Assembly: GCA_027475525.1 (NCBI GenBank)
Contig: JAMWFC010000117.1
Coordinates: forward strand, 4,884,183-4,948,182
DNA length: 64,000 nt
Origin: Macrolepiota albuminosa
Taxonomy: Eukaryota; Basidiomycota; Agaricomycetes; Agaricales; Agaricaceae
Direction: 5' to 3'
Translations under genes and position numbers: made by a program
Part shown: positions 1-64,000 of the stretch, piece after piece
Numbering within the stretch: position 1 is the stretch's first letter
Layout: each line of letters starts with the position of its first letter
The notes under the pieces: model-generated
What the model saw: only the letters and a program-made list of their open reading frames with translations
What the model was told of the DNA's origin: nothing
Database searches by the model: none

Positions 1-155
1 GTAGCAAGCTTCGCGGGGCCATCTCTTGCAGGCACGTACTTTCTGATCAAGTATCCGAACGTTCTCCAACTCTTTTTGTTATCTAGGCGTGATGACTAGC
101 TTTGGGCATGGACATTTCCTTGTGTCCCTTCATATCCATCTAACTTCTACAAAGG

Positions 156-640
156 TTGTTCGGTGTTACGTGGTCACAGACGATGCATTACTTCCGCACA
201 TATCCTGGCGATCATAGATTCCTGAAAACATTAGTGAGTCTTTACTCTACCCTTCGAATCGTTAGGTGTTCCGAGGCGGTATACACAGGTCGCAGTGCTA
301 TTGTAAGTCCTTTGAGTTGGTGTTCTCCGTTTTTGTTCGCCTGATTGATTTTCGATGATACGAGCATCATGGAAGGGGCACGCGCGGCTTTCCTGGCCCA
401 AGGTGCTTACCATGCTTTCATCTTGTGCAAGCTGCCAGAGAATATATGGAAGGGGCACGCGCGGCTTTCCTGGCCCAAGGTGCTTACCATGCTTTCATCT
501 TGTGCAAGCTGCCAGAGAATATTTCACAGACCCTTGACATCACTTGGTCAGCGAGTTGCTGCTCATCTGTTTAATCGTTGACGCTTTGTTTCCAGGGGAC
601 TTGCGGTACGTGGAACGATTGTTTCTTCGTTTAATGTGTC
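156..640 (+). pseudogene. Exon remnants of a multi-pass membrane protein resembling the DUF6534 family
   Basis: Two coding-like stretches lie close together. At 156-290 the + frame reads GVTWSQTMHYFRTYPGDHRF followed by LKTLVSLY. This resembles the loop and transmembrane segment of the basidiomycete DUF6534 membrane proteins, in which an aromatic-rich helix is followed by a basic loop and LK-LV. From 369 a second frame reads MEGARAAFLAQGAYHAF and continues to ISQTLDITW; a GTCAGC donor near 542 and a TTTCCAG acceptor near 590 would join it to GLAVRGTIVSS. A 77-bp direct duplication inside this exon (369-522) shifts the frame. Start, end and intact structure cannot be fixed. The family assignment rests on remembered motif resemblance only. 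Confidence 0.3.
369..522 (+). repeat. 77-bp direct duplication
   Basis: The 77-bp unit starting at 369 is repeated head to tail at 446. It is the first of fourteen duplications in the window with exactly this period. It shifts the reading frame of the exon that contains it. Confidence 0.9.
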
Positions 641-1045
641 CGTATGACGCTGATGATACGGCAGGGTTCAATTATTTTGGCTGTCGGTAATTTTCCGATT
701 TCTTCCTCGTTCTTATATTGATGACTTTGTAGCTAATCATCTCGCCAGTCGTACAGAGGTGTGGTCAGTCTCTTTGAGGTCCATCGAGAATTGAAAATCA
801 TCGGATGATCTTGTCAGCTTTTACGCGTGGAGAATATATCGCCGTGAGTAGTATATGGCAAATGTCTCATAGACGATATGTATTCCACGTAACTGTCTGC
901 TAGTTAGTGCTGGACACCGATATCAAAAACGCCTTGTAGCGTTCATAGTATGCTACATTCCATTGTACACATCTCAATGGACGTTGATAACGTTCCTGAA
1001 GCTGACCACATCTTTAATCCAACTTGGTAAGCTGGTATTTTTTGT

Positions 1046-2160
1046 CTTTAGATGTTTCTGCCAACTTTTGGTCAGGTTCTGGACTAGGTGAGTGGACTTT
1101 CTTGAATTCTATCCAATCCTAACAAATTTGTGGCTATATCGTATTAGTGGCTAATGCTTCAGAGTTTGTGTCAATCTATCCCTATGATCAACAATACCGA
1201 CCCTTCCAAATAGATACAACAACCCATCAATTTACATCGCCAGAACACCCCTACCACGTGTACGAGCATTTCCTTTTCACGATGACACTGACTCATGTCG
1301 GAGGAAAAAGATCTCGTACTTGGTCAATATGATCATGATTATCATCTGCGATTTGAGCATAAGCATATCTCTCGTCTACTTCCTGAACAAGATGCGCACC
1401 AGATTCCATACGTGAGAGTCATATTCTATATCGCTCAAATTTAAAAGTTGCAAAACATGTCACAGGTCCCAAAATGCAATTAATCTTCTGGTCATCTTCA
1501 GGCAGGCTCAATAACCAGTTCATTCTGCATACATATCTTTGATTACTGCACAGTATGAGCACGGGATTGCTGACGAGCATCATCGCTACTTGCACCCTTA
1601 TGGCGGTGAGTGATCATTCAATCAAAGTGTATTTGTCAGAGTACGCTGAAAGCTGTCGTCTTCTTAAGTACTACATCGCACCTCCTACAAGTCTCCTTTA
1701 CACTCGTGTGTCCTCGTCTTACAGATCACTGATCGCCTTGATGCTGATTGGCAGTACTCAACCACAGCCTTTGACATCATCGAACGTCAGTTTTTTTCCC
1801 CTTTCGTCGCTTCCTCCTTTTTCTCAATTCCATCACAAAATCCAGTATATGTAAACTCAATGCTGGTACGCATAGCTCAACAGCGGCCTGCTCACAAGTA
1901 CTCATTGTCACTCAAATAATTTTGCAGGCAACGTACGTCGCCCACCCGCGCTTGGCTTAGATGAACCCTCAGTTCCAAAAAAAACCGTGTTATGCGATCT
2001 AGGCTCAACTCTCGTCGAAAAGTTCGACAATTGTTCTCGGAGTCGCGGACGGAACAAACGGGCCGGGCTATCGAAGATCTTCTCCCATCGGCATCGCAAG
2101 TCCATTTCATGGCATCGTCATCGTCCAGTTTGGGCTTACACTTTGGGGCTTTTATTGTAG
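1046..2160 (+). CDS. Unrecognised spliced gene, at least six exons, 5' end unresolved
   Basis: A chain of coding-like segments can be joined by standard fungal splice sites. The segments are about 1046-1083, 1148-1257, 1304-1411, 1554-1605, 1669-1785 and 1928-2160 (stop TAG). Introns begin GTGAGT, GTGTAC, GTGAGA, GTGAGT and GTCAGT and end in AG, and the phases agree from exon 2 onward. Readable stretches include FWSGSGLVANASEF, GQYDHDYHLRFEHKH, ADEHHRYLHPYG, TDRLDADWQYSTTAFDIIE and LCDLGSTLVEKFDNC. The protein is hydrophilic and rich in His, Asp and Tyr, with a basic tail; I recognise no domain. A possible first exon starts at ATG 977, but its phase does not match the next exon, so the start is open. 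The 142-nt introns 1412-1553 and 1786-1927 may each hide a further small exon. Confidence 0.4.
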
Positions 2161-2270
2161 GACGTCTGTGGTTAGCGATGTTGATCAAAGGGACCCTTCC
2201 CAAAGCACGTGACACTCCCTCCCCATAAGATTTACTTTTTTGTTCAGTATAGCTATCCTTATCTTAAAAA

Positions 2271-2637
2271 TGTTGGTAAACACCAGAAACTTTGACCTAT
2301 CACACATCACATTATCACATCGTCACACCACTGTCGTCCGGTATCTTTCTTTCTTCCTTTCTTTTCATTGTTAATTTACTTGACCTTTCCTTTGTTACTT
2401 ACGCATATTTATACTGCTACCTACTACACAGCACCCTCAGTCCCTTATACAAAACTGAGGGTGAGTTTCAACATACTCATTACAATATGTACAGAACACT
2501 AATCATACCTAGACAGATTAACTTACTACGAATCTATATAGGTACAATGACATCGATACAGTTCCTTATATGAAACTGAGGACAGATTAACTTACTACGA
2601 ATCTGTATAGGTGTTAAAGCAGGTCTCTTATTCTAAC
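2271..2637 (+). repeat. Probable 5' LTR of copia-A
   Basis: Bounded by TGTTGG at 2271 and CTAACA directly before the primer-binding motif GGTTATGGGCC. It contains an inverted repeat CACCCTCAGT/ACTGAGGGTG at 2432-2463, matched by a similar hairpin in the copia-C LTR. It also contains an imperfect 69-bp direct repeat (near 2512 and 2581). No second LTR is present to confirm the 5' boundary. Confidence 0.5.
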
Positions 2638-2649
2638 AGGTTATGGGCC
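2638..2649 (+). other. Primer-binding site of copia-A
   Basis: GGTTATGGGCC directly follows the CTAACA end of the LTR. The same motif sits beside the 5' LTR of copia-B on the other strand (48274-48284), which supports its role as the minus-strand primer site. Confidence 0.55.
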
Positions 2650-2859
2650 TTTACTGTGTCAACTGAAATAACACAAGTCAGAATCTCCTGTTCTATCATA
2701 CCTATCACATCCCAGGTCCTGAATTCCTGATCGATCACCCACATCCTCAACTATAGCTTGATCCTATTCCCACACAATGCTCTAGAATCTCTTTGTCCTA
2801 TTTTCCCTACTCTCAGGTGCGATAAGCTCCATCCCCTTGACTGTCTCCCCAGCCAGGAC

Positions 2860-3659
2860 TGTAGTACTTGGTTGCAAGTAGTACTGATAGTTCTGGGGCT
2901 TGCTAGTGTAGAATATAACCTTCAATTCACACTGATTTGATGATGAAGTTGATATATTGTGATTGTTGATGCTTTCACTAATATTCCGGAAAGCAGAGGG
3001 TTTTCAACAAACTCTAGCCTAAGCAATTCACTCCCTGGGAATCACTAAGCCTTTGCCTATCAATTGCCTATTTATTCTCTACTAAACTTGGGCTATTTAT
3101 ACTGTTTTTCTGGTGCACAGACCACTATCTACACATGACTCTTTGTTGTAAACTCCCCAACCTTCAGAACATATTTGATAGTCCAATTTCCCTTTTGAGA
3201 GGCCTGTTTCAGTGCCACCAGTTCCACCATTCAACTTCTTGTTCCATCATTCTTCTGGATGTCTCTGATTGCCACTTCTCCATTTGCTTGAGCTCCATTT
3301 AGCACAATCCTATTCATAGATCTTTCTTTCCCATTTTAGCACTTCCCTGCATTCCATGTTTCTTCTGACTTTCCTCTATGCTTCTTTTCTGTCCCCTTTC
3401 AGTCATATCATTGACAGATCTGATCTTTGATCCAGATCACCACAACTTGATCCCATTTTGTCACTTCTGCCAGCTCCCATGCTTCTCCTCCCCATTATAT
3501 GGTTGGACTATTGTTGAGCTGATAGTTTGAGCTTGTTTTGGAGATATATTCTTGTTGAGACTGCTACCAGGAGGCTTACAGTTTTCAGCCCATAATTAAA
3601 TGTTTATTTTGACTTCTAGTGTATGGTGTGTCTCTGGCTGCTGATACAGTGTCATATCA
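2860..3659 (+). repeat. Solo LTR (family S), 800 bp, in copia-A
   Basis: Begins TGTAGTACTTGG and ends TATCA, flanked by GGAC on both sides (AGGAC if the terminal A belongs to the target). A second copy in the same orientation lies at 45462-46539, also with its own target duplication. The shared blocks (near 2905, 3080 and 3480-3640 here) leave no doubt that they are one family. Matching flanks on both sides of a single LTR indicate a solo LTR left after LTR-LTR recombination. No internal region of this family is seen in the window. Confidence 0.8.
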
Positions 3660-3663
3660 GGAC

Positions 3664-4870
3664 CACCTACCTTCCCATGACCTCCATGATCTCCAATAAT
3701 GCTGTGTTTCCATCTACCCTGCCAAGCTCAACGCCCACTGGCCAGCTCCCAAAATCCTCTTTGATTGAATGACAGGAGAGTTTACAAAATAGTCCACAAA
3801 GCTAGAAATCTTTCTTCAGCAGAGCAGCCTGGACCAATACATATTTGCCCTGGAAACAAAGCCTGACCCTAGGACTGAACCTGTTGCATATGCAAACTGG
3901 CTGAGCAACAATGATCTAATTATTGGTGTTATCCACATGGCCATCTCAGATGCCAAACAGGAGGCCCTGGTCACAGATGGCACTGCCAAAGAGTGTTATG
4001 ATGCCTTAAAGTCTAGGGTGCACCAGAAAGGACTAGTCAAACAGGTTGCCTTAATTTGCAAGGCCTTGTCTATGTATGCACCTGTATCTGAACCTATTGA
4101 GACCACTACCCAAAGAATATGTGACCTTGTTGACCAGGCATTCACAATAGGTGCTTTAAATAAGGATCTATTAAAATGCATTGCCTTGCTCAATTCTATT
4201 AATGACAAAACCTTTGAATCTATCCAAGCTCAGGTCTCACGTGGGCTTGCCAACTCAACCAAGGATAAGCCATACACATCCAGCAACATTTGCACACTCT
4301 TTCAGATGATTGACAGTCTTGCCACCCTCACTAAATTGCCTGATACAGCATCGTACTCACAACCATGGCCCTGGCTACCCCTGCAGTGAGGTATGCTTAA
4401 ACCTTGGACTCTCCTGCTGTGGGCACACAAAGCCTTGGTGCATCAAGCCTGGGGGAGGAATAGCAGGCAAGATGATAAAAGAGTCAAAAGCTGCATGACA
4501 GGCTATATGAGGGGGAGGGAAGACAGTGAAAGGTTCAGAAATGAGTACCTCAAATAGCAACTCCAAGGTCAGCATTGCCATTAAGGGGCTTGATGGACAA
4601 GCCTACATAGTCAACATGTCTCAACTACAAAAGATGCAGATCAAAGCTACAACAACTGACGCACCCACTTTTGCTGGCATTGCCTCCAATGTTGTCCCAA
4701 CAAACCCCACTGAGTTCTTCAAGTATCAAGGCTTTATGGTGATCAAAAATGCCACCAACAACCTCAGCAATGACCTCAGGACTTCTGTTGACTGGAACAA
4801 CAACATCACCAAAGATTGTAAAACCATACTCACCACAATGGCAATAGAACCACTCAACCAGTCAGAATGA
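3664..4870 (+). pseudogene. Copia-A gag remnant
   Basis: The frame at 3937-4389 reads MAISDAKQEALVTDGTAKEC followed by YDALKSR and a helical region typical of copia Gag (UBN2-like): a short segment ending in W-x-x-L, then a long helical block. It ends near a relic zinc-knuckle-like stretch around 4400-4460 (CCGHTKPWC). A further Gag-like frame runs from 4526 to 4870. Frameshifts separate the blocks and no intact Gag survives. The 5' part is displaced by the solo LTR at 2860-3659. Confidence 0.65.
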
Positions 4871-4879
4871 ACAACCTTA

Positions 4880-6560
4880 GTATCTCTAAATGAAAAACTG
4901 TTTTACCTCAACTCAGGGACCACTGTCCATATTTTGCCATGCAGATCAGACTTTGTATTCCTCCAGGCCATTTCACCATATGCAATAAAAGGAATTGGAG
5001 GATCATCCATAAGCATGATTGGAGTTGGTAGAATTTGCCTTCATATTCAGAATAAGGCTAAGATCGTACTCAAAAATGCCTTATACATACCAACTTCCAT
5101 GGTTTGTTTGATATCTGTTTCTGCTCCAGTCACCAGCATGAACGCCATCATCATCTTCAGCCATCTTGGTGTCACTATCCTCCACAGTAATAGCAAGACC
5201 CTGCTCACTTCCAGACCATTGATCTCTAGCTACCACCTCTACACATTAGATCTACAGGCAGCACTGGCAGAACATGCTCTCACCACTTCCCAATGACCCA
5301 TCAAGCTCAACACCTGGCATTGGCAACTCGGTCATGCCAACTACCAAGTCATAGCCACTATGGCTTGCTCCAAGGTACAACACCATCCTCACTTTCTACA
5401 CAACCTAAATGTGATTTTTGCCTTCTTGAAAAACAGACAAAGACACCAGTTCTGAAAGTATGGAAGGAGGGGTGCAGGGCAACTGAGAAGCTTGAGATTG
5501 TATAGATAGATCTGGCAGGACCTATGCATGTACAGTCACGAACAAGCAATAAATACATTATGGATGTGATTGATGACTATACCAACATATCATGGTTCAT
5601 TCCTCTCAGGTCAAAAAGTGAAGCACTGGCTGCGCTGCAGGCTTGGAAAAAGGCAAGAGAACTCAAAATTGGCAAGTACATTGGCATTTTTTGTACTGGA
5701 AACAACAGAGAACTCAAGAACCATCAGATGGAAAAGTGGCTTCAATCTACAGAATCAAAACAACAACTTGGCATGCCCTACACATTGCAGCACATGGGGA
5801 GAGTAGAACATTGCAAGGAAAAGCAAGGACAATGAGAATAGCAGCAAAATCTCCCAAATCAATGTGGGACAAATTCTACCTAACTGCCTCTTACCTGCAT
5901 CAGAAAACTCCCATGAAATCCCTAAAAGGAAGCACTCCCTTCCAACTGTGGTATGGATGTGCACACAGAGACAAACCTTTGACATAAAAGGAAGCCCAGG
6001 CATCTGTTGATGCCACAAAATGGAAGGAGGCTTACCAAGAAGAGCTCAATTCACTAAAAGACATGGGCATGTATAGGCTCATCCCACAAGATCAGATCCT
6101 GGCAGGACACAAAGTACAAAAAGAGTGACCGGTATTCAAGATTAAAAGAGACAAGACTAGAAAGCCTGTCTGCTATAAGGTGCACCTTGTTTTCAAGGGC
6201 TTTGAGCAGATTTATGGGAGAGACTACACTAAAACTACCTCACCAACTGCATGCATGGAGTCATGGCAAATCCTCCTTCATCTGGCAGTAGCAAAAGGTT
6301 GAGATGCTACTCAAATTGACATGAAAACTGCTTTTTTATATGGCATGCTCCTTAAAGACAAGATCCAATACATGCAACAGCCTGAGTTTGAGGAGCCCAG
6401 TAAAGAGGAGTGGATATGGTATCTCATCTGGGGCCTCTATGGGATGAAGCAGGCTAGGCACATCTGGAATCACATGGTAAATGACAAGATGATTTTGTGG
6501 GGCTTCACATGCCTTGCATGCAAATTGTGCATTTATTATACAACCATAGCTACATTCTAG
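4880..6560 (+). pseudogene. Copia-A pol remnant: protease, integrase, RT N-terminus
   Basis: A protease relic near 4905 reads YLNSGTTVHI, with Asn in place of the catalytic Asp of D-S/T-G. It is followed by a conserved copia block (4934-5296) and a GAG-pre-integrase relic (NTWHWQLGHANY, about 5310-5350). The integrase core at 5524-5835 retains VIDDYTNISWF, but the second Asp block reads FCTGNNRELK instead of T-D-N-G-E-L-K. The RT N-terminus (about 6005-6560) retains the KWKEAYQEELNSLK and MKTAFLYG motifs and a LYGMKQAR block, then ends abruptly. Frames change at least five times. Confidence 0.7.
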
Positions 6561-7005
6561 CATAGGTAGAATATCAAATATTAACATAGTAACAATATAG
6601 ATCACATGACATTAAAAAGTGAAGACATGATTTCCATGCATACTTAGTCTACTGCTTACATGAGTAACCATATAGAAAAATAGTATATATCACATAATAG
6701 TAAAAATCAAAGACATTATTCCCATGCATATATGAGTAACTGTACAGATGAATGAGATGTACCACATAACAGTAAAAACCAAAGACTATTCCCACACATA
6801 CCTAGTCTACTGCTTATGTGAGTAATTATACAGACAAACAGGATGTATCACATGATGGTAAAAATTGAAGACATTATTCCCATGCTTACTTAACAGAACT
6901 AATGGCAACAAGAACAAACAGAATCACATGACAGCAAAAAAAAATTTCCCACACATACTTACTCCACTGCACAGAAAAGCCTCGATCTATTCTAGATCTC
7001 GGAAC
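6540..7005 (+). repeat. Minisatellite-bearing repeat, copy 1
   Basis: Starts at ACCATAGCTACATTC and ends near CTAGATCTCGGAAC. Several degenerate units share TATCACATGAC-x-TTAAAAA followed by GAAGACATTATTCCCA. The same start, internal unit and end recur at 40478-41455, so this is one dispersed family. It truncates the copia-A RT. Nothing in it codes for protein. Confidence 0.7.
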
Positions 7006-7124
7006 TCTTCGTGATTGTCTTTGCTTTCTCCAAACAATAACATGTCCCATGTCCTTGTTCTTTTCATGTAAAAAAAATACTTCTTTGTATCATCTTGAAA
7101 CAGCTGCTGAATGTTGAGATCTGC

Positions 7125-7340
7125 TTTCATGCTTTCCACGGACACCACCTACCTCTGCATCCATCCAGCTGCACCTAATGCCCACTGGCCGACCACACAA
7201 ACTTTGTTCAATTGGACTACTGGAGAATTCACAAAATAGTCCACGGAAATCCGCAAATCCTTCTGCAACAGAGCAGCCTAACAATGACATCTTTGCCTCC
7301 ATCTTGTCAAACAACCCTTAGCACTTGGCATAAACCGAAA
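7125..7340 (+). repeat. Copia 5'-internal fragment
   Basis: Similar to 3700-3860 of copia-A: shared pieces include GCCCACTGGCC, an ACAAAATAGTCCAC block and CAACAGAGCAGCCT. It is an isolated, strongly mutated fragment without an open frame. Confidence 0.5.
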
Positions 7341-7461
7341 ATGAGTTGGTCGAGCTGGTCATCAATATCCATCAAATGATCCCTCTGTCAAGAATCAGAA
7401 TCAGGAGTTTCGACTTTGGGTATTGAAGAAAAAAAAAGAACCCTTCTACACATACACACGC

Positions 7462-7959
7462 TCAAACCACAAGGTACTCATCGGTCGTAACAACGGCATC
7501 GAACGCCAGGACATTCTCGCCCCCAATCAATATGACGCCGACGCCAGTAAGGCTTCCCTGGCCCACAAATGTCACCTGTACCGGGTAGAACGCGCTTGCG
7601 TCGTCTCCGCCGACAGTGAAAATCATCGAGCCCCAGCGCGTGCTGTCGACGCGGATACACGAGTGACGGACCACGCGAGAGAATTTGAGCCTGGGTCGAG
7701 GGACCATTCCCCCGTGTTTGACGACACGGTAGGGTACGAGCCGGTCCTGTGATGAGGGTGAGGGTGGTAAGCTTGGAGTTAGGGAGGGGGGATCAACGAA
7801 CTTACGGGAGAGATATGGAGATACGACGTCGTGGAGCGTGACGTTCTCGTTCTCTAGCTCATACTCAATGTCGACCTCGCTGATGAATTGTACCTCTTTG
7901 ACTTGAACATCAAATGAATATGATGACATTAAATTGTGTTTGACGCTATACGGGCGCAA
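7462..7959 (-). CDS. Unrecognised 165-residue protein
   Basis: The ORF starts MRPYSVKHNLMSSYSFDVQV and ends DEYLVV at a TGA. Composition looks like a real protein: an acidic stretch EVDIEYELENENVTLHDVV, then a beta-rich half with GGDDASAFYPVQVTFVGQG and GVGVILIGGENVLAFDAVV. The middle segment (about 7725-7825) contains GTAAGT, CTAAC and a CATCACAG acceptor. This may be an intron, but splicing exactly there would break the frame, so I leave it unspliced. The first exon is partly repeated, in inverted orientation, at 8165-8225. I know no family for it. Confidence 0.45.
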   Translation of the reverse strand: MRPYSVKHNLMSSYSFDVQVKEVQFISEVDIEYELENENVTLHDVVSPYLSRKFVDPPSLTPSLPPSPSSQDRLVPYRVVKHGGMVPRPRLKFSRVVRHSCIRVDSTRWGSMIFTVGGDDASAFYPVQVTFVGQGSLTGVGVILIGGENVLAFDAVVTTDEYLVV

Positions 7960-8164
7960 GAAAAAGGCAGTGAGTGAGTTCAGTGCAGTGGAGTAGCATG
8001 TAACGGTACAACTAACTGCACTATTAATTGTATGGTTTACAGTATTCTATGGAGAAGCATTAGTATGACATAATGTACGATGGTGAGAATTAGGCATGAT
8101 TTGATCCTGAATTTCCAAGTACAAGTGTGCAGGATGTATGTATTCAGAAACTGACTCATTATGG

Positions 8165-8225
8165 TTCTAAGATCTTCTTCCATTCATTTAATGTTCAAGT
8201 CAAAGAGGTACGATTCATCAGCTCT
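8165..8225 (+). repeat. Inverted partial copy of the upstream gene's N-terminal codons
   Basis: TTTAATGTTCAAGTCAAAGA and the bases that follow resemble the reverse complement of 7890-7935, the codons for SFDVQVKEVQFIS of the 7462-7959 gene. Only about 45 bp match, then the sequences diverge. The rest of 7960-8370 shows no gene. Confidence 0.5.
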
Positions 8226-8370
8226 TTGAATATGAACGATCCATACTGTGTAGGTACTAATATGCATGTGTTGCACAAGTCGCTCATCATTTGTGTCAAC
8301 ACCAATTGTATCACTGACAACGCCAACAATAGAATAAAAGCAAGATGAAATGATAAAACTTGGAGCGTGA

Positions 8371-9463
8371 CTACTTCTCATGGAGGGGCTTGAATGGCTC
8401 ATAGACAGATCGAGTTTTGACATTTGGTCTGACCTTCCACATCAACCCAGAGTCCCGGTCTACACTATGATCCCTATAAAACAATTTTTCCAACTCTTCG
8501 GGGGTATGAAGACCGATATCAAAATTGGTTTCTCTCCAACCAAACTCCTTTGCCTGCTCTTCTCTGCATTCATTAGAGATAGGAGTCCCAAGTCGATGCC
8601 ACCGACGACCGTGACGAAGGATCGTCCGTATATCCGTCTCAAAATCCTGGCGGTTTCCCGTACTCTCCCAATTCTCTTCAGCAGAGAAACTGTTCTGAGC
8701 ATTATAAAGGCAAGCACGGCCCCAGTCGATGAGAACAGGATTGTTCGATGGTGCGCGGAGGACAATGTTGTCGATGTGTATGTCATTATGCGTAACGCCA
8801 TAGTGCCGCAAAAACCGGCCAAGAGCCAGGACCTTCTGAGAAACTTCCTCTGCATCATCATCGGATATGTCAACGCCTGGTTCAAGTTCGCCCATAGTTC
8901 GGCCAGGGATATATTCCATTATGAGGCCATCGATGTGATCAAGCGAGGGATGCACCTTTTCAGAAGACATAGCAATACGGACTGCACCGAATAATCGGGG
9001 GACATAGCCACACAATTGAGCATCTTTTAAATATGAGTACGCCATTTTCTCCTTCTGGTGAAGGATATCGAAGGCATTCCAATGTCGGAGCTCCTCCATC
9101 CACGTCGGTTCATCCTCGTCATCCTCCTCCGGTTTGGAATTACTATTTACCTTGAGACTCAGATCGGGAGGATGACCATGGGCTTGTATGTACCCGCGCA
9201 AACCTGCTTGAAAGTCGCGTTCTCTGTCTATTGTCCAAGGCCACGCTGGATCGTCTAAGTGCTCCTCTCGCGCACTTCCAAACCGACGATCAGCAAGCTT
9301 CAATATCACCCGAGGGGGAATGTCCGGGGAAGGGCTAAGGTTGTCAACAAGGAGAACTACGGAGTTTGTCGGGGGATACATTTTGACAACTCGGACATTG
9401 ATGGTTTGGGCATGAGAAGGGAGAGCAAGTAGAAGGCGTTTGCCTGTTTGGTAGGGTTCGGAC
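8371..9463 (-). CDS. Kinase-like (aminoglycoside phosphotransferase/protein-kinase fold) protein, main exon
   Basis: Long frame ending EPFKPLHEK. The first Met (9381) is unlikely to be the true start, because the frame stays open upstream to a TTTCAAG acceptor at 9464 and reads SEPYQTGKRLLLALPSHAQT, fitting the N-terminus of such proteins; an upstream exon is therefore missing. Counting from Met 9381: Lys28 in VILKLADRRFG (ATP-binding Lys), Glu111 in EKMAYSYL (helix C-like), the catalytic loop H198-N-D200-x4-N205 (THNDIHIDNIVL) and the metal-binding loop D219-W-G (VLIDWGRA). An acidic linker (EEDDEDEPTW) precedes the helix. These signatures belong to the protein-kinase-like/APH superfamily, and such genes are frequent in agaricomycetes. 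The substrate cannot be inferred. The frame is intact. Confidence 0.75.
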
Positions 9464-10866
9464 CTTGAAAGAAAAGTTAGGGTTCTCCGTTAAATGTCTT
9501 CAAAATAGTCATTACTGACTGTGTCCAAGGGCTACTAGAGTCGAGAGTGAATTTACGCATTTGGATACGCAGATTCTAGTGAGGTTCGTGTTAGTACTTG
9601 CTGCAGTGACACCGAAACATACTGGAATTATGTAGCGGGGAATCATTTGTCGCTTCGTTGAATAAAACAAAGGAAAACTTGCATTCCAAATTGGTTGATG
9701 CCATTTTTCAACTCCGCAGGTTGTTAGGACCGTTGTTGACAATTGGTGCCTTGTACTCTAGAAATTGCGATTGTCTGTTTCTCTCATGCTCTGGTGACAG
9801 TAACGTCTTTTTTCATGTGTAGTTAACCGCCGTTGTTTTTCCTACCTGCGCTTTACAACCAATTATGTTGGTTTCTTGTTCGACAGACAAAGCGGGAATG
9901 TTTTATGTTTTTTGAACAATATACGTAACTACCGATGCAATGTTATGTATCCAAAAGTACCATTCAAACCATAATCAATTAAACGTGACGTCAATCAGAA
10001 TAAACCATGAGCGCCCACAACCTTGATATATCGAAAGTCTTTTTGTGTCAAGCAGGGTTCCTTTTCTATTTGTGTAGCAGTTGGGATCATGGAAAGGATG
10101 ACTACCCTTTCCTCAAGGGCTGTACTACTGGTCGGCATCCATAGTAACCCGTAGAATAGGATTGTGTGGACCCCAAAGCTCACCGACAAAGGGTTTCCAT
10201 CTGTCACGCACTTTTGGAACAAATAGATATTGTATTTGATTGTGGGCTGCATATCGTGTACTCTACGATAGAGAGATAACACAATGGAGTCGGTCCTCCT
10301 TGTTGGCTGCTATGACAATTCCAACGGCCTAACTTCTGATTGTTTGAAGTGGAAAACAAGCTACTCCTTGTCTCCAATCACTTCAGGTTTTTATTTCATA
10401 CAGGCGTGCCATGCCCGAGCGAGACTTAAAAGGCCTGAAGTCAATGGTTGAAGCAATCACTCATTTCCACCCCAACTCCCCAGCGCGCTCATAACTACTG
10501 TATAACTCAAATGGCCTACTTCCGCAGATTTTTAGCTGAAGTGGATTATGTATGTCATCATTTACCAATCTTAGTGCACTACTTGCTTGTATGGGCCGTT
10601 GCTAGCACGGCGTGACCGAGATCTACCTGCCGAATTTGATCAAAACGTCGACGATACCGAGGCCTACAGCATAGGGTGTTGAATACGTGACGCGGCAGTG
10701 TCAATGTGACCACGTTAGTGTGACTTGCCAGCGCGGCGCGACATGGTAGCGCAGAAGGGAGAAATACCGGCAACGTTTGTATAATATTCAATGTTCGAAT
10801 CGTATATAACAGTATCCGTAATCATAACATAAAAAAAAAGAAAACAAAAAAAGGCATAAATGTTTC

Positions 10867-10893
10867 AAAAAAAAAAAAAAAAAAAAAAAAAAC
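10867..10893 (+). repeat. A27 homopolymer
   Basis: Twenty-seven consecutive A residues in otherwise mixed AT-rich sequence. No LINE or SINE body is recognisable upstream, so I do not call it a poly(A) tail. Confidence 0.9.
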
Positions 10894-11468
10894 ATTCAGT
10901 TGTCAACAACGTCCCTGTATGCGTAGAACGTGTTGGCGTCAACACGACCGCCGTACAATAATAAGTACATCCCTGTACAATGCGGCTTTGTATTTGTGGC
11001 CTGTAAAGGGGTGTTATTAGACGAATTACGTCGAAAACTGGCAACTCACCTGTTCCTTGTTACCATTTAGTTCCTTGACCCTCCATGTAACCCCTTTGAT
11101 GCGCTCGAATGCTCGAATAACATACGCGTGCGCGTATCTGGTCATCTGTGAGTTTAACAGAGCCAAAAAAACGGGCAAAAACTACGTACTTGATGCCCTG
11201 AACCACACTGGTCCTTCTGCTTTCCTTTTTTCTGATTTTATACGACGAATCGCCGTCGATAGGTCGGGAAACCGCGTAGGATGATTGTTCGGAACTCGAC
11301 AAGCAAATCATGGACATTATAAGATGGGAATGGACGTTCAAAGCAGCGCTCAGGTTGAGCAATGTCCAGGACACCGTGACGCGTCGAATACATGCGTGAC
11401 AGTAACATATACGCATAAGCGTGGCTCCTGCTGGCTTTAAACAGCCAACGTTAACCCCCATATCGTCT

Positions 11469-11674
11469 TTGGAGCGTCCGCACGCAGCTAGAGGCTTTGC
11501 TACTCGTCCTAAAATCGAAATAAAATAGTTCGAAGTACAATCAATAAGTCCGACGTACCAATTTATTACAAATACCTGCCTGCGTCTCTCTTGTTAGCTT
11601 CAAACGAACGCGTGCCCCTTCGTTGTCCTTGGAGCGTCCACACGCGGACGGAGGCTTTGCTGTACGTCCTAAAA
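11469..11674 (+). repeat. 46-bp motif present twice
   Basis: Copies at 11469-11514 and 11629-11674 share TTGGAGCGTCC, GAGGCTTTGCT and CGTCCTAAAA with a few substitutions. Spacing is 160 bp. Confidence 0.7.
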
Positions 11675-12580
11675 AAATACTAGTAATAATAATAATAAAA
11701 TTGTTCGATCCACTACTGACCAGCCATTATGACACGTATTCGGCTGCTGCCTGGAGCTAATATAATGCAACGTTGTAAGACGAATCTTCACCAGTGAGAG
11801 TACGAACGCCGACGGTATGGTTGGGATGATGCGAAGCAACGAACTATACAAGCTCTGGCATAGAGTCAGCATCAAGATAACGGTTCTGGCTATACCCAAG
11901 GCTTATGCGCGGACGAACAAAGGTACTGCCTGAGACGTGTAGAGTGTTTGGCAAGGGACTATCTGTTGGTAAAGGAAAGCAGACAGTCTTTTGTAGCCTT
12001 GGCTGCATGTAGATTGGTTTATTGTCATATGTTGCCAACACCGAGTAGAAGCCAACTTGTGGAATGATTTTGGAGGGGCAACAAATAGAAGCAATGAAGT
12101 CGATGCCTTGATATATAGCAGAATAACGAAACAGAGCTTTCCGGTTTCGCCTGAATCAGGTTCAATGACACACTGTTGATTTGCATCGTAGTCCTAGAGA
12201 CATGTATAGCCCTTCAACTATCTGCCGACTTTACCCACATTTGGTTTTGGCTGTATGTGATCCACTCGTGTGGCTATATAAATTTTTTAGAACATATAGT
12301 CATGCGGTTGGGAGGAGACATACCTAGCACTTTGAATGCCAGCAGCGCATGCTTGAGCGACTCCATGAGAGCGGATGCTGACAACCAAACTGCTCAGGAG
12401 TTGCACGGAGATTGCCATATATCTAGCAGGTCACGTTATATAAAATATTCCACTTCATTCTACTTTTGTTGTAATTGCTGGTTCCAGAAACATGCTCCAT
12501 CAGAAAGCCTGCTTGCCTATTTAAGGCGCTTGCACGTGTGATAAGTAAACAGGCCGTCCAACCAAACGCTTACATAATAT

Positions 12581-12702
12581 TTATTATTTATTTATTTATT
12601 TTTATTTATTTATTACTTTTATTACTTTTATTTATTTATTTATTTATTACGTTTTTATTTGTTTATTTATTTATTTAATGCTTTTATTTATTTATTTATT
12701 TT
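12581..12702 (+). repeat. TTTA-rich simple repeat
   Basis: Nearly continuous TTTA/TTAT units. It generates a spurious Leu/Phe/Ile ORF at 12475-12678. Confidence 0.9.
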
Positions 12703-13130
12703 AACGTGATTTTAAATATTCCTAATTTTAAATATGATGTATATACACGTACGTCGATAGATGAATACACTTCGTATTTACTAGAATAAAATGTTAAAAT
12801 ACATTGCGCTGATACTACAATAAAACATATGAATTATCTGTGGAACTTATAAGGACCAGTAAGCGTTAAAATTAAACCGACTTACATGAAAAAATACAGA
12901 CGGAATTTATACGTTCCGCTCATGTGAGGTCTGTAATGTGCCCGCACTAATAAAATTAGACGATGAAATACCGGACGACTGAATACTCACGATTTCTCTC
13001 GAAGAGGCGTTGAAAACGTGATGACAAGTTACGCTAGTCAGAACGATGTGCGTTACTGTTATGGCCCGAGCCGTCCAGCTGTACGATGCACCGGCATACG
13101 AATAAGTGTATGCTTCATCTAAGTGGCACT

Positions 13131-13284
13131 CATCGTCGCTCGGGTATAAGTGAAAAGCCGCAACGAGACGACTTTCTCGGTCGAATCCCTTTATCGTGAG
13201 ATGTCGCCATCGTCGCTCGGGTATAAGTGAAAAGCCGCAACGAGACGACTTTCTCGGTCGAATCCCTTTATCGTGAGATGTCGC
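13131..13284 (+). repeat. 77-bp direct duplication
   Basis: Exact head-to-tail copies at 13131 and 13208. They lie in noncoding DNA. Same period as the other thirteen. Confidence 0.9.
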
Positions 13285-14419
13285 ACGTTACGGTCTCTAT
13301 GAGCATAAGCGCTGACGGTAATATATAAATTTGACGTCATAAAACTGCATATAAACGCTAAAATGTCCAGAAAAACTCACCAGAACACTAGATCGGCAAC
13401 GTTCACCCGCGTCAATACATCAAAGTACCGACTGGATACTGTAGATAAGGCAACGTCCGCCATTTCCCTCATCCGTCTGCCACGCGATGATGTAGCGGAA
13501 GTGCGGGGGCACCAACACTGAATACTAGCTATGGGGAGCGCGGACATGATGTTATGTGAGTGGAATAACAAATGTAAACGTATATGAAGATATATTGAGA
13601 GGACACATCGACATCGTACATTTGTCGTGTAAAGTAGTGAGTTCGCGCTAACTATATGTTTTAATGATAACTCAACATATTGGCTGGTTTATCAAATTAG
13701 TGTATTGTAGTTCATCCCATTGGTGTATGAGTAACACGTCGTATTTTCCGTGGAGGTTCGTGCAGAAACGTTTCGTTTTGACTCGCGGGAATCCATAGAT
13801 CGAACAGACTGACGGTCTTTCTGTACTGTATTGCTTGATATACTTTTACCCATCGGAGTGTTCTAGCCCGGAGCGAGTAATAAGTACCAAGTCAATATAC
13901 AGCGACGGTATTCGTTTCCATCAGGTGTCTGTTGAGCAAGTACACGGCAACATAGAATGCTAGTACCAGTACAACCAAGCGGGGGTGGGAATGCATTTTC
14001 TAGAGCGTACAATAGCATTTCGTAAGAGGAAGCCAGATGTAACATAGCCGGTATAAGAAACCACCGAAAGGAACCAACAGACTGAAAGGCATAGAAAGGT
14101 GGAGAGCACATCAGGGGAGAAGAGGTGAAGGATTACGTACGTACTTTAATATATAAAAAACAAAACAGTAATACATATCATCAAATAGACACGTAGCATA
14201 AGTCGTTTCAACATACCATAAATTCGTACCTTTTGTTTTTAAATAAACAACTGTGTTTCTTACTTTTACAAGTAGAAACCGGGTTTGCTTGTTGGCTAGC
14301 CTTGCACGACAACGAGTAAATGTATATATGTGTGTTTGCTACGTAATATCCGAACAGTCATTCAACCGAATCATTACGTAATACAAAGTCACGTTTACGA
14401 ATTCATATTTAATTTTACT
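13285..14419. other. No gene recognised
   Basis: AT-rich sequence with only short random ORFs (for example 13377-13571 and 13863-14111, both -). No repeat or domain stands out. Confidence 0.5.
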
Positions 14420-14573
14420 AGTCATTCCTTTTATAATTTAATAATCCTTTAAAATAATGACAAAATAAATAAACAAATATAATTAAACCGATCGTTAGTC
14501 ATTCCTTTTATAATTTAATAATCCTTTAAAATAATGACAAAATAAATAAACAAATATAATTAAACCGATCGTT
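14420..14573 (+). repeat. 77-bp direct duplication
   Basis: Exact copies at 14420 and 14497 in AT-rich noncoding sequence. Confidence 0.9.
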
Positions 14574-14965
14574 CCATCGAATGCTTACATAATATACCAT
14601 CACGTTAAAAATTTCAGGGTTGTGAAATTGGTCAAGTGAACATTGCCCAAACTCATGATTACTAACTAATAAACCACGTTTAATACACGTGAATACATAT
14701 TATATCAGCGTTCGGATGCACATCAGGAAAATAAATAAGTAATTAAATTAATAAAATATATAAGTAAATTGATCGTCCCACCGAACGCTTATATAACATG
14801 CACCTTTGTTCACTTAATAGGTATACCGAGGATCGTCTTTACGGACTACTTAGTCCTTATTTAGCTGTCGTAGATGAAAATAAATTATATTTTAGTTTAA
14901 ATCAGATTAAATTGTATTCTCTACGGGCACGTTTAACATATATTATGTCAGCGTTCGGGTGTACG
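14574..14965. repeat. Two tandem imperfect hairpin units
   Basis: Unit 1 (about 14574-14720) opens CGAATGCTTACATAATAT and closes ATATTATATCAGCGTTCG, which are near inverted repeats of each other. Unit 2 (about 14779-14965) opens CGAACGCTTATATAACAT and closes ATATTATGTCAGCGTTCG. Both are preceded by a GATCGTYCCAYCG motif. A related AACGCTTACATAATAT stands alone at 12567. The pattern suggests a small foldback or MITE-like repeat. Confidence 0.5.
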
Positions 14966-15157
14966 ACCGGTTTGAAGATCATATGACCTCACAGCGGCCA
15001 AATTCACGTTAACTGTCCTGATTTTGCAAGGGGGTCGTTTGAACAATATCACTTCTAGCGTAGGTGGATGGCTTCGTAGTAATATAGTAATATGACCTAT
15101 ATCCTTAAATACACAGACTTGATTCAAACTAAACAACTCCCCATCGGTAATATACAA

Positions 15158-15990
15158 TTACGCCACTCTGACGTATAACACTATTGTTGCTTTACTACCT
15201 CTGCAGACTTGTATATCCAACGTATCCAGGCTGCCTTCTTCGACAATCAACCTTCTACCAGTAATTAAACCGTCATGGAACCACACCCTCAAGGACGAAT
15301 CCACGTATCGACAAGTAAAATGACTGTTTGCAAAATATATGATACCTTTTAGGATATATCGTCTGTCTCCCGACCCATAAACCGGCACGTCGACGTATCT
15401 ATTAATCGCGATGTCGATCGACGCCACATCAAAAGACAGTATCGGTGCCGTGTATACTGTTCTCATTATTCTAACTAATTCAGACGCGCATGTTCTGCAC
15501 CGAGATTCGGTAAGAAATTCCATGTTCCTTAGGAAATGTTGTATTGACGGCTGTGAATTATCTAGTATGGCAATCTGACACGAATTCGACGTAACAGCTC
15601 TTCTGTTAACTGCATGACCGCGTGGACAGTGCATGTATGATGTGTATACATTTCGCTTGTATGTAAGCAACTCTTCGATCACAGCATGAACACTCGTTAG
15701 TTCACCATACAAAAAGTTTCTCGGATTGCGATTGTTCATACAATTTCTCAAATCCTCTCTTGCGTCCTCCAGCGTGATTTTACTTTCGTGTGTTGATAAG
15801 AAGTTGCTTTCCATACTTCGCATAATTGATGTCCCAAATGATCGGAAAGTCGTCGACCATAGTGACATGTCATCTTGCCACATATTGTACAATATAGTTA
15901 TCACCGCGTCGTACGTGCAACTGTTGGCATTCCACTTAGTTCCAACCAGTCCTCCACATCTGTCCAAATTTAATTCCTGTTCACCGCTTA
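15158..15990 (-). other. Cysteine-protease-like C-terminal domain of the Helitron protein
   Basis: Downstream of helicase motif VI the frame stays open. It reads GLVGTKWNANSCTYDAV, with the Cys codon at 15917-15919, and later GIIYFANSHFTCRYVD, with the His codon at 15320-15322. An N-x2-S-C-x-Y-D-A-V start and a late H-F-x-x-R followed by W-F-H-D-G resemble the Cys and His boxes of ubiquitin-specific-protease-like peptidases. Two C-x2-C pairs (HCPRGH, CRTCASEL) fall between, compatible with an inserted zinc site. Deubiquitinase-like activity is inference; some other Helitron lineages carry OTU-type protease domains. Confidence 0.5.
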
Positions 15991-16473
15991 TAAGATTGTT
16001 CGAAATTTTCAAGTTGGGTGAACCATCGTCGCGGTTCCGGTTTATTTTGCTGTGTATTGGTTGAGGATGCACTATGGGCTGAGTGCCCTTAGCTGGAATA
16101 AATCTGCTTTTAGAGGACTGTGGTAGCTTAATAGGTCTATCTTCACTAGCAACCTGCCATTTGATATCCGGGAATGATGCATCATCGTAAGGGTCCTTGT
16201 CACTCCAACGTAAGGCCGTATGAAGGTTAGGGGGCATGTAACCTTTTCGTTTGCATTGTCTAAATGAATGAATTAGATCAGATCGTCTAGGTGAATCGAC
16301 AAAACTTTTAGGGAGCTGGTTCATATATCTGAGTTTGGTTATTTCATCGAGCAGTTCCAAGTCACAAAATTCCCTGCGCAATGCACCACTTGCTTTGCCT
16401 TGTATTTTATTAGCATCAAATCCTCGTATGATGAGCGTTCCTGCAGCAGTAGCACTGCGGGATAGTGCAGTGT

Positions 16474-16627
16474 AGTAGGCTTGGTGCGATTGACACTTGG
16501 TTAAGTCTACTGGATTGTAAGGTCTAGTTTTTCCTTGACTCACGTAATCTAGTAGGCTTGGTGCGATTGACACTTGGTTAAGTCTACTGGATTGTAAGGT
16601 CTAGTTTTTCCTTGACTCACGTAATCT
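16474..16627 (+). repeat. 77-bp direct duplication in the Helitron helicase
   Basis: Copies start at 16474 and 16551. The duplication repeats the codons around VDLTKCQSHQAY and shifts the frame by two. Confidence 0.9.
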
Positions 16628-16694
16628 GTCATGGCGTAGTTTACCAATACCTCTACCTGTGATCGAGACAAAGACACGCTGTCGTCGCTAGGGA

Positions 16695-16848
16695 GTCTAC
16701 ATTTAAGATGCACGCTTGTACGTACAATCGGAACCACATTACCGGGAAGTCCATCAATTTTTACTCTTTGCGTCTACATTTAAGATGCACGCTTGTACGT
16801 ACAATCGGAACCACATTACCGGGAAGTCCATCAATTTTTACTCTTTGC
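16695..16848 (+). repeat. 77-bp direct duplication in the Helitron helicase
   Basis: Copies start at 16695 and 16772, repeating codons for the VKIDGLPGNVVPIVRTSVHL region. The frame is shifted. Confidence 0.9.
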
Positions 16849-16967
16849 GGAGGATTGTTGAGTAGTATGAATAACGTATCCAGCATAATTGTCCGGCCGA
16901 TCCAATGCAACTTTTCCAACCATACACGAAACCTTCCTGTCCGTTGGTGATGCATAATTCTGTAGCT

Positions 16968-17121
16968 GCATTATTCTTGATTATAACAGGCAAGCCTACA
17001 CACAACGACAGCTTTCCCGCGACTTGAACACTGCAAGATGACGGGCATTATTCTTGATTATAACAGGCAAGCCTACACACAACGACAGCTTTCCCGCGAC
17101 TTGAACACTGCAAGATGACGG
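16968..17121 (+). repeat. 77-bp direct duplication in the Helitron helicase
   Basis: Copies start at 16968 and 17045, repeating codons for SVQVAGKLSLCVGLPVIIKN. The frame is shifted. Confidence 0.9.
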
Positions 17122-20100
17122 TGGTTGGTTCCACAACGCACGCTGTATAGTTGGAGGAAATCTCACGGTTTCTTTAGAGCGCGTGTAACTGGATGAATGG
17201 GTTTTTGTTTCATCGCCATCTCTGGAAGACGGACTATCTTCGCTGTAGAAATGCACTAGTTCCTGACGGGTCTTGATTGCGAATCGAGTACTTCCTATAA
17301 TGTTAATAGCGTCTTTGTCCACGTTTTGTGCGGTGATTATAGAAACGTTTCTGAACTGTTTGTCAGATATAGACGGGCAACTATTAGAGACGGCCAATGA
17401 CCTGCTCCTAAGAAATTTAATGTCTTCTTTGGTGCATGCTCTATACCTCATGTTTTCGAGTGCGGTGCGCAAAGCAGCGTCCTCCGCAGACCGAGTTTTC
17501 TGCCTCATGTTTTTACGCAATATGACAACGGTCGTTACCTGATGCCATACAGCCTTGCCTATGGCAGACTCCTGATCCTTCAACGTTTTGGTATTTAAAC
17601 CTACAGTTCTACTATATAACGCCGATCCTTCGTGCCCAGCGACAGGGGGCAACTGAGCGAAATCACCTGCAAATACCATGTTCATACCACCGAAAGGGAT
17701 ATCTAGTCTACCGGACAGCTGAGCCAGTCTTGCAGATATCTTATACAAGTCTCAACACGATAACATAGATACTTTGTCGAAAAACACGTAATCGACACCT
17801 AGTAGACGAGTTTTAATTTGAGCGAGTTGTTTCTTTGACACACCAACCATGTCGTTAATGCCGAACATCAAATGATATGTTGAACCACCTATAAGCGATG
17901 CAGCAGTGCCGGTAGGTGCAACCACAGCCAGACGATATGCCTCTCCTCTAGCTTCAAAATACTTGATGAGGGCTCGGAGCACCTGGGTTTTTCCGGTGCC
18001 CCCCATTCCTCCCATATACATTTTAAGTTGCTCAGGCATATACGACGTTGCGTGATTAGCCACAATGCGGAACACTCTTAGCTGTTCTTCGTTCAGCCCG
18101 TAGTCTGAGGATATAATAGCGATAGTAGGTTCCCATTTATCATCCACATATATTTTCTGAAGATACTTCCGATCTACTACGTCGACATGTCCCGGTAGTT
18201 CTGGTACGCTGCCTGGCAACTTACCACTGCACGCAGGTATGCTGGAATGTCGGCTCTTCAGCACCTCATCCCGCTTCGCTGTAACAACAGCTTTCCAGTA
18301 AGTCGAATTACGTTCCTCAATCATAGGTTCAACGGCGTCGATTTGAGGAAACACCTGGTCCACTATAGGATCTCTCCACCCAAGATCTGCCATAGTTGCT
18401 GACATTTGCAGCATATCAGATCTATGTTTTAATTCTTTCTTGCCAAATACAGCAGATGCTTCTTCATCAACACCTGCGATTATATCGTCCATGTCCTCAA
18501 AGTTTTTGGTTTCGTCCTGCTGCATCATGTCAGATAGTTTGTCTCTGGTCAGCGTTGAATTAGTAAGACATACACCTCCGCTCTTCAGCTGAGCATAGAA
18601 GTCATCGGCCGCATCTAAGCATTCATATTGTATGTTCATGTTCTTGAGCAATGTGAGTTGACACTTATTGAAGGATGTATATTCAAAAGCTGAATCCCAC
18701 GTTTCTCCAGTATTTTTAAGGTCATGTCCTGTACGCCAAGGTTTGAAAAGCGTTAACATGGTTGCACAATAGTACTCTCTATCCCCTTGATCCTTCCTAG
18801 GTAAATTTCCGCCTACTAAATTAGGGACACACCTACATAAGGGAGGATACACATAAGTACCATGAGTATCGGAAAGCGGATGACGAGTTGAGAATTTAAC
18901 AACCACCGACCCCTGCATATTTTTTGTTCCACCAATGGATATATCGTCATCATCGACCAATATATTACGTGTTCTGTTGGTCAATTTGACTCTCTTACAT
19001 CTCGACAACCACTCGTACAAAGTCATTCGGTCCAACTCCGGCCCTCTGAAAATATAATCAAATACGGGTGATAGCCCTATCACTCGTCCTCGTTTCTTAA
19101 TTATTGCCAACTTATCGGGAAACTTGTCACATAACTGGTCAGCAGCATAGTCCGCCCAAGGACGTCTGGCCTCTCGAACGAAAGCAGGCCAATACAAATT
19201 CGAGAAATTATGGTCAGTATAATGATCAGGATTGCCCAATAGATACATGCAAATCATTGGCGATCCCATTTCCGTTTTAGCGCTAAGAACATTGGCTATC
19301 TTGGTCATTAGTGTGCGGGCTTTCTCTTGACGATTAAGTGGACCGTTTAGTATATCTGCATGTTTAGTGAATATCGAGGCAACTGCCTCAAACGCAGTAC
19401 ATGTTTTGAGGGTGGGCTTTGTCATGTATTTAGTGACGTACAACAACACAGTCTTGATGGCCGTCCCAGAGCGGAGGCTCGTTACGTCGGTATTGCATCA
19501 AAACAGGTAAGTGAGAGGACTTGTAAATGTATTGAGCCACGGTTCCGTCTTCCGCATGTTCAAAGCACCAGTCATCGGATCAACTTCTGTGTGAGCGTAC
19601 AAAGGACGAGGGAATCTTGCTCTACATTTACCCCATGGGTTATCAAGACATCCTTTGTGTTCCTTGTTTTTTTTCTGTATGCCATTTTTGTCCTTAGTGG
19701 AAGTACATGTATGTATGTTTGATCGGTACAGCAGATCGTCCACCGTATGACAAAAGCGATCCCACCATCCTGCTGCATTATCACATGCTGCGCACGACGA
19801 GCATTCTTCTTTGCAAGGAAGGGATGGCTGTTCCGGAAGCGACCTAGTAGGATCCATATATTCCGACGTAGCTTTATTTAACAATATCTGCTTTTCGACG
19901 TCTTCCAGTGTTCCAGTCAAGAAATTGCCTCGATGTACTGATTCTAGATATTCCACGATAGCCTTTTGAAACCCCGATGACGGGTCCATGATTTTTTCTC
20001 TTACTTCATCCGGAGTGAACCCTCCTCGAATCCACAGAAGCATGTGTAAATGTAGGGTAAGCCTACCTTGTTGTTCCACGGTACCGTAGTATGCCGAAGT

Positions 20101-20299
20101 ATGACCATACAATCCTGGGGTATCTGAGTTGGCTCCTAACACGTGTATTATGAACGCGTTTATCATAAAATGAAAGAAACGTGCGCCGGCAACAGGATTA
20201 TTGGATATAAGTCGGTAAGCATCGTCCAAAGTATAGGGGACAGACGGCGTGAAGGACGTCTTGCTATCTGCGTAATAAAGACATATAGGGTGTTTTACA

Positions 20300-20453
20300 T
20301 CGGCAGGCGATAAGGTGATATACCAAGAAGGAGCACCTTTGCTTATGACCAGAGACCATATCTCATTCCGCATGTGTCGGCAGGCGATAAGGTGATATAC
20401 CAAGAAGGAGCACCTTTGCTTATGACCAGAGACCATATCTCATTCCGCATGTG
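20300..20453 (+). repeat. 77-bp direct duplication in the Helitron Rep domain
   Basis: Copies start at 20300 and 20377, repeating the codons for HMRNEIWSLVISKGAPSWY. This separates the two Rep ORFs, which otherwise join. Confidence 0.9.
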
Positions 20454-22553
20454 TTTTTTGGAAACAGCAGACCCTTCGACACCGCCAGAAATCACATCCA
20501 AGTCATCTATTACACGGAAACAAGCTTTTTCATCCTCTGTAACCGGCTTCACTATATCTCCAGCTGCCATTCTTTGTGAAAGGTCAGAAAACACTTTTGG
20601 ATTGACAGTTGTAAGACGGTCAGATATGTCGTTAAAGTTTGCACGTTCTGTTGCTAGATAGCCTCCACTAGTAGCAGCCTTTACCTGTTCATGGCTGAAG
20701 GCAGCGAATGGGAATCCAGTATCTGTTTGAAAGCATTTATCATGATACATAAGCAAATTGGCTTTATGCGCGCGCACTGATACGCTGCACTTGTTACCGC
20801 CTATGCCACCTAGACCATAGGGGAACAGCCAAGGAAACATTTGCGGATACAAATCCGGATCGCCGAATGTATTCTTGGGGTATGTAGAATGACCAATACG
20901 CAGAGCCTTTCCGTTAGACATCCAATGTTGCATTGCAAGGCCTTTAAGTTCATCCGTAGTCTTGGCTGATAAAGCATCACCGGTGAGGCCGTGGACAACA
21001 AAGGGGCAATCGCCCGCGTTGACACCAGACTCCTTATTATCTTCATGTACCGGTGGATCTATCGTACCAGCCTCGTCAGCGCTTTGGCGATGAACAACGG
21101 ATACAGGAGGAACATCTTCAGGATATCCCTCTAAGTTGCTGTACGATATTTCCAGATCGCTATATGAAGAATGGTTAAGTTTGAGCCATTCTAACGCACG
21201 CTGAACATTCCGTCTTCTCACGAGCAGAGGTAGCCTCTGTAACTCCTTAGCAGATGGCTTGCAAGGACCAGAAAATAAAATTGCGATCACATCATCGAGG
21301 TCGGTTACAGGAGGTGGAAGGACTTGATATACCTTCTGAATAGGTGACTCAAAAGCAATAAGATGCGCCTTCATCTTGCTCAGACCGGAGGCTGAAACAT
21401 GAGTGTAACACAAGGACTTTCTTACCCTAGCAACTAATATCTGTTCAATCCAATTAAGGCGTTTTAACACGTCAGGTATAGGGCCAATCCAAAAACCATT
21501 GGCTAGCGCGTTTTTTGGAACGAGCCCATTGAACAGTTGCTGTCTGCACGGTCGACAAATGTGTTTACACAAGTGATCAATTACTGGTCCTCTCAGCTCC
21601 CTGATACGATCCGTATCAGACAATCGTTCTATTCTGGTAACTCCTGGAACGCAGAGTACGTCTAGATAACCTTTCACACTCTTGAGAGTATTCATATCGG
21701 CTACAGGATGTAGGAGACCACATACCGCACAGCCTGCTTCCTCCACGTATCTATGTCCTGTACCAGAACAAAAATTTCCTATGACATCCATGGTTCGCGT
21801 TTTACTAAGAGGATGTGGCGGAAATACCATGCTTTCATCTGGATCTGGATATTCTTGTTCAAGAGGTACGGCGATGCCTTGTTCAATGCACGTTGATTTA
21901 CGGGTATGTCTATAGGTACCGTGACGACAAGGATATAATCAGCTCTGTTTATGTGCGCGACGGGCGATTGCCCGCCTTGCTGCGTCTTTGGTTCGTTTAT
22001 CTGGTTCAGCCCATAATACCGTAGTGTTGATGACACACAATGGGCAACTGTGACCATCAAACTTTGAGGACAATTCTTCCTTCAATATAGAAGTACTCAT
22101 ACTGATGCCGTGCATGCGGGCAACCAGACGGATATTTTTTATAGACAAGTGGTCGACTATCTCTCGTACAGGTATTTGCACGTGCACAAAGCCTTTTGTC
22201 ACGGGATATGACGCGAGACCACTGGCATCTACATGATCAACATATTTGAACACCCGTCCTACCAGGACGTGCTCATGACCGGCAGACACATGCGGACTAA
22301 CTGCCTCTACAGGAAATGAATAAGACTTGGCGCCACCAAAGTGAATAACACAATGCGGGGTGTCTTTCTTCGAGTAGTGCAGTGTACAAACACGGGGTTG
22401 TAAGCCTAACGATGGACATAATACATTATACGCGTAGGGATGACGCATGCGCTCCATAGTAAGAATAACGTGTTTGATTGTGAGTACATAAACAAGGGAC
22501 GGCCAGCCGTCAGGAAGGTCAACATCCTCTTCGATTAAATGATCTGTATTAAA

Positions 22554-23503
22554 CAGGTAGTTCCAATTTATAAGAGCACTGTGCAATTTGAAATAATTGC
22601 ACATCGAGAAAATAGACAGTGCGCCTTCCCAGGTATCCCAATCTGGCACGTGCTGATACTCCCGGTCTACAAGAAATTAAATATTTTAAGAAATAAGTAA
22701 TTAAATTAAATTGACTAAAAATTAGAAAGCAACATTGTGATGCTTACCTAGGTCGCCCTCAAAAAGTTTCTTTGTATACCGGTAGTAATGCGCAAGCATG
22801 CGGACCAGTATAGAATGAGAAGCCGTTCCGTGATCAGCGTTTGCGAGGGTTCGACTACCCACGAAATGATGATATATCCCAATAACGGAATCAGCGAGAG
22901 TGGTCGCGAGATAATAATGACCTCCAATACATATGGAAGGAACCGGTGTCACGACACAAAGTGGCACGTTAGGGCGCACGATACTACGGGATCAGTCATA
23001 TATTATATACAGCAACATAAGGGCACCACTCACAAAACATCACCAGGTTCCAATACAACCACTTTGGTATCCCACAAGTCATTGTTCGCCTCATACATTA
23101 TGTATTTCTCCGTAAAAATAGAGACGGTAGCAAAATCCTCGAAAGACCCGGACTTTGGTCATGCAATATACAGTAACTTGAAGCCTGTTTCCACCCGTAA
23201 GAAAGTACCATACCCGTTAGAACCAATGTGCCAGTAATGGTGGGCAGATCCGGTCAATGCTATTGCCCACCGCATGTCAGATATCGGATAATTGTTGGAG
23301 GAGTCGCAATACGAGTATTGCCCGTTTACTTGTAACCATGCGAACCAATCACCTGACACGGACAAGACGGGAAATGGATCTCGTACTGCAGGCATATCGA
23401 GAGCGCTCAGAGCCCACGGTTCCGCAGACAAAACAGCAGCGAACACGTCGATCGGGGAACCTCTACGCGTACGTTGAGTATCTAGGGATGTGAAATCTAT
23501 CAT
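22554..23503 (-). pseudogene. JmjC-like gene exons spliced in frame to the Helitron ORF; 5' end lost in the gap
   Basis: Three exons can be read: 23503-23034, 22983-22748 and 22666 onward. The introns (GTGAGT...CCGTAG, GTAAGC...TTGTAG) have consistent phases. The protein reads GSAHHYWHIGSNGYGTF, then LEPGDVFIVRPNVPLCVVTP and SICIGGHYY, closely resembling the abundant basidiomycete JmjC-like proteins. There, H-x-D-x-x-G-x-G-T and a later G-G-H-F/Y-Y carry the iron ligands; here the Asp of H-x-D is Gly, so catalysis is unlikely. A TGA at 23159 replaces a probable CGA Arg. The third exon reads VPDWDTWEGALSIFSMCNYF and continues without a stop into the Helitron N-terminal region. The 5' exons would lie in the gap at 23528-23627. 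This may be a captured host gene or a read-through fusion. Confidence 0.6.
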
Positions 23504-23527
23504 ATGTAAGTGTATGTAATGAAACGC

Positions 23528-23627
23528 NNNNNNNNNNNNNNNNNNNNNNNNNNNNNNNNNNNNNNNNNNNNNNNNNNNNNNNNNNNNNNNNNNNNNNNNN
23601 NNNNNNNNNNNNNNNNNNNNNNNNNNN
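23528..23627. other. Assembly gap of 100 N
   Basis: Exactly 100 unknown bases, the conventional placeholder for a scaffold gap of unknown size. Confidence 0.99.
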
Positions 23628-23822
23628 CCCTACCCCCCCATCCCCTCCCCCTCATTCAGTCAAAATATAGTTATGCTCTAACCAATCATAATCAGTATCA
23701 AAATTGGCATTGGATGTATTATATATTACCTGCGTTGACCCCAGGGCACCTGTACCCAAAATATGGGTCAAGACGGCCGTGTCTTGTCGTTGAGGATAGT
23801 GAAACCAAAGTCACGCTTGTTG

Positions 23823-23944
23823 ATAATCGGCGGTCTATTTGGCGATCACGTTCCATGCAGATCCGCTGATGCCGAGCACCCGATGATCGGCAGTGTATTC
23901 GGCGATCACATTCCATGGGGATCCGCTGAATGCCAAGCATCTTA
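23823..23944 (+). repeat. Two degenerate tandem repeats of about 60 bp
   Basis: Units start at 23823 and 23882 and share GGCGATCAC, TTCCATG and GATCCGCTGA, with about 80 percent identity by eye. A partial third unit may follow to about 23975. No gene is seen between the gap and 24386. Confidence 0.6.
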
Positions 23945-24386
23945 GGATCGACCATGTATGTGATCGGTGATATATTGTACCATTTGAGGCTTTGGAACGA
24001 CACACTGCATAGGTCTTACGCAACTGGCAAGGAGTCTAAGTGAGTAATGACATTCCCATCCATCCTTTACGTTCAATTTCTACGACCTTTATATTGTATA
24101 AGCGTTGCATATGACATTCACAACACATGAAACAGTAAATGACGAAAACGCACTTGAAAAGTGTAGTTAAAAATACATGAACTTTGCAGAGGATTCAAAA
24201 CTATCTGTATGGACACAACGCTCTTATCGTTACTTACGTACAAACTCGGGGTTTATTTTTATTTATTCATCTAAGCGATGTGGCGGTGGCTATGCATTCA
24301 TAGCGGTAATAGAAGTAGAATCTTGATGCCATCATAACGAAAGGGTAGATAAGAAAAACATTTTGACCATCCATCCTTCTTTGACT

Positions 24387-25717
24387 ATGTTGCGCCACTC
24401 TACCCCTAACCGTTCGCCTACGCCACCCCAGCCTGGTGATAACTCAACTGCTTCATGGCTACGCTACGAGGAGCGCCGAGAAATATACGAGCGCCGTCTA
24501 GACGAGCAGCGGATAGCAGCCCTTTTCCAGCAGCGTAAGTAGTTTTCCGGCATGTCTGCGTACTCACCAGGCACGCCCTCCTCCCCCCCAGAGATGGCAG
24601 GCCGGTCTATGGGATCAAGTTCATCGACACTGACATCCGACCCATTGGCACCAGAGAGGAGCATGCAGACAGCCGGTCCGAGCAGCTCAGTCCAATCAGC
24701 ACCTGCTGCGAGCTCGTCGACGTGTACTGAACAGCCTGTTCTCGGGCCCGGTCAGGTACGGCGAGTCCCGGCAACGAAGCGGATCCCTCAAGCCGATGTG
24801 ACACCGGAGCAATTTGCCGCGGCCCAAAACCGGCACCGTGGCCCTCCCACCCTCAAGTGGTGTCAGAACAAGGGTCCTGTGAGTGTTCTCCTGGCCCGGT
24901 CGCGCGTCCTAACCATCACCAGTGCTCGTTATGCTCACGTCGAGGTGAACCATGCGAATTCGAGGCACCAGTGGCAAAATCTCGCAGGGATAATTCCGTG
25001 TGTGTTTCCTGTCGAGCCCGGCACGAGCGATGCTCCGTGGCTCAGGCATGGAAGGCATCTTGCATGAGCAAAGAACAGGGGTGGGACATGACCTGGGTGC
25101 TGAGCCAGTTGGCTAGTGCATCCAGATCAAGGGCCGAGGAGTCGGGTGGGGCACAGGCTGGGAGTTCATCGAGAGGAAGGAAGGCGAAGGCGTCGACTAC
25201 ACAGCAGGATAAGGGGAAGCGCAGAGCTTCACCTGCGTTGATGGAGGAAGCGCCGACGGCTCGGCATGATAAAGGAAAGCGCAGAGCATCGCCGGAGCCG
25301 TACTTCGGGGAGGCAAGGAATTCGGGTTCAATATTATTTAATCGCACGCACGGATACGTGAATACAAAGTCATCGAGTGCGGGTAATGTGCCCAGGTCAA
25401 AGGGCGAGGAGTCAAGTGGATCGCGGCTTGAGGGTTCATCGAAGGATGTGGGGTCGGTTGAGGCGCAAACTGAGGGTTCGTCGCAAGGAGGAAGGGTGGA
25501 AGCGTCGTCTCTGCAACAGGACAAAGGGAAGCGCCGAGCTTCGACCGAGTTGGTGGAGATAATAGGGTACAAGCGTGCGCGGAGGTCCCCAAGCTTGGAC
25601 ATGTCAGATATCCGTGAAATCCCCCCGATACCTGCCCAATCGTCTATTGATGAGGAAACGCGCCAGCAGTTGCAAGAGGCCATGGCAAATGGGTACCGGG
25701 TAACATTACAGCTGCAC
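24387..25717 (+). pseudogene. Cys-cluster/coiled-coil gene, 5' part, interrupted by the gypsy element
   Basis: ATG 24387 opens exon 1 (24387-24534, MLRHSTPNRSPTPPQPGD...), followed by exon 2 (24592-24878) and exon 3 (24923-25717). Introns start GTAAGT and GTGAGT; phases are 1 and 0. Codon 146 begins a cluster C-x2-C-x6-C-x15-C-x2-C-x6-C (CSLCSRRGEPC...CVSCRARHERC), reminiscent of a fungal Zn2Cys6 cluster but with wider spacing, so metal binding is inference. Three DKGKRRAS repeats look like basic nuclear-localisation motifs. The frame is open to the TGCAC target site, where the gypsy LTR begins. Removing one TGCAC and the element rejoins the frame precisely with 36660. The gene is a paralogue of the antisense gene inside that element. 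Confidence 0.7.
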
Positions 25718-25720
25718 TGT

Positions 25721-25874
25721 CACGACCCCTCCCCTCCGGGCCCACCCCGGGACACCCCCGGAACACCATCCGGGACCCTCCCTCTGACCCCACAGGACAC
25801 GACCCCTCCCCTCCGGGCCCACCCCGGGACACCCCCGGAACACCATCCGGGACCCTCCCTCTGACCCCACAGGA
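25721..25874 (+). repeat. 77-bp direct duplication in the 5' LTR
   Basis: Copies start at 25721 and 25798. The duplication is absent from the 3' LTR. Confidence 0.9.
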
Positions 25875-26144
25875 CACGCCCCACCATCACGACCGCCGAC
25901 ACCGCCATCACGCGCATCAAGGACCGCCATCAGCCGCCACCAGCCCCGATCAACGACCAGATCACGCGGCCCATTTCTGGCTATCACGCATCACGCATCA
26001 CAGCTCCCTCCGCGCCCCACACGCGCGATCCCGGTATACAGCCCCTGCCGCTACTCAATGACCCCCGGAGCCCATCCCAGACACCCCGGAACCCCGAGAC
26101 CGGGTCCCGTAGTACTTATAGCGTAGTTCCTTGTTGTATTCGCC

Positions 26145-26156
26145 AGTCTTGATATT
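26145..26156 (+). promoter_or_regulatory. Presumed transcript 5' end and self-primer of gypsy-A
   Basis: AGTCTTGATATT is the exact reverse complement of the bases next to the 5' LTR (26598-26609). In Tf1/sushi-type elements the first bases of the RNA fold back onto the primer site, which implies that transcription starts about here. Gypsy-B keeps the same pairing. Confidence 0.6.
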
Positions 26157-26232
26157 GCATAACTGTTACTTGGATACTGCGTGCCCTTTGTTTGACTGGT
26201 ACGCCTTGTTTGGTATGCTTCGACTGGCACGC

Positions 26233-26386
26233 CTTAGTATTCGCGTGCTATAAGTTTGGTACGCACTTCGCGACTCTTAAGTTACTAACTTGGTCTCGTC
26301 TTAGAACCTCTTAGTATTCGCGTGCTATAAGTTTGGTACGCACTTCGCGACTCTTAAGTTACTAACTTGGTCTCGTCTTAGAACCT
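26233..26386 (+). repeat. 77-bp direct duplication in the 5' LTR
   Basis: Copies start at 26233 and 26310. The duplication is absent from the 3' LTR at the corresponding place (about 36368). Confidence 0.9.
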
Positions 26387-26597
26387 CTGGTTCACGACTC
26401 GACCCCCTCTAACTTTCAGCCACCTCCAACCCAAAACTCCCGGACTCTAGTCCCCTCTCCCGGGATTACCCCTGTCCTCGTCTTGAACCCCGGAGTCCTA
26501 GCCCCGGAGTTCCAGACACCCGAGTATTCGTAGATCAAGTCCGCATCGTAAGGGCGTTGCTTTCCCGGAAGGCCCCCGACTCAGCGGAACCTGACAT

Positions 26598-26609
26598 AAT
26601 ATCAAGACT
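26598..26609 (+). other. Self-priming primer-binding site of gypsy-A
   Basis: AATATCAAGACT lies one base after the LTR end CTGACA. It pairs perfectly over 12 bases with LTR positions 26145-26156. Confidence 0.6.
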
Positions 26610-26629
26610 CTCTCCTTACACCGTTCTTG

Positions 26630-29324
26630 ATGGCTACGTATACTCACACTTACTACCCCACCGGGTACCAGACCGACCCTTACGGACGCCCGGTACCCGA
26701 CCACTACTCCGCGCAGACCCCTCGCCCTGTCTACCCGCCTCTCCCGTACGAACCTCCATACCTCCACCGCCACTGGGCCCCCAACCCGTCCCTCTACGAC
26801 CTGGGGCCCTCAGCCAGCTGGGCCCCTCCGCCCAATTTAGCCATGGCGCGACTCATGGAGGTCCCCTCGTACCGGAGCATCCCCGGGGGCCTGCCGGAGA
26901 CCCCGCCCGATTCCCCCCAGCGAGGGCCCCTTTGCACCCACCCCCTACTACGGTTACCAGCGCCCTGTCCCCCAACCCCGAGAACCCCGAGGACCCCCCT
27001 ACCCCGACTACCCCCTTCGTCATTACCCGGCCGCCGCCCCACCCGCTCGAACCCCTCCCTCGCCAATGGGACGACGACGCCTCGAGGAGTATGAACGGCA
27101 ACGGGACGAGGTACTCCGCTCCCTCAGGATCTCACCAGAGGACTTCGCGCAACGGACCAGGACGCTGCTCGTGGAATTCGGACACGACGACTTCGAAGGC
27201 ACTCCGGAGGAATGGGCTCACTGCCTGGTCAAATTCGGGGATCGCCTCACGCGAGGAGAACTCCCGGAGCAAACCATGGTAAAGTATAGGCGCAACACGA
27301 TCCTCCGGGAAGAGTTACAGCAACTGCTCAACGAAGTCCACGCGTCCCCCTCCTCTCGGCCCATCAACGACCCCGCGGACCCAGGTCGCTCGATTCACAT
27401 TCAACAGGAACCCCCGGAACCGGTCCCAGCAGCCCCGGCAGCCCCCACGGTCCCCACCCCAGAGCAACGACAACGGGAAGAACGGCAGAACGCCTCAGCC
27501 ATATTACGGTCCCTCAACCTGGCTGGAGGCCTCTTCGATCAACCCGCAGCCTGCACGGTAGGCTTGTCAACTCGCCGCAGGGCTAACTCCGTCCCTAGTA
27601 CCTTCGAGACCTGGGGACAGCCCCAAAGACCCCTGGAACCCCTCCCGCAAACAGACAACGCCCGACCCCCGGCCCCGGCGAACCCCGGCAGACCCCGCGC
27701 GGACACCCCTAGCACGGACGACACGCTGTGCTACATCGACGAGCTTACGCGTGGCAACAACGAACCACGTCCCACGCCCGTCCCGGTACTGCCCCCTATG
27801 TCAGCCCCGGTCCCTCCGGAACGCAACTTCCGCTGCGATCCGCCACCCCACTTTGACCTACGAAACCCCCCGCGACCCCCGATGCAAGCCCGACCCTCCC
27901 GGATTGAATGTCCCCCACGCAACCCGGCACCCGACCCAGCACCTAACCCCCCTCCACCCGACCTGACACCGCCGAACCCTCCCCGACCGCCTCCGCCACC
28001 CCCAGCTGAACTTCGAGGACGACCCCCAGGCCCTCCACCTCCGCCACTCCCTGCGTGGAGACCCGGGCCCCCTCCTGGCAGGAACGAACCCCCTTGGGAC
28101 AACGGACTTCCCGGGCGTGGACCCCCAGGTGAGCCACCCGGAGGAGGACCTCCCGGCGGGTGGGGTCCCGCCCTTGGTGCTTTCCCTCCTCAAGGAGGAG
28201 GGGGTAATCATTACTACTATTATTACAATGCTGGCCCCCCTCCCCGTAACGCTGCCGGACCGGACGACGCTCGCGACGCCCTCGCCCGCGAAGGACGACT
28301 GGACATCCAAAAGCCCGACGCTTTCACGGGCCGGGACCCCCGAAAATGGCATACCTTCCTCACTCAGTGTCTCAATACATTTTAGGCAAAGCCGCTCACG
28401 TTTCAGGTTGACAGCTCCCGGGTGGCCTTTGCCGCGTCGTACCTCCAGGGGATCGCCTTCGACCACTACACGGCCCTCATCCAGTTCGACCCCAACAACC
28501 CGGCACTCGCTTGCTGGCAAGCCTTCGTCGACGAGTTCTCCGGGAAATTCGGGATATACGACACCGTGGCCGAGGCCGAGGACAACCTCTTCAATCTCCA
28601 GATGCGCTCGGAAGAACGTTTCACCACCTTTATCGTACGTTTTGAGAAGGAAGCTTACGAAACAGGTTGGAACTACAGCGCCCTCCGGTACGCCCTCCAC
28701 CGCGCCCTGCCACAACGCATCAAGGACGTCCTCCGACTCGCCCCGAAACAACCCTCCTACGACGGATACAAGGCCCTCGTCATGCAGATCGACCAACGCT
28801 ACTGGGAAGACCGCAGCGAGTATTCGAATTCCCGACCCCCCTGGAACCCTAGAGGAGGACCCCCTTGGCCCTCCGGCGAAGCTCCCAACCCCCAAGGTCG
28901 AAATCCCGGTCCCCCCGTGTTCCCTGGCGGCCGACCCCCGGTGAGTTGCGGCCCGCCCAATGCTAACCCCGGCAGCGGCGCCCGCCCCCAGGCCCAACTC
29001 AACGCCGCCGTGGCCGCCCACGACCCGGGCGACGTGCCAAGCCCCGAGGAACCCCCGGAAGACCCCGAAGACTTCGACTTCGACGACGAGCGGGACGAAG
29101 AGGCCCTCCGAGCCAACCGGCTTCAAAAGAAGGGACGACCCTGGATCGAAGTCCCGACAGATGTGCAGGAACGACGGAGAAGGGAGGGTGTCTGCATACT
29201 CTGTGGTGAGAAAGATCATTTCATCTCCGAGTGCCCCAAACGACAGGTCATGGGACGTGCCACCTGGACCTTCGAAGGGGAGGACGCCACCTACGAGTAT
29301 TCGGAAAACGACCCGGCGATTTAG
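26630..29324 (+). pseudogene. Gypsy-A Gag
   Basis: ATG 26630 opens a Pro/Tyr-rich N-terminus (MATYTHTYYPTGYQ). A gained C at 26927-26930 shifts the frame, which then continues from about 26935 through a helical region (EEYERQRDEVLRSL), a long Pro-rich linker and the capsid-like retrotransposon Gag domain (AFTGRDPRKWHTFLTQCLNTF, TAG at 28383-28385, then AKPLTFQV...FAASYLQGIAFDHY). It ends with a C-x2-C-x4-H-x4-C knuckle (CILCGEKDHFISEC) near 29195. Apart from the TAG, 27066-29324 is open. The same TAG is present in gypsy-B. The 77-bp duplication at 29268 overlaps the Gag end. Confidence 0.85.
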
Positions 29325-29421
29325 ACCCGGAAGACGCCCTAAATACCTTCGAAGGGGAGGACGCCACCTACGAGTATTCGGAAAACGACCCGGCGATTTA
29401 GACCCGGAAGACGCCCTAAAT
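29268..29421 (+). repeat. 77-bp direct duplication at the Gag/protease junction
   Basis: Copies start at 29268 and 29345. The duplication repeats the Gag C-terminus and stop. Once it is removed, the protease frame is +1 relative to Gag. Confidence 0.9.
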
Positions 29422-29423
29422 GC

Positions 29424-30746
29424 GGAATCGACCCCAACGTCTTCTCCGCCCCGGTCTCACATCTTCGCTCTACGACGCTCATACAGGACACCCTCACGGC
29501 TTACCTACCCTCCCACTCTTCGCACTCCCTCCTCCTCAAAACCCGCCTCACCCCCTCCGGAACTCCCCTCAACACCCTCGTCGACAGCGGCGCCACCGAC
29601 AACTTCATCGATGAAGCATGGTTTATCCTCGCCCCGGAACCCGCCCAGCGACTCCCGGTCCCGGTACGACTCTGCCTCTTCGACGGCAACGCCTCTACGG
29701 CGGGGGACATCACTCATTTTGTGCGTATGCCCGTTACCTTCGCCAACGGACAGACTCACACCCTCCGAATGTTGATAACCAAACTCCACCCTTCCGCACC
29801 CCTGGTCCTAGGGCTCCCGTGGCTCCGGGACACTAACCCCCGCATCGATTGGCGACACCTCACCCTTCGCCTGACCCGGGACCCAACCCCCGACGACCAG
29901 CAACTCCCCTTCGACATCTCCCACTCCTCGAACCCAACCCCGAAGGACCCCCCGGACGAGCCCCCACCACCCCCTGGGCTCCAGTCCCGCTCGTCCCAAT
30001 CCTTCGTCATCAATGCCAGGCTGGACGGCACCCTGGGACCGGTATCGGCCCTTATCGACAGCGGAGCCACCGGGGTTTTCATTAGTGACGCCCTCGACCT
30101 CCCCCATGACTCCCTCGACCAGCCCCTCCACCTGCAGCACCTTGACGGCACCCCCTCCTCCTCCGGGCCCATCCAAAGGTCTCACTCGGGACGCGTGACC
30201 CTGGACAACAACTACGAGTTCACTTCCAACTTCCTGGTCACGCGACTTCACGAATCAACCCCGATGGTGCTGGGACTACCCTGGCTGCGCGACACGAACC
30301 CCGACATCGATTGGAGGACGCTCACCATGACCTTCCCGGGACCCGAAGACCACCCCTCGACCGCCGTGCACCTCCGGGCCCTAGGAAACGACCCGACGCC
30401 CGACACCCCCGGGACGACTGCCACGCCCCCCACGCATGCACCACCCACGCACGTCCGCGACCGCAAGGCCCCTGATCGACCCCCGAACATTCCTCGGAAC
30501 AAGTACAAAGGGCCAAACTACCCCTGCCGGTCTCAGACACGCGTCACACCCGCTCCGGCCGATGCTCCCGCAACCCCGATCGACCCGAGCGCACTCGACA
30601 TTAGGATCATTGGGGCCGCCCCCTTCGCCCGCCTCATGAGGGAGGGAACTCCCACGTTTCAGCTGCACACCTCGCCTTCTCTCCCGGAAGAACACCTACG
30701 AGGGGACGCTATTCCCCCGGAACAGAAAACTGAGGAGCAAATCCTC
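29424..30746 (+). pseudogene. Gypsy-A pol, N-terminal part: two aspartic protease domains
   Basis: The first protease reads NTLVDSGATDNFIDEAW (near 29569-29620) and ends with VLGLPWLRDTNPRIDW near 29810-29855. The second reads PVSALIDSGATGVFIS near 30040-30085 and ends with VLGLPWLRDTNPDIDW near 30265-30320. Both keep the D-S-G-A active-site motif and the L-G-L-P-W-L strand. A retroviral-type protease works as a homodimer; two covalently joined halves could act as a single-chain enzyme, which is inference. A basic, proline-rich linker follows. TGA at 30747-30749 ends the frame between QIL and EVVLPEY, where Arg (CGA) is expected. Confidence 0.8.
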
Positions 30747-30749
30747 TGA

Positions 30750-32210
30750 GAAGTAGTTCTCCCAGAGTATCACAAGTTCGCTGACGTATTCTCCGAAGGA
30801 GACGCCAAGGAGATCCCCCCTCATCGCCCCTATGATCACACCATCGACCTCGAGGAAGGAGCCACCCCCCCTTTCGGCAAGGTCTACAACATGTCGGAGG
30901 TCGAACTCCGGGCCCTCAAGGACTACCTCGACGAAATGCTCGGTAAGGGATTCATCCGACCCTCCGCCTCCGCCGCCGGAGCCCCGGTTCTATTCGCCAA
31001 GAAGAAGGACGGCTCGCTCCGACTCTGTGTCGACTACCGGGGACTCAATAAGATCACCAAGAAGAACCGCTACCCGCTCCCGCTCATTGGCGATCTGGTC
31101 GATCGACTCCGCAGTGCCAAGGTTTATACGAAGATTGACCTCCGCTCCGGTTACAACAACGTCCGCATCGCCCCAGGGCACGAGTGGAAAACCGCGTTCC
31201 AAACGCGGTATGGTCTGTTCGAGTACCTTGTGATGCCTTTCGGAATGACTAACTCCCCCGCCACGTTCCAATACTTCATGAACGACATCTTCCACGACAT
31301 GAGCGACGTCTTCGTGATCGTCTACCTGGACGACATCCTCATTTATTCCGACTCACCGGAGGATCACCAGAAGCATGTCCGGCAAGTCCTCGAGCGCCTC
31401 CGGGAGCACAACCTCCACGCCAAGCCCGAGAAGTGTTCATTTCATACGGAAGAGGTTGAGTATCTTGGCGTCATAGTATCCCCGAATGGCGTTCGCATGG
31501 ACCCCCACAAGGTCGAGGCCATCGTCAACTGGCCGCAGCCCTGGAACGTCAAGGAAGTACAGTCTTTCTTGGGTTTCGCTAACTTTTACCGGAGGTTCAT
31601 AGATAACTACTCCAGTATCACGAAACCCCTCAACCGGCTCACGCGCAAGGACGTCGCCTGGAACTGGGACAGTAAGTGCCAGAGTGTCTTTAACCTACTC
31701 AAGGAGGCTTTCACGACCGCCCCCGTACTCCGGCACTACGACCCGACCCTCCCGATCATCCTGGAATGTGACGCCTCCGACTACGCCATCGCCGGGATCC
31801 TCTCGCAGATGGAACCTGACGGAGGGGAACCCCGGCCCGTTGCCTTCTACACCCGGTCCATGATCGACGCCGAGCTCAACTACGACATCTACGACAAGGA
31901 GCTCCTCGCCATCGTCAAAGCCTTCAAGCAATGGCGAGCCTACCTCGAGGGAGCCCGGCACCGGTCTACGACAAGGAGCTCCTCGCCATCGTCAAAGCCT
32001 TCAAGCAATGGCAAGCCTATCTCGAGGGAGCCCGGCACCGGATCCAGGTCTACTCGATCACAACAACCTGCAGTACTTCACCACGACCAAGCAGCTTAGT
32101 CGACGGCAGGCCCGATGGTCCGAGGTCCTCTCGGAATACGACTTCACGATCCAGTACCGCCCGGGACGACTCGGAGCTAAACCCGATGCCCTCACCCGTT
32201 GTCCGGACGT
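30750..32210 (+). pseudogene. Gypsy-A reverse transcriptase and RNase H
   Basis: RT motifs in order: [20 protein letters not shown] (about 30990), [20 protein letters not shown] (about 31240) and [10 protein letters not shown] with the catalytic Y-L-D-D at 31323-31334. A thumb/connection region ([13 protein letters not shown]) follows, then RNase H with [14 protein letters not shown] and [16 protein letters not shown] 77-bp duplication (31888) and a one-base loss near 32055 (before HNNLQYF) break the frame. After these the protein continues at 32056-32210 ([21 protein letters not shown]). This is the standard layout of Ty3/gypsy pol and is otherwise intact. Confidence 0.9.
31888..32041 (+). 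repeat. 77-bp direct duplication in RNase H
   Basis: Copies start at 31888 and 31965 and differ at two positions, both transitions; the others checked look identical. The mismatches could mean that the two flanking contigs came from different copies of the element. Confidence 0.85.
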
Positions 32211-33783
32211 CTATCCCAAAAAGTCGTTCGAGGCGGAACACAATGCGTTCAATCATCGCGTGGTGATCCCTCCCAAACATCTGAATGCCGTACTGATCTT
32301 AAACGACGAAGGAACCCTGAACCAGATCCGCCGCGCTCCCCGAGACAAGTACTTCACCGATCACGACCCCCGAAACTCTTCCGACAAAACCGACCGGGAC
32401 CCCGCCTTCTCCTTGTCCCCCGACAAGAAACTCCTCCTCCGGGACAGCCGCATCTACGTCCCGGATCATGCCCAACTTCGCTACGACGTCCTCCACCAAC
32501 ACCACGACCACAAACTCCGGGGACATCCTGGAATACGTAAGACCCTCCAGCTCATCTCCCGGACTTACTTTTGGCCAGGATTGAAGAAGGACGTGACCCG
32601 TTACATTCGATCGTGCGAGCCCTGCCTCCGGGCCAAGGTCCCCCGACACCGACCGTACGGACTCCTGAAACCCCTGCCGGTCGGGCGACGCCCCTGGTCC
32701 TCCATATCTCTAGACCACATCGTCGAGCTCCCGGAATCTGAAGGGTTCGATGCTATTCTCGTCGTTGTGTGCAGGCTGACCAAACAGGGCATCTTCCTAC
32801 CCTGCCACACCACGGATACCGCCCTGGACTTCGCCCGGCTGTTCCTCGAGCACGTCTTTGCCAAACATGGACTCCTGGACAACATCGTCTCCGACCGTGG
32901 CCCTCTCTTCGTGTCCAAGTTTTGGACTTCCCTGTGTAAGGCACTTGAAGTAAAGACTAACCTCTCTACCGCCTACCACCCCGAAACCGACGGCCAAACC
33001 GAAAGGGTCAACCAGTCCCTCGAGCAGTACCTCCGGCTGTACGTCAACTACTTGCAGGACGACTGGCGCGCCGAGCTCCCCCTGGCCGAGTTCACCTACA
33101 ACAACACACCACACTCTGCCACCGGGGTATCACCCTTCTTTGCCAACAAGGGATACCACCCTCGACTGACGCTCTCGCTCCGGGACATCCCGTCGCACGC
33201 CGCCCACAAGGTCGCCTGGGATCTCCAATCCCTTCACGAGTTCCTCCGGGAAGAGATCGACACCGCGAACCGGGCCTACGTGAAACACGCCGACCGGAAA
33301 CGGGAAGACACCCCCGACTGGGCCCCCGGGGCAAAGGTATGGTTAGATCGACGACACCTCCGCATCCGCCGGCCCTCCCCAAAACTCGATCACAAGCGTC
33401 TCGGCCCGTTCAAAATATTGAAGAAGGTCTCATCCCACGCCTACAAGATCGAGCTCCCCCCGGGACTAAAAGGTCTGCACCCGGTATTCCACGTCCGCCT
33501 CCTGGAACGACACCCCCCGGATCCTTTCCCCGAACGGCGCCCCGAGCCCCCTCCCCCGGTCGAGGTCGAGGACGAGTACCACTACGAAGTTGAGGACATC
33601 CTCGACTCCCGGAACATTCGTGGACGACCCCACTTCCTCGTACGGTGGAAGGGATATGGCCCGGAAGACGACACCTGGGAACCACGCAAAAACCTCGAAG
33701 GCGCCCTCGACAAACTCCGGGACTTTCAACAACGGCACCCGGGAAACGACCTCCCCGGGCGCAGGACTCACAGACGGCAGTAG
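32211..33783 (+). CDS. Gypsy-A integrase with C-terminal chromodomain
   Basis: Uninterrupted frame. An H-H-C-C zinc region ([15 protein letters not shown]...CEPCLRAK, about 32495-32640) is followed by the DDE core: Asp in [10 protein letters not shown] (about 32710), Asp in [10 protein letters not shown] (about 32890) and Glu in [18 protein letters not shown] (about 32975-33020). A GPF-like region ([12 protein letters not shown]) near 33390 is followed by a chromodomain ([18 protein letters not shown], then [16 protein letters not shown], about 33585-33680). This identifies a chromovirus; the chromodomain is expected to direct integration to marked chromatin. The stop is at 33781-33783. The antisense passenger gene follows 255 bp downstream. 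Confidence 0.9.
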
Positions 33784-34038
33784 TGGGCGTAACCCCCGCC
33801 TCTGGGCTCAGTAGGGATTCAACTCCCATGTATATTTTCTGCTTTCCCTTTCTAGATCTTACTCTCTTTAGTACTTTCTTCACAGTAAACACCCCGGATT
33901 CTGGGCAAGGTACACTTTCTCGTTTTTCCTACCACTTTACTTACATTTTGAGTACGACGGCCGAATATATACATTTTCTAGAAGATACATTATAGTTACA
34001 GACCAGGAAACCGGCAAACGGCAAGAAAACGGGGACCC
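33784..34038. other. Gypsy-A spacer between integrase and antisense gene
   Basis: Follows the integrase stop; no gene seen. It serves as the 3' flank of both converging genes and could hold their terminators, but no clear signal is visible. Confidence 0.4.
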
Positions 34039-35799
34039 CTAGATCTGGGGCCCCGAGTCACCCTCACCCCCCCCTCCCCTCGGCCAACCCCGGAAATCTT
34101 CCCCCACCCCCTCTGGACCGTGCTCTCGCAACACCTCCTCGGCCAGCTGCTCCCAAGACGGGAGCTGCTCGCCCTCATCCAAAATGCGCTCGAACCACGA
34201 TCCCGGGGCTGGGACGTTCCTCCGGCAGTGCGCGCCCACCAGCCTCTCCAGCAAATCTAGACCCCGCTCCACCCCGGGGCTCCCCGCCTCCAACCGTAGC
34301 CCCTCTTGGAGAGACGCAAGCGCCGCGGCGGCCCCGTCGAGGAGCAGACGGTGCTCCCGAGCCCAGCCTGGAAATATTAGTACGACCTAGGCACGAAAGG
34401 GGGGGACACTCACTCAAGGAGGCCATGCGCCCGATGACCACGTCCCGGCGCAAGGCCTCGACCAACCCCGGGCTCGAGGGACCTCGCTCCAGGAGCCCAA
34501 CCCCCTGCCCCAGCCTGGCCCTCATGGCGTCCAGCTGGGCCTCAGCTCCCCCTCGGGCCACCCTCGCCTCCTCCAGCTCCCGGAGGGCCATCTCGCGGTC
34601 CTCCTCCAGCCTCCTCCGGAGTGCCGCCTCCTCCCTCGCCCCCTCCTCGCGCTCCCCCCGCTCCCGGTCAGCCTGCTCGAGGCGCTCCTGCAGAGCCCTC
34701 ACTTCAACGTCTAGCGGTCGCCCGGACAGGGGAGAGAACGTCGCCGGGGAGAGGCGCGCTGAGGGAGTCGGGGGCGGGGTTGCCGCAGGCAGACGCGCCC
34801 TCTTAGAAGGCCCCAGGGAGGGACTAGGCGACGCCCGCCTCTTCCCCTTGTCGGGGCGCCCCCCGCGACCCTCGTGACTGCTGGCCCCGGCCCAGGTCAC
34901 CCGACGGGTGACCAGGACCACGGGCCGCCCCCGGCCCCCCACCCAAACGACCCCTCGACCCCCCGACCCCCCACTGGGCGCCTCAGCGGGCGCCGCGGAC
35001 CCCTCCCCCACCGGCTCCACCACCCAGTCTCGGTCCTCCACTCCCATCCTCCGAGTAATCCCAGCCAGCGGCCACCCCTGCTCCCGGGAGACACACCGCG
35101 CCCTCCACAGCGCCGATACGGAGCACCGCTCATGGTTCTGGCGGCAGGCCTCGCAAACGGACGTATCGCGGCAGGACGAGGGGCCCGGAACCTCGAACAG
35201 GCAAGGGACCACGCGCCGGGCGCAGTGCAGGCACTGCACCGAGATCAGCACAAAGACCAGGAGGTGAGAGCCCACTCACCGGTCCGTTGCTCACGCACCA
35301 GGCGTGGGCAGGTAAGCCCCGGAGCCTCTCAAGGGCCCCCTCAAACAACTCTTGCGTCACGCCCTCCCACGCAACACGTTGACCCTCCGGGACTTCTGAG
35401 ACGGCCCCTATCGCCATCCTGGAGCGACGAAAGCAGGGGGCAGGAAGCCTAGGACGAGGAGGGGGTTGGGGGCGGGGGGGGCGGACAGTCATCCGCGCAA
35501 AGGTAGGCGCGGGACAACTGGGGTGGGACTCTGGGAGAACGCTGGGGCCAGCCTCAGGAACAGACTCCGGAAGTCGGCTGGGACCCGCCTCTGGGGCCGG
35601 AATGTTGCGTTGTTCTGAAAAGGAAAGGTCAGTGGGGTAAAGGGGCGGTGCAGGAGTACTCACGTTGCTCGACGAGCGCCGCCACGTGCTCCCGGTCAAG
35701 GTGAGCCTGGTAACGCGCGTCCCGGGCTTCCCACGCCATGAGGGGCGCGACCTCGTTCGTTTGCGGGGGCGTCGGGGAATGCGTTGGCGTACGCGACAT
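34039..35799 (-). CDS. Antisense passenger gene of gypsy-A: Cys-cluster/coiled-coil protein, four exons, 539 residues
   Basis: Exons 35799-35664, 35614-35280, 35233-34414 and 34367-34039 sum to 1620 nt with no internal stop. Introns are GTGAGT...TTTTCAG, GTGAGT...GTGCAG and GTGAGT...TTCCAG, with phases 1, 0 and 1. The protein starts MSRTPTHSPTPPQT. Exon 3 opens a cluster C158-x2-C161-x6-C168...C178-x5-C184-x2-C187-x6-C194 (CLHCARRVVPC, CEACRQNHERC). A DKGKRRASPS basic motif, a Glu/Arg/Ala-rich coiled coil (ERLEQADRERGEREEGAREE region) and a conserved C-terminal block (HRLLLDGAAA...CRRNVPAPGSW) follow. All three intron positions match the host gene at 24387-37528. Nuclear or DNA-related function is only inferred. 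Being antisense, its introns would survive reverse transcription of the sense genomic RNA. Confidence 0.8.
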
Positions 35800-35915
35800 G
35801 GTTGAACCTTAGGGTAAAATTTTTTTTTTCGATACGTGGCAGGTCAGGTGCCGGATCCCACGGTTGACCCCCGGTCCAAACCACCGGCTACGCGCGCCTT
35901 GGAGGGTCTCGGCGC

Positions 35916-35929
35916 TGAGGGGGGGGTGA
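35916..35929 (+). other. Polypurine tract of gypsy-A
   Basis: A purine run of GAGGGGGGGG followed by TGA directly precedes the 3' LTR. Gypsy-B has a comparable GAGGAGGGG run before its 3' LTR. Confidence 0.7.
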
Positions 35930-36654
35930 TGTCACGACTCCTCCCCTCCGGGCCCACCCCGGGACACCCCCGGAACACCATCCGGGACCCTCCCTCCGAC
36001 CCCACAGGACACGCCCCGCCATCACGACCGCCGACACCGCCATCACGCGCATCAAGGACCGCCATCAGCTGCCACCAGCCCCGATCAACGACCAGATCAC
36101 GCGGCCCATTTCCGGCTATCACGCATCACGCATCACAGCTCCCTCCGCGCCCCACACGCGCGATCCCGGTATACAGCCCCTGCCGCTACTCAATGACCCC
36201 CGGAGCCCATCCCAGACACCCCGGAACCCCGAGACCGGGTCCCGTAGTACTTATAGCGTAGTTCCTTGTTGTATTCGCCAGTCTTGATATTGCATAACTG
36301 TTACTTGGATACTGCGTGCCCTTTGTTTGACTGGTACGCCTTGTTTGGTATGCTTCGACTGGCACGCCTTAGTATTCGCGTGCTATAAGTTTGGTACGCA
36401 CTTCGCGACTCTTAAGTTACTAACTTGGTCTCGTCTTAGAACCTCCGGTTCACGACTCGACCCCCTCTAACTTTCAGCCACCTCCAACCCAAAACTCCCG
36501 GACTCTAGTCCCCTCTCCCGGGATTACCCCTGTCCTCGTCTTGAACCCCGGAGTCCTAGCCCCGGAGTTCCAGACACCCGAGTATTCGTAGATCAAGTCC
36601 GCATCGTAAGGGCGTTGCTTTCCCGGAAGGCCCCCGACTCAGCGGAACCTGACA
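35930..36654 (+). repeat. 3' LTR of gypsy-A, 725 bp
   Basis: TGTCACGACT...CCTGACA. It is followed by the target duplication TGCAC (36655-36659). By eye it differs from the 5' LTR at six sites, all transitions. Confidence 0.95.
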
Positions 36655-36659
36655 TGCAC

Positions 36660-37528
36660 CACACACGAGAGGATCTTCAGCGGGAACGACGCGCTCGGGA
36701 GGCCATGCGGGAAGAGAGGAATGCGGCTATTCGTGACAGGGACAGAGCATTTGGAGACAGGGATGCCGCTTTAGTGGCACGCGTGGCTATCGAAGACGAG
36801 TTGGCTGGGTTGCAAGCATGAGTAGAGAATATTGAGAATTGAGGGTCGGACAATGCGGCACCTGGGGCGTCGGAGATAGAGGAGGTACAACAGGCGATAC
36901 GGCGAGTGGAGGCAGCACAGCCACGGATTTTAAGGAGGAGGAACTGGCCGTTGAACGCGTTGGCGTCGTCCCATGAAGATGTTATGCGTAAGTGACCCTA
37001 TGTCCCATACCATATACCTGATACATCTTCATGCCCAGGAATGGTGCGCGAGTACCGACTGTTATTGGACGGTAGTTCCTCGGCGTTTGCCCTCATCCAG
37101 CAAGGGCTGCCCCAGCAGATCCCACCAGAGATTACGCAAGGAATCGATCAGTTGGGAGGTCTGTTAGCAGCGCACCGACGCAGGAATGCAGTGACACCGG
37201 GAACTTGGATGGAAGTGGCAGCGGACGCTGGCCAGCCCATGCCAACATGGAATGAAATAGTCACGATGTTGGTATCGACTTTAGAAGAAGAAATGACAAC
37301 AGCGGAGGCGGGTGAAGCCGCAGTGATGGCAGCAATGACGGGAAGAGGGGCAGGACTTTAGAAGAAGAAATGACAACAGCGGAGGCGGGTGAAGCCGCAG
37401 TGATGGCAGCAATGACGGGAAGAGGGGCAGTGGCAACAGCGGAGATGGTCGAAGCGGAAGCAGCAGCGACAACGACCGTGGGAGAGACGGAGGAGGAAGA
37501 TGAGGTTGGGAGGAGGCCCCTGTTGTAA
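36660..37528 (+). pseudogene. Cys-cluster/coiled-coil gene, 3' part
   Basis: Continues exon 3 in frame from codon CAC at 25715-25717: HTREDLQRERRAREAM and a strongly charged coiled coil. TGA codons at 36819 and 36840 interrupt it. Exon 3 ends at 36987 (GTAAGT) and exon 4 starts at 37039, reading VREYRLLLDGSSSAFALIQQ and later HRRRNAVTPGTWMEV. These align with HRLLLDGAAA and HCRRNVPAPGSWFE of the passenger gene. A 77-bp duplication (37277) shifts the frame; without it the protein runs to GETEEEDEVGRRPLL and TAA at 37526-37528. Intron phase 1 here is the same as in the passenger gene. Confidence 0.65.
37277..37430 (+). repeat. 77-bp direct duplication in host exon 4
   Basis: Copies start at 37277 and 37354. 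Removing one restores the exon's frame to the TAA at 37526-37528. Confidence 0.9.
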
Positions 37529-38028
37529 TTTCTTGCTCGCAACCCTAAATATTGTACATTGTATATGTCGTACTGTATATGGTATATGGTTGAACGTTGT
37601 ATATAGCGTACTACAGATGTAGATAGTGTACTACATTGGACTAACGGGCTATACATCAGGACGGTGTGACACCGACAATGTTTCATTGCGGACGTTGTAA
37701 GTGATCGGATGACTTGGACATGCTAATAATCAATTGTATTTAACAAGCCTACGGTATCACAATCAGAAAATTGAAGTATTAAACAGTGTAGGGGAATAAC
37801 AAATCATGATACTATGATACCGATTAAGGTGTTTCGGTAATCCTTTTACCTACTGGCAATAAAGCTCAGTTAGCTGAACGTTGACGATCCAGGTTGGCAT
37901 AAAGACATCATATACGAAAATATGAACGGCTGACTAGTAGTAAGCACGAATGGCACCCGATTGTGTTTTCTTACCTAGGGAGGAGGACGTCGAAGTGAAA
38001 GTTCCCTACGGAACCCAGTCTCACTTGC

Positions 38029-38182
38029 GCCTCCTCTCCTAGGCTAGCTCACGTGATTGTCGCGATTCATCAGGCCCTTACATTGGTCTTCTGAAAACTG
38101 GCTGTGCCTCCTCTCCTAGGCTAGCTCACGTGATTGTCGCGATTCATCAGGCCCTTACATTGGTCTTCTGAAAACTGGCAGT
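38029..38182 (+). repeat. 77-bp direct duplication
   Basis: Copies start at 38029 and 38106 in noncoding DNA. A low-complexity tract follows immediately. Confidence 0.9.
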
Positions 38183-38189
38183 TTAACGT

Positions 38190-38194
38190 CAATA

Positions 38195-38234
<40 letters not shown>

Positions 38235-38281
38235 AAAAAAAAATAATAATAATAATAATTAAATTTAAAAAAAAAAAAAAT
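38190..38281 (+). repeat. A/T low-complexity tract
   Basis: A-runs, an alternating AT stretch and AAT repeats in succession. Such tracts commonly break short-read assemblies. Confidence 0.9.
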
Positions 38282-40477
38282 GTGAAAAGGTAAACTGTTA
38301 TGCCATTTCCAATGTATCAATTTCCGATAGAAAAAAGTCTTCAGACAGAGGAAATTTGCCGGTTTCTATTGTAAAACCTAGCTACGAAACAGGCAACAGG
38401 TTTCTTTGCCCTTTTTTTGATAAGAAACAAATTATGGCCTCAGTAGTGAAGTATTAATGTAATTATTAGCTGCACCGATACAAATGATTAATAAAGGGTC
38501 TTCTACTATTATTACGAAACCGTTCCACTAAAGACGTTTAATCTATAAGAGCTTTACTGACAATAGAGCAAAGACGACGTACCATTCAATGTTCCTCATG
38601 AGAATTGCGCCTAAGGCTCCAATGACGGTGGACACCGAACACCGCATAAACCCAGCAGCGTGTGTTTAGTCTTGACGTCCAGCTACGGGTATAGAATGTA
38701 TATATAGATATTCTACTAACTACAATAAAAATAACTAGAAACAGAACGTTTAGTATGAGTGTTTCGATATGCATAAAGCGAACATACCTCTAGTCGAGCA
38801 TGAAAATATTGGCCTTTATGCCCAGATCTACTTGATGAGGTATCGTTACGTTGCCGCACTGCGCATAACATTAAGCAAGTTCGATCGTCAAGAACACTTC
38901 ACATACCAAATCCTTTCCACATGAAGTGAAATCAGGCTCATTAGGCTCGCGGCGTACTATATGTTTGGCGACGATGAGCTTTGCGTTCCACTCGACCTCT
39001 TTCGAAGCATCCGAGTAAGTCCAAACTTCATCAAGCCGTTGATTTTCGTGCGTATGGAATGCGGCAACGAGAATTCCTCGTCCATCGAAAGCTTTCGTTG
39101 TGAGATGGGTCCGTTTGTCACGATGCGTATAGCTCCTGACTCAAGGTCAATTAACGAGCGAACCAAGAAGTCAAAACATACAGAAAAACGAGATGAGCGG
39201 GTCTAATGTGATACAGCACATCTGAATACCTCTCCGTCACCTGGAGAATCCCCTGACAAGACATGGCGCGCATCTTGATACCAGAGGGGCGATGGGAGGA
39301 TGTGTGAGGGCACCACAATAGGATATCGCGGTAGTGCTCCATGTGGTAGTAAATTGAGGATGAAAGAACGTGTTGGGTGTCTTTGACCGTATGTCTTGCT
39401 AGTGCAAACAACAAAACCCCAGTCCGTAACAGCATTTGAAAATGCTGAAGTCCGTAACATCATTATACGAGCATCCCGGGAGCACTATAGATTATGGCTC
39501 GTCGACGCACAACGGCCGCTTAAACAGCGAATGTCTCGCTGGTAAGGGTCGTAGCGTGCCGAGTCGTCTCTGCCATCATACTTAGAGGGAGGAGCACCAC
39601 CAAGGGGCACACGAGGGAGCGGATAAAGACATAAAGGAAAAAATAGTGGGACGACGTAGAGAAGCTCGGATTGGAGAAGACATCAAATCGAGTAGTACGC
39701 GCCTTGGTTTTGGGAAACGAAGCATATAAATACCTCTGCTTAGGCAAGGAGATACTTAGAATCATGATGTCAATGATACGGTGGCGGCGACCTGTATTTG
39801 TCACGAACACATCAATAAGGGATATAGAAACAGCGACGGTGAACGACCACGAGAAAACACATACGATTCGGAGTAGAGTCTGAAGTAAGTAGGGAGGGAA
39901 TCCGAATAACTGTCGGAAGAGTCTGAATAAGAATATTTAACTTTGAGCATAGCCCGTTGTTGCTCCATGTTAAGCCGCGGCGCATTAATAATCGGTCGTA
40001 ATGACGGCTTGTCGCATGGCAGACTGTCGAAATCAGTAAGTGCCATGATCTAGTAAATCAATGATTTGTTGTCATATATCTATTGCGCTGGATAACAGAC
40101 CTCTCAAGTGACAATAGGTGTTCATTAGATAGTGGCGATATGCTGAATCTTTCGGGGGGTATATCAGCACTGGTATTCAGGGATCGCTCTCCACAGAAGG
40201 CAGCCAAGGAAATAAGTCATAATGCATGTGTCTGCTCCGATATATGGTTTTCGCGTGGCGGCTATTATCTGCGATCTAATATCGTGTCCTGTCGTGCCTG
40301 TACCAGGCAGGACATAGAAAGACTCACAATTAGTCATCGAAATAGGCCTATTTTTCAGAGACCGCTTGATCTATGGGTCGACTGGACATCCAATACATCT
40401 GGCAAGGAAAGAACGTCAGCCAAATAAAATTGGAACATTACGGACCGAGTGGGTGTAGAGAATGTGTTAAAACAGAC

Positions 40478-41455
40478 CCAACCGTGGCTACATCCTGGCG
40501 TATGTAGATATCAAATATTAACATAGTAAAGCTACGGAACAAATGACGTTAAAAAGGGAAGACACTATTCCCACACATATATGTAACCGTACTAGTATCA
40601 CATGACGTTAAAAAGTGAATATATTATTCCCACGCATCTCTGTAACCGTACAGACTTACAGTAGTATCACATGACGTTAAAAAATGAAGACATTACTCCC
40701 ATGCATACATGGTCTACTGCTGACTAAGTAACCGTACAGACGAACGGTAGTATCACATGACGTTAAAAATCGAAGACATTATTCCCACGCATTTCTGTAA
40801 CCATACAGACAAACGGTAGTATCACATGACGTTAAAAATCAAAGACATTATTCCCATGCATCTCTGTAACCGTACATACGTACATATAGTATCACATGAC
40901 GTTAAAAAGTGAAGACATTACTCCCACGCGTACATAGTCTACTACTGCTGACTAAGTAACCGTAACAGACGAACGGTAGTATCACATGACGTTAAAAATC
41001 GAAGACATTATTCCCATGCATTTCTGTAACCGTACAGACGTACGGTAGTATCACATGACGTTAAAAAATGAAGACATTACTCCCACGCGTACATAGTCTA
41101 CTGCTGACTAAGTAACCGTACAGACAAACGGTAGTATCACATGACGTTAAAAATCGAAGACATTATTCCCACGCATCTCTGTAACCGTGTATAGTATCAC
41201 ATGACGTTAAAAAGTGAAGACATTACTCCCACGCGTATATAGTCCACTACTGCTGACTAAGTAACCATACAGACGAACGGTAGTATCACATGACGTTAAA
41301 AATTGAAGACATTATTCCCACGCTTACCAGAAGGAAGTAATGGCAAATGGCAACAAGAACGAACACAGTCACATGATGGCAAAAATCGAAGACATTTTTC
41401 CCACACAAAGTCCGCTGCACAGAAAAACCTCGATCTATTCTAGATCTCGGAACAC
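40478..41455 (+). repeat. Minisatellite-bearing repeat, copy 2
   Basis: Starts at CAACCGTGGCTACATCC and ends near CTAGATCTCGGAAC, like 6540-7005. About eleven units carry TATCACATGACGTTAAAAA, GAAGACATTATTCCCACGC and CTGTAACCGTACAGAC. Shorter units of about 70 bp alternate with longer ones that carry an extra GTCTACTGCTGACTAAG block. It truncates the gene fragment that follows. The regular spacing superficially resembles repeat-spacer arrays, but the units are homogenised minisatellites. Confidence 0.75.
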
Positions 41456-41947
41456 AGTTTTGACCCGGACTCAAAGACCTTTGTCAAATGCAAACTGAAA
41501 GACGCATTCCATCAATACGTTGTTCACTCGCTTTTGTCGCGACCCTTTGATGAGATACAGATGGAATGGATGCAGGTGCGTAAGACACCTGGTCAGCCCC
41601 AGAGGATCCATTCGGATGCAAAATCTAACTTCAAGGGTAAAGACAGTGTTACCTTTGCTACTTGGATCACCTTTGAACAAGGTTCCATTGCGAAGCGCGA
41701 ACTTGATAGGCGTGTTCTCACGATCACTGCGGGAACGGATGTTCACAGCCCAGTAATTCTCAAGGCTAATGTAGGTGACGTTGAGGACATGGTGACTTTC
41801 AATGTAGACATCTTTAGACGAAGCTTGAGCTCAGCCTTGAAGGTGAGCACTTATTTATCGCAACCAAATCGGACCTGACACACATGTCTCTATCAGGCAG
41901 TGGCGGCTCCTGATACTATGCTGCCGGATGAAGAAGACGTTGATTGA
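41456..41947 (+). pseudogene. 3' end of an unrecognised gene, truncated upstream
   Basis: Open frame from the repeat boundary to 41842 ([53 protein letters not shown]), then an intron GTGAGC...TATCAG (41843-41896) and a last exon ending DEEDVD with TGA at 41945-41947. Phase 0 agrees on both sides. About 110 bp of it ([11 protein letters not shown] to PVILK) recurs at 51976-52082. The family is unknown to me. The 5' part has been replaced by the minisatellite-bearing repeat. Confidence 0.5.
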
Positions 41948-42096
41948 GTTGGTGGATTTTGTGTATATTTCCGTCCATTCTTCTCTTTACATTTTCATTG
42001 TCTTGTGTACAACCATGCGCATTTTGTACGTAGTGACGGCAAGCTTTTCCCACATGGTTCTTGATGCTACCCCACTTGCCAATTTTCATCCATTCT

Positions 42097-42420
42097 TGTT
42101 AGAAGGTTACCTATACGACACAATATATGAGTCCTCAGTCTTTGCTCAATAGACTCTATTCTGTTCGTACCTATACGACACAATATATGAGTCTAGTAAT
42201 ATAGTAAGTATGAGTTCGGTCGTATAGTAAGTAATGTGTGCTTACCCTCAGTCTTTGCTCAATAGACTGAGGGTATAGGTATTGTAGTTTGCTTTATATA
42301 TACGTCGTGTCCATTGTTGCATAACAAAGAGGGAGAGGCCACCCCTGAGCGCTTTGTCCTGTGCTGGTCCATGCCCTTAGACTGGTCAACGCTCACGGTG
42401 TTGCCAGACAGATCCTAACA
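42097..42420 (-). repeat. 3' LTR of copia-C
   Basis: On the minus strand it reads TGTTAGGATCTG...CTTCTAACA, directly after the purine run GGTGAGGAGGAG. It contains a 12-bp perfect hairpin stem TACCCTCAGTCT at 42243-42275 and an internal 60-bp repeat (near 42110 and 42170). Confidence 0.7.
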
Positions 42421-42455
42421 CTCCTCCTCACCGTGGGCATCGATCAATCTCCTCC

Positions 42456-42592
42456 TCACGTGGAACCATTCATCCCAAGAATAGCACGTAATTTCGAGAA
42501 CTGCAGGGTGTGTAGCGCCTGGGTAAATACGTCCGCAACGTTGTCTTTCGTGTTAATATATTGAATGGTGATTTCTTTTGATGCGATGCGTT
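42456..42592 (-). pseudogene. Copia-C RNase H, last part
   Basis: Reads RIASKEITIQYINTKDNVAD and FTQALHTLQFSKLRAILGM to a TGA at 42456, the usual end of copia pol. It joins directly to the HFLRE at 48615 once copia-B and one copy of the target duplication are removed. Confidence 0.8.
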
Positions 42593-42862
42593 TGATGCAG
42601 CATATAAGCAAACAGATGTATTCGAGTACAAATATAATATAGTAAGTATCTAGAGAGTGGAAATCATAAGATAATCCATTTCCAGGTGTGTCTCAACATA
42701 ATATACAGTTGAAGTGATGAGACAGGAGGACATCATGCATAAGTAATCAATATGGAGTTTTTAAGACATGTACGTAGAAAAGAGAAACATACAAATTATG
42801 ACTTAATATATGACGTGAGTGTTTCATAGTGAGCCCGGAGTCACGAGGCATTTCCCTCGACA
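42593..42862 (-). repeat. 3' LTR of copia-B
   Basis: Minus strand TGTCGAGGGAAATGCC...GCTGCATCA, preceded by the purine-rich AAGTGGGAG. About 57 bp shorter than the 5' LTR, which has an internal partial duplication around CTGGAGAGTGGA. Confidence 0.85.
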
Positions 42863-45461
42863 CTCCCACTTGACTGTGACGGAGGAGAGACGACTCCCAA
42901 AAATTCACGATGCTTTTCGAAGGTTTCGCGTGGCAATGCCTTTGTCAACATATCGGCAATCATTTTCTGGGTAGGAACATATTCAAGTCGAATATTTCCA
43001 CAAGCAATATGCTCTCAAATGAAATGGAAGCATATATCAATGTGTTTGGCATGAGAGTGACCGACAGGGTTCTTAGACAACGCGATGCTTCCAGTATTAT
43101 TGGTGTGGATGATAGTTGCTTGTACTTGCTCGAAACCGAGATCTTTTAACAGATTTTGAAGCCAAATTGCTTTCCAGGTTGCATTGGCAGAGGCAATATA
43201 CTCTGCCTCCACTGTCGACGTCGCTGTTACCAATTGTTTCCTGGATGACCAGGATACCAAGCTTCCGTCGATGTCATAACACCATCCACTAACAGAGCAT
43301 CGATCATATTGATCTTGAGCCCAATTGGCATCGCTCCACCCTACTAGTCAAATTTGCCCATGCCCGAGGCCGCCCAATTTAAGGCAGAACATCTTTGTGC
43401 CTTTCAAGTACTGCAGAACGTGTTTACAACCCATAAGGTGAGGGATACCTGGGTTATTAGAAAATTGAGCTAATAAACTGACTGAGAATTGAATATCAGA
43501 TTGGGTTTGAGTCACATATAGCAATGAGCCAACTAGAGATAGATAATTTAGCCCGTTTGAATATCGAGCGTAATTATCACATTCTTCTTGTGTGTGTGGG
43601 CATTGAAGTTGAGAAAGGTCATGATTAGTCTGCAGAGGAGTTGAAACGGGATGGCAAGAAGTCATTCCAAAGCGTTCTAAAACGGAGTCGATACAGATTG
43701 ATTGATTCAAGTAAATAACTTGATTACGTCAATCCTGTTTGATTTGAAGGCTGAGGATGTAATGAACCTCGCCAAGGTCAGTAATATCGAAGTTCTTGTT
43801 CATGTCCCGTTTGAACGAAGTGATTCTGCAAATGTTCTTACCCGCTATTGCCATGTCGTCGATATATATGACAACAATGAGCAGAATTTGACCTTTAGAA
43901 CGGAGAATGTACAAGCAGTTGTCGGCATGCGAGGGTTCAAATCCCAAGGTCATAAGAACGTCATGTAACCTCTCTTTCCATTTGCGACCGATTTCCTTTG
44001 GTGCGCGCATATATATCTCTTCATCGAGATTTCCCTCTAAATATGCGCCCACAACATCAATTTGATGTATCTCGAAGTCAAGAGTAGCAGCTAAGGTCAA
44101 AAACACTCGGAAAGTTGTGAACTTGGCAACCGAGGAAAACATGTTGTTATAATTGATGCCAGGGACTTGCAAAAAACCTTGAGCTACAATTCTGGCTTTG
44201 TATTTTGCGTGATTGCCGCATTCATCAAGCTTCTCCTTTAGTACTATTTTGCTTCCCATGGCTCTTTTGCCTGGAGGTAACTCATCAATTTCCTCAAAAA
44301 CTCGTTTTTTGCGAAGCTGATTGTATTCGGATTCTATAGCTCTTTGCCAGCCATTGGCCTGTGGAGAAGCTAAAGCATCTTCAACACAAGGGCCCAAAAC
44401 AGCGACAAAAGCCACATGGCCTGAATCCTCTTTGTCATGACAATCTTGTTGATATCTGATTGGAATGCGTTTAGTACGTGTCGAAGGCTCACGGTAGGGC
44501 AGATCTTGCCATCTCAACGACTTTTGAGGCGCAGGAGGTACTTCAATCGGATTCGTGACGGGTGGAGTTGAGAGGGAAGGTGGCACTGAAGGGTACTGTC
44601 ACTCTTCAATTGGCTTTTCTTCTCTTACCTCATCATCAGCAAGCGGAAGTTCCTGTAATTGAGTCTTGACCTCGGACTCAGAGCTCATAGAAGGAATGTC
44701 GACCTTTTTTGGCACATCCAATTCAGGATAGACCGCTGTATCAATCATCTTGTTGATTTCCTCAGGAGATGATTGAGTTAAACCAGGGTCAAAACATGTG
44801 AGTTCACTTGGAGTATCATCTTCGTAGAACTCGACATCCCTTGAGGATATTAACTTGCCATTTTCTAGGTCTTCTAATTTATATCCTTTGGTCTCATTGG
44901 ACCACCATCCGAGCATTCAAACCCTCATGGCACGAGATTCAAGCTTGCCTTGTCAAACTTCCTTCGGAATGTGAGCCCAACCCAATGATCCAAAGATTAA
45001 GAGATGGGATAAATCAGGTACACGCCCATTCCACTCTGTCAGTGGAATCTTTCCTTGAAGTGCTGACATTGGCATGATCGACCATATATAGACAGCATAA
45101 AGAAATGCCTCTCCCCAATATCGCAAGTCCATTTTTGCCCCGTGAAGCATACTCCTTACCATTTCCATTACTACGGCTATAGCGCGTTCTGCAATTCCAT
45201 TTTGCTGTGGCCGGTAGGGATTCGTAGTCTGATGTTTTATTCCGTTGAGTGCACAGAATTTTCGCATCATAGAGTTAACAAATTTGCTACCATTGTCAGT
45301 TCAGATAATCTTAACAAACTGACCGCCATTGCGCTCATACATAGCTGTGATATCACACACATTGTCTCCTACTTCCTCCTTAGTTTTGAGGAGTCTCCTA
45401 GTTGGGAAACGTTTGCTGGCTTTGACGATTACCATTGCATAGTGATTTCCATCCCAAGTGG
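42863..45461 (-). pseudogene. Copia-B integrase core, RT and RNase H
   Basis: One frame holds through this entire stretch and is interrupted only by TGA codons at 45301, 44953, 44917, 44599, 43729, 43348 and 43015. It reads WDGNHYAMVIVKASKRF, TDNGSKFVN, YRPQQNGIAERAI (integrase Glu block), then RT with DFEIHQIDVVGAYLEGNL and VIYIDDMAIAG (YIDD), and RNase H with SSRKQLVTATSTVEAEYIAS and KHIDICFHFI. Between APKEIG and RKWKERLHD the usual L-Y-G-L-K-Q block is deleted. At 45301 the stop stands for Arg of R-T-D-N-G, and at 43015 for the Arg of H-F-I-R-E. The C-terminus (PR-ETFEKHREFLGVV) runs into the LTR. Confidence 0.85.
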
Positions 45462-46539
45462 TGTAGTACTTGGTAGAAGTATTACTTGATAGTTCTGGGG
45501 CTTGCTAGTATAGAATATGACCTTGAATTCACACTGATTTTGACGGTGAAAGAGATAATTATGATCTTGAATGCGTTTAATAATTTTGCAAAACGCCGAG
45601 GTTTTGAGGAATTATAATATTGAATGAGAATAATAATATTCCCACAAGTCGAGGTTTCTTAACAAACTCCGGCCTAAGCGATTCACTCCCTGGGAATCAC
45701 CGAGCCTTTGCCTATCAATTGCCTGCCTATTCTCTACTAAACTTGGGCTATTTATACTGTTTTTCTGGTGCACAGACCACTATCTACATATGACTCTTTG
45801 TCGGAAACTCTCCAACTTCCAGAACGTATTTGATAGTCCAATTTCCCTTTTGGGAGGCCTGTTTCAGTGCCACCTTGTCGGAAACTCTCCAACTTCCAGA
45901 ACGTATTTGATAGTCCAATTTCCCTTTTGGGAGGCCTGTTTCAGTGCCACCCGTTCACCATTCAACTTCTTGTTCCGCCATTCTTCCGGATGTTTCAGAT
46001 TGCCACTTCCCCATTTGCTTGAGCTCCATTTAGCATGATCTCCTTCATAGATCCTTCTTTCCTCTTTTAGCGCCTCCCTGCATCCCCTACTTCTTTCCTT
46101 TTCCCCTCCTTGTTGTCAAATCGAACATTGACTGATTTGACGATGAAATTGAGAATTATAATATTGAATGAATATAATAATTTCCCAATTTCATCCTATT
46201 CCGTCCATTGCCGAACATTGACTGATTTGATGATGAAATTGAGGAATTATAATATTGAATGAGAATAATAATTCCCCAATTCCATCCTATTCCGTCCACT
46301 CTGCCAGCTTCCATGCTTCCCCTCCCCATTACAGTGGTTAGACTATTGTTGAGCTGATAGTTTGAACTGGTTCCTGCCTGTTGTTCTGTACTTTTCTGTG
46401 TATTTGTTGGGATGTTTTCGGAGATGGTTATTTGTTGAGACTGCTACCAGGAGGCTTACAGTTTTCAGCCCATATTTAAATGTTTATTTTGACTTCTGGT
46501 GCATGGTGTGTCCCTGACTGCTGGTACAGCGTCGTATCA
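45462..46539 (+). repeat. Solo LTR (family S), 1078 bp, in copia-B
   Basis: TGTAGTACTTGG...TATCA, flanked by GTGG on both sides (AGTGG if the terminal A is target). Excising it joins copia-B codons as VAT-WDGNHYAM, proving insertion into an existing element. It is longer than the copy at 2860 because of a 77-bp duplication (45798) and repeated blocks around GAATTATAATATTGAATGA (period about 90 bp near 46123 and 46213). Confidence 0.9.
45798..45951 (+). repeat. 77-bp direct duplication in the solo LTR
   Basis: Copies start at 45798 and 45875. The sister LTR at 2860-3659 has the sequence once. Confidence 0.9.
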
Positions 46540-46544
46540 GTGGC

Positions 46545-47266
46545 TACACTCATGGGTCCGGTGAGATCCATGACTAGTAATTCGTTTTCTCATATTTCAT
46601 CTGACTAGCGTTGGGCAAGGGCAGTCTTGTAGCCTTACCTTCAGCACATCCGCTGCATAACCAATCAAATTCTTGAGGTAACTTTATTTTGATGCCAGTG
46701 ACTAAATTGTGATCCACCATGGCCTTTATAGTACGTGGACTAATGTGCCCTAATCGACAGTGCCATAGACGCATGGTAGACTCACTGGTGATGTAAGCCA
46801 CCTGATTGTTGACTATTCCTATAGTCATAGTTTTGATGCGGTAAAGTGTGCCACAAGTGCCAACAAGATTTGGGTGAAGGAATTCTCGACCTTGCCAAGA
46901 CAACGAAATTCCATAAGGAAAGTCGTGGAACCTAACCCCTTCACGTTGCAAGGAACCCAAACTAATGAGGTTAGCCCCTAGATTAGGAATGTGGAGAACA
47001 TCGTGCAAGACGACGTCACTTGTACCAGAAGTCAAGTGGGTGCAGAACATGATCGCACCTGTTCCTTCAACAGGTAATTGATTTTGTCCTCCAACAGATA
47101 CGTGCTGATTGTTTGTCCTACAGTAGTCAATAGAATAAGTTTGATCAGCCACCATATGACTTGAAGCGGCACTATCGAGAAGTAACCCAGTAGGCATGTC
47201 CTTTGAAGTCGCCATCATAACTTGGCCGATTTCGTGAGATTCTGAATTACGAGTGAAAACGGTAAG
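46545..47266 (-). pseudogene. Copia-B protease and GAG-pre-integrase region
   Basis: Reads MATSKDMPTGLLLDSAASSH with the protease L-D-S-A, then DVLHIPNLGANLISLGSL, and a pre-integrase RLWHCRLGHISPRTIK...CSGCAEGKATRLP zinc region. A one-base shift after KYEKTN (near 46575) breaks the frame just before LVMDLTGPMSVAT, where the solo LTR follows. Confidence 0.8.
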
Positions 47267-48280
47267 TCAAGCTTGACCTGCATTCTTTGCTTTCTTGGGC
47301 TTGGGGCACTTTGGACTCCAGTGTCCCTTCTTGCCACAATTATGACAAATATCTTCGGGTTTTGGCTCGCGTTTTGGTTTTGACTTTTTTTTTGTTGTTT
47401 TAGGAATCTGGCGGCTCCCACTTGATTCAGGCTTGGTTCTCACAGTAAAAGCCAATGTCTTGCTAGTCGCGGCATCCTCCAAGGTGATACAATCAAAAAC
47501 TATTAATATTCTGGTTGTAACAGTTTTGAGCGTTAAGGAGGCACCCCAAAACAGCAAATTCTGTTTGACGACTTCCCAGGTAGGAGAACGAGGTAATGAT
47601 AACAGAATAGCATTGATTATGGTATTGTCATCAATGCGGTGACCAGCATCAAGAAATCGACAACATATGTTCATATAAAAACTGAGATGGTCCATCAAAG
47701 GAGAACTTCCATCCCACCGCTTTCCGTAAAGCTGCTGGTGGTAATAATGTACGTTGATCCCACTCTGTTGATCAACGTAATGTTTATGAAGGTGATCCCA
47801 GATTTTCTTTGAGGTGTCAAGGGCGACGATAGATTCGCGTTGAGTGTATTCAATAGCACTTTGAATTAACCCCCTCGCAGCATTGTCCTTATTCAGCCAA
47901 CATTCGTACCTCTCATGGGCATGTTCCCATGCTGAATAATCCTTTGAATATATCACATTCATCGACTCCTGGCCTTCTTTAGGAACAGTCTGAGGTAACT
48001 GGTCCCCTTTATGACAGGCAGCAGTCAACAACTCATCCTGATCCTCTTTAGGGACAGTCTGGAGTGGCTGATCCCCTTCAGGATGAGCAATGGTCAACGA
48101 TTTGGAGTATTCAGTAGGAGGTTTAGGTGGGCAGGTTTCTCGTCCTGAGGTAACGCCCCATAATGATTTGGCCAGTAACGCATTCTTCATATTATTGGAC
48201 CAAACATGATAGTTGGTACCATTAAACTTTGCGAACTGTAATGTTTCCAAAGTATTATCAGACGCAATGGCAGGGCCCAT
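47267..48280 (-). pseudogene. Copia-B Gag
   Basis: Start ATG at 48280 lies within the primer-site motif GGTTATGGGCC: MGPAIASDNTLETLQFAKF, then NGTNYHVWSNNMKNALL, the usual Gag start with an early W. A repeated acidic block (QTVPKEDQDELLTAACHKGD) follows, then helical Gag and a zinc knuckle C-x2-C-x4-H-x4-C (CHNCGKKGHWSPKC) near 47325. TGA at 47267 separates it from the protease frame, which is the same frame, so Gag and Pol may have formed one polyprotein. Confidence 0.85.
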
Positions 48281-48284
48281 AACC

Positions 48285-48611
48285 TGACGCAGCATATAAG
48301 CAAACAGATGTATTCGAGTACGAATATAATATAGTAAGTATCTGGAGAGTGGAAATTGTAAGATAATATGTAAGTAATAAGATACAAGCAAGACTCACCT
48401 GGAGAGTGGAGATCATAAGATAATCCATCTCCAGGTGTGTCTCAACATAATATACAGTTGAAGTGATGAGACAGGAGGACGTCATGCATAAGTAATCAAT
48501 ATGGAGTTTTTAAGACATGTACGTAGAAAAGAGAAACATACGAATTATGACTTAATATATGACGCAAGTGTTTCATAGTGAGTCCAGAGTCACGAGGCAT
48601 TTCCCTCGACA
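48285..48611 (-). repeat. 5' LTR of copia-B
   Basis: Minus strand TGTCGAGGG...GCTGCGTCA, followed by the primer site GGTTATGGGCC (48284-48274). Ends correspond to the 3' LTR at 42593-42862. Confidence 0.85.
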
Positions 48612-49800
48612 GTGTTCCCGTAAGAAGTGATACTTGATGTCGACGTGTTTGATGTGCTGGTGCAACATTGGGTCTTCAGACAGATTTATGGTGGAATTAT
48701 TATCACAAAGGAGTGTTGTCGGTCCCATTGGAGTATACCCAATGCCTGTCATCAGAGCTTGCAGCCAGATACACTCTTGGGTAGCTTCAAAGGCAGCAAT
48801 GTACTCTGCCTCACATGAGGAGGCAGCAACCATCTGCTGTTTCCGTGTAGACCACGATATAACACCTGAGCCTAGAGACCATGCGTATCCCCCTACACTT
48901 TTCCTAGTGTCTAGACAATTTGCCCAGTCAGAGTCTGTAAATCCCAACAGAGTGATCGGCTGCTTTCCTCCGAGGGATAATCCTAGAGTGCGTGTCCCTT
49001 TTAAGTATTGAAGGGTCCTGACAGCTGCGTTCCAGTGGGTTTGAGTGTAACAATTGAGGTATTGTGACAGCTGCTGCACAGCGTACTGTATGTCCAGGCA
49101 CATGGACACTGCAAGCCAGAGCAGGCCTCCTACCAGACAACGGTATGGGATACGTGCGATCTTCTCCCATTCCTCAGGGGGAAGTTTTGATAGGTCAACA
49201 CGTTGTAAGTTTGTCCCAGGGTCTAAGAGTGTTGACAAAGGCGCCACATTTGATTGTCCAAACTGTTGGACTAGTCTGTCAATTAGTGTGTTCTGCAAGA
49301 GGTGCACCTGTTGTGTATCATGGTTCCAGTTCACCGCAATGCTGAGAATGTGTTGGGGTGTACCAATCCAGTGACGCAGCTAAGTGTAGCAGAATTCTCC
49401 ACAATTCCGCATGCGCTGTAGGTGAGGTGGTTCATGTATGGTCCCTACCATATACTTGATTGAAGCCTTGTACAATGTGGCGTGTCTTGAATCTGGTTAT
49501 CTTATCCTCCTCATTACACTTTATTGTGAAGACTGGGCATCCTTTGAGTATTCAGTGGCCATGAGGAACCTCTTCTCATGGTATCAACTTCCATACCCCC
49601 ATTTCCTTCAATGAGTCTAGTTCTTCTTGGTAAGACTGTTCCCACCGAAGGTTATCTGGGGAGGCTCTTGCTTCCTCCCATGTTTGCGGAGTCTCAAGAT
49701 AGGATTGAGGGTCCAAGAATGGTTGGTCCTTGATCACTTCCAGTGCTGATAAGATGTGATTGGCATGATTAGAAAAGGAGGAACAGGATGAACAAAGCAT
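48612..49800 (-). pseudogene. Copia-C RT (deleted) and RNase H
   Basis: 49800-49576 reads SYLETPQTWEEARASPDNLR and QSYQEELDSLKEMGVWKLIP, the RT start. The RT then jumps from HLAASLDW to PQHILSIAVNWN near 49375, losing the catalytic core. RNase H (49334-48615) reads GLLWLAVSMCLDIQYAVQQL, SWSTRKQQMVAASSCEAEYI and KHVDIKYHFLRE, and is cut there by the copia-B LTR. Confidence 0.8.
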
Positions 49801-50099
49801 GTATTTTGAGATGTGACAATAGCGTGACTAGATTCGGTTGAACGTCAACCACCACCTTCATGCATATAACTTGTTATCTTAACTTATTCAAATGTGTAGA
49901 AGAACTGGCAGCAGGACAGGTGCTCCTGCGCTGGCCTCAGTTCCGCAATTCACCTCAACAACATTGGAGGTGATGTTCTCTTGATGCTGGCTGTTGTCGA
50001 CTCCTTTATTCACAATGCAGTACCTGTTTTTCCTATGGTAGCTTTGCTTCGGGCTCCTCAGACACCTGCAAGTAGGCCTTGACAAACTCATTCCACCCC
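49801..50099. other. Degenerate sequence upstream of copia-C RT
   Basis: No open frame. Possibly eroded copia-C integrase/RT linker on the minus strand. Confidence 0.3.
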
Positions 50100-51770
50100 T
50101 CGCTCAGGAGCAACCTTGGATTATGGTCACCTGTTGGAGTCTAGAGCTCACCCACATCGGGGGACCCCTTCTATTGAAGGTTCTCCAGTGGATTTGAGAC
50201 TCCCAGGTTGGGAGGCTCACCAGGAACAGGAGGGCCAGGTTGTTATGCTGACAGAGGCTCAGCTCCAGAGGTTTCTCCATTCTTATGGGCAGAATGTACC
50301 TAGAGATGGTAAGTTTCTGTCAAGGGCCTTCAGTTCATCTTGCCACCTTCTATGGCCTCTTTGGCTTATTATGCTATTGCTGGCTTATTGTATTATGCCT
50401 GCACCTTAGCTTATGATGCCACATTTCTGACTTATTATGTCACTTTCCTGGCTGGTTATGCCACCATGAAGCTTCCATTGCCTCTGTGACTTATTATGTC
50501 AATTTCTCAGCTTATTATGCCGCTGTCATTTTCTTGGCTTATTATGCCACATTTTGGGCTTATTATGCCTACTCAGAGGCCTTTTGCTCACTGATGAGCT
50601 ACACCTGCTTATGCACACCAGCATTACAGGAACATCTCCTAGCAATTCAAACCTGTGGTTTTAGTGTGGATCCACCAGTGTTTCCCAATAGGGGCCACCC
50701 AGTGTCACAAGCTCATTCCTTGCCCCGTGCAGGATCGGACAGGTTCTCAGCATGGCCTGCAGATGTAGGTGATCACCTGGCTCCACCGTCACTACATCAG
50801 AATGACTTGCAGGCACGCACTCCAGGCATTTTCCTGGGTGAAGCCACAGAGACCAAGGTTCCTCACTCTGCTCATACAATGCATGGATGGCTGCCTGTGG
50901 TGGGTCATCAGTTATCAGCAGCGGATAGAGTATTTCCCCATAAGGTCAAGCACGCACTTGAGGCTGGCATGCTTGAGTACATTTCCTTGGATTTGTTAAC
51001 CAATGAGGCGTGTTGTTGTGCAGCATGAGAGCCGCCTGCTCCAGAGTCAGCCTTTGTAATTTCCAATGGCAAGTTGCGACTTCCCAATGCTTCTTTCGAC
51101 ATATCCAAGGAGAGCAAGCTGACCTTTGATGATTGGGTTAGCGCCTCTACCAACCTTGTGGCTGCCATGCACAAACACCTTCAAGCGGAGGGTGATTCTG
51201 GATCTGGGGGACCCATTGCCATTGAAATTGCGAATTCCTTTGAGGGTCACTTCAATTATCTCAGAAACCTCCCCAATGCCAGAGTTCAGTTTGAGGTTGT
51301 ATTTGATTATGACCGTCACCTTTGTGCTCTGTTTGTCCTTGATTCTTACACATTTTGGATGGACAATTTTCACTCTCATGTGTGGCAAGAGTGTTTAACT
51401 TAGCAGCATGCTGCCAGAGTCACATCCTTGGACAACAGACTTGCCTTGATGGAGTCCTTTCTAAATCCAAGGACTCGGCACAGTCCTCTTTGTCATTTCA
51501 ATCGGTTTCCAACAATTCATTCACCGCTCTCAAACATTCCCATTGCATCACATGTGGGGCATCAGATCACAAACTCCCTGCCTGTTGATGGGATGCTAAA
51601 TACCTGAAGCACAAGGGACAATCTTGGCGAACTCCCAACGGTGAACTCATCTGCTTTAGTTTCAACAGTCTCTCCTCCTGCAGTAGAGGAGCATCTTGTG
51701 CTCATGTCCACCTGTGCTCACTGTGTGGATCCTTGTCTCATGGGGCACAGGCATGTTCCACTTAAAGAAA
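50100..51770 (+). pseudogene. DIRS-like retrotransposon Gag-like remnant
   Basis: An opening LTEAQLQRFLHSYGQNVPRDG is followed by GTAAGTTTC, then a repeat-rich interval (50340-50580). It continues with HGWLPVVGHQLSAADRVFPHK and, in another frame, LTFDDWVSASTNLVAAM, then IANSFEGHFNYLRNLPNARV. It ends with Cys/His motifs: CITCGASDHKLPAC near 51560 and [18 protein letters not shown] near 51690. This order (D-D-W-x-x-A block, L-P-N-A-R-V-Q-F, then G-A-S-D-H and C-C-C-H knuckles) is one I associate with Gag-like ORFs of basidiomycete tyrosine-recombinase (DIRS-like) elements. Several stops and shifts occur. No recombinase was seen. Confidence 0.5.
50340..50580 (+). repeat. Degenerate GCTTATTATGCC repeats
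   Basis: At least eight occurrences of TTATTATGYC-like motifs at irregular spacing of about 20-35 bp, inside or next to the Gag-like remnant. Confidence 0.6.
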
Positions 51771-51975
51771 TATTGCTGTTGTCTACACCTTTGATTGCAG
51801 ACAGGTGGGAAACCTCCTTATGCAATGCAGAGGTGTGGGACAAATGTGCAGAGGTGTCAAAAGGCCTCCATAGCAGTTTCAGTATTGGTTTGGATGCTTA
51901 CAAATTGGTCAAGACTTTCTCTCCTGCAAATCATTATAAGCATTATTTCCAAGTATCCTCAAGAAATCAAGCTCA

Positions 51976-52082
51976 GCCATGGATCACCTTTGAACAAGGT
52001 TCTATTGCGAAGCACAAACTTGATAGGCGTGTTCTCACAATCACTGCGGGAATAGATGTTTGCAGCCCAGTAATTCTCAAGG
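51976..52082 (+). repeat. Copy of the gene fragment at 41660-41766
   Basis: Codes for [20 protein letters not shown] and VCSPVILK, about 90 percent identical in DNA to 41660-41766. It stops abruptly where carbamoyl-phosphate-synthase-like sequence begins. Confidence 0.75.
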
Positions 52083-52575
52083 GGGAAGATGGTATGCACT
52101 ATGTCTCTGAGCACATTGATGCTGGAGTCCATTCCAGAGATGCTACCTTGATTCATCCTCCTCAGGACCTCAATCCCAAAACCGTTTGTCAAATTGAAGA
52201 AGCCTGCCAAAATTAGTAATGCCCTCAACGTCCCTTCAACATCCAGTTCATTAACAATGAGATTAAGGTCATTGAATGCAACCTCCGTGCTGCTCATTCT
52301 TCTCAAAGATTATGGGCATTGATGCCATCAAAATGGCGACAAAAGTCACGCTTGACCTTCCTATTGAAGCATACCCAGATACTGGTCTTTCTCTGGACTA
52401 CGTTGGTGTCAAGATGCCTTAGTCCAGCTTTAGTCGACTCTCAGGTGCGGACCCAGTTCTAGGTGTTGAAATGGCTTTGATGGGAGAGGTGGCATGCTTT
52501 GGCCAAGGCATACCTCAAGGGTCTCATCGCCACTGGCATAATCCCACCGAAGAAAGGCGAGCTCTGGTTTCTCTC
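52083..52575 (+). pseudogene. Carbamoyl-phosphate synthase large-subunit fragment
   Basis: Three frames together read [20 protein letters not shown] with IHPPQDLNP, then PFNIQFINNEIKVIECNLRA, then MGIDAIKMATKV, DYVGVKMP (TAG) [19 protein letters not shown] and MGEVACFG, then [18 protein letters not shown]. These match the C-terminal half of the CPSase large chain: ATP-grasp G-V-H-S-G-D-A, Q-F-x-x-x-x-N-x-I-K-V-I-E-C-N-x-R-A, and [16 protein letters not shown]. Frameshifts near 52215 and 52500 and a TAG near 52421 show that it is dead. No introns are visible in 490 bp, compatible with either a retrocopied or a captured fragment. Confidence 0.8.
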
Positions 52576-53534
52576 CAAATATCTTGAGATTCCCATTGAC
52601 CCCACCCCCAATCTCTATGATGCCTGCCCCTGCTCCTCCATCACCTTTGCCCTGTGCCCCACCCACCCCATGTTCCTGCTCCATGCCTACCGCACCCTGC
52701 TCCTGCCCCATCTCCTGCCAACAACAAATACATCCTCGACCCCGCCACATACTTCCACAGCTACATCCAGCCATTCTGGCATGGCTCCATGCACAAGCTG
52801 TGGTCTGTTCCCGTCCACACATTTGTTGCACCCATGCCCAACTTCCACAATGGCTATGGATACAGGTACAGTGGCCCTGAGGTCAACCAGCACACAATGT
52901 CTCTCGGCATCAGCCACCTCTTGCCATTCGCAGTACAGCTCCAGGCCCTTGAGTCTCCACCTTCGCTACACACAGCTGCATCAAGTGGCGCCCCAGACAC
53001 GTCATCATCAAAGATGGCCTCTTCTCCCTATACACATCCCATGACATTTGTCTCTTCTTCTTCCTCTTCTACTTTTACTCATTTTGGTGTAGGACCCAAA
53101 CCTATGCCACATCATCCCCCTCAAAGCATTCACATCACTCCATGGTGCACACACCATCCTCGCCAGCCTCTGCACCTGCAGCCACACCCACACCTGTATC
53201 TCTCCCTCAGACTTGGACTCTGACTCCCATAGTATCCCCAATAACTATGCCCACACCCACGCTTACGCTGAGCATGCTGACTCTACCTCCCATACCAACC
53301 TGCGACTCTGGCATGTCCCCACAATGACTACAATGATGACAATCGCTGGCAATCCAGTGGACAAATTACAGATTGTTGTCTTGTGCTTTGGAGTGTCAAT
53401 TGTGTCCATATGGACATGGACATGAGCGTTTCCCCCTCCACCACCTCCTCTGCTATGGGCAAGGGCAAGGGAAAGGCTCAAGTGAAAGGAAGAAAACCTA
53501 AAGGCTGCAGACATGTGTTTCCTTGGGAACGTGA
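52576..53534 (+). other. Chimeric low-complexity stretch, no identified gene
   Basis: Ser/Thr/Pro/His-rich frames. One readable block (YILDPATYFHSYIQPFWHG, about 52728-52790) looks protein-like but I cannot assign it. A basic KGKGKAQVKGRKPKG frame precedes the gypsy-B remnant. Confidence 0.3.
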
Positions 53535-53598
53535 TAGACAGCCCCCAACTCAGCAGAACCTGACATAATATCAAGACTCTCTCCTTACACTGTCCTTG

Positions 53599-55586
53599 AT
53601 GGCTATGTGAACTCACACCCATTACTCCACAGGCTACCAGACCGACCCTTACAGATGTCTAGTCCCTGACTACTACTCCACACAGACCCCCCACTCCATC
53701 TACCCACCTCTCTCATACGAACCCCAATGCCTCCACCACCACTGAGCCCCTGACCTGTCCCTCTATGACCTAGGGCCCTCAGCCAGCTGGGCCCCTCCAC
53801 CCAACCTAGCCATGGCCCAACCTGTAGAGGCCCCCTTGTACTGAAGCATCTCCAGGGGTCTACCAGAGACCCTACTCATCCTCAGTGGACCTCGCCCAAT
53901 ACCCCCCAGTGAGGGTCCCTTTGTCTCCACACCCTACTATGGTTATTAATACCCTGTCCCCCAACCCCACAGACCCCCCAACTACGACTACCCCCCTCGA
54001 CACAACCTGGCCACCACCCCACCCACACAGACCTCTCTATTGCTGATGGAACAATGACGCTTCAAAGAGTATGAACACCAATGGGACGAGGTGCTCCACT
54101 TGCTCAGAATCTTGCCGGAGAACTTTGCACAATGGACAAGGTTGTTACTCACAGAATTTGGACACAACAACTTTGAAGGCACTCTGGAGGACTGGGCCTA
54201 CTGCTTGGTCAAATTTGGGGATTGACTCACACAAGGAGAACTCCCAGAACAGGCCATGGTAAAGTACAGGCACAACACAATCCTCCATGAGGAGCTGCAG
54301 CAACTGCTCGATAAAGTCCACGTGTCCTCCTCTTCTTGACCCCTCAACGACCCTGCAGACCCCAGTCACTCAATTTACATCTGACAGGAACCTCCAGAAC
54401 CTGCCCTGGCAGCCCCTGTGGTCCCAACCCTGAAGCAACAACAACAGGAAGAATGACAGAATGCCTCGGCCATACTGTGGTCCCTCAACCCAATGGGAGG
54501 GCTATTTGATCAGCCCGCTACCCACACAGTAGATTTGTTGACTTGCTGTAGGGCTAACTCCATCCCTAGCACCTTTGAGACCTGGGGACAGCCCTAGAGA
54601 CCCCTGGAACCACTTCCACAAATGGACAACGCCTGACTCCAGGCAGACACTCCTAGTATGGACAACATGCTGTGCTACATCAATGAGCTCACTCAAGGGA
54701 ACAACAAACCATGCCCCGCACCCGTGACAACCCTGGCACCATCACCCACATCTGCCCTGGCCTCTCCTGAGCCCAACTTCCATCACAACTCCCCGCTCCA
54801 CTTTGATCTGCGGAACCTCCCATGGCCCCCAATGCAAGCTTGACCCTTCCGAGTTGAACACCCCCCACGCAACCCGGCACCTGACCCAGCACCCAACCCA
54901 CCCCAGATCGACTCAGCACTGCCAAACCCTCCCTGACCACCTCCACCACCCCCAGTTGACCCCCAAGGATGACCCCCCACCTATGCTGCCCCCTGCATGG
55001 AGACCCGGACCTCCCCCTGACAGGAATGAACCCCCTTGAGACAACAAGCCTCCAGGCCATGGACCCCCAGGTGAGCGACCTGGAGGAGGCCCTCCAGGAG
55101 GGTGGAGTCCTGCTCTTGGCACTCCTGCAACGCAGCAGGACCAGACGACACCTGTGACGCCCTCGCCCACAAAGGACGCCTGGATATTCAAAAGCCCAAT
55201 GCATTTACAGGCCAGGACCCCTGGAAATGACGTACCTTCCTGACTCATTGTCTTGATACGTTTTAGGCAAAGCCACTCACATTTCAGGTTGACAGCTTCA
55301 GGGTGGCCTTCGCTGCCTTGTACCTCCAGGGGATCATCTTTGACCACTACACAGCCCTCCTCAAATTTGACCCCAACAACCCAGCACTCTTCTGCTGGCA
55401 AGCCTTTGTTGACGAGTTCTCCAGGAAGCTCAGGATCTACGACACCGTGGCCAAGGCTGGGGACAACCTTTTTAACCTCCGGATGCGTTCCAAAGAATGC
55501 TTCACCACTTTCATCATACATTTTGAGAAGGAAGCTTATGAGACAGGCTGGAACTATAGCACCCTCTGGTATGCCCTCCACCGTTG
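53599..55586 (+). pseudogene. Gypsy-B Gag
   Basis: Colinear with the gypsy-A Gag: ATG 53599, THTHYSTGYQTDPYRC, helical EYEHQWDEVLHLLRI, Pro-rich linker, then capsid region AKPLTFQVDSFRVAFAALYL (after TAG at 55264-55266) to NYSTLWYALHR. Many stops. The TAG lies at the same codon as in gypsy-A. Confidence 0.8.
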
Positions 55587-56510
55587 ATGACGCCCAAATC
55601 GAGCTGGGCGCTGCGTGGACTATCACTAGTGCAGCTACTTAGCCGATATAGCTTTGGGCATGCTAAGTGTGTGAGAGAGTCCCAGACAGGTCCCAGAGAA
55701 CACATGGTAGGCAAGAGGTTGGTGGCAAGGAAAGTTAGTGATTGGAGGCACTTGCGTAAGGCTCCAAAATGTGGCTACAGGGTGCTAAAAGTCGCTAAGG
55801 GGGAGCGCTAAGAGCGTGGGAAAGTCGCTAAGGAAGGCGCTAAGAGGTGCAGGAAAGGGTCGCTAAGAGGCGCTAAGTGTTAGCACCTAGAACATGATAA
55901 TAAAAGGATGAGATTGCTTAGCGGATCTAAGCACAAAAGCCAAGCCATAGTTGCAAGGCGCTAGAGAGAGAGAGATATAGAAAACTAGAGCAGAGTCTCC
56001 TTGCTTGACATGGTCAACAAGAGGTAGTCTGTTGTGTATGGAGACCAAAATGTTGAGATATAATCCCTACTGCCAAATTGATTCCCTGTACTACTAACAA
56101 AAAGTAGGTATTTATAGTAAAGAAAGTTAGCCGACGCTAAGAGGTTAAGCACAGCTAAAGGGTGGTGAACTGATAAAAATGTAAGTAAATGCGGTGAATT
56201 GAATTGTATAGTAAAAAGGTCCGTAATGATGCTGTCACAGAAATACTTCATGTCTGTGTAAATGTATAGCCTTGAAGTGCAAGTGGCAAGGTGCGGCGAG
56301 GTGTCAATAGTGGTGCGAAGAATAAGTGGTGCCATAAAAAGTGGTCTAAGAGTAATTGGAGTCTGTAGCTGCAAGTTATTAGTGTAAAAATATGAGAAAA
56401 ATAGCATTGGAAGCCCTAGAGCATGGCGCTTCTGGTGGTACTAGTGGGCCGATGTGAGGTGTGGGTATTGGTGCTATCTGTAGCCAGCCACAATGCAGGC
56501 TCATTATTGG
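55587..56510. repeat. Unclassified ~920-bp insertion replacing the gypsy-B Gag/protease junction
   Basis: Sequence begins TGATGACGCCCAAATCGAGC and returns to gypsy-B at GAAGACGCACTAAAT. It contains many dispersed GCTAAG hexamers between 55650 and 55960, AT-rich DNA afterwards, and no domain. The Gag C-terminus and knuckle are missing, so insertion came with a deletion. Could be a solo LTR of an unknown family. Confidence 0.5.
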
Positions 56511-56938
56511 AAGACGCACTAAATCATGGAATCAACCCCGACATCTTCTCTGCCCCAGTCTCTCACCTACGCTCAACAACACTTGCACTGGACACCCTCA
56601 CAGCTTACCTACCCTCCCACTCCTTGCACTCCCTTCTCCTGAAAACCCACATCACCCCCTCCCAAGACCCCCTCAACACCCTTGTCAATAGTAGTGCCAC
56701 GGACAACTTTATTGACAAGGCCTAGTCCTCCTCCACCCTGGAGCCCGTCCAACAACTCCTGATACCCATCTGACTTTGCCTCTTTGATGGAGATGCCTCT
56801 GTAGCCGGAGATATCACTCATTTCATGTGTATGCCTGTTACCTTTGCCAACAGACAAACTCACACTCTCTGGCTGCTGGTAACCAAACTCCACCCCTCCA
56901 CACGCCTCAGAGGGTCTCGGCGCTGAGGAGGGGCATGA
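56511..56938 (+). pseudogene. Gypsy-B protease relic and polypurine region
   Basis: NTLVNSSATDNFIDKA corresponds to NTLVDSGATDNFIDEAW of gypsy-A; the catalytic Asp and Gly are lost. Upstream INPDIFSAPVSHLRSTTL shows the uninterrupted protease leader that gypsy-A has in its +1 frame. After LVTKLHPS it jumps to a CTCGGCGCTGAGGAGGGG tract next to the LTR. Confidence 0.75.
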
Positions 56939-57726
56939 TGTCATGACCCCTCCTACCCAGAACCACCCCAGGACACCCCTGGGACTCCATCCGGGACTCT
57001 CCTGCCAACCCCACAACACACCTCCTGCCATCAGGACTGCCACCACCACCATCAAGCCCCGCCATCACACTGCATCCCCTGACAGTCCCACTACACAAAT
57101 CCTGGGGCTACCCACCCGCACATGCTGATCACTGGATCACGCCAACTACCCTGGCCATCAAGCATCACAACACCCTTCCATGCCAATTGATCATGCATCC
57201 TGCATGCGCAATTCCCGATATATAGTTTCCCCCCCCCTTCTGCCACTGCCCATTAACTCCTGAAACCACCCCAGACATCTGAGAACCCCTCAGGAACCTG
57301 GAGCAGCCACCCCTGGTATTTAAGAGTAGCTACCCACTTGTCATACGCTAGTCTTGATATTAAATTTGATTGCTTGCATGCCCTTGATTGACTGGTACAC
57401 ACTGACTAGTATGCTTGACTGGCATGCTTCAACTAGCATGCTCAACTTGTTTGCATGCTCCTAAGATTGGTATGCACTTTGCGACTTAAACTTCACTAAC
57501 TAGGTCTCGTCCTAAAATCTCCGGTTCTCGACTCAACTCCACCCCCTTAATTCTTCAAACTTCATCCAATTCCCAGACTAAGTCCCTCACCCCGGGAATC
57601 CCCCTGTTCATGTCTTGAACTCTGGAGCTCAGTCTAAAGTTCCAGACACCTGAGTATCCATAGATCAAGTCTGCCTTGTAAGGGCATTGCTTTCCCAGAA
57701 AGCCCCTGACTCAGCAGAACCTGACA
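56939..57726 (+). repeat. 3' LTR of gypsy-B
   Basis: TGTCATGACCCCTCC...CCTGACA, about 788 bp. Colinear with the gypsy-A LTR, including CTAGTCTTGATATTA, the self-primer sequence, near 57350. The base following is the target sequence ATTTT. Confidence 0.85.
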
Positions 57727-58007
57727 ATTTTCACCTCAATTGCCAACAGGAAATGCTTGCTGGATCCTATGCAGGCTGGGGAAAACTGGACGATCTACTC
57801 CTGACAGAATTCTGTCTGGGCAATGCATGCCCACCAGCCACTTCTTGCAAGCCTGCAGGACGATGGGAGCATGATGTCAGTTCAGAGACGTGCTTTGCAT
57901 TCAACAAAGAGACATGCACAACGTCTCTGTGCCCTGACGGTCATGTCCACAAGTGTCATAAGTGCAACAACAAGGAGCATGCAGAGAAGGACTGTAAAAA
58001 GACCTGA
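57727..58007 (+). pseudogene. DIRS-like Gag C-terminal part with Cys/His motif
   Basis: Begins at the LTR end: FHLNCQQEMLAGSYAGWGKL, then CFAFNKETCTTSLCPDGHVH and KCHKCNNKEHAEKDC, an array of C-x-x-x-x-x-x-C and C-x2-C-x4-H-x4-C type motifs. It joins in frame to the minus-strand piece at 60254 if the gypsy insertion and an inversion are undone. Confidence 0.6.
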
Positions 58008-58830
58008 AAGCATGCACCAGCAGGCTTGGAGCCTGCCCTACAGGTCCAATCTTCAGTTTCAGTCTCTTTATCCCAGTTCTACTATCCCAGCCTTGTCAAT
58101 GCCCAGCTCTTTCCTCCAGGGCTGCCACTGCCATTGCATCCCAATTCTAATTTATGCTGCAACACCACACCTATTCTGTCTTCTCAGCACTCAGTCTCCT
58201 TGCCCCTAGTCTTCAACGCCTGTTCCTATTACTTACATGACTATCTCAATGCTGTATTTGTATCAGCTATACTCAATATTATGTGAGTATTGGATTTATT
58301 AGCAACAACCACTGTAAGGGCGACCTCTAGAGGCTGTGGCTCAGTCACACAGCTGGCAGAGGGAGATTTAAAGTGTATTAGAGTATGTACTGACAATATC
58401 ATAATAACTATTCACCTGGCAGAGGGGGATCCAAAGAGAACAAGTCTAGGGATTCCCTATGCCAGGTTGGATGCTTCTGTGGCTCCTGAAGCATGGGAAA
58501 CAACTGTACAGTACAACAAAACCTTAAAAACTCGAAAATTGACTAACCAAACAACTGTGCAAACAAGGCAGGAAAACTCCGGACTTTAGAAGTCAGAAAG
58601 GCAAACTCCAGCTTATATAAGCAGTCTGGAAGTGGTGCTGAAGGGCCCACACTTGTCTGAATGGTAGCTAAAGAACCAGAGCATCTCAAGGGCTGAGAGT
58701 AGTACTAACAGATAGTGTTGAAAGAATAAAAACAGTAAAATGAAATAATGTCAGAAGAAATAAGAGAATGAATGAAGGGAGAGTGAAGAGATAAGGAGTG
58801 AGAACAGGAAGAAATGAGGAGTCCCCTGAC
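58008..58830. other. DIRS-like interior, no intact frame
   Basis: Eroded sequence between Gag and RT remnants. Two similar CTGGCAGAGGGRGATYYAAAG pieces occur at about 58349 and 58419. No domain seen. Confidence 0.35.
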
Positions 58831-58839
58831 AACCACCAT

Positions 58840-59480
58840 CAGTCTTGCCAAAACCTTAAGTCCTCTTTTGATAACACTCCTTTTATGGAGACATCCATTC
58901 TCTCCCTTGTCAAACACTCACATGCCATGGGACCTTTTGATTCTCTCCCCTTTCCTGACTTTTGCTGCTTGCAGTGGAGTAGAAGAGGAATCCTGCAAAG
59001 CTGTGCTTGATTAATTATCTGTCTTGGCCCAAGGCATCTTCAGTTAATGATAGTATCTCTGACAGTGAGGGTCATATCATGTATGACATGTTTTCTAAGG
59101 CCTTGAATGATATCCGCCAGCTGGGACAAGGCACTTTGATGGCCAAACTTGACCTCAAAGACACTTTTTGTCACATCCCCATGCAAGTCAAAGATTGGCA
59201 TCTTCTTAGTTTCAAATGGGGCTCAACGTTTTATTACCTTATCATACTGGCATTCAGTCTCAAATCCACGCCCTATATCTTTAACCTCTTTGCTGAGGCT
59301 TTGCACTGGATCATCCAGTGCCACAGTTCCACTCCACTTTGACACTATCTAGATGATTTCCTCCTCATGTTCTCCCCCTCCACTCCCCTTTCAATGCCAA
59401 TGGCAGCCATTGAATGGGTTTTGAGTCTTGGTGCTCCTCTCTTTAACATGTGTTTTACCATGCACACTCTTCCTCTCCCT
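58840..59480 (+). pseudogene. DIRS-like reverse transcriptase fragment
   Basis: Reads HSHAMGPFDSLPFPDF, then YLSWPKASSVNDSISD, MAKLDLKDTFCHIPMQVKDW with HLLSFKW, and IFNLFAEALHWIIQCH. After a one-base shift, HYLDDFLLMFSP holds the Y-x-D-D catalytic motif near 59350. The A-K-L-D-L-K-D-x-F...D-W-H-L-L pattern is typical of DIRS-type RT in basidiomycetes rather than gypsy or copia. The frame is lost at 59488, where an inverted gypsy LTR begins. Confidence 0.7.
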
Positions 59481-59487
59481 CTCCTTA

Positions 59488-60253
59488 GGAAAGCAACGCC
59501 CTTATGAGGCAGACTTGATTTATGGATACTCAGGTATCTGGAACTCTGGACTGAGCTCCAGGGTTCAAGACGCAAACAGGGGAATTCCCAGGATGAGAGA
59601 CTTAGTCTGGGGATCAGATGAAGTTAGAAGAATTAAGGGGATGGAGTCGAGTCAAGAACTGGAGGTTTTAGGACAAGACCTGGTTAGTGAAGTTTAAGTC
59701 ATGAAGTGTGTACCAATCTTAAGAGCACACAAACAAGTTGAGTGTGCCAGTCAAAGCATGCCAGTCAAGTGTACCAGTCAGTGCATACCCATCAATCAAA
59801 GGGCATGCAAGCAATCAAATGTAATATCAAGACTAGCATACGACAAGTGGGTAGCTACTCTTAAATACTGGGGGTGGCTGCTTCGGGTTCCTGAGGGGTT
59901 CCAGGATGTCTGGGGTGGTTCTAGGAGTTAATGGGCAGTAGCAGAAGGGGAGGGAAACTATATATTGGGAATTGCGCATGCAGGGCACATGATCAGTTGA
60001 TGTGGAAGAGTGTCATGATGCTTGATGGCCAGGGTAGTTGGCATGATCCAGTGATCAGCATATGCGGGTGGGTAGCCCCAGAGTTTGTGTAGTGGGGCTG
60101 TCAGGGGGTGCAGTGTGATGGCAGGGCTTGATGCACGTGATGGCGGTGGTGGCAGTCCTGATGGCAGGAGGTGTGTTGTGGGGTTGGCAGGGGAGTCCCG
60201 TATGGAGTCTCAGGGGTGTCCTGGGGTGGTTCTGGATAGGAGGGGTCATGACA
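59488..60253 (-). repeat. Inverted gypsy LTR lacking its last ~32 bp
   Basis: On the minus strand it starts TGTCATGACCCC at 60253 and matches the gypsy-B LTR to GGGCGTTGCTTTC at 59488. The last part of the LTR is absent here, while about 26 bp of just such an end sit at 53535-53560. The flank ATTTT (60254-60258, minus) equals the flank of the 3' LTR at 57727-57731. Confidence 0.8.
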
Positions 60254-60740
60254 AAAATGGATGTGGTACTGAAGGACTGCCGTCCATTTGTACTTCTGAT
60301 TGAGCATCATGAGATGTGATACATATCAGGCAGCACTGTGGCCAATGACGAATATAGCGTGAGCATCTTTCAAGGAAGCTGCAAAGGCTTGGAGTACTGA
60401 GAAGTATATGGAGAGTGGGATAAGGAGGGTGTGGAGAGCCAGGTAGTCTTTGGTGCTGGCAATTCATGAGCTGCTAGCATCTACTCGCTCTAAATCTACC
60501 TGCCTGAATTTTGACGTGAGATCAAGTTTGCAGAGGTCAAGGGGGCAGAACTTATGGCATGTGATATCTAGTAGCAAGCTCATCTTGATTGCAGGAAAGA
60601 GGGCAGGTAGCAACTTATCAGCACAGGATTGATTAGTAGAGATGAAGGCTGGAAACAATAGAGGAGGGAGTAGCCTGCGGTCTGAAGGCCGGTGCAAGGT
60701 TTGATGACTGGTTGGCCAGAGCTGCAAGAGCGTGAAACAT
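60254..60740 (-). pseudogene. DIRS-like Gag N-terminal part
   Basis: In minus-strand frames: KMSLLLDITCHKFCPLDLCK, then YLALHTLLIPLSIYFSVLQA, and KDAHAIFVIGHSAA followed by MMLNQKYKWTAVLQYHIHF, which ends at the gypsy LTR. It is continued by HLNCQQEMLA at 57732 on the + strand. Stops at about 60330 and 60467 show that it is inactive. Confidence 0.55.
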
Positions 60741-61082
60741 GATTAGCATGCCAGCAAGTGAAGCATTACCCTGTGCTGTAGGGGATGCAGCTTAAGGCTG
60801 AGTTTCTATGGCATCAGAGCTAGATCCAGGCTGGTTTGACTTGGACATGAGGTGTCATGATGATGGGGGAGACGTGGAAGGTGGGAGAGGCAGCAATGTT
60901 GGAATGGATAGTGGATTTGAAGATAAAGAGTGGTGGGATGCTGGAGCAAACTGACCATTTGACAAGCATAGGCGACTTGAACTACACATGATGCCTGTTG
61001 ATGAATGCCTCCAGCAGAAATAAAAAGCCAAGTCCAATTGGACTGATGAGCTCTATGTCAGTAGAGAAAGGAAGCAGGATGT

Positions 61083-61195
61083 GCTTGCCATGGGCATGAC
61101 CACAACCACTATCACAGATGCTGGCACAACTACAACTACAACCACTATCACAGATGCTGGCACAACTACAACCACAACCACTAGAGTTGCAGTCC
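61083..61195 (+). repeat. Short minisatellite
   Basis: Units of about 33-36 bp with CCACTATCACAGATGCTGGC and ACAACTACAACTACAA, roughly three copies. Confidence 0.8.
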
Positions 61196-61199
61196 AGAC

Positions 61200-62926
61200 T
61201 TGACAAGGAGTATACTTGCCTGCTTGAAGATTGTCGTGTGCTTTGTCATTTTGTCTTTCCAACTATTATCTTTTTGGAATCCAGCATGTGCTCAGTCTGT
61301 GCCAGACATCTTGGCTACTGCTTGCCATTTGAATCTGTGCAAAGTAGTTCTGGTCCTCCTCATCTTTCTCTTGGCTCTGCAATGTTGGGTTGGACGTGTG
61401 CAAATCAAAAGAGAACTCTTGACTCTGCAGGTCCTTCCAGACCTTTTCTATCTCAGAATGTAAATTGGCTCAGGAACTTTGGTAGGCATAAGTCTGTGCT
61501 CGTTGTGTCAACATGGATGAAATATGGATCTAGAATGAGTATGTGATTGTTGATAGTTGGGTGTAGCAGATGTGGCAGCACACGAGCACATACATGACAC
61601 CTGTTTGCTGGCACTTGCACATTTTTCATTCTTGCACCATGTACATGTTCTTACCAATTACCACCTTGCTTAGGCCCTTTTTGAGGAAGACTTGGCCAGA
61701 TTTAAAGCAAGGAGAGACAGAGGAAGTAAGGCATGCTATCTACTTGCATTGGAAAGAAAAATTCAGCCAACTGCTGAGTTTAGTGAGCAATCTACCTCAT
61801 AACCTATTTCATTTTTTGAACTTCCACCAGTCTGTAACCACAATAGGGTTGGTACTATTGCTACCACTCTTTTACAAGTTTCAATCATCCACAGATTGTA
61901 TATTGGGGCAATGGCAATTTCTCAAGAAATCATTGCACAGTTTTTGCTACTCTTCTCCTTTTCCTATATGGTTTGTATACTTATCTCAACCCTCCACCTG
62001 TCTGGGATGAACTATCTGCAGTTTTCTATGAGTTTGCCATCTGCTATTTTGATTATTAATATTAGTTCTGAAAATCAAGGAATACTATGGAAGCCCATTT
62101 GGAGTGACTATATTTATTCCGACAATTTTGACTTATGTAGCCTATGGTGCTTTGTTCTTTGCCATCCTTATCAATACCCTCTTTGGATAATCTCTCTTGC
62201 TCCTGTTCCTCATTATTGGCATTTTGGTGGCTGACCCATGTATTAGCAAGACTGATTGCATTTAATGTACAATATATTGTTGCCTATTGCTACATTAGCT
62301 GCACATAAGTGTACCAGACTGCTGAGGAAGAAGATCAGCGTCATGCTCATTGATGTGATAGTATTTCTAATTAAGAAATATTTAAAGAATTTCTAATCGG
62401 TCTTTTTTTAGAAATATATCATGTTTTTACAATTTATTTTTCTAAAACAACACAAAAAAAGTTTACTGAAAAACATTTGATAAAAAAATTACAAAGGTAA
62501 CTTTAGAAAAACCAAAAGATACATGTGCCATATTTTTCAAGAAACAGTCTAGAAACACAATTTGTATTCTCCATGTATTTCTCAAGAAATAGAAAAAGAA
62601 AATTTTTAAAAATAGCTCAAGAAACACACAAAAAACACAATAAGTGTTTTTTTTTACTATTTCTTAATTTATACTTTTAGTTTTTCGAGAAAAACACTTG
62701 TTGGAAGTCACATGACCTATTTCTAATAGATGTTTCTCCAGAAATCTTCACCATGCCCTGAAGTGTAGGTAACTGTATATGCATAGAACAAACTTGATAG
62801 TTCTTATGTCTGTCAGTATAATAGTACTGTCATTATCATCTCAATTGTCACTTTCTGAAAAATATGTGTCCATTAAATATTTGTTGTCATTGATTAACTC
62901 TTGGTAGTAGGACTCTAGTGCAATCA
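61200..62926. other. No gene recognised
   Basis: A hydrophobic 112-residue frame (61896-62234) and a 146-residue frame (61570-62010) overlap in different phases, and neither matches anything I know. 62340-62780 is very AT-rich with many TTTCTAATTAAGAAA-like short inverted repeats. Confidence 0.4.
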
Positions 62927-62998
62927 TAGGTAAGTAACATCACATTTAAACTAGCATTTGCTATCATCATTTAGTTTAAATGTGATGTTACTTACCTA
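62927..62998. repeat. Perfect 27-bp inverted repeat with 18-nt loop
   Basis: TAGGTAAGTAACATCACATT and seven further bases (62927-62953) pair without mismatch with 62972-62998. The loop is 62954-62971. Confidence 0.95.
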
Positions 62999-63572
62999 TT
63001 TTTATATTAGAGTCGTCAACTGCTCACTCTTTATTTTTACTTTATTGACAGCTACTTGTGATAAGTAAGGCTGTAATGTCAGTAGAAAATTTAATATTGA
63101 GAATAGTGCTTGCCTGCATTATTGACAACTTCTTCTGCACAGACTAAAAAGCTGTACACTGTAAACAATCAATCAAAGTTGTATCTAAAAGAAGCAATAA
63201 ATAAAATTGTCACATATATCTTTTGTTGTTTTTCTTCATGGCACAATACTTTTTTAACATGGATTTTAGCTCTATCTTTGTATATCTGTCAATTGAAGAA
63301 GATGAGGAGTTGGCTGGTGCAGAAGATTGGTTCTGATTTGTGTTCATGAGAGGAGATCTGAGTTGCAAATGGAGTGTTGAGATGTGTTTTAATAGTGATT
63401 GCCTTATGTCAATTGAGATATGTTTGCACATTATACTGGTATATTGTATAGTTGCAAAAGATTTCTATGGAAGTCATGAGATCGATGGTGATTTGATGTC
63501 AATTGAATTAGGTTACTAATATACTAAAGAGTATTTTTTAACTTTATTTATAAAAATAGCAATTGCAGAAAA

Positions 63573-63768
63573 GATAATGGACGTACTTAATAGTCTGAGA
63601 AGTTCATGCCATATGTTCAGTCTTGAATTAGAAAAGGTAATAGATATATTGAATAGTCTGAGAAGTTTACATCACTTGGTTAGCCTTGAGCTAGAATATG
63701 AATAGAAGAGGTAATGGATGTACTGAATAATTTGAGAAGGTTATGTCACTTTGTCAGCCTTGAATTGG
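63573..63768 (+). repeat. Three degenerate tandem repeats
   Basis: Units of about 60-75 bp share TAATGGATGTACT, TAGTCTGAGAAG and CAGCCTTGAATT. The remainder of 63000-64000 shows no gene; the 63110-63349 frame is unsupported. Confidence 0.65.
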
Positions 63769-64000
63769 GCTGTGCAAGTAATGTTGAGAATCGGATGGAT
63801 TGGACAATAACTTTTTGGTCTGAATTTGAAAATGTTGAGAAATAAGCACCAAGCACTTGGTGTGTTTATTCAAAGAAGTGGTATTGCAAAAGACGTCAGT
63901 GGATAGAAGGGCGTTGGATTTATAAAGTGGATTGAGTCTTTGTTATGTGATTTGTTGAAAGCATTTGTGGATTCAAGTTGGTGGTTGTTTGTTGGAGGTA

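Follow-up and report, generated by a model that had tools for sequence, protein, structure and literature searches.

HBZ of HTLV-1 is a retroviral bZIP protein that acts as a nuclear regulator and whose mRNA is spliced. The VANC proteins of plant VANDAL transposons are element-encoded, trans-acting factors that relieve the silencing of their own family. In LTR retrotransposons of plants, antisense genes are known as aORF-3R, e.g., maize Grande gene23, rice RIRE2 and Silene Retand (TRP28 domain), for which a nuclear or DNA-binding role is suspected and the function is described as unknown (PMC7264820, PMC11963269; statements on cited papers refer here and below to the available portions of their text). 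The first of these papers calls the origin of such extra genes unknown, notes no similarity to other TEs or viruses, and places the antisense promoter of HTLV-1 in the 3' LTR; the second mentions HBZ. In fungi, the gene brtn lies antisense between pol and the 3' LTR of Boty, an element of Botrytis cinerea/Sclerotinia (PMC7264820, PMC8365987), and several lineages of DNA transposons carry TET/JBP genes, which have been proposed to counter methylation (Kojima 2025, PMC12730594). Thus a first-pass annotation of the locus studied here was right that antisense ORFs are known from plant gypsy elements, while its statement that there is no fungal precedent is contradicted by Boty.

The locus lies in a 64,000-nt stretch of the Macrolepiota albuminosa genome (hereafter the window; contig JAMWFC010000117.1, positions 4,884,183 to 4,948,182), and the genome searched with it comprises 100.1 Mb in 129 contigs. 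On the plus strand of the window (25718-36654) lies a Ty3/gypsy chromovirus, recognized by the order of reverse transcriptase (RT), RNase H, integrase and C-terminal chromodomain and by a TG...CA LTR pair with a 5-bp target-site duplication. The 5' LTR (25718-26596, plus strand) is longer by 154 bases, equal to two 77-bp tandem duplications within it that probably arose during assembly, while the 3' LTR (35930-36654, plus strand; TGTCACG...CCTGACA) measures 725 bp; the target-site duplication TGCAC occupies 25713-25717 on the left and 36655-36659 on the right. Aligned in two overlapping pieces, the LTRs show 5 differences over 513 positions and 1 over 287, and such near-identity, together with the 5-bp duplication, indicates a young insertion. 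Between them, all on the plus strand and assigned by Pfam, are gag with its zinc knuckle (28386-29324; the same frame at 26841-28385 lies upstream of an in-frame stop), an aspartic protease region (29343-30749), reverse transcriptase with RNase H (30750-32099), and the end of RNase H followed by integrase and chromodomain (31864-33783). The matches to RVT_1, RT_RNaseH_2, Integrase_H2C2 and Chromo (E 1.8e-14) follow one another in gypsy order; that to the integrase core, rve, fell below its cut-off.

Tandem duplications with a 77-bp period recur along the window: 13 were found via exact seeds (369-522, 13131-13284, 14419-14573, 16473-16627, 16695-16849, 16968-17121, 20300-20454, 25721-25878, 26233-26388, 29268-29421, 37277-37430, 38029-38179 and 45798-45951), and a fourteenth, of 97% identity, lies at 31888-32041. 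They most likely mark places where an assembler run at k = 77 joined sequences. Since those at 29268 and 31888 coincide with breaks in the gag-pol frame, these breaks cannot be read as mutations without the reads. Elsewhere in the window, 53541-57726 holds a related gypsy remnant (~74% nucleotide identity to the LTR end plus gag, 67% to the LTR) in which no match to RT, integrase or the antisense gene was found; 43015-49379 (minus strand) holds Copia-type remains, with a gag carrying a CCHC knuckle (Pfam, 47267-48394) and pieces of RT and RNase H recognized by eye only; and an ORF at 8371-9486 (minus strand) has kinase/phosphotransferase matches (APH, E 5e-8, above the cut-off; Pkinase, below it).

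The interval from the integrase stop (33783) to the 3' LTR holds a four-exon gene in reverse orientation to the integrase (minus strand, 35799-34039), which encodes 539 amino acids plus stop. Exon 1 (35664-35799) begins with the ATG at 35799 and is followed by exon 2 (35280-35614); exon 3 (34414-35233) encodes, from 35233, a six-cysteine motif and then the basic stretches DKGKRRAS and KRAR and a coiled-coil-like region, and exon 4 (34039-34367) a conserved C-terminal block that ends in the stop TAG at 34041-34039. The three introns measure 49, 46 and 46 nt, lie in phases 1, 0 and 1, and all read GTGAGT...AG. As judged from the exon coordinates and the LTR pair, the four exons with standard splice sites, the 540 codons (stop included) and the placement downstream of integrase on the opposite strand of an LTR retrotransposon, all claimed in the first-pass annotation, were borne out. 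The ATG is 131 nt from the edge of the 3' LTR, and the 130-nt stretch between them (35800-35929, read on the minus strand) is conserved in 19 copies, with a mean column conservation of 0.87-0.95, compared with 0.92 for the first 20 coding bases; the nearest part of the LTR is mostly conserved likewise. Such conservation fits an antisense promoter in this stretch, putatively continuing into the 3' LTR, although the polypurine tract of the element sits there as well.

This arrangement is widespread in the genome. A DNA search with the gene gave 55 matches from the 40 scored of 658 candidates, while a protein search with exon 4 matched in all 150 scored (the best 150 of 770 candidates, a set therefore biased to intact copies), only eight of which contain an internal stop. 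Absence of the gene from every other element copy had been named beforehand as a finding that would speak against it; many copies in this genome carry it. In 28 of 28 tallied loci (L001-L028, all found through the gene and not an unbiased sample of elements), the gene is antisense to a downstream integrase, and in 27 of these an LTR lies directly upstream of it: 24 by the script rule, plus L023-L025, in which 77-bp duplications split the LTR match and the LTR is 130 nt off. Two of the loci, L020 (rearranged) and L028 (in which an additional, inverted LTR separates the gene from integrase), are rearranged elements with an LTR between integrase and gene. Among L001-L058, a series in which the same places are repeated, L055 is the sole locus without an integrase or RT match in its 1.5-kb flanks. 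When the search was begun at the integrase end instead, a gene match lay at the expected distance for at least 30 of the 40 best hits (gene places chosen by eye among the matches listed, distances checked by script). A gene-less element was sought among the ten other integrase ends; the one fetched carries the gene, at 79% nucleotide identity. Some subfamilies are near-identical recent bursts, in which seven places share one score and an eighth comes close to it.

Both the splice sites and the reading frame have been kept. Across 25 aligned copies (or 20, when L005-L008 and L056-L058, two sets of near-duplicates, are each reduced to one copy), donors are GT in 73 and acceptors AG in all 75 of 75 introns, in copies down to 75% identity. 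One candidate for intron loss, taken from copies with frames of at least ~400 aa over exon 4, was rejected: in L061, the only one read among the copies with long frames over exon 4, the intron is a 48-nt, in-frame, stop-free stretch. The frame is open to the end in eight of the 25 copies (L001, L005-L008 and L056-L058). These fall into three intact lineages, represented by the window copy L001, by L005, whose predicted protein is identical to that of L006-L008, and by L057, which differs little from L056 and L058. The remaining 17 copies contain stops or frameshifts, so that the word "intact" used in the first-pass annotation holds for the gene of the window copy; since L022, which lacks an early stop, is frameshifted in exon 4, the dN/dS estimates rest on L001, L005 and L057.

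Among these three lineages dN/dS is 0.22 (bootstrap interval 0.16-0.29), 0.18 (0.14-0.23) and 0.18 (0.14-0.23), i.e., well below 1 by the very measure that had been proposed as a check, whereas introns diverged about as much as synonymous sites (p of 0.28, 0.33 and 0.43 vs. pS of 0.25, 0.42 and 0.42 in the intact pairs). Between the window copy and 15 others, most of them decayed, dN/dS was 0.18-0.45. On the other hand, shifted control frames on the same strand gave 1.31-1.91 and reverse-strand frames 1.40-2.16, save one mirror frame at 0.30-0.36 with 7-9 stops: the predicted frame alone is both constrained and stop-free. Within the intact pairs, dN/dS is 0.08-0.13 in the cysteine region and 0.09-0.11 in the C-terminal block, but reaches 0.28-0.36 in the linker; for the first 45 codons it is 0.17-0.38. 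Thus the protein is under purifying selection. Moreover, in 16 copies the rate of C-to-T plus G-to-A changes at CpG exceeded that at the remaining C/G positions by a factor of ~1.3 to 3.4 (the base common to the three intact lineages being taken as ancestral), an excess expected if the host methylates these elements.

Each protein feature named in the first-pass annotation could be located: the cysteine cluster at aa 158-194, the basic DKGKRRAS at aa 285, a charged, coiled-coil-like stretch from ~aa 331, and the C-terminal block from aa 432. The coiled-coil-like stretch matched Pfam Cep57_CLD_2 (aa 331-381) at E 0.0056, below the cut-off. The cysteine motif reads C-x2-C-x6-C-x15-C-x2-C-x6-C. 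All 29 complete distinct rows, from three subfamilies, retain its six cysteines (seven of these rows have a stop in the stretch); the alignment used for searches holds 17 of the 31 distinct rows, and the complete rows left out keep the six cysteines as well. Fungal Zn2Cys6 clusters follow the spacing C-x2-C-x6-C-x5-12-C-x2-C-x6-8-C, which the present motif resembles, but its middle loop of 15 residues is longer than the x5-12 of that spacing. Searched whole, the window protein had no Pfam match above a cut-off and no match to Zn_clus, to TRP28 (Transposase 28, PF04195) or to a TET/JBP dioxygenase domain at E 0.1. Zn_clus was the commonest Pfam match among the members of the cysteine alignment (14 of 17 at E up to 10; best E 0.0061), with member 1 at 12.2 bits vs. 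a curated cut-off of 21, while three unrelated Pfam families matched one or two members. The predicted model of the cysteine domain (mean pLDDT 68.7, a low confidence) has a short helix at each C-x2-C and found no convincing fold match in the PDB, in which a sequence search with the alignment returned nothing at E 10. The C-terminal block was modeled as four helices (pLDDT 63), again with no convincing PDB fold match and nothing usable in Pfam; NCBIfam gave nothing usable, and searches of 5.8 billion proteins, a set of uncertain fungal share, turned up no relative. Given the weak Zn_clus matches, the long middle loop and the lack of a convincing PDB match, the protein is termed zinc-cluster-like here and is not placed in the Zn2Cys6 family.

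The gene and its neighbors seem, from sequence comparison, not to have one common history. The integrase dS of L001 is 0.11 to L007 and 0.14 to L057; the gene dS is 0.30 to L005 and 0.60 to L057. Of the 12 copies tiled against the window, L007 and L009 are 77-84% identical to it (nucleotides) in exon 2 and the cysteine region, and closer to it in the flanks: 94-98% at the chromodomain end, 92-95% in exon 1 and 91-96% in the LTR. The first integrase tile of L009, where the match is interrupted, aligns poorly (69%). This pattern of a diverged middle is absent in L002, L004, L023 and L026 and partial in the rest. Its simplest reading would be that the middle of the gene was exchanged between element lineages, e.g., by template switching.

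The gene also occurs beyond this family. In another gypsy family (C88:1049000-1054500; L059 and L060), the integrase is 79% identical in amino acids (dS ~1.1), and a gene 35% identical over 440 columns sits in the same place and orientation relative to it. A script placed introns 1 and 3 of this gene at identical positions and in identical phases, while intron 2, with the donor GTGCGT, was read from the sequence. A second homologue, which the first-pass annotation does not mention, lies in the window itself, on the plus strand, where the gypsy element was inserted within it and split it. Its left part (24387-25717) comprises exons at 24387-24534, 24592-24878 (for which alternative start acceptors can be proposed) and 24923 onward, and its right part (36660-37528) the remainder of exon 3, which extends to 36987 and contains in-frame stops, and exon 4 from 37039, with an approximate end; the right part also holds a 77-bp tandem duplication. 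This second homologue is 28-43% identical in amino acids by part and 55% in the cysteine motif, and it has the same three introns in the same phases, the window copy carrying in-frame stops. A gypsy context for it was considered and rejected: no integrase or RT match was found in the window beyond those of the inserted element.

The second homologue is part of a dispersed repeat that was found at 40 or more places and is linked, with respect to both order and strand, to Helitron-type helicase ORFs. In the window, parts of the repeat cover 22542-23526 and 23630-41452, with 100 N between them (23527-23626), and a stretch of Helitron-type ORFs covers 15158-22676 (minus strand), with PIF1 at 17752-19497 and DUF6570 plus Helitron_like_N at 20343-21938; no Pfam match was found in its parts 15158-16600 and 21939-22676. 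For 11 of 40 helicase places (that of the window included), the homologue lies no more than 40 kb away with the expected side and strand, compared with none on the other side and one on the opposite strand (counted with the 40 best homologue places, without hand-picked additions). Of the gypsy-type copies, 0 of 39 lie within 40 kb of such a helicase place. Such side- and strand-specific linkage indicates that the second homologue is a component of a large Helitron-type element or moves along with one.

On balance, we take it as probable that this is an accessory gene long resident in a clade of fungal chromoviruses and encoding, from a spliced antisense transcript, a nuclear protein that serves as a trans regulator or anti-silencing factor. 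A promoter in or beside the 3' LTR would drive the gene on the strand opposite to gag-pol, and the transcript would be spliced; the antisense arrangement would separate its expression from that of gag-pol. The introns would escape splicing from the genomic RNA, to which they run antisense, and would thus survive retrotransposition, an argument of the first-pass annotation that fits the data. In the protein, the zinc-cluster-like motif may contact nucleic acid, the basic stretches may be nuclear signals, the coiled coil may dimerize the protein and the helical C-terminal block may make a protein contact; acting in trans on the DNA or chromatin of the element, the protein would regulate transcription or relieve silencing. 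That a Helitron-linked repeat carries the same gene would argue for a task common to both element types, most plausibly that of counteracting or steering host silencing, and the CpG decay suggests methylation as the opposing force. VANC serves as a model for the role proposed here, although it comes from plant DNA transposons and no sequence relation is claimed; with HBZ, the gene has in common its antisense position at the 3' end and, as proposed here, a promoter in or beside the 3' LTR, a spliced mRNA and a nuclear regulatory product, a likeness for which no homology is claimed. Counted against a regulator are the weak Zn_clus matches, the lack of a convincing PDB match for either the cysteine domain or the C-terminal block, the failure to find relatives in the protein set, the locus without integrase or RT (L055) and the values of dN/dS that reach 0.45.

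Other explanations differ in what the gene, or its transcript, would do. A structural role, in which the protein would serve nuclear import, the targeting of integration, packaging or the export of RNA during the life cycle and not transcription or silencing, would suit the basic motif, the coiled-coil-like stretch and the helical C-terminal block, which fit a chaperone or import factor equally, and such roles have been discussed for plant antisense ORFs (PMC7264820); yet the six-cysteine motif and the Helitron-linked homologue favor a task useful across differing life cycles, and we regard a structural role as unlikely, if a serious contender. It is rather improbable that the antisense RNA itself is what matters, with transcription from the 3' LTR damping the element through dsRNA or interference and the protein being secondary: PMC7264820 discusses a regulatory role for antisense transcripts from other LTR elements, and the conserved upstream stretch agrees with such a role, but an RNA-only role predicts neither codon-level selection nor kept cysteines.

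The hitch-hiker, an option left by the first-pass annotation, would be host-derived cargo of no benefit to the element, kept by recent amplification only. The near-identical bursts of some subfamilies are what it would lead one to expect; retention of the gene between families whose integrases are ~21% apart in amino acids, and dN/dS of ~0.2 sustained over dS of 0.3-0.6, are not, and purifying selection thus makes a pure hitch-hiker very improbable. That the gene is a chance open frame in GC-rich DNA could be argued from other long frames that overlap it (e.g., plus strand 33996-34877), but splice sites kept over divergent copies and frame-specific selection rule this out for practical purposes. 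A further-reaching extension of the regulator or anti-silencing reading, which we put forward tentatively and with less confidence than the reading itself, is that a zinc-cluster-like regulator gene family passed, introns included, between a class I element, antisense in gypsy chromoviruses, and a large Helitron-type element, and that its DNA-binding half was exchanged as a module among gypsy lineages in an arms race with host silencing.

Compared with the plant aORF-3R genes, the present gene has the same place and orientation and likewise occurs in most copies of a family, and it differs in three respects: i) the protein is a different one, lacking a TRP28 match; ii) it has three conserved introns, and the word "intron" is absent from the available text of PMC7264820 and PMC11963269 where these genes are treated; iii) it has a homologue in another TE class, while the plant ORFs are described as without similarity to other TEs (PMC7264820). 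As far as the published descriptions allow a comparison, Boty, too, is an LTR element of fungi and carries its antisense gene brtn in the interval that follows pol and precedes the 3' LTR; its host is another kind of fungus. The TET/JBP genes offer a parallel for one accessory gene family common to unrelated fungal TE lineages (PMC12730594), with the difference that they encode a dioxygenase in DNA transposons, whereas the gene here encodes a six-cysteine protein in LTR retrotransposons and a Helitron-linked repeat. In a text-term search, the word "antisense" was absent from the available text of two papers on basidiomycete or fungal gypsy elements (PMC3411680, PMC2864245). What is new here, as far as we have seen, is the combination of conserved introns, this protein and a Helitron-linked relative, which was not met among the publications listed by the literature searches.

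A relative that is linked to a Helitron and retains the same introns, together with selection at the protein level, makes both the origin and the function of antisense genes testable. Moreover, a gene useful to two classes of TE with different transposition chemistry should act on a target common to both, e.g., chromatin or silencing.
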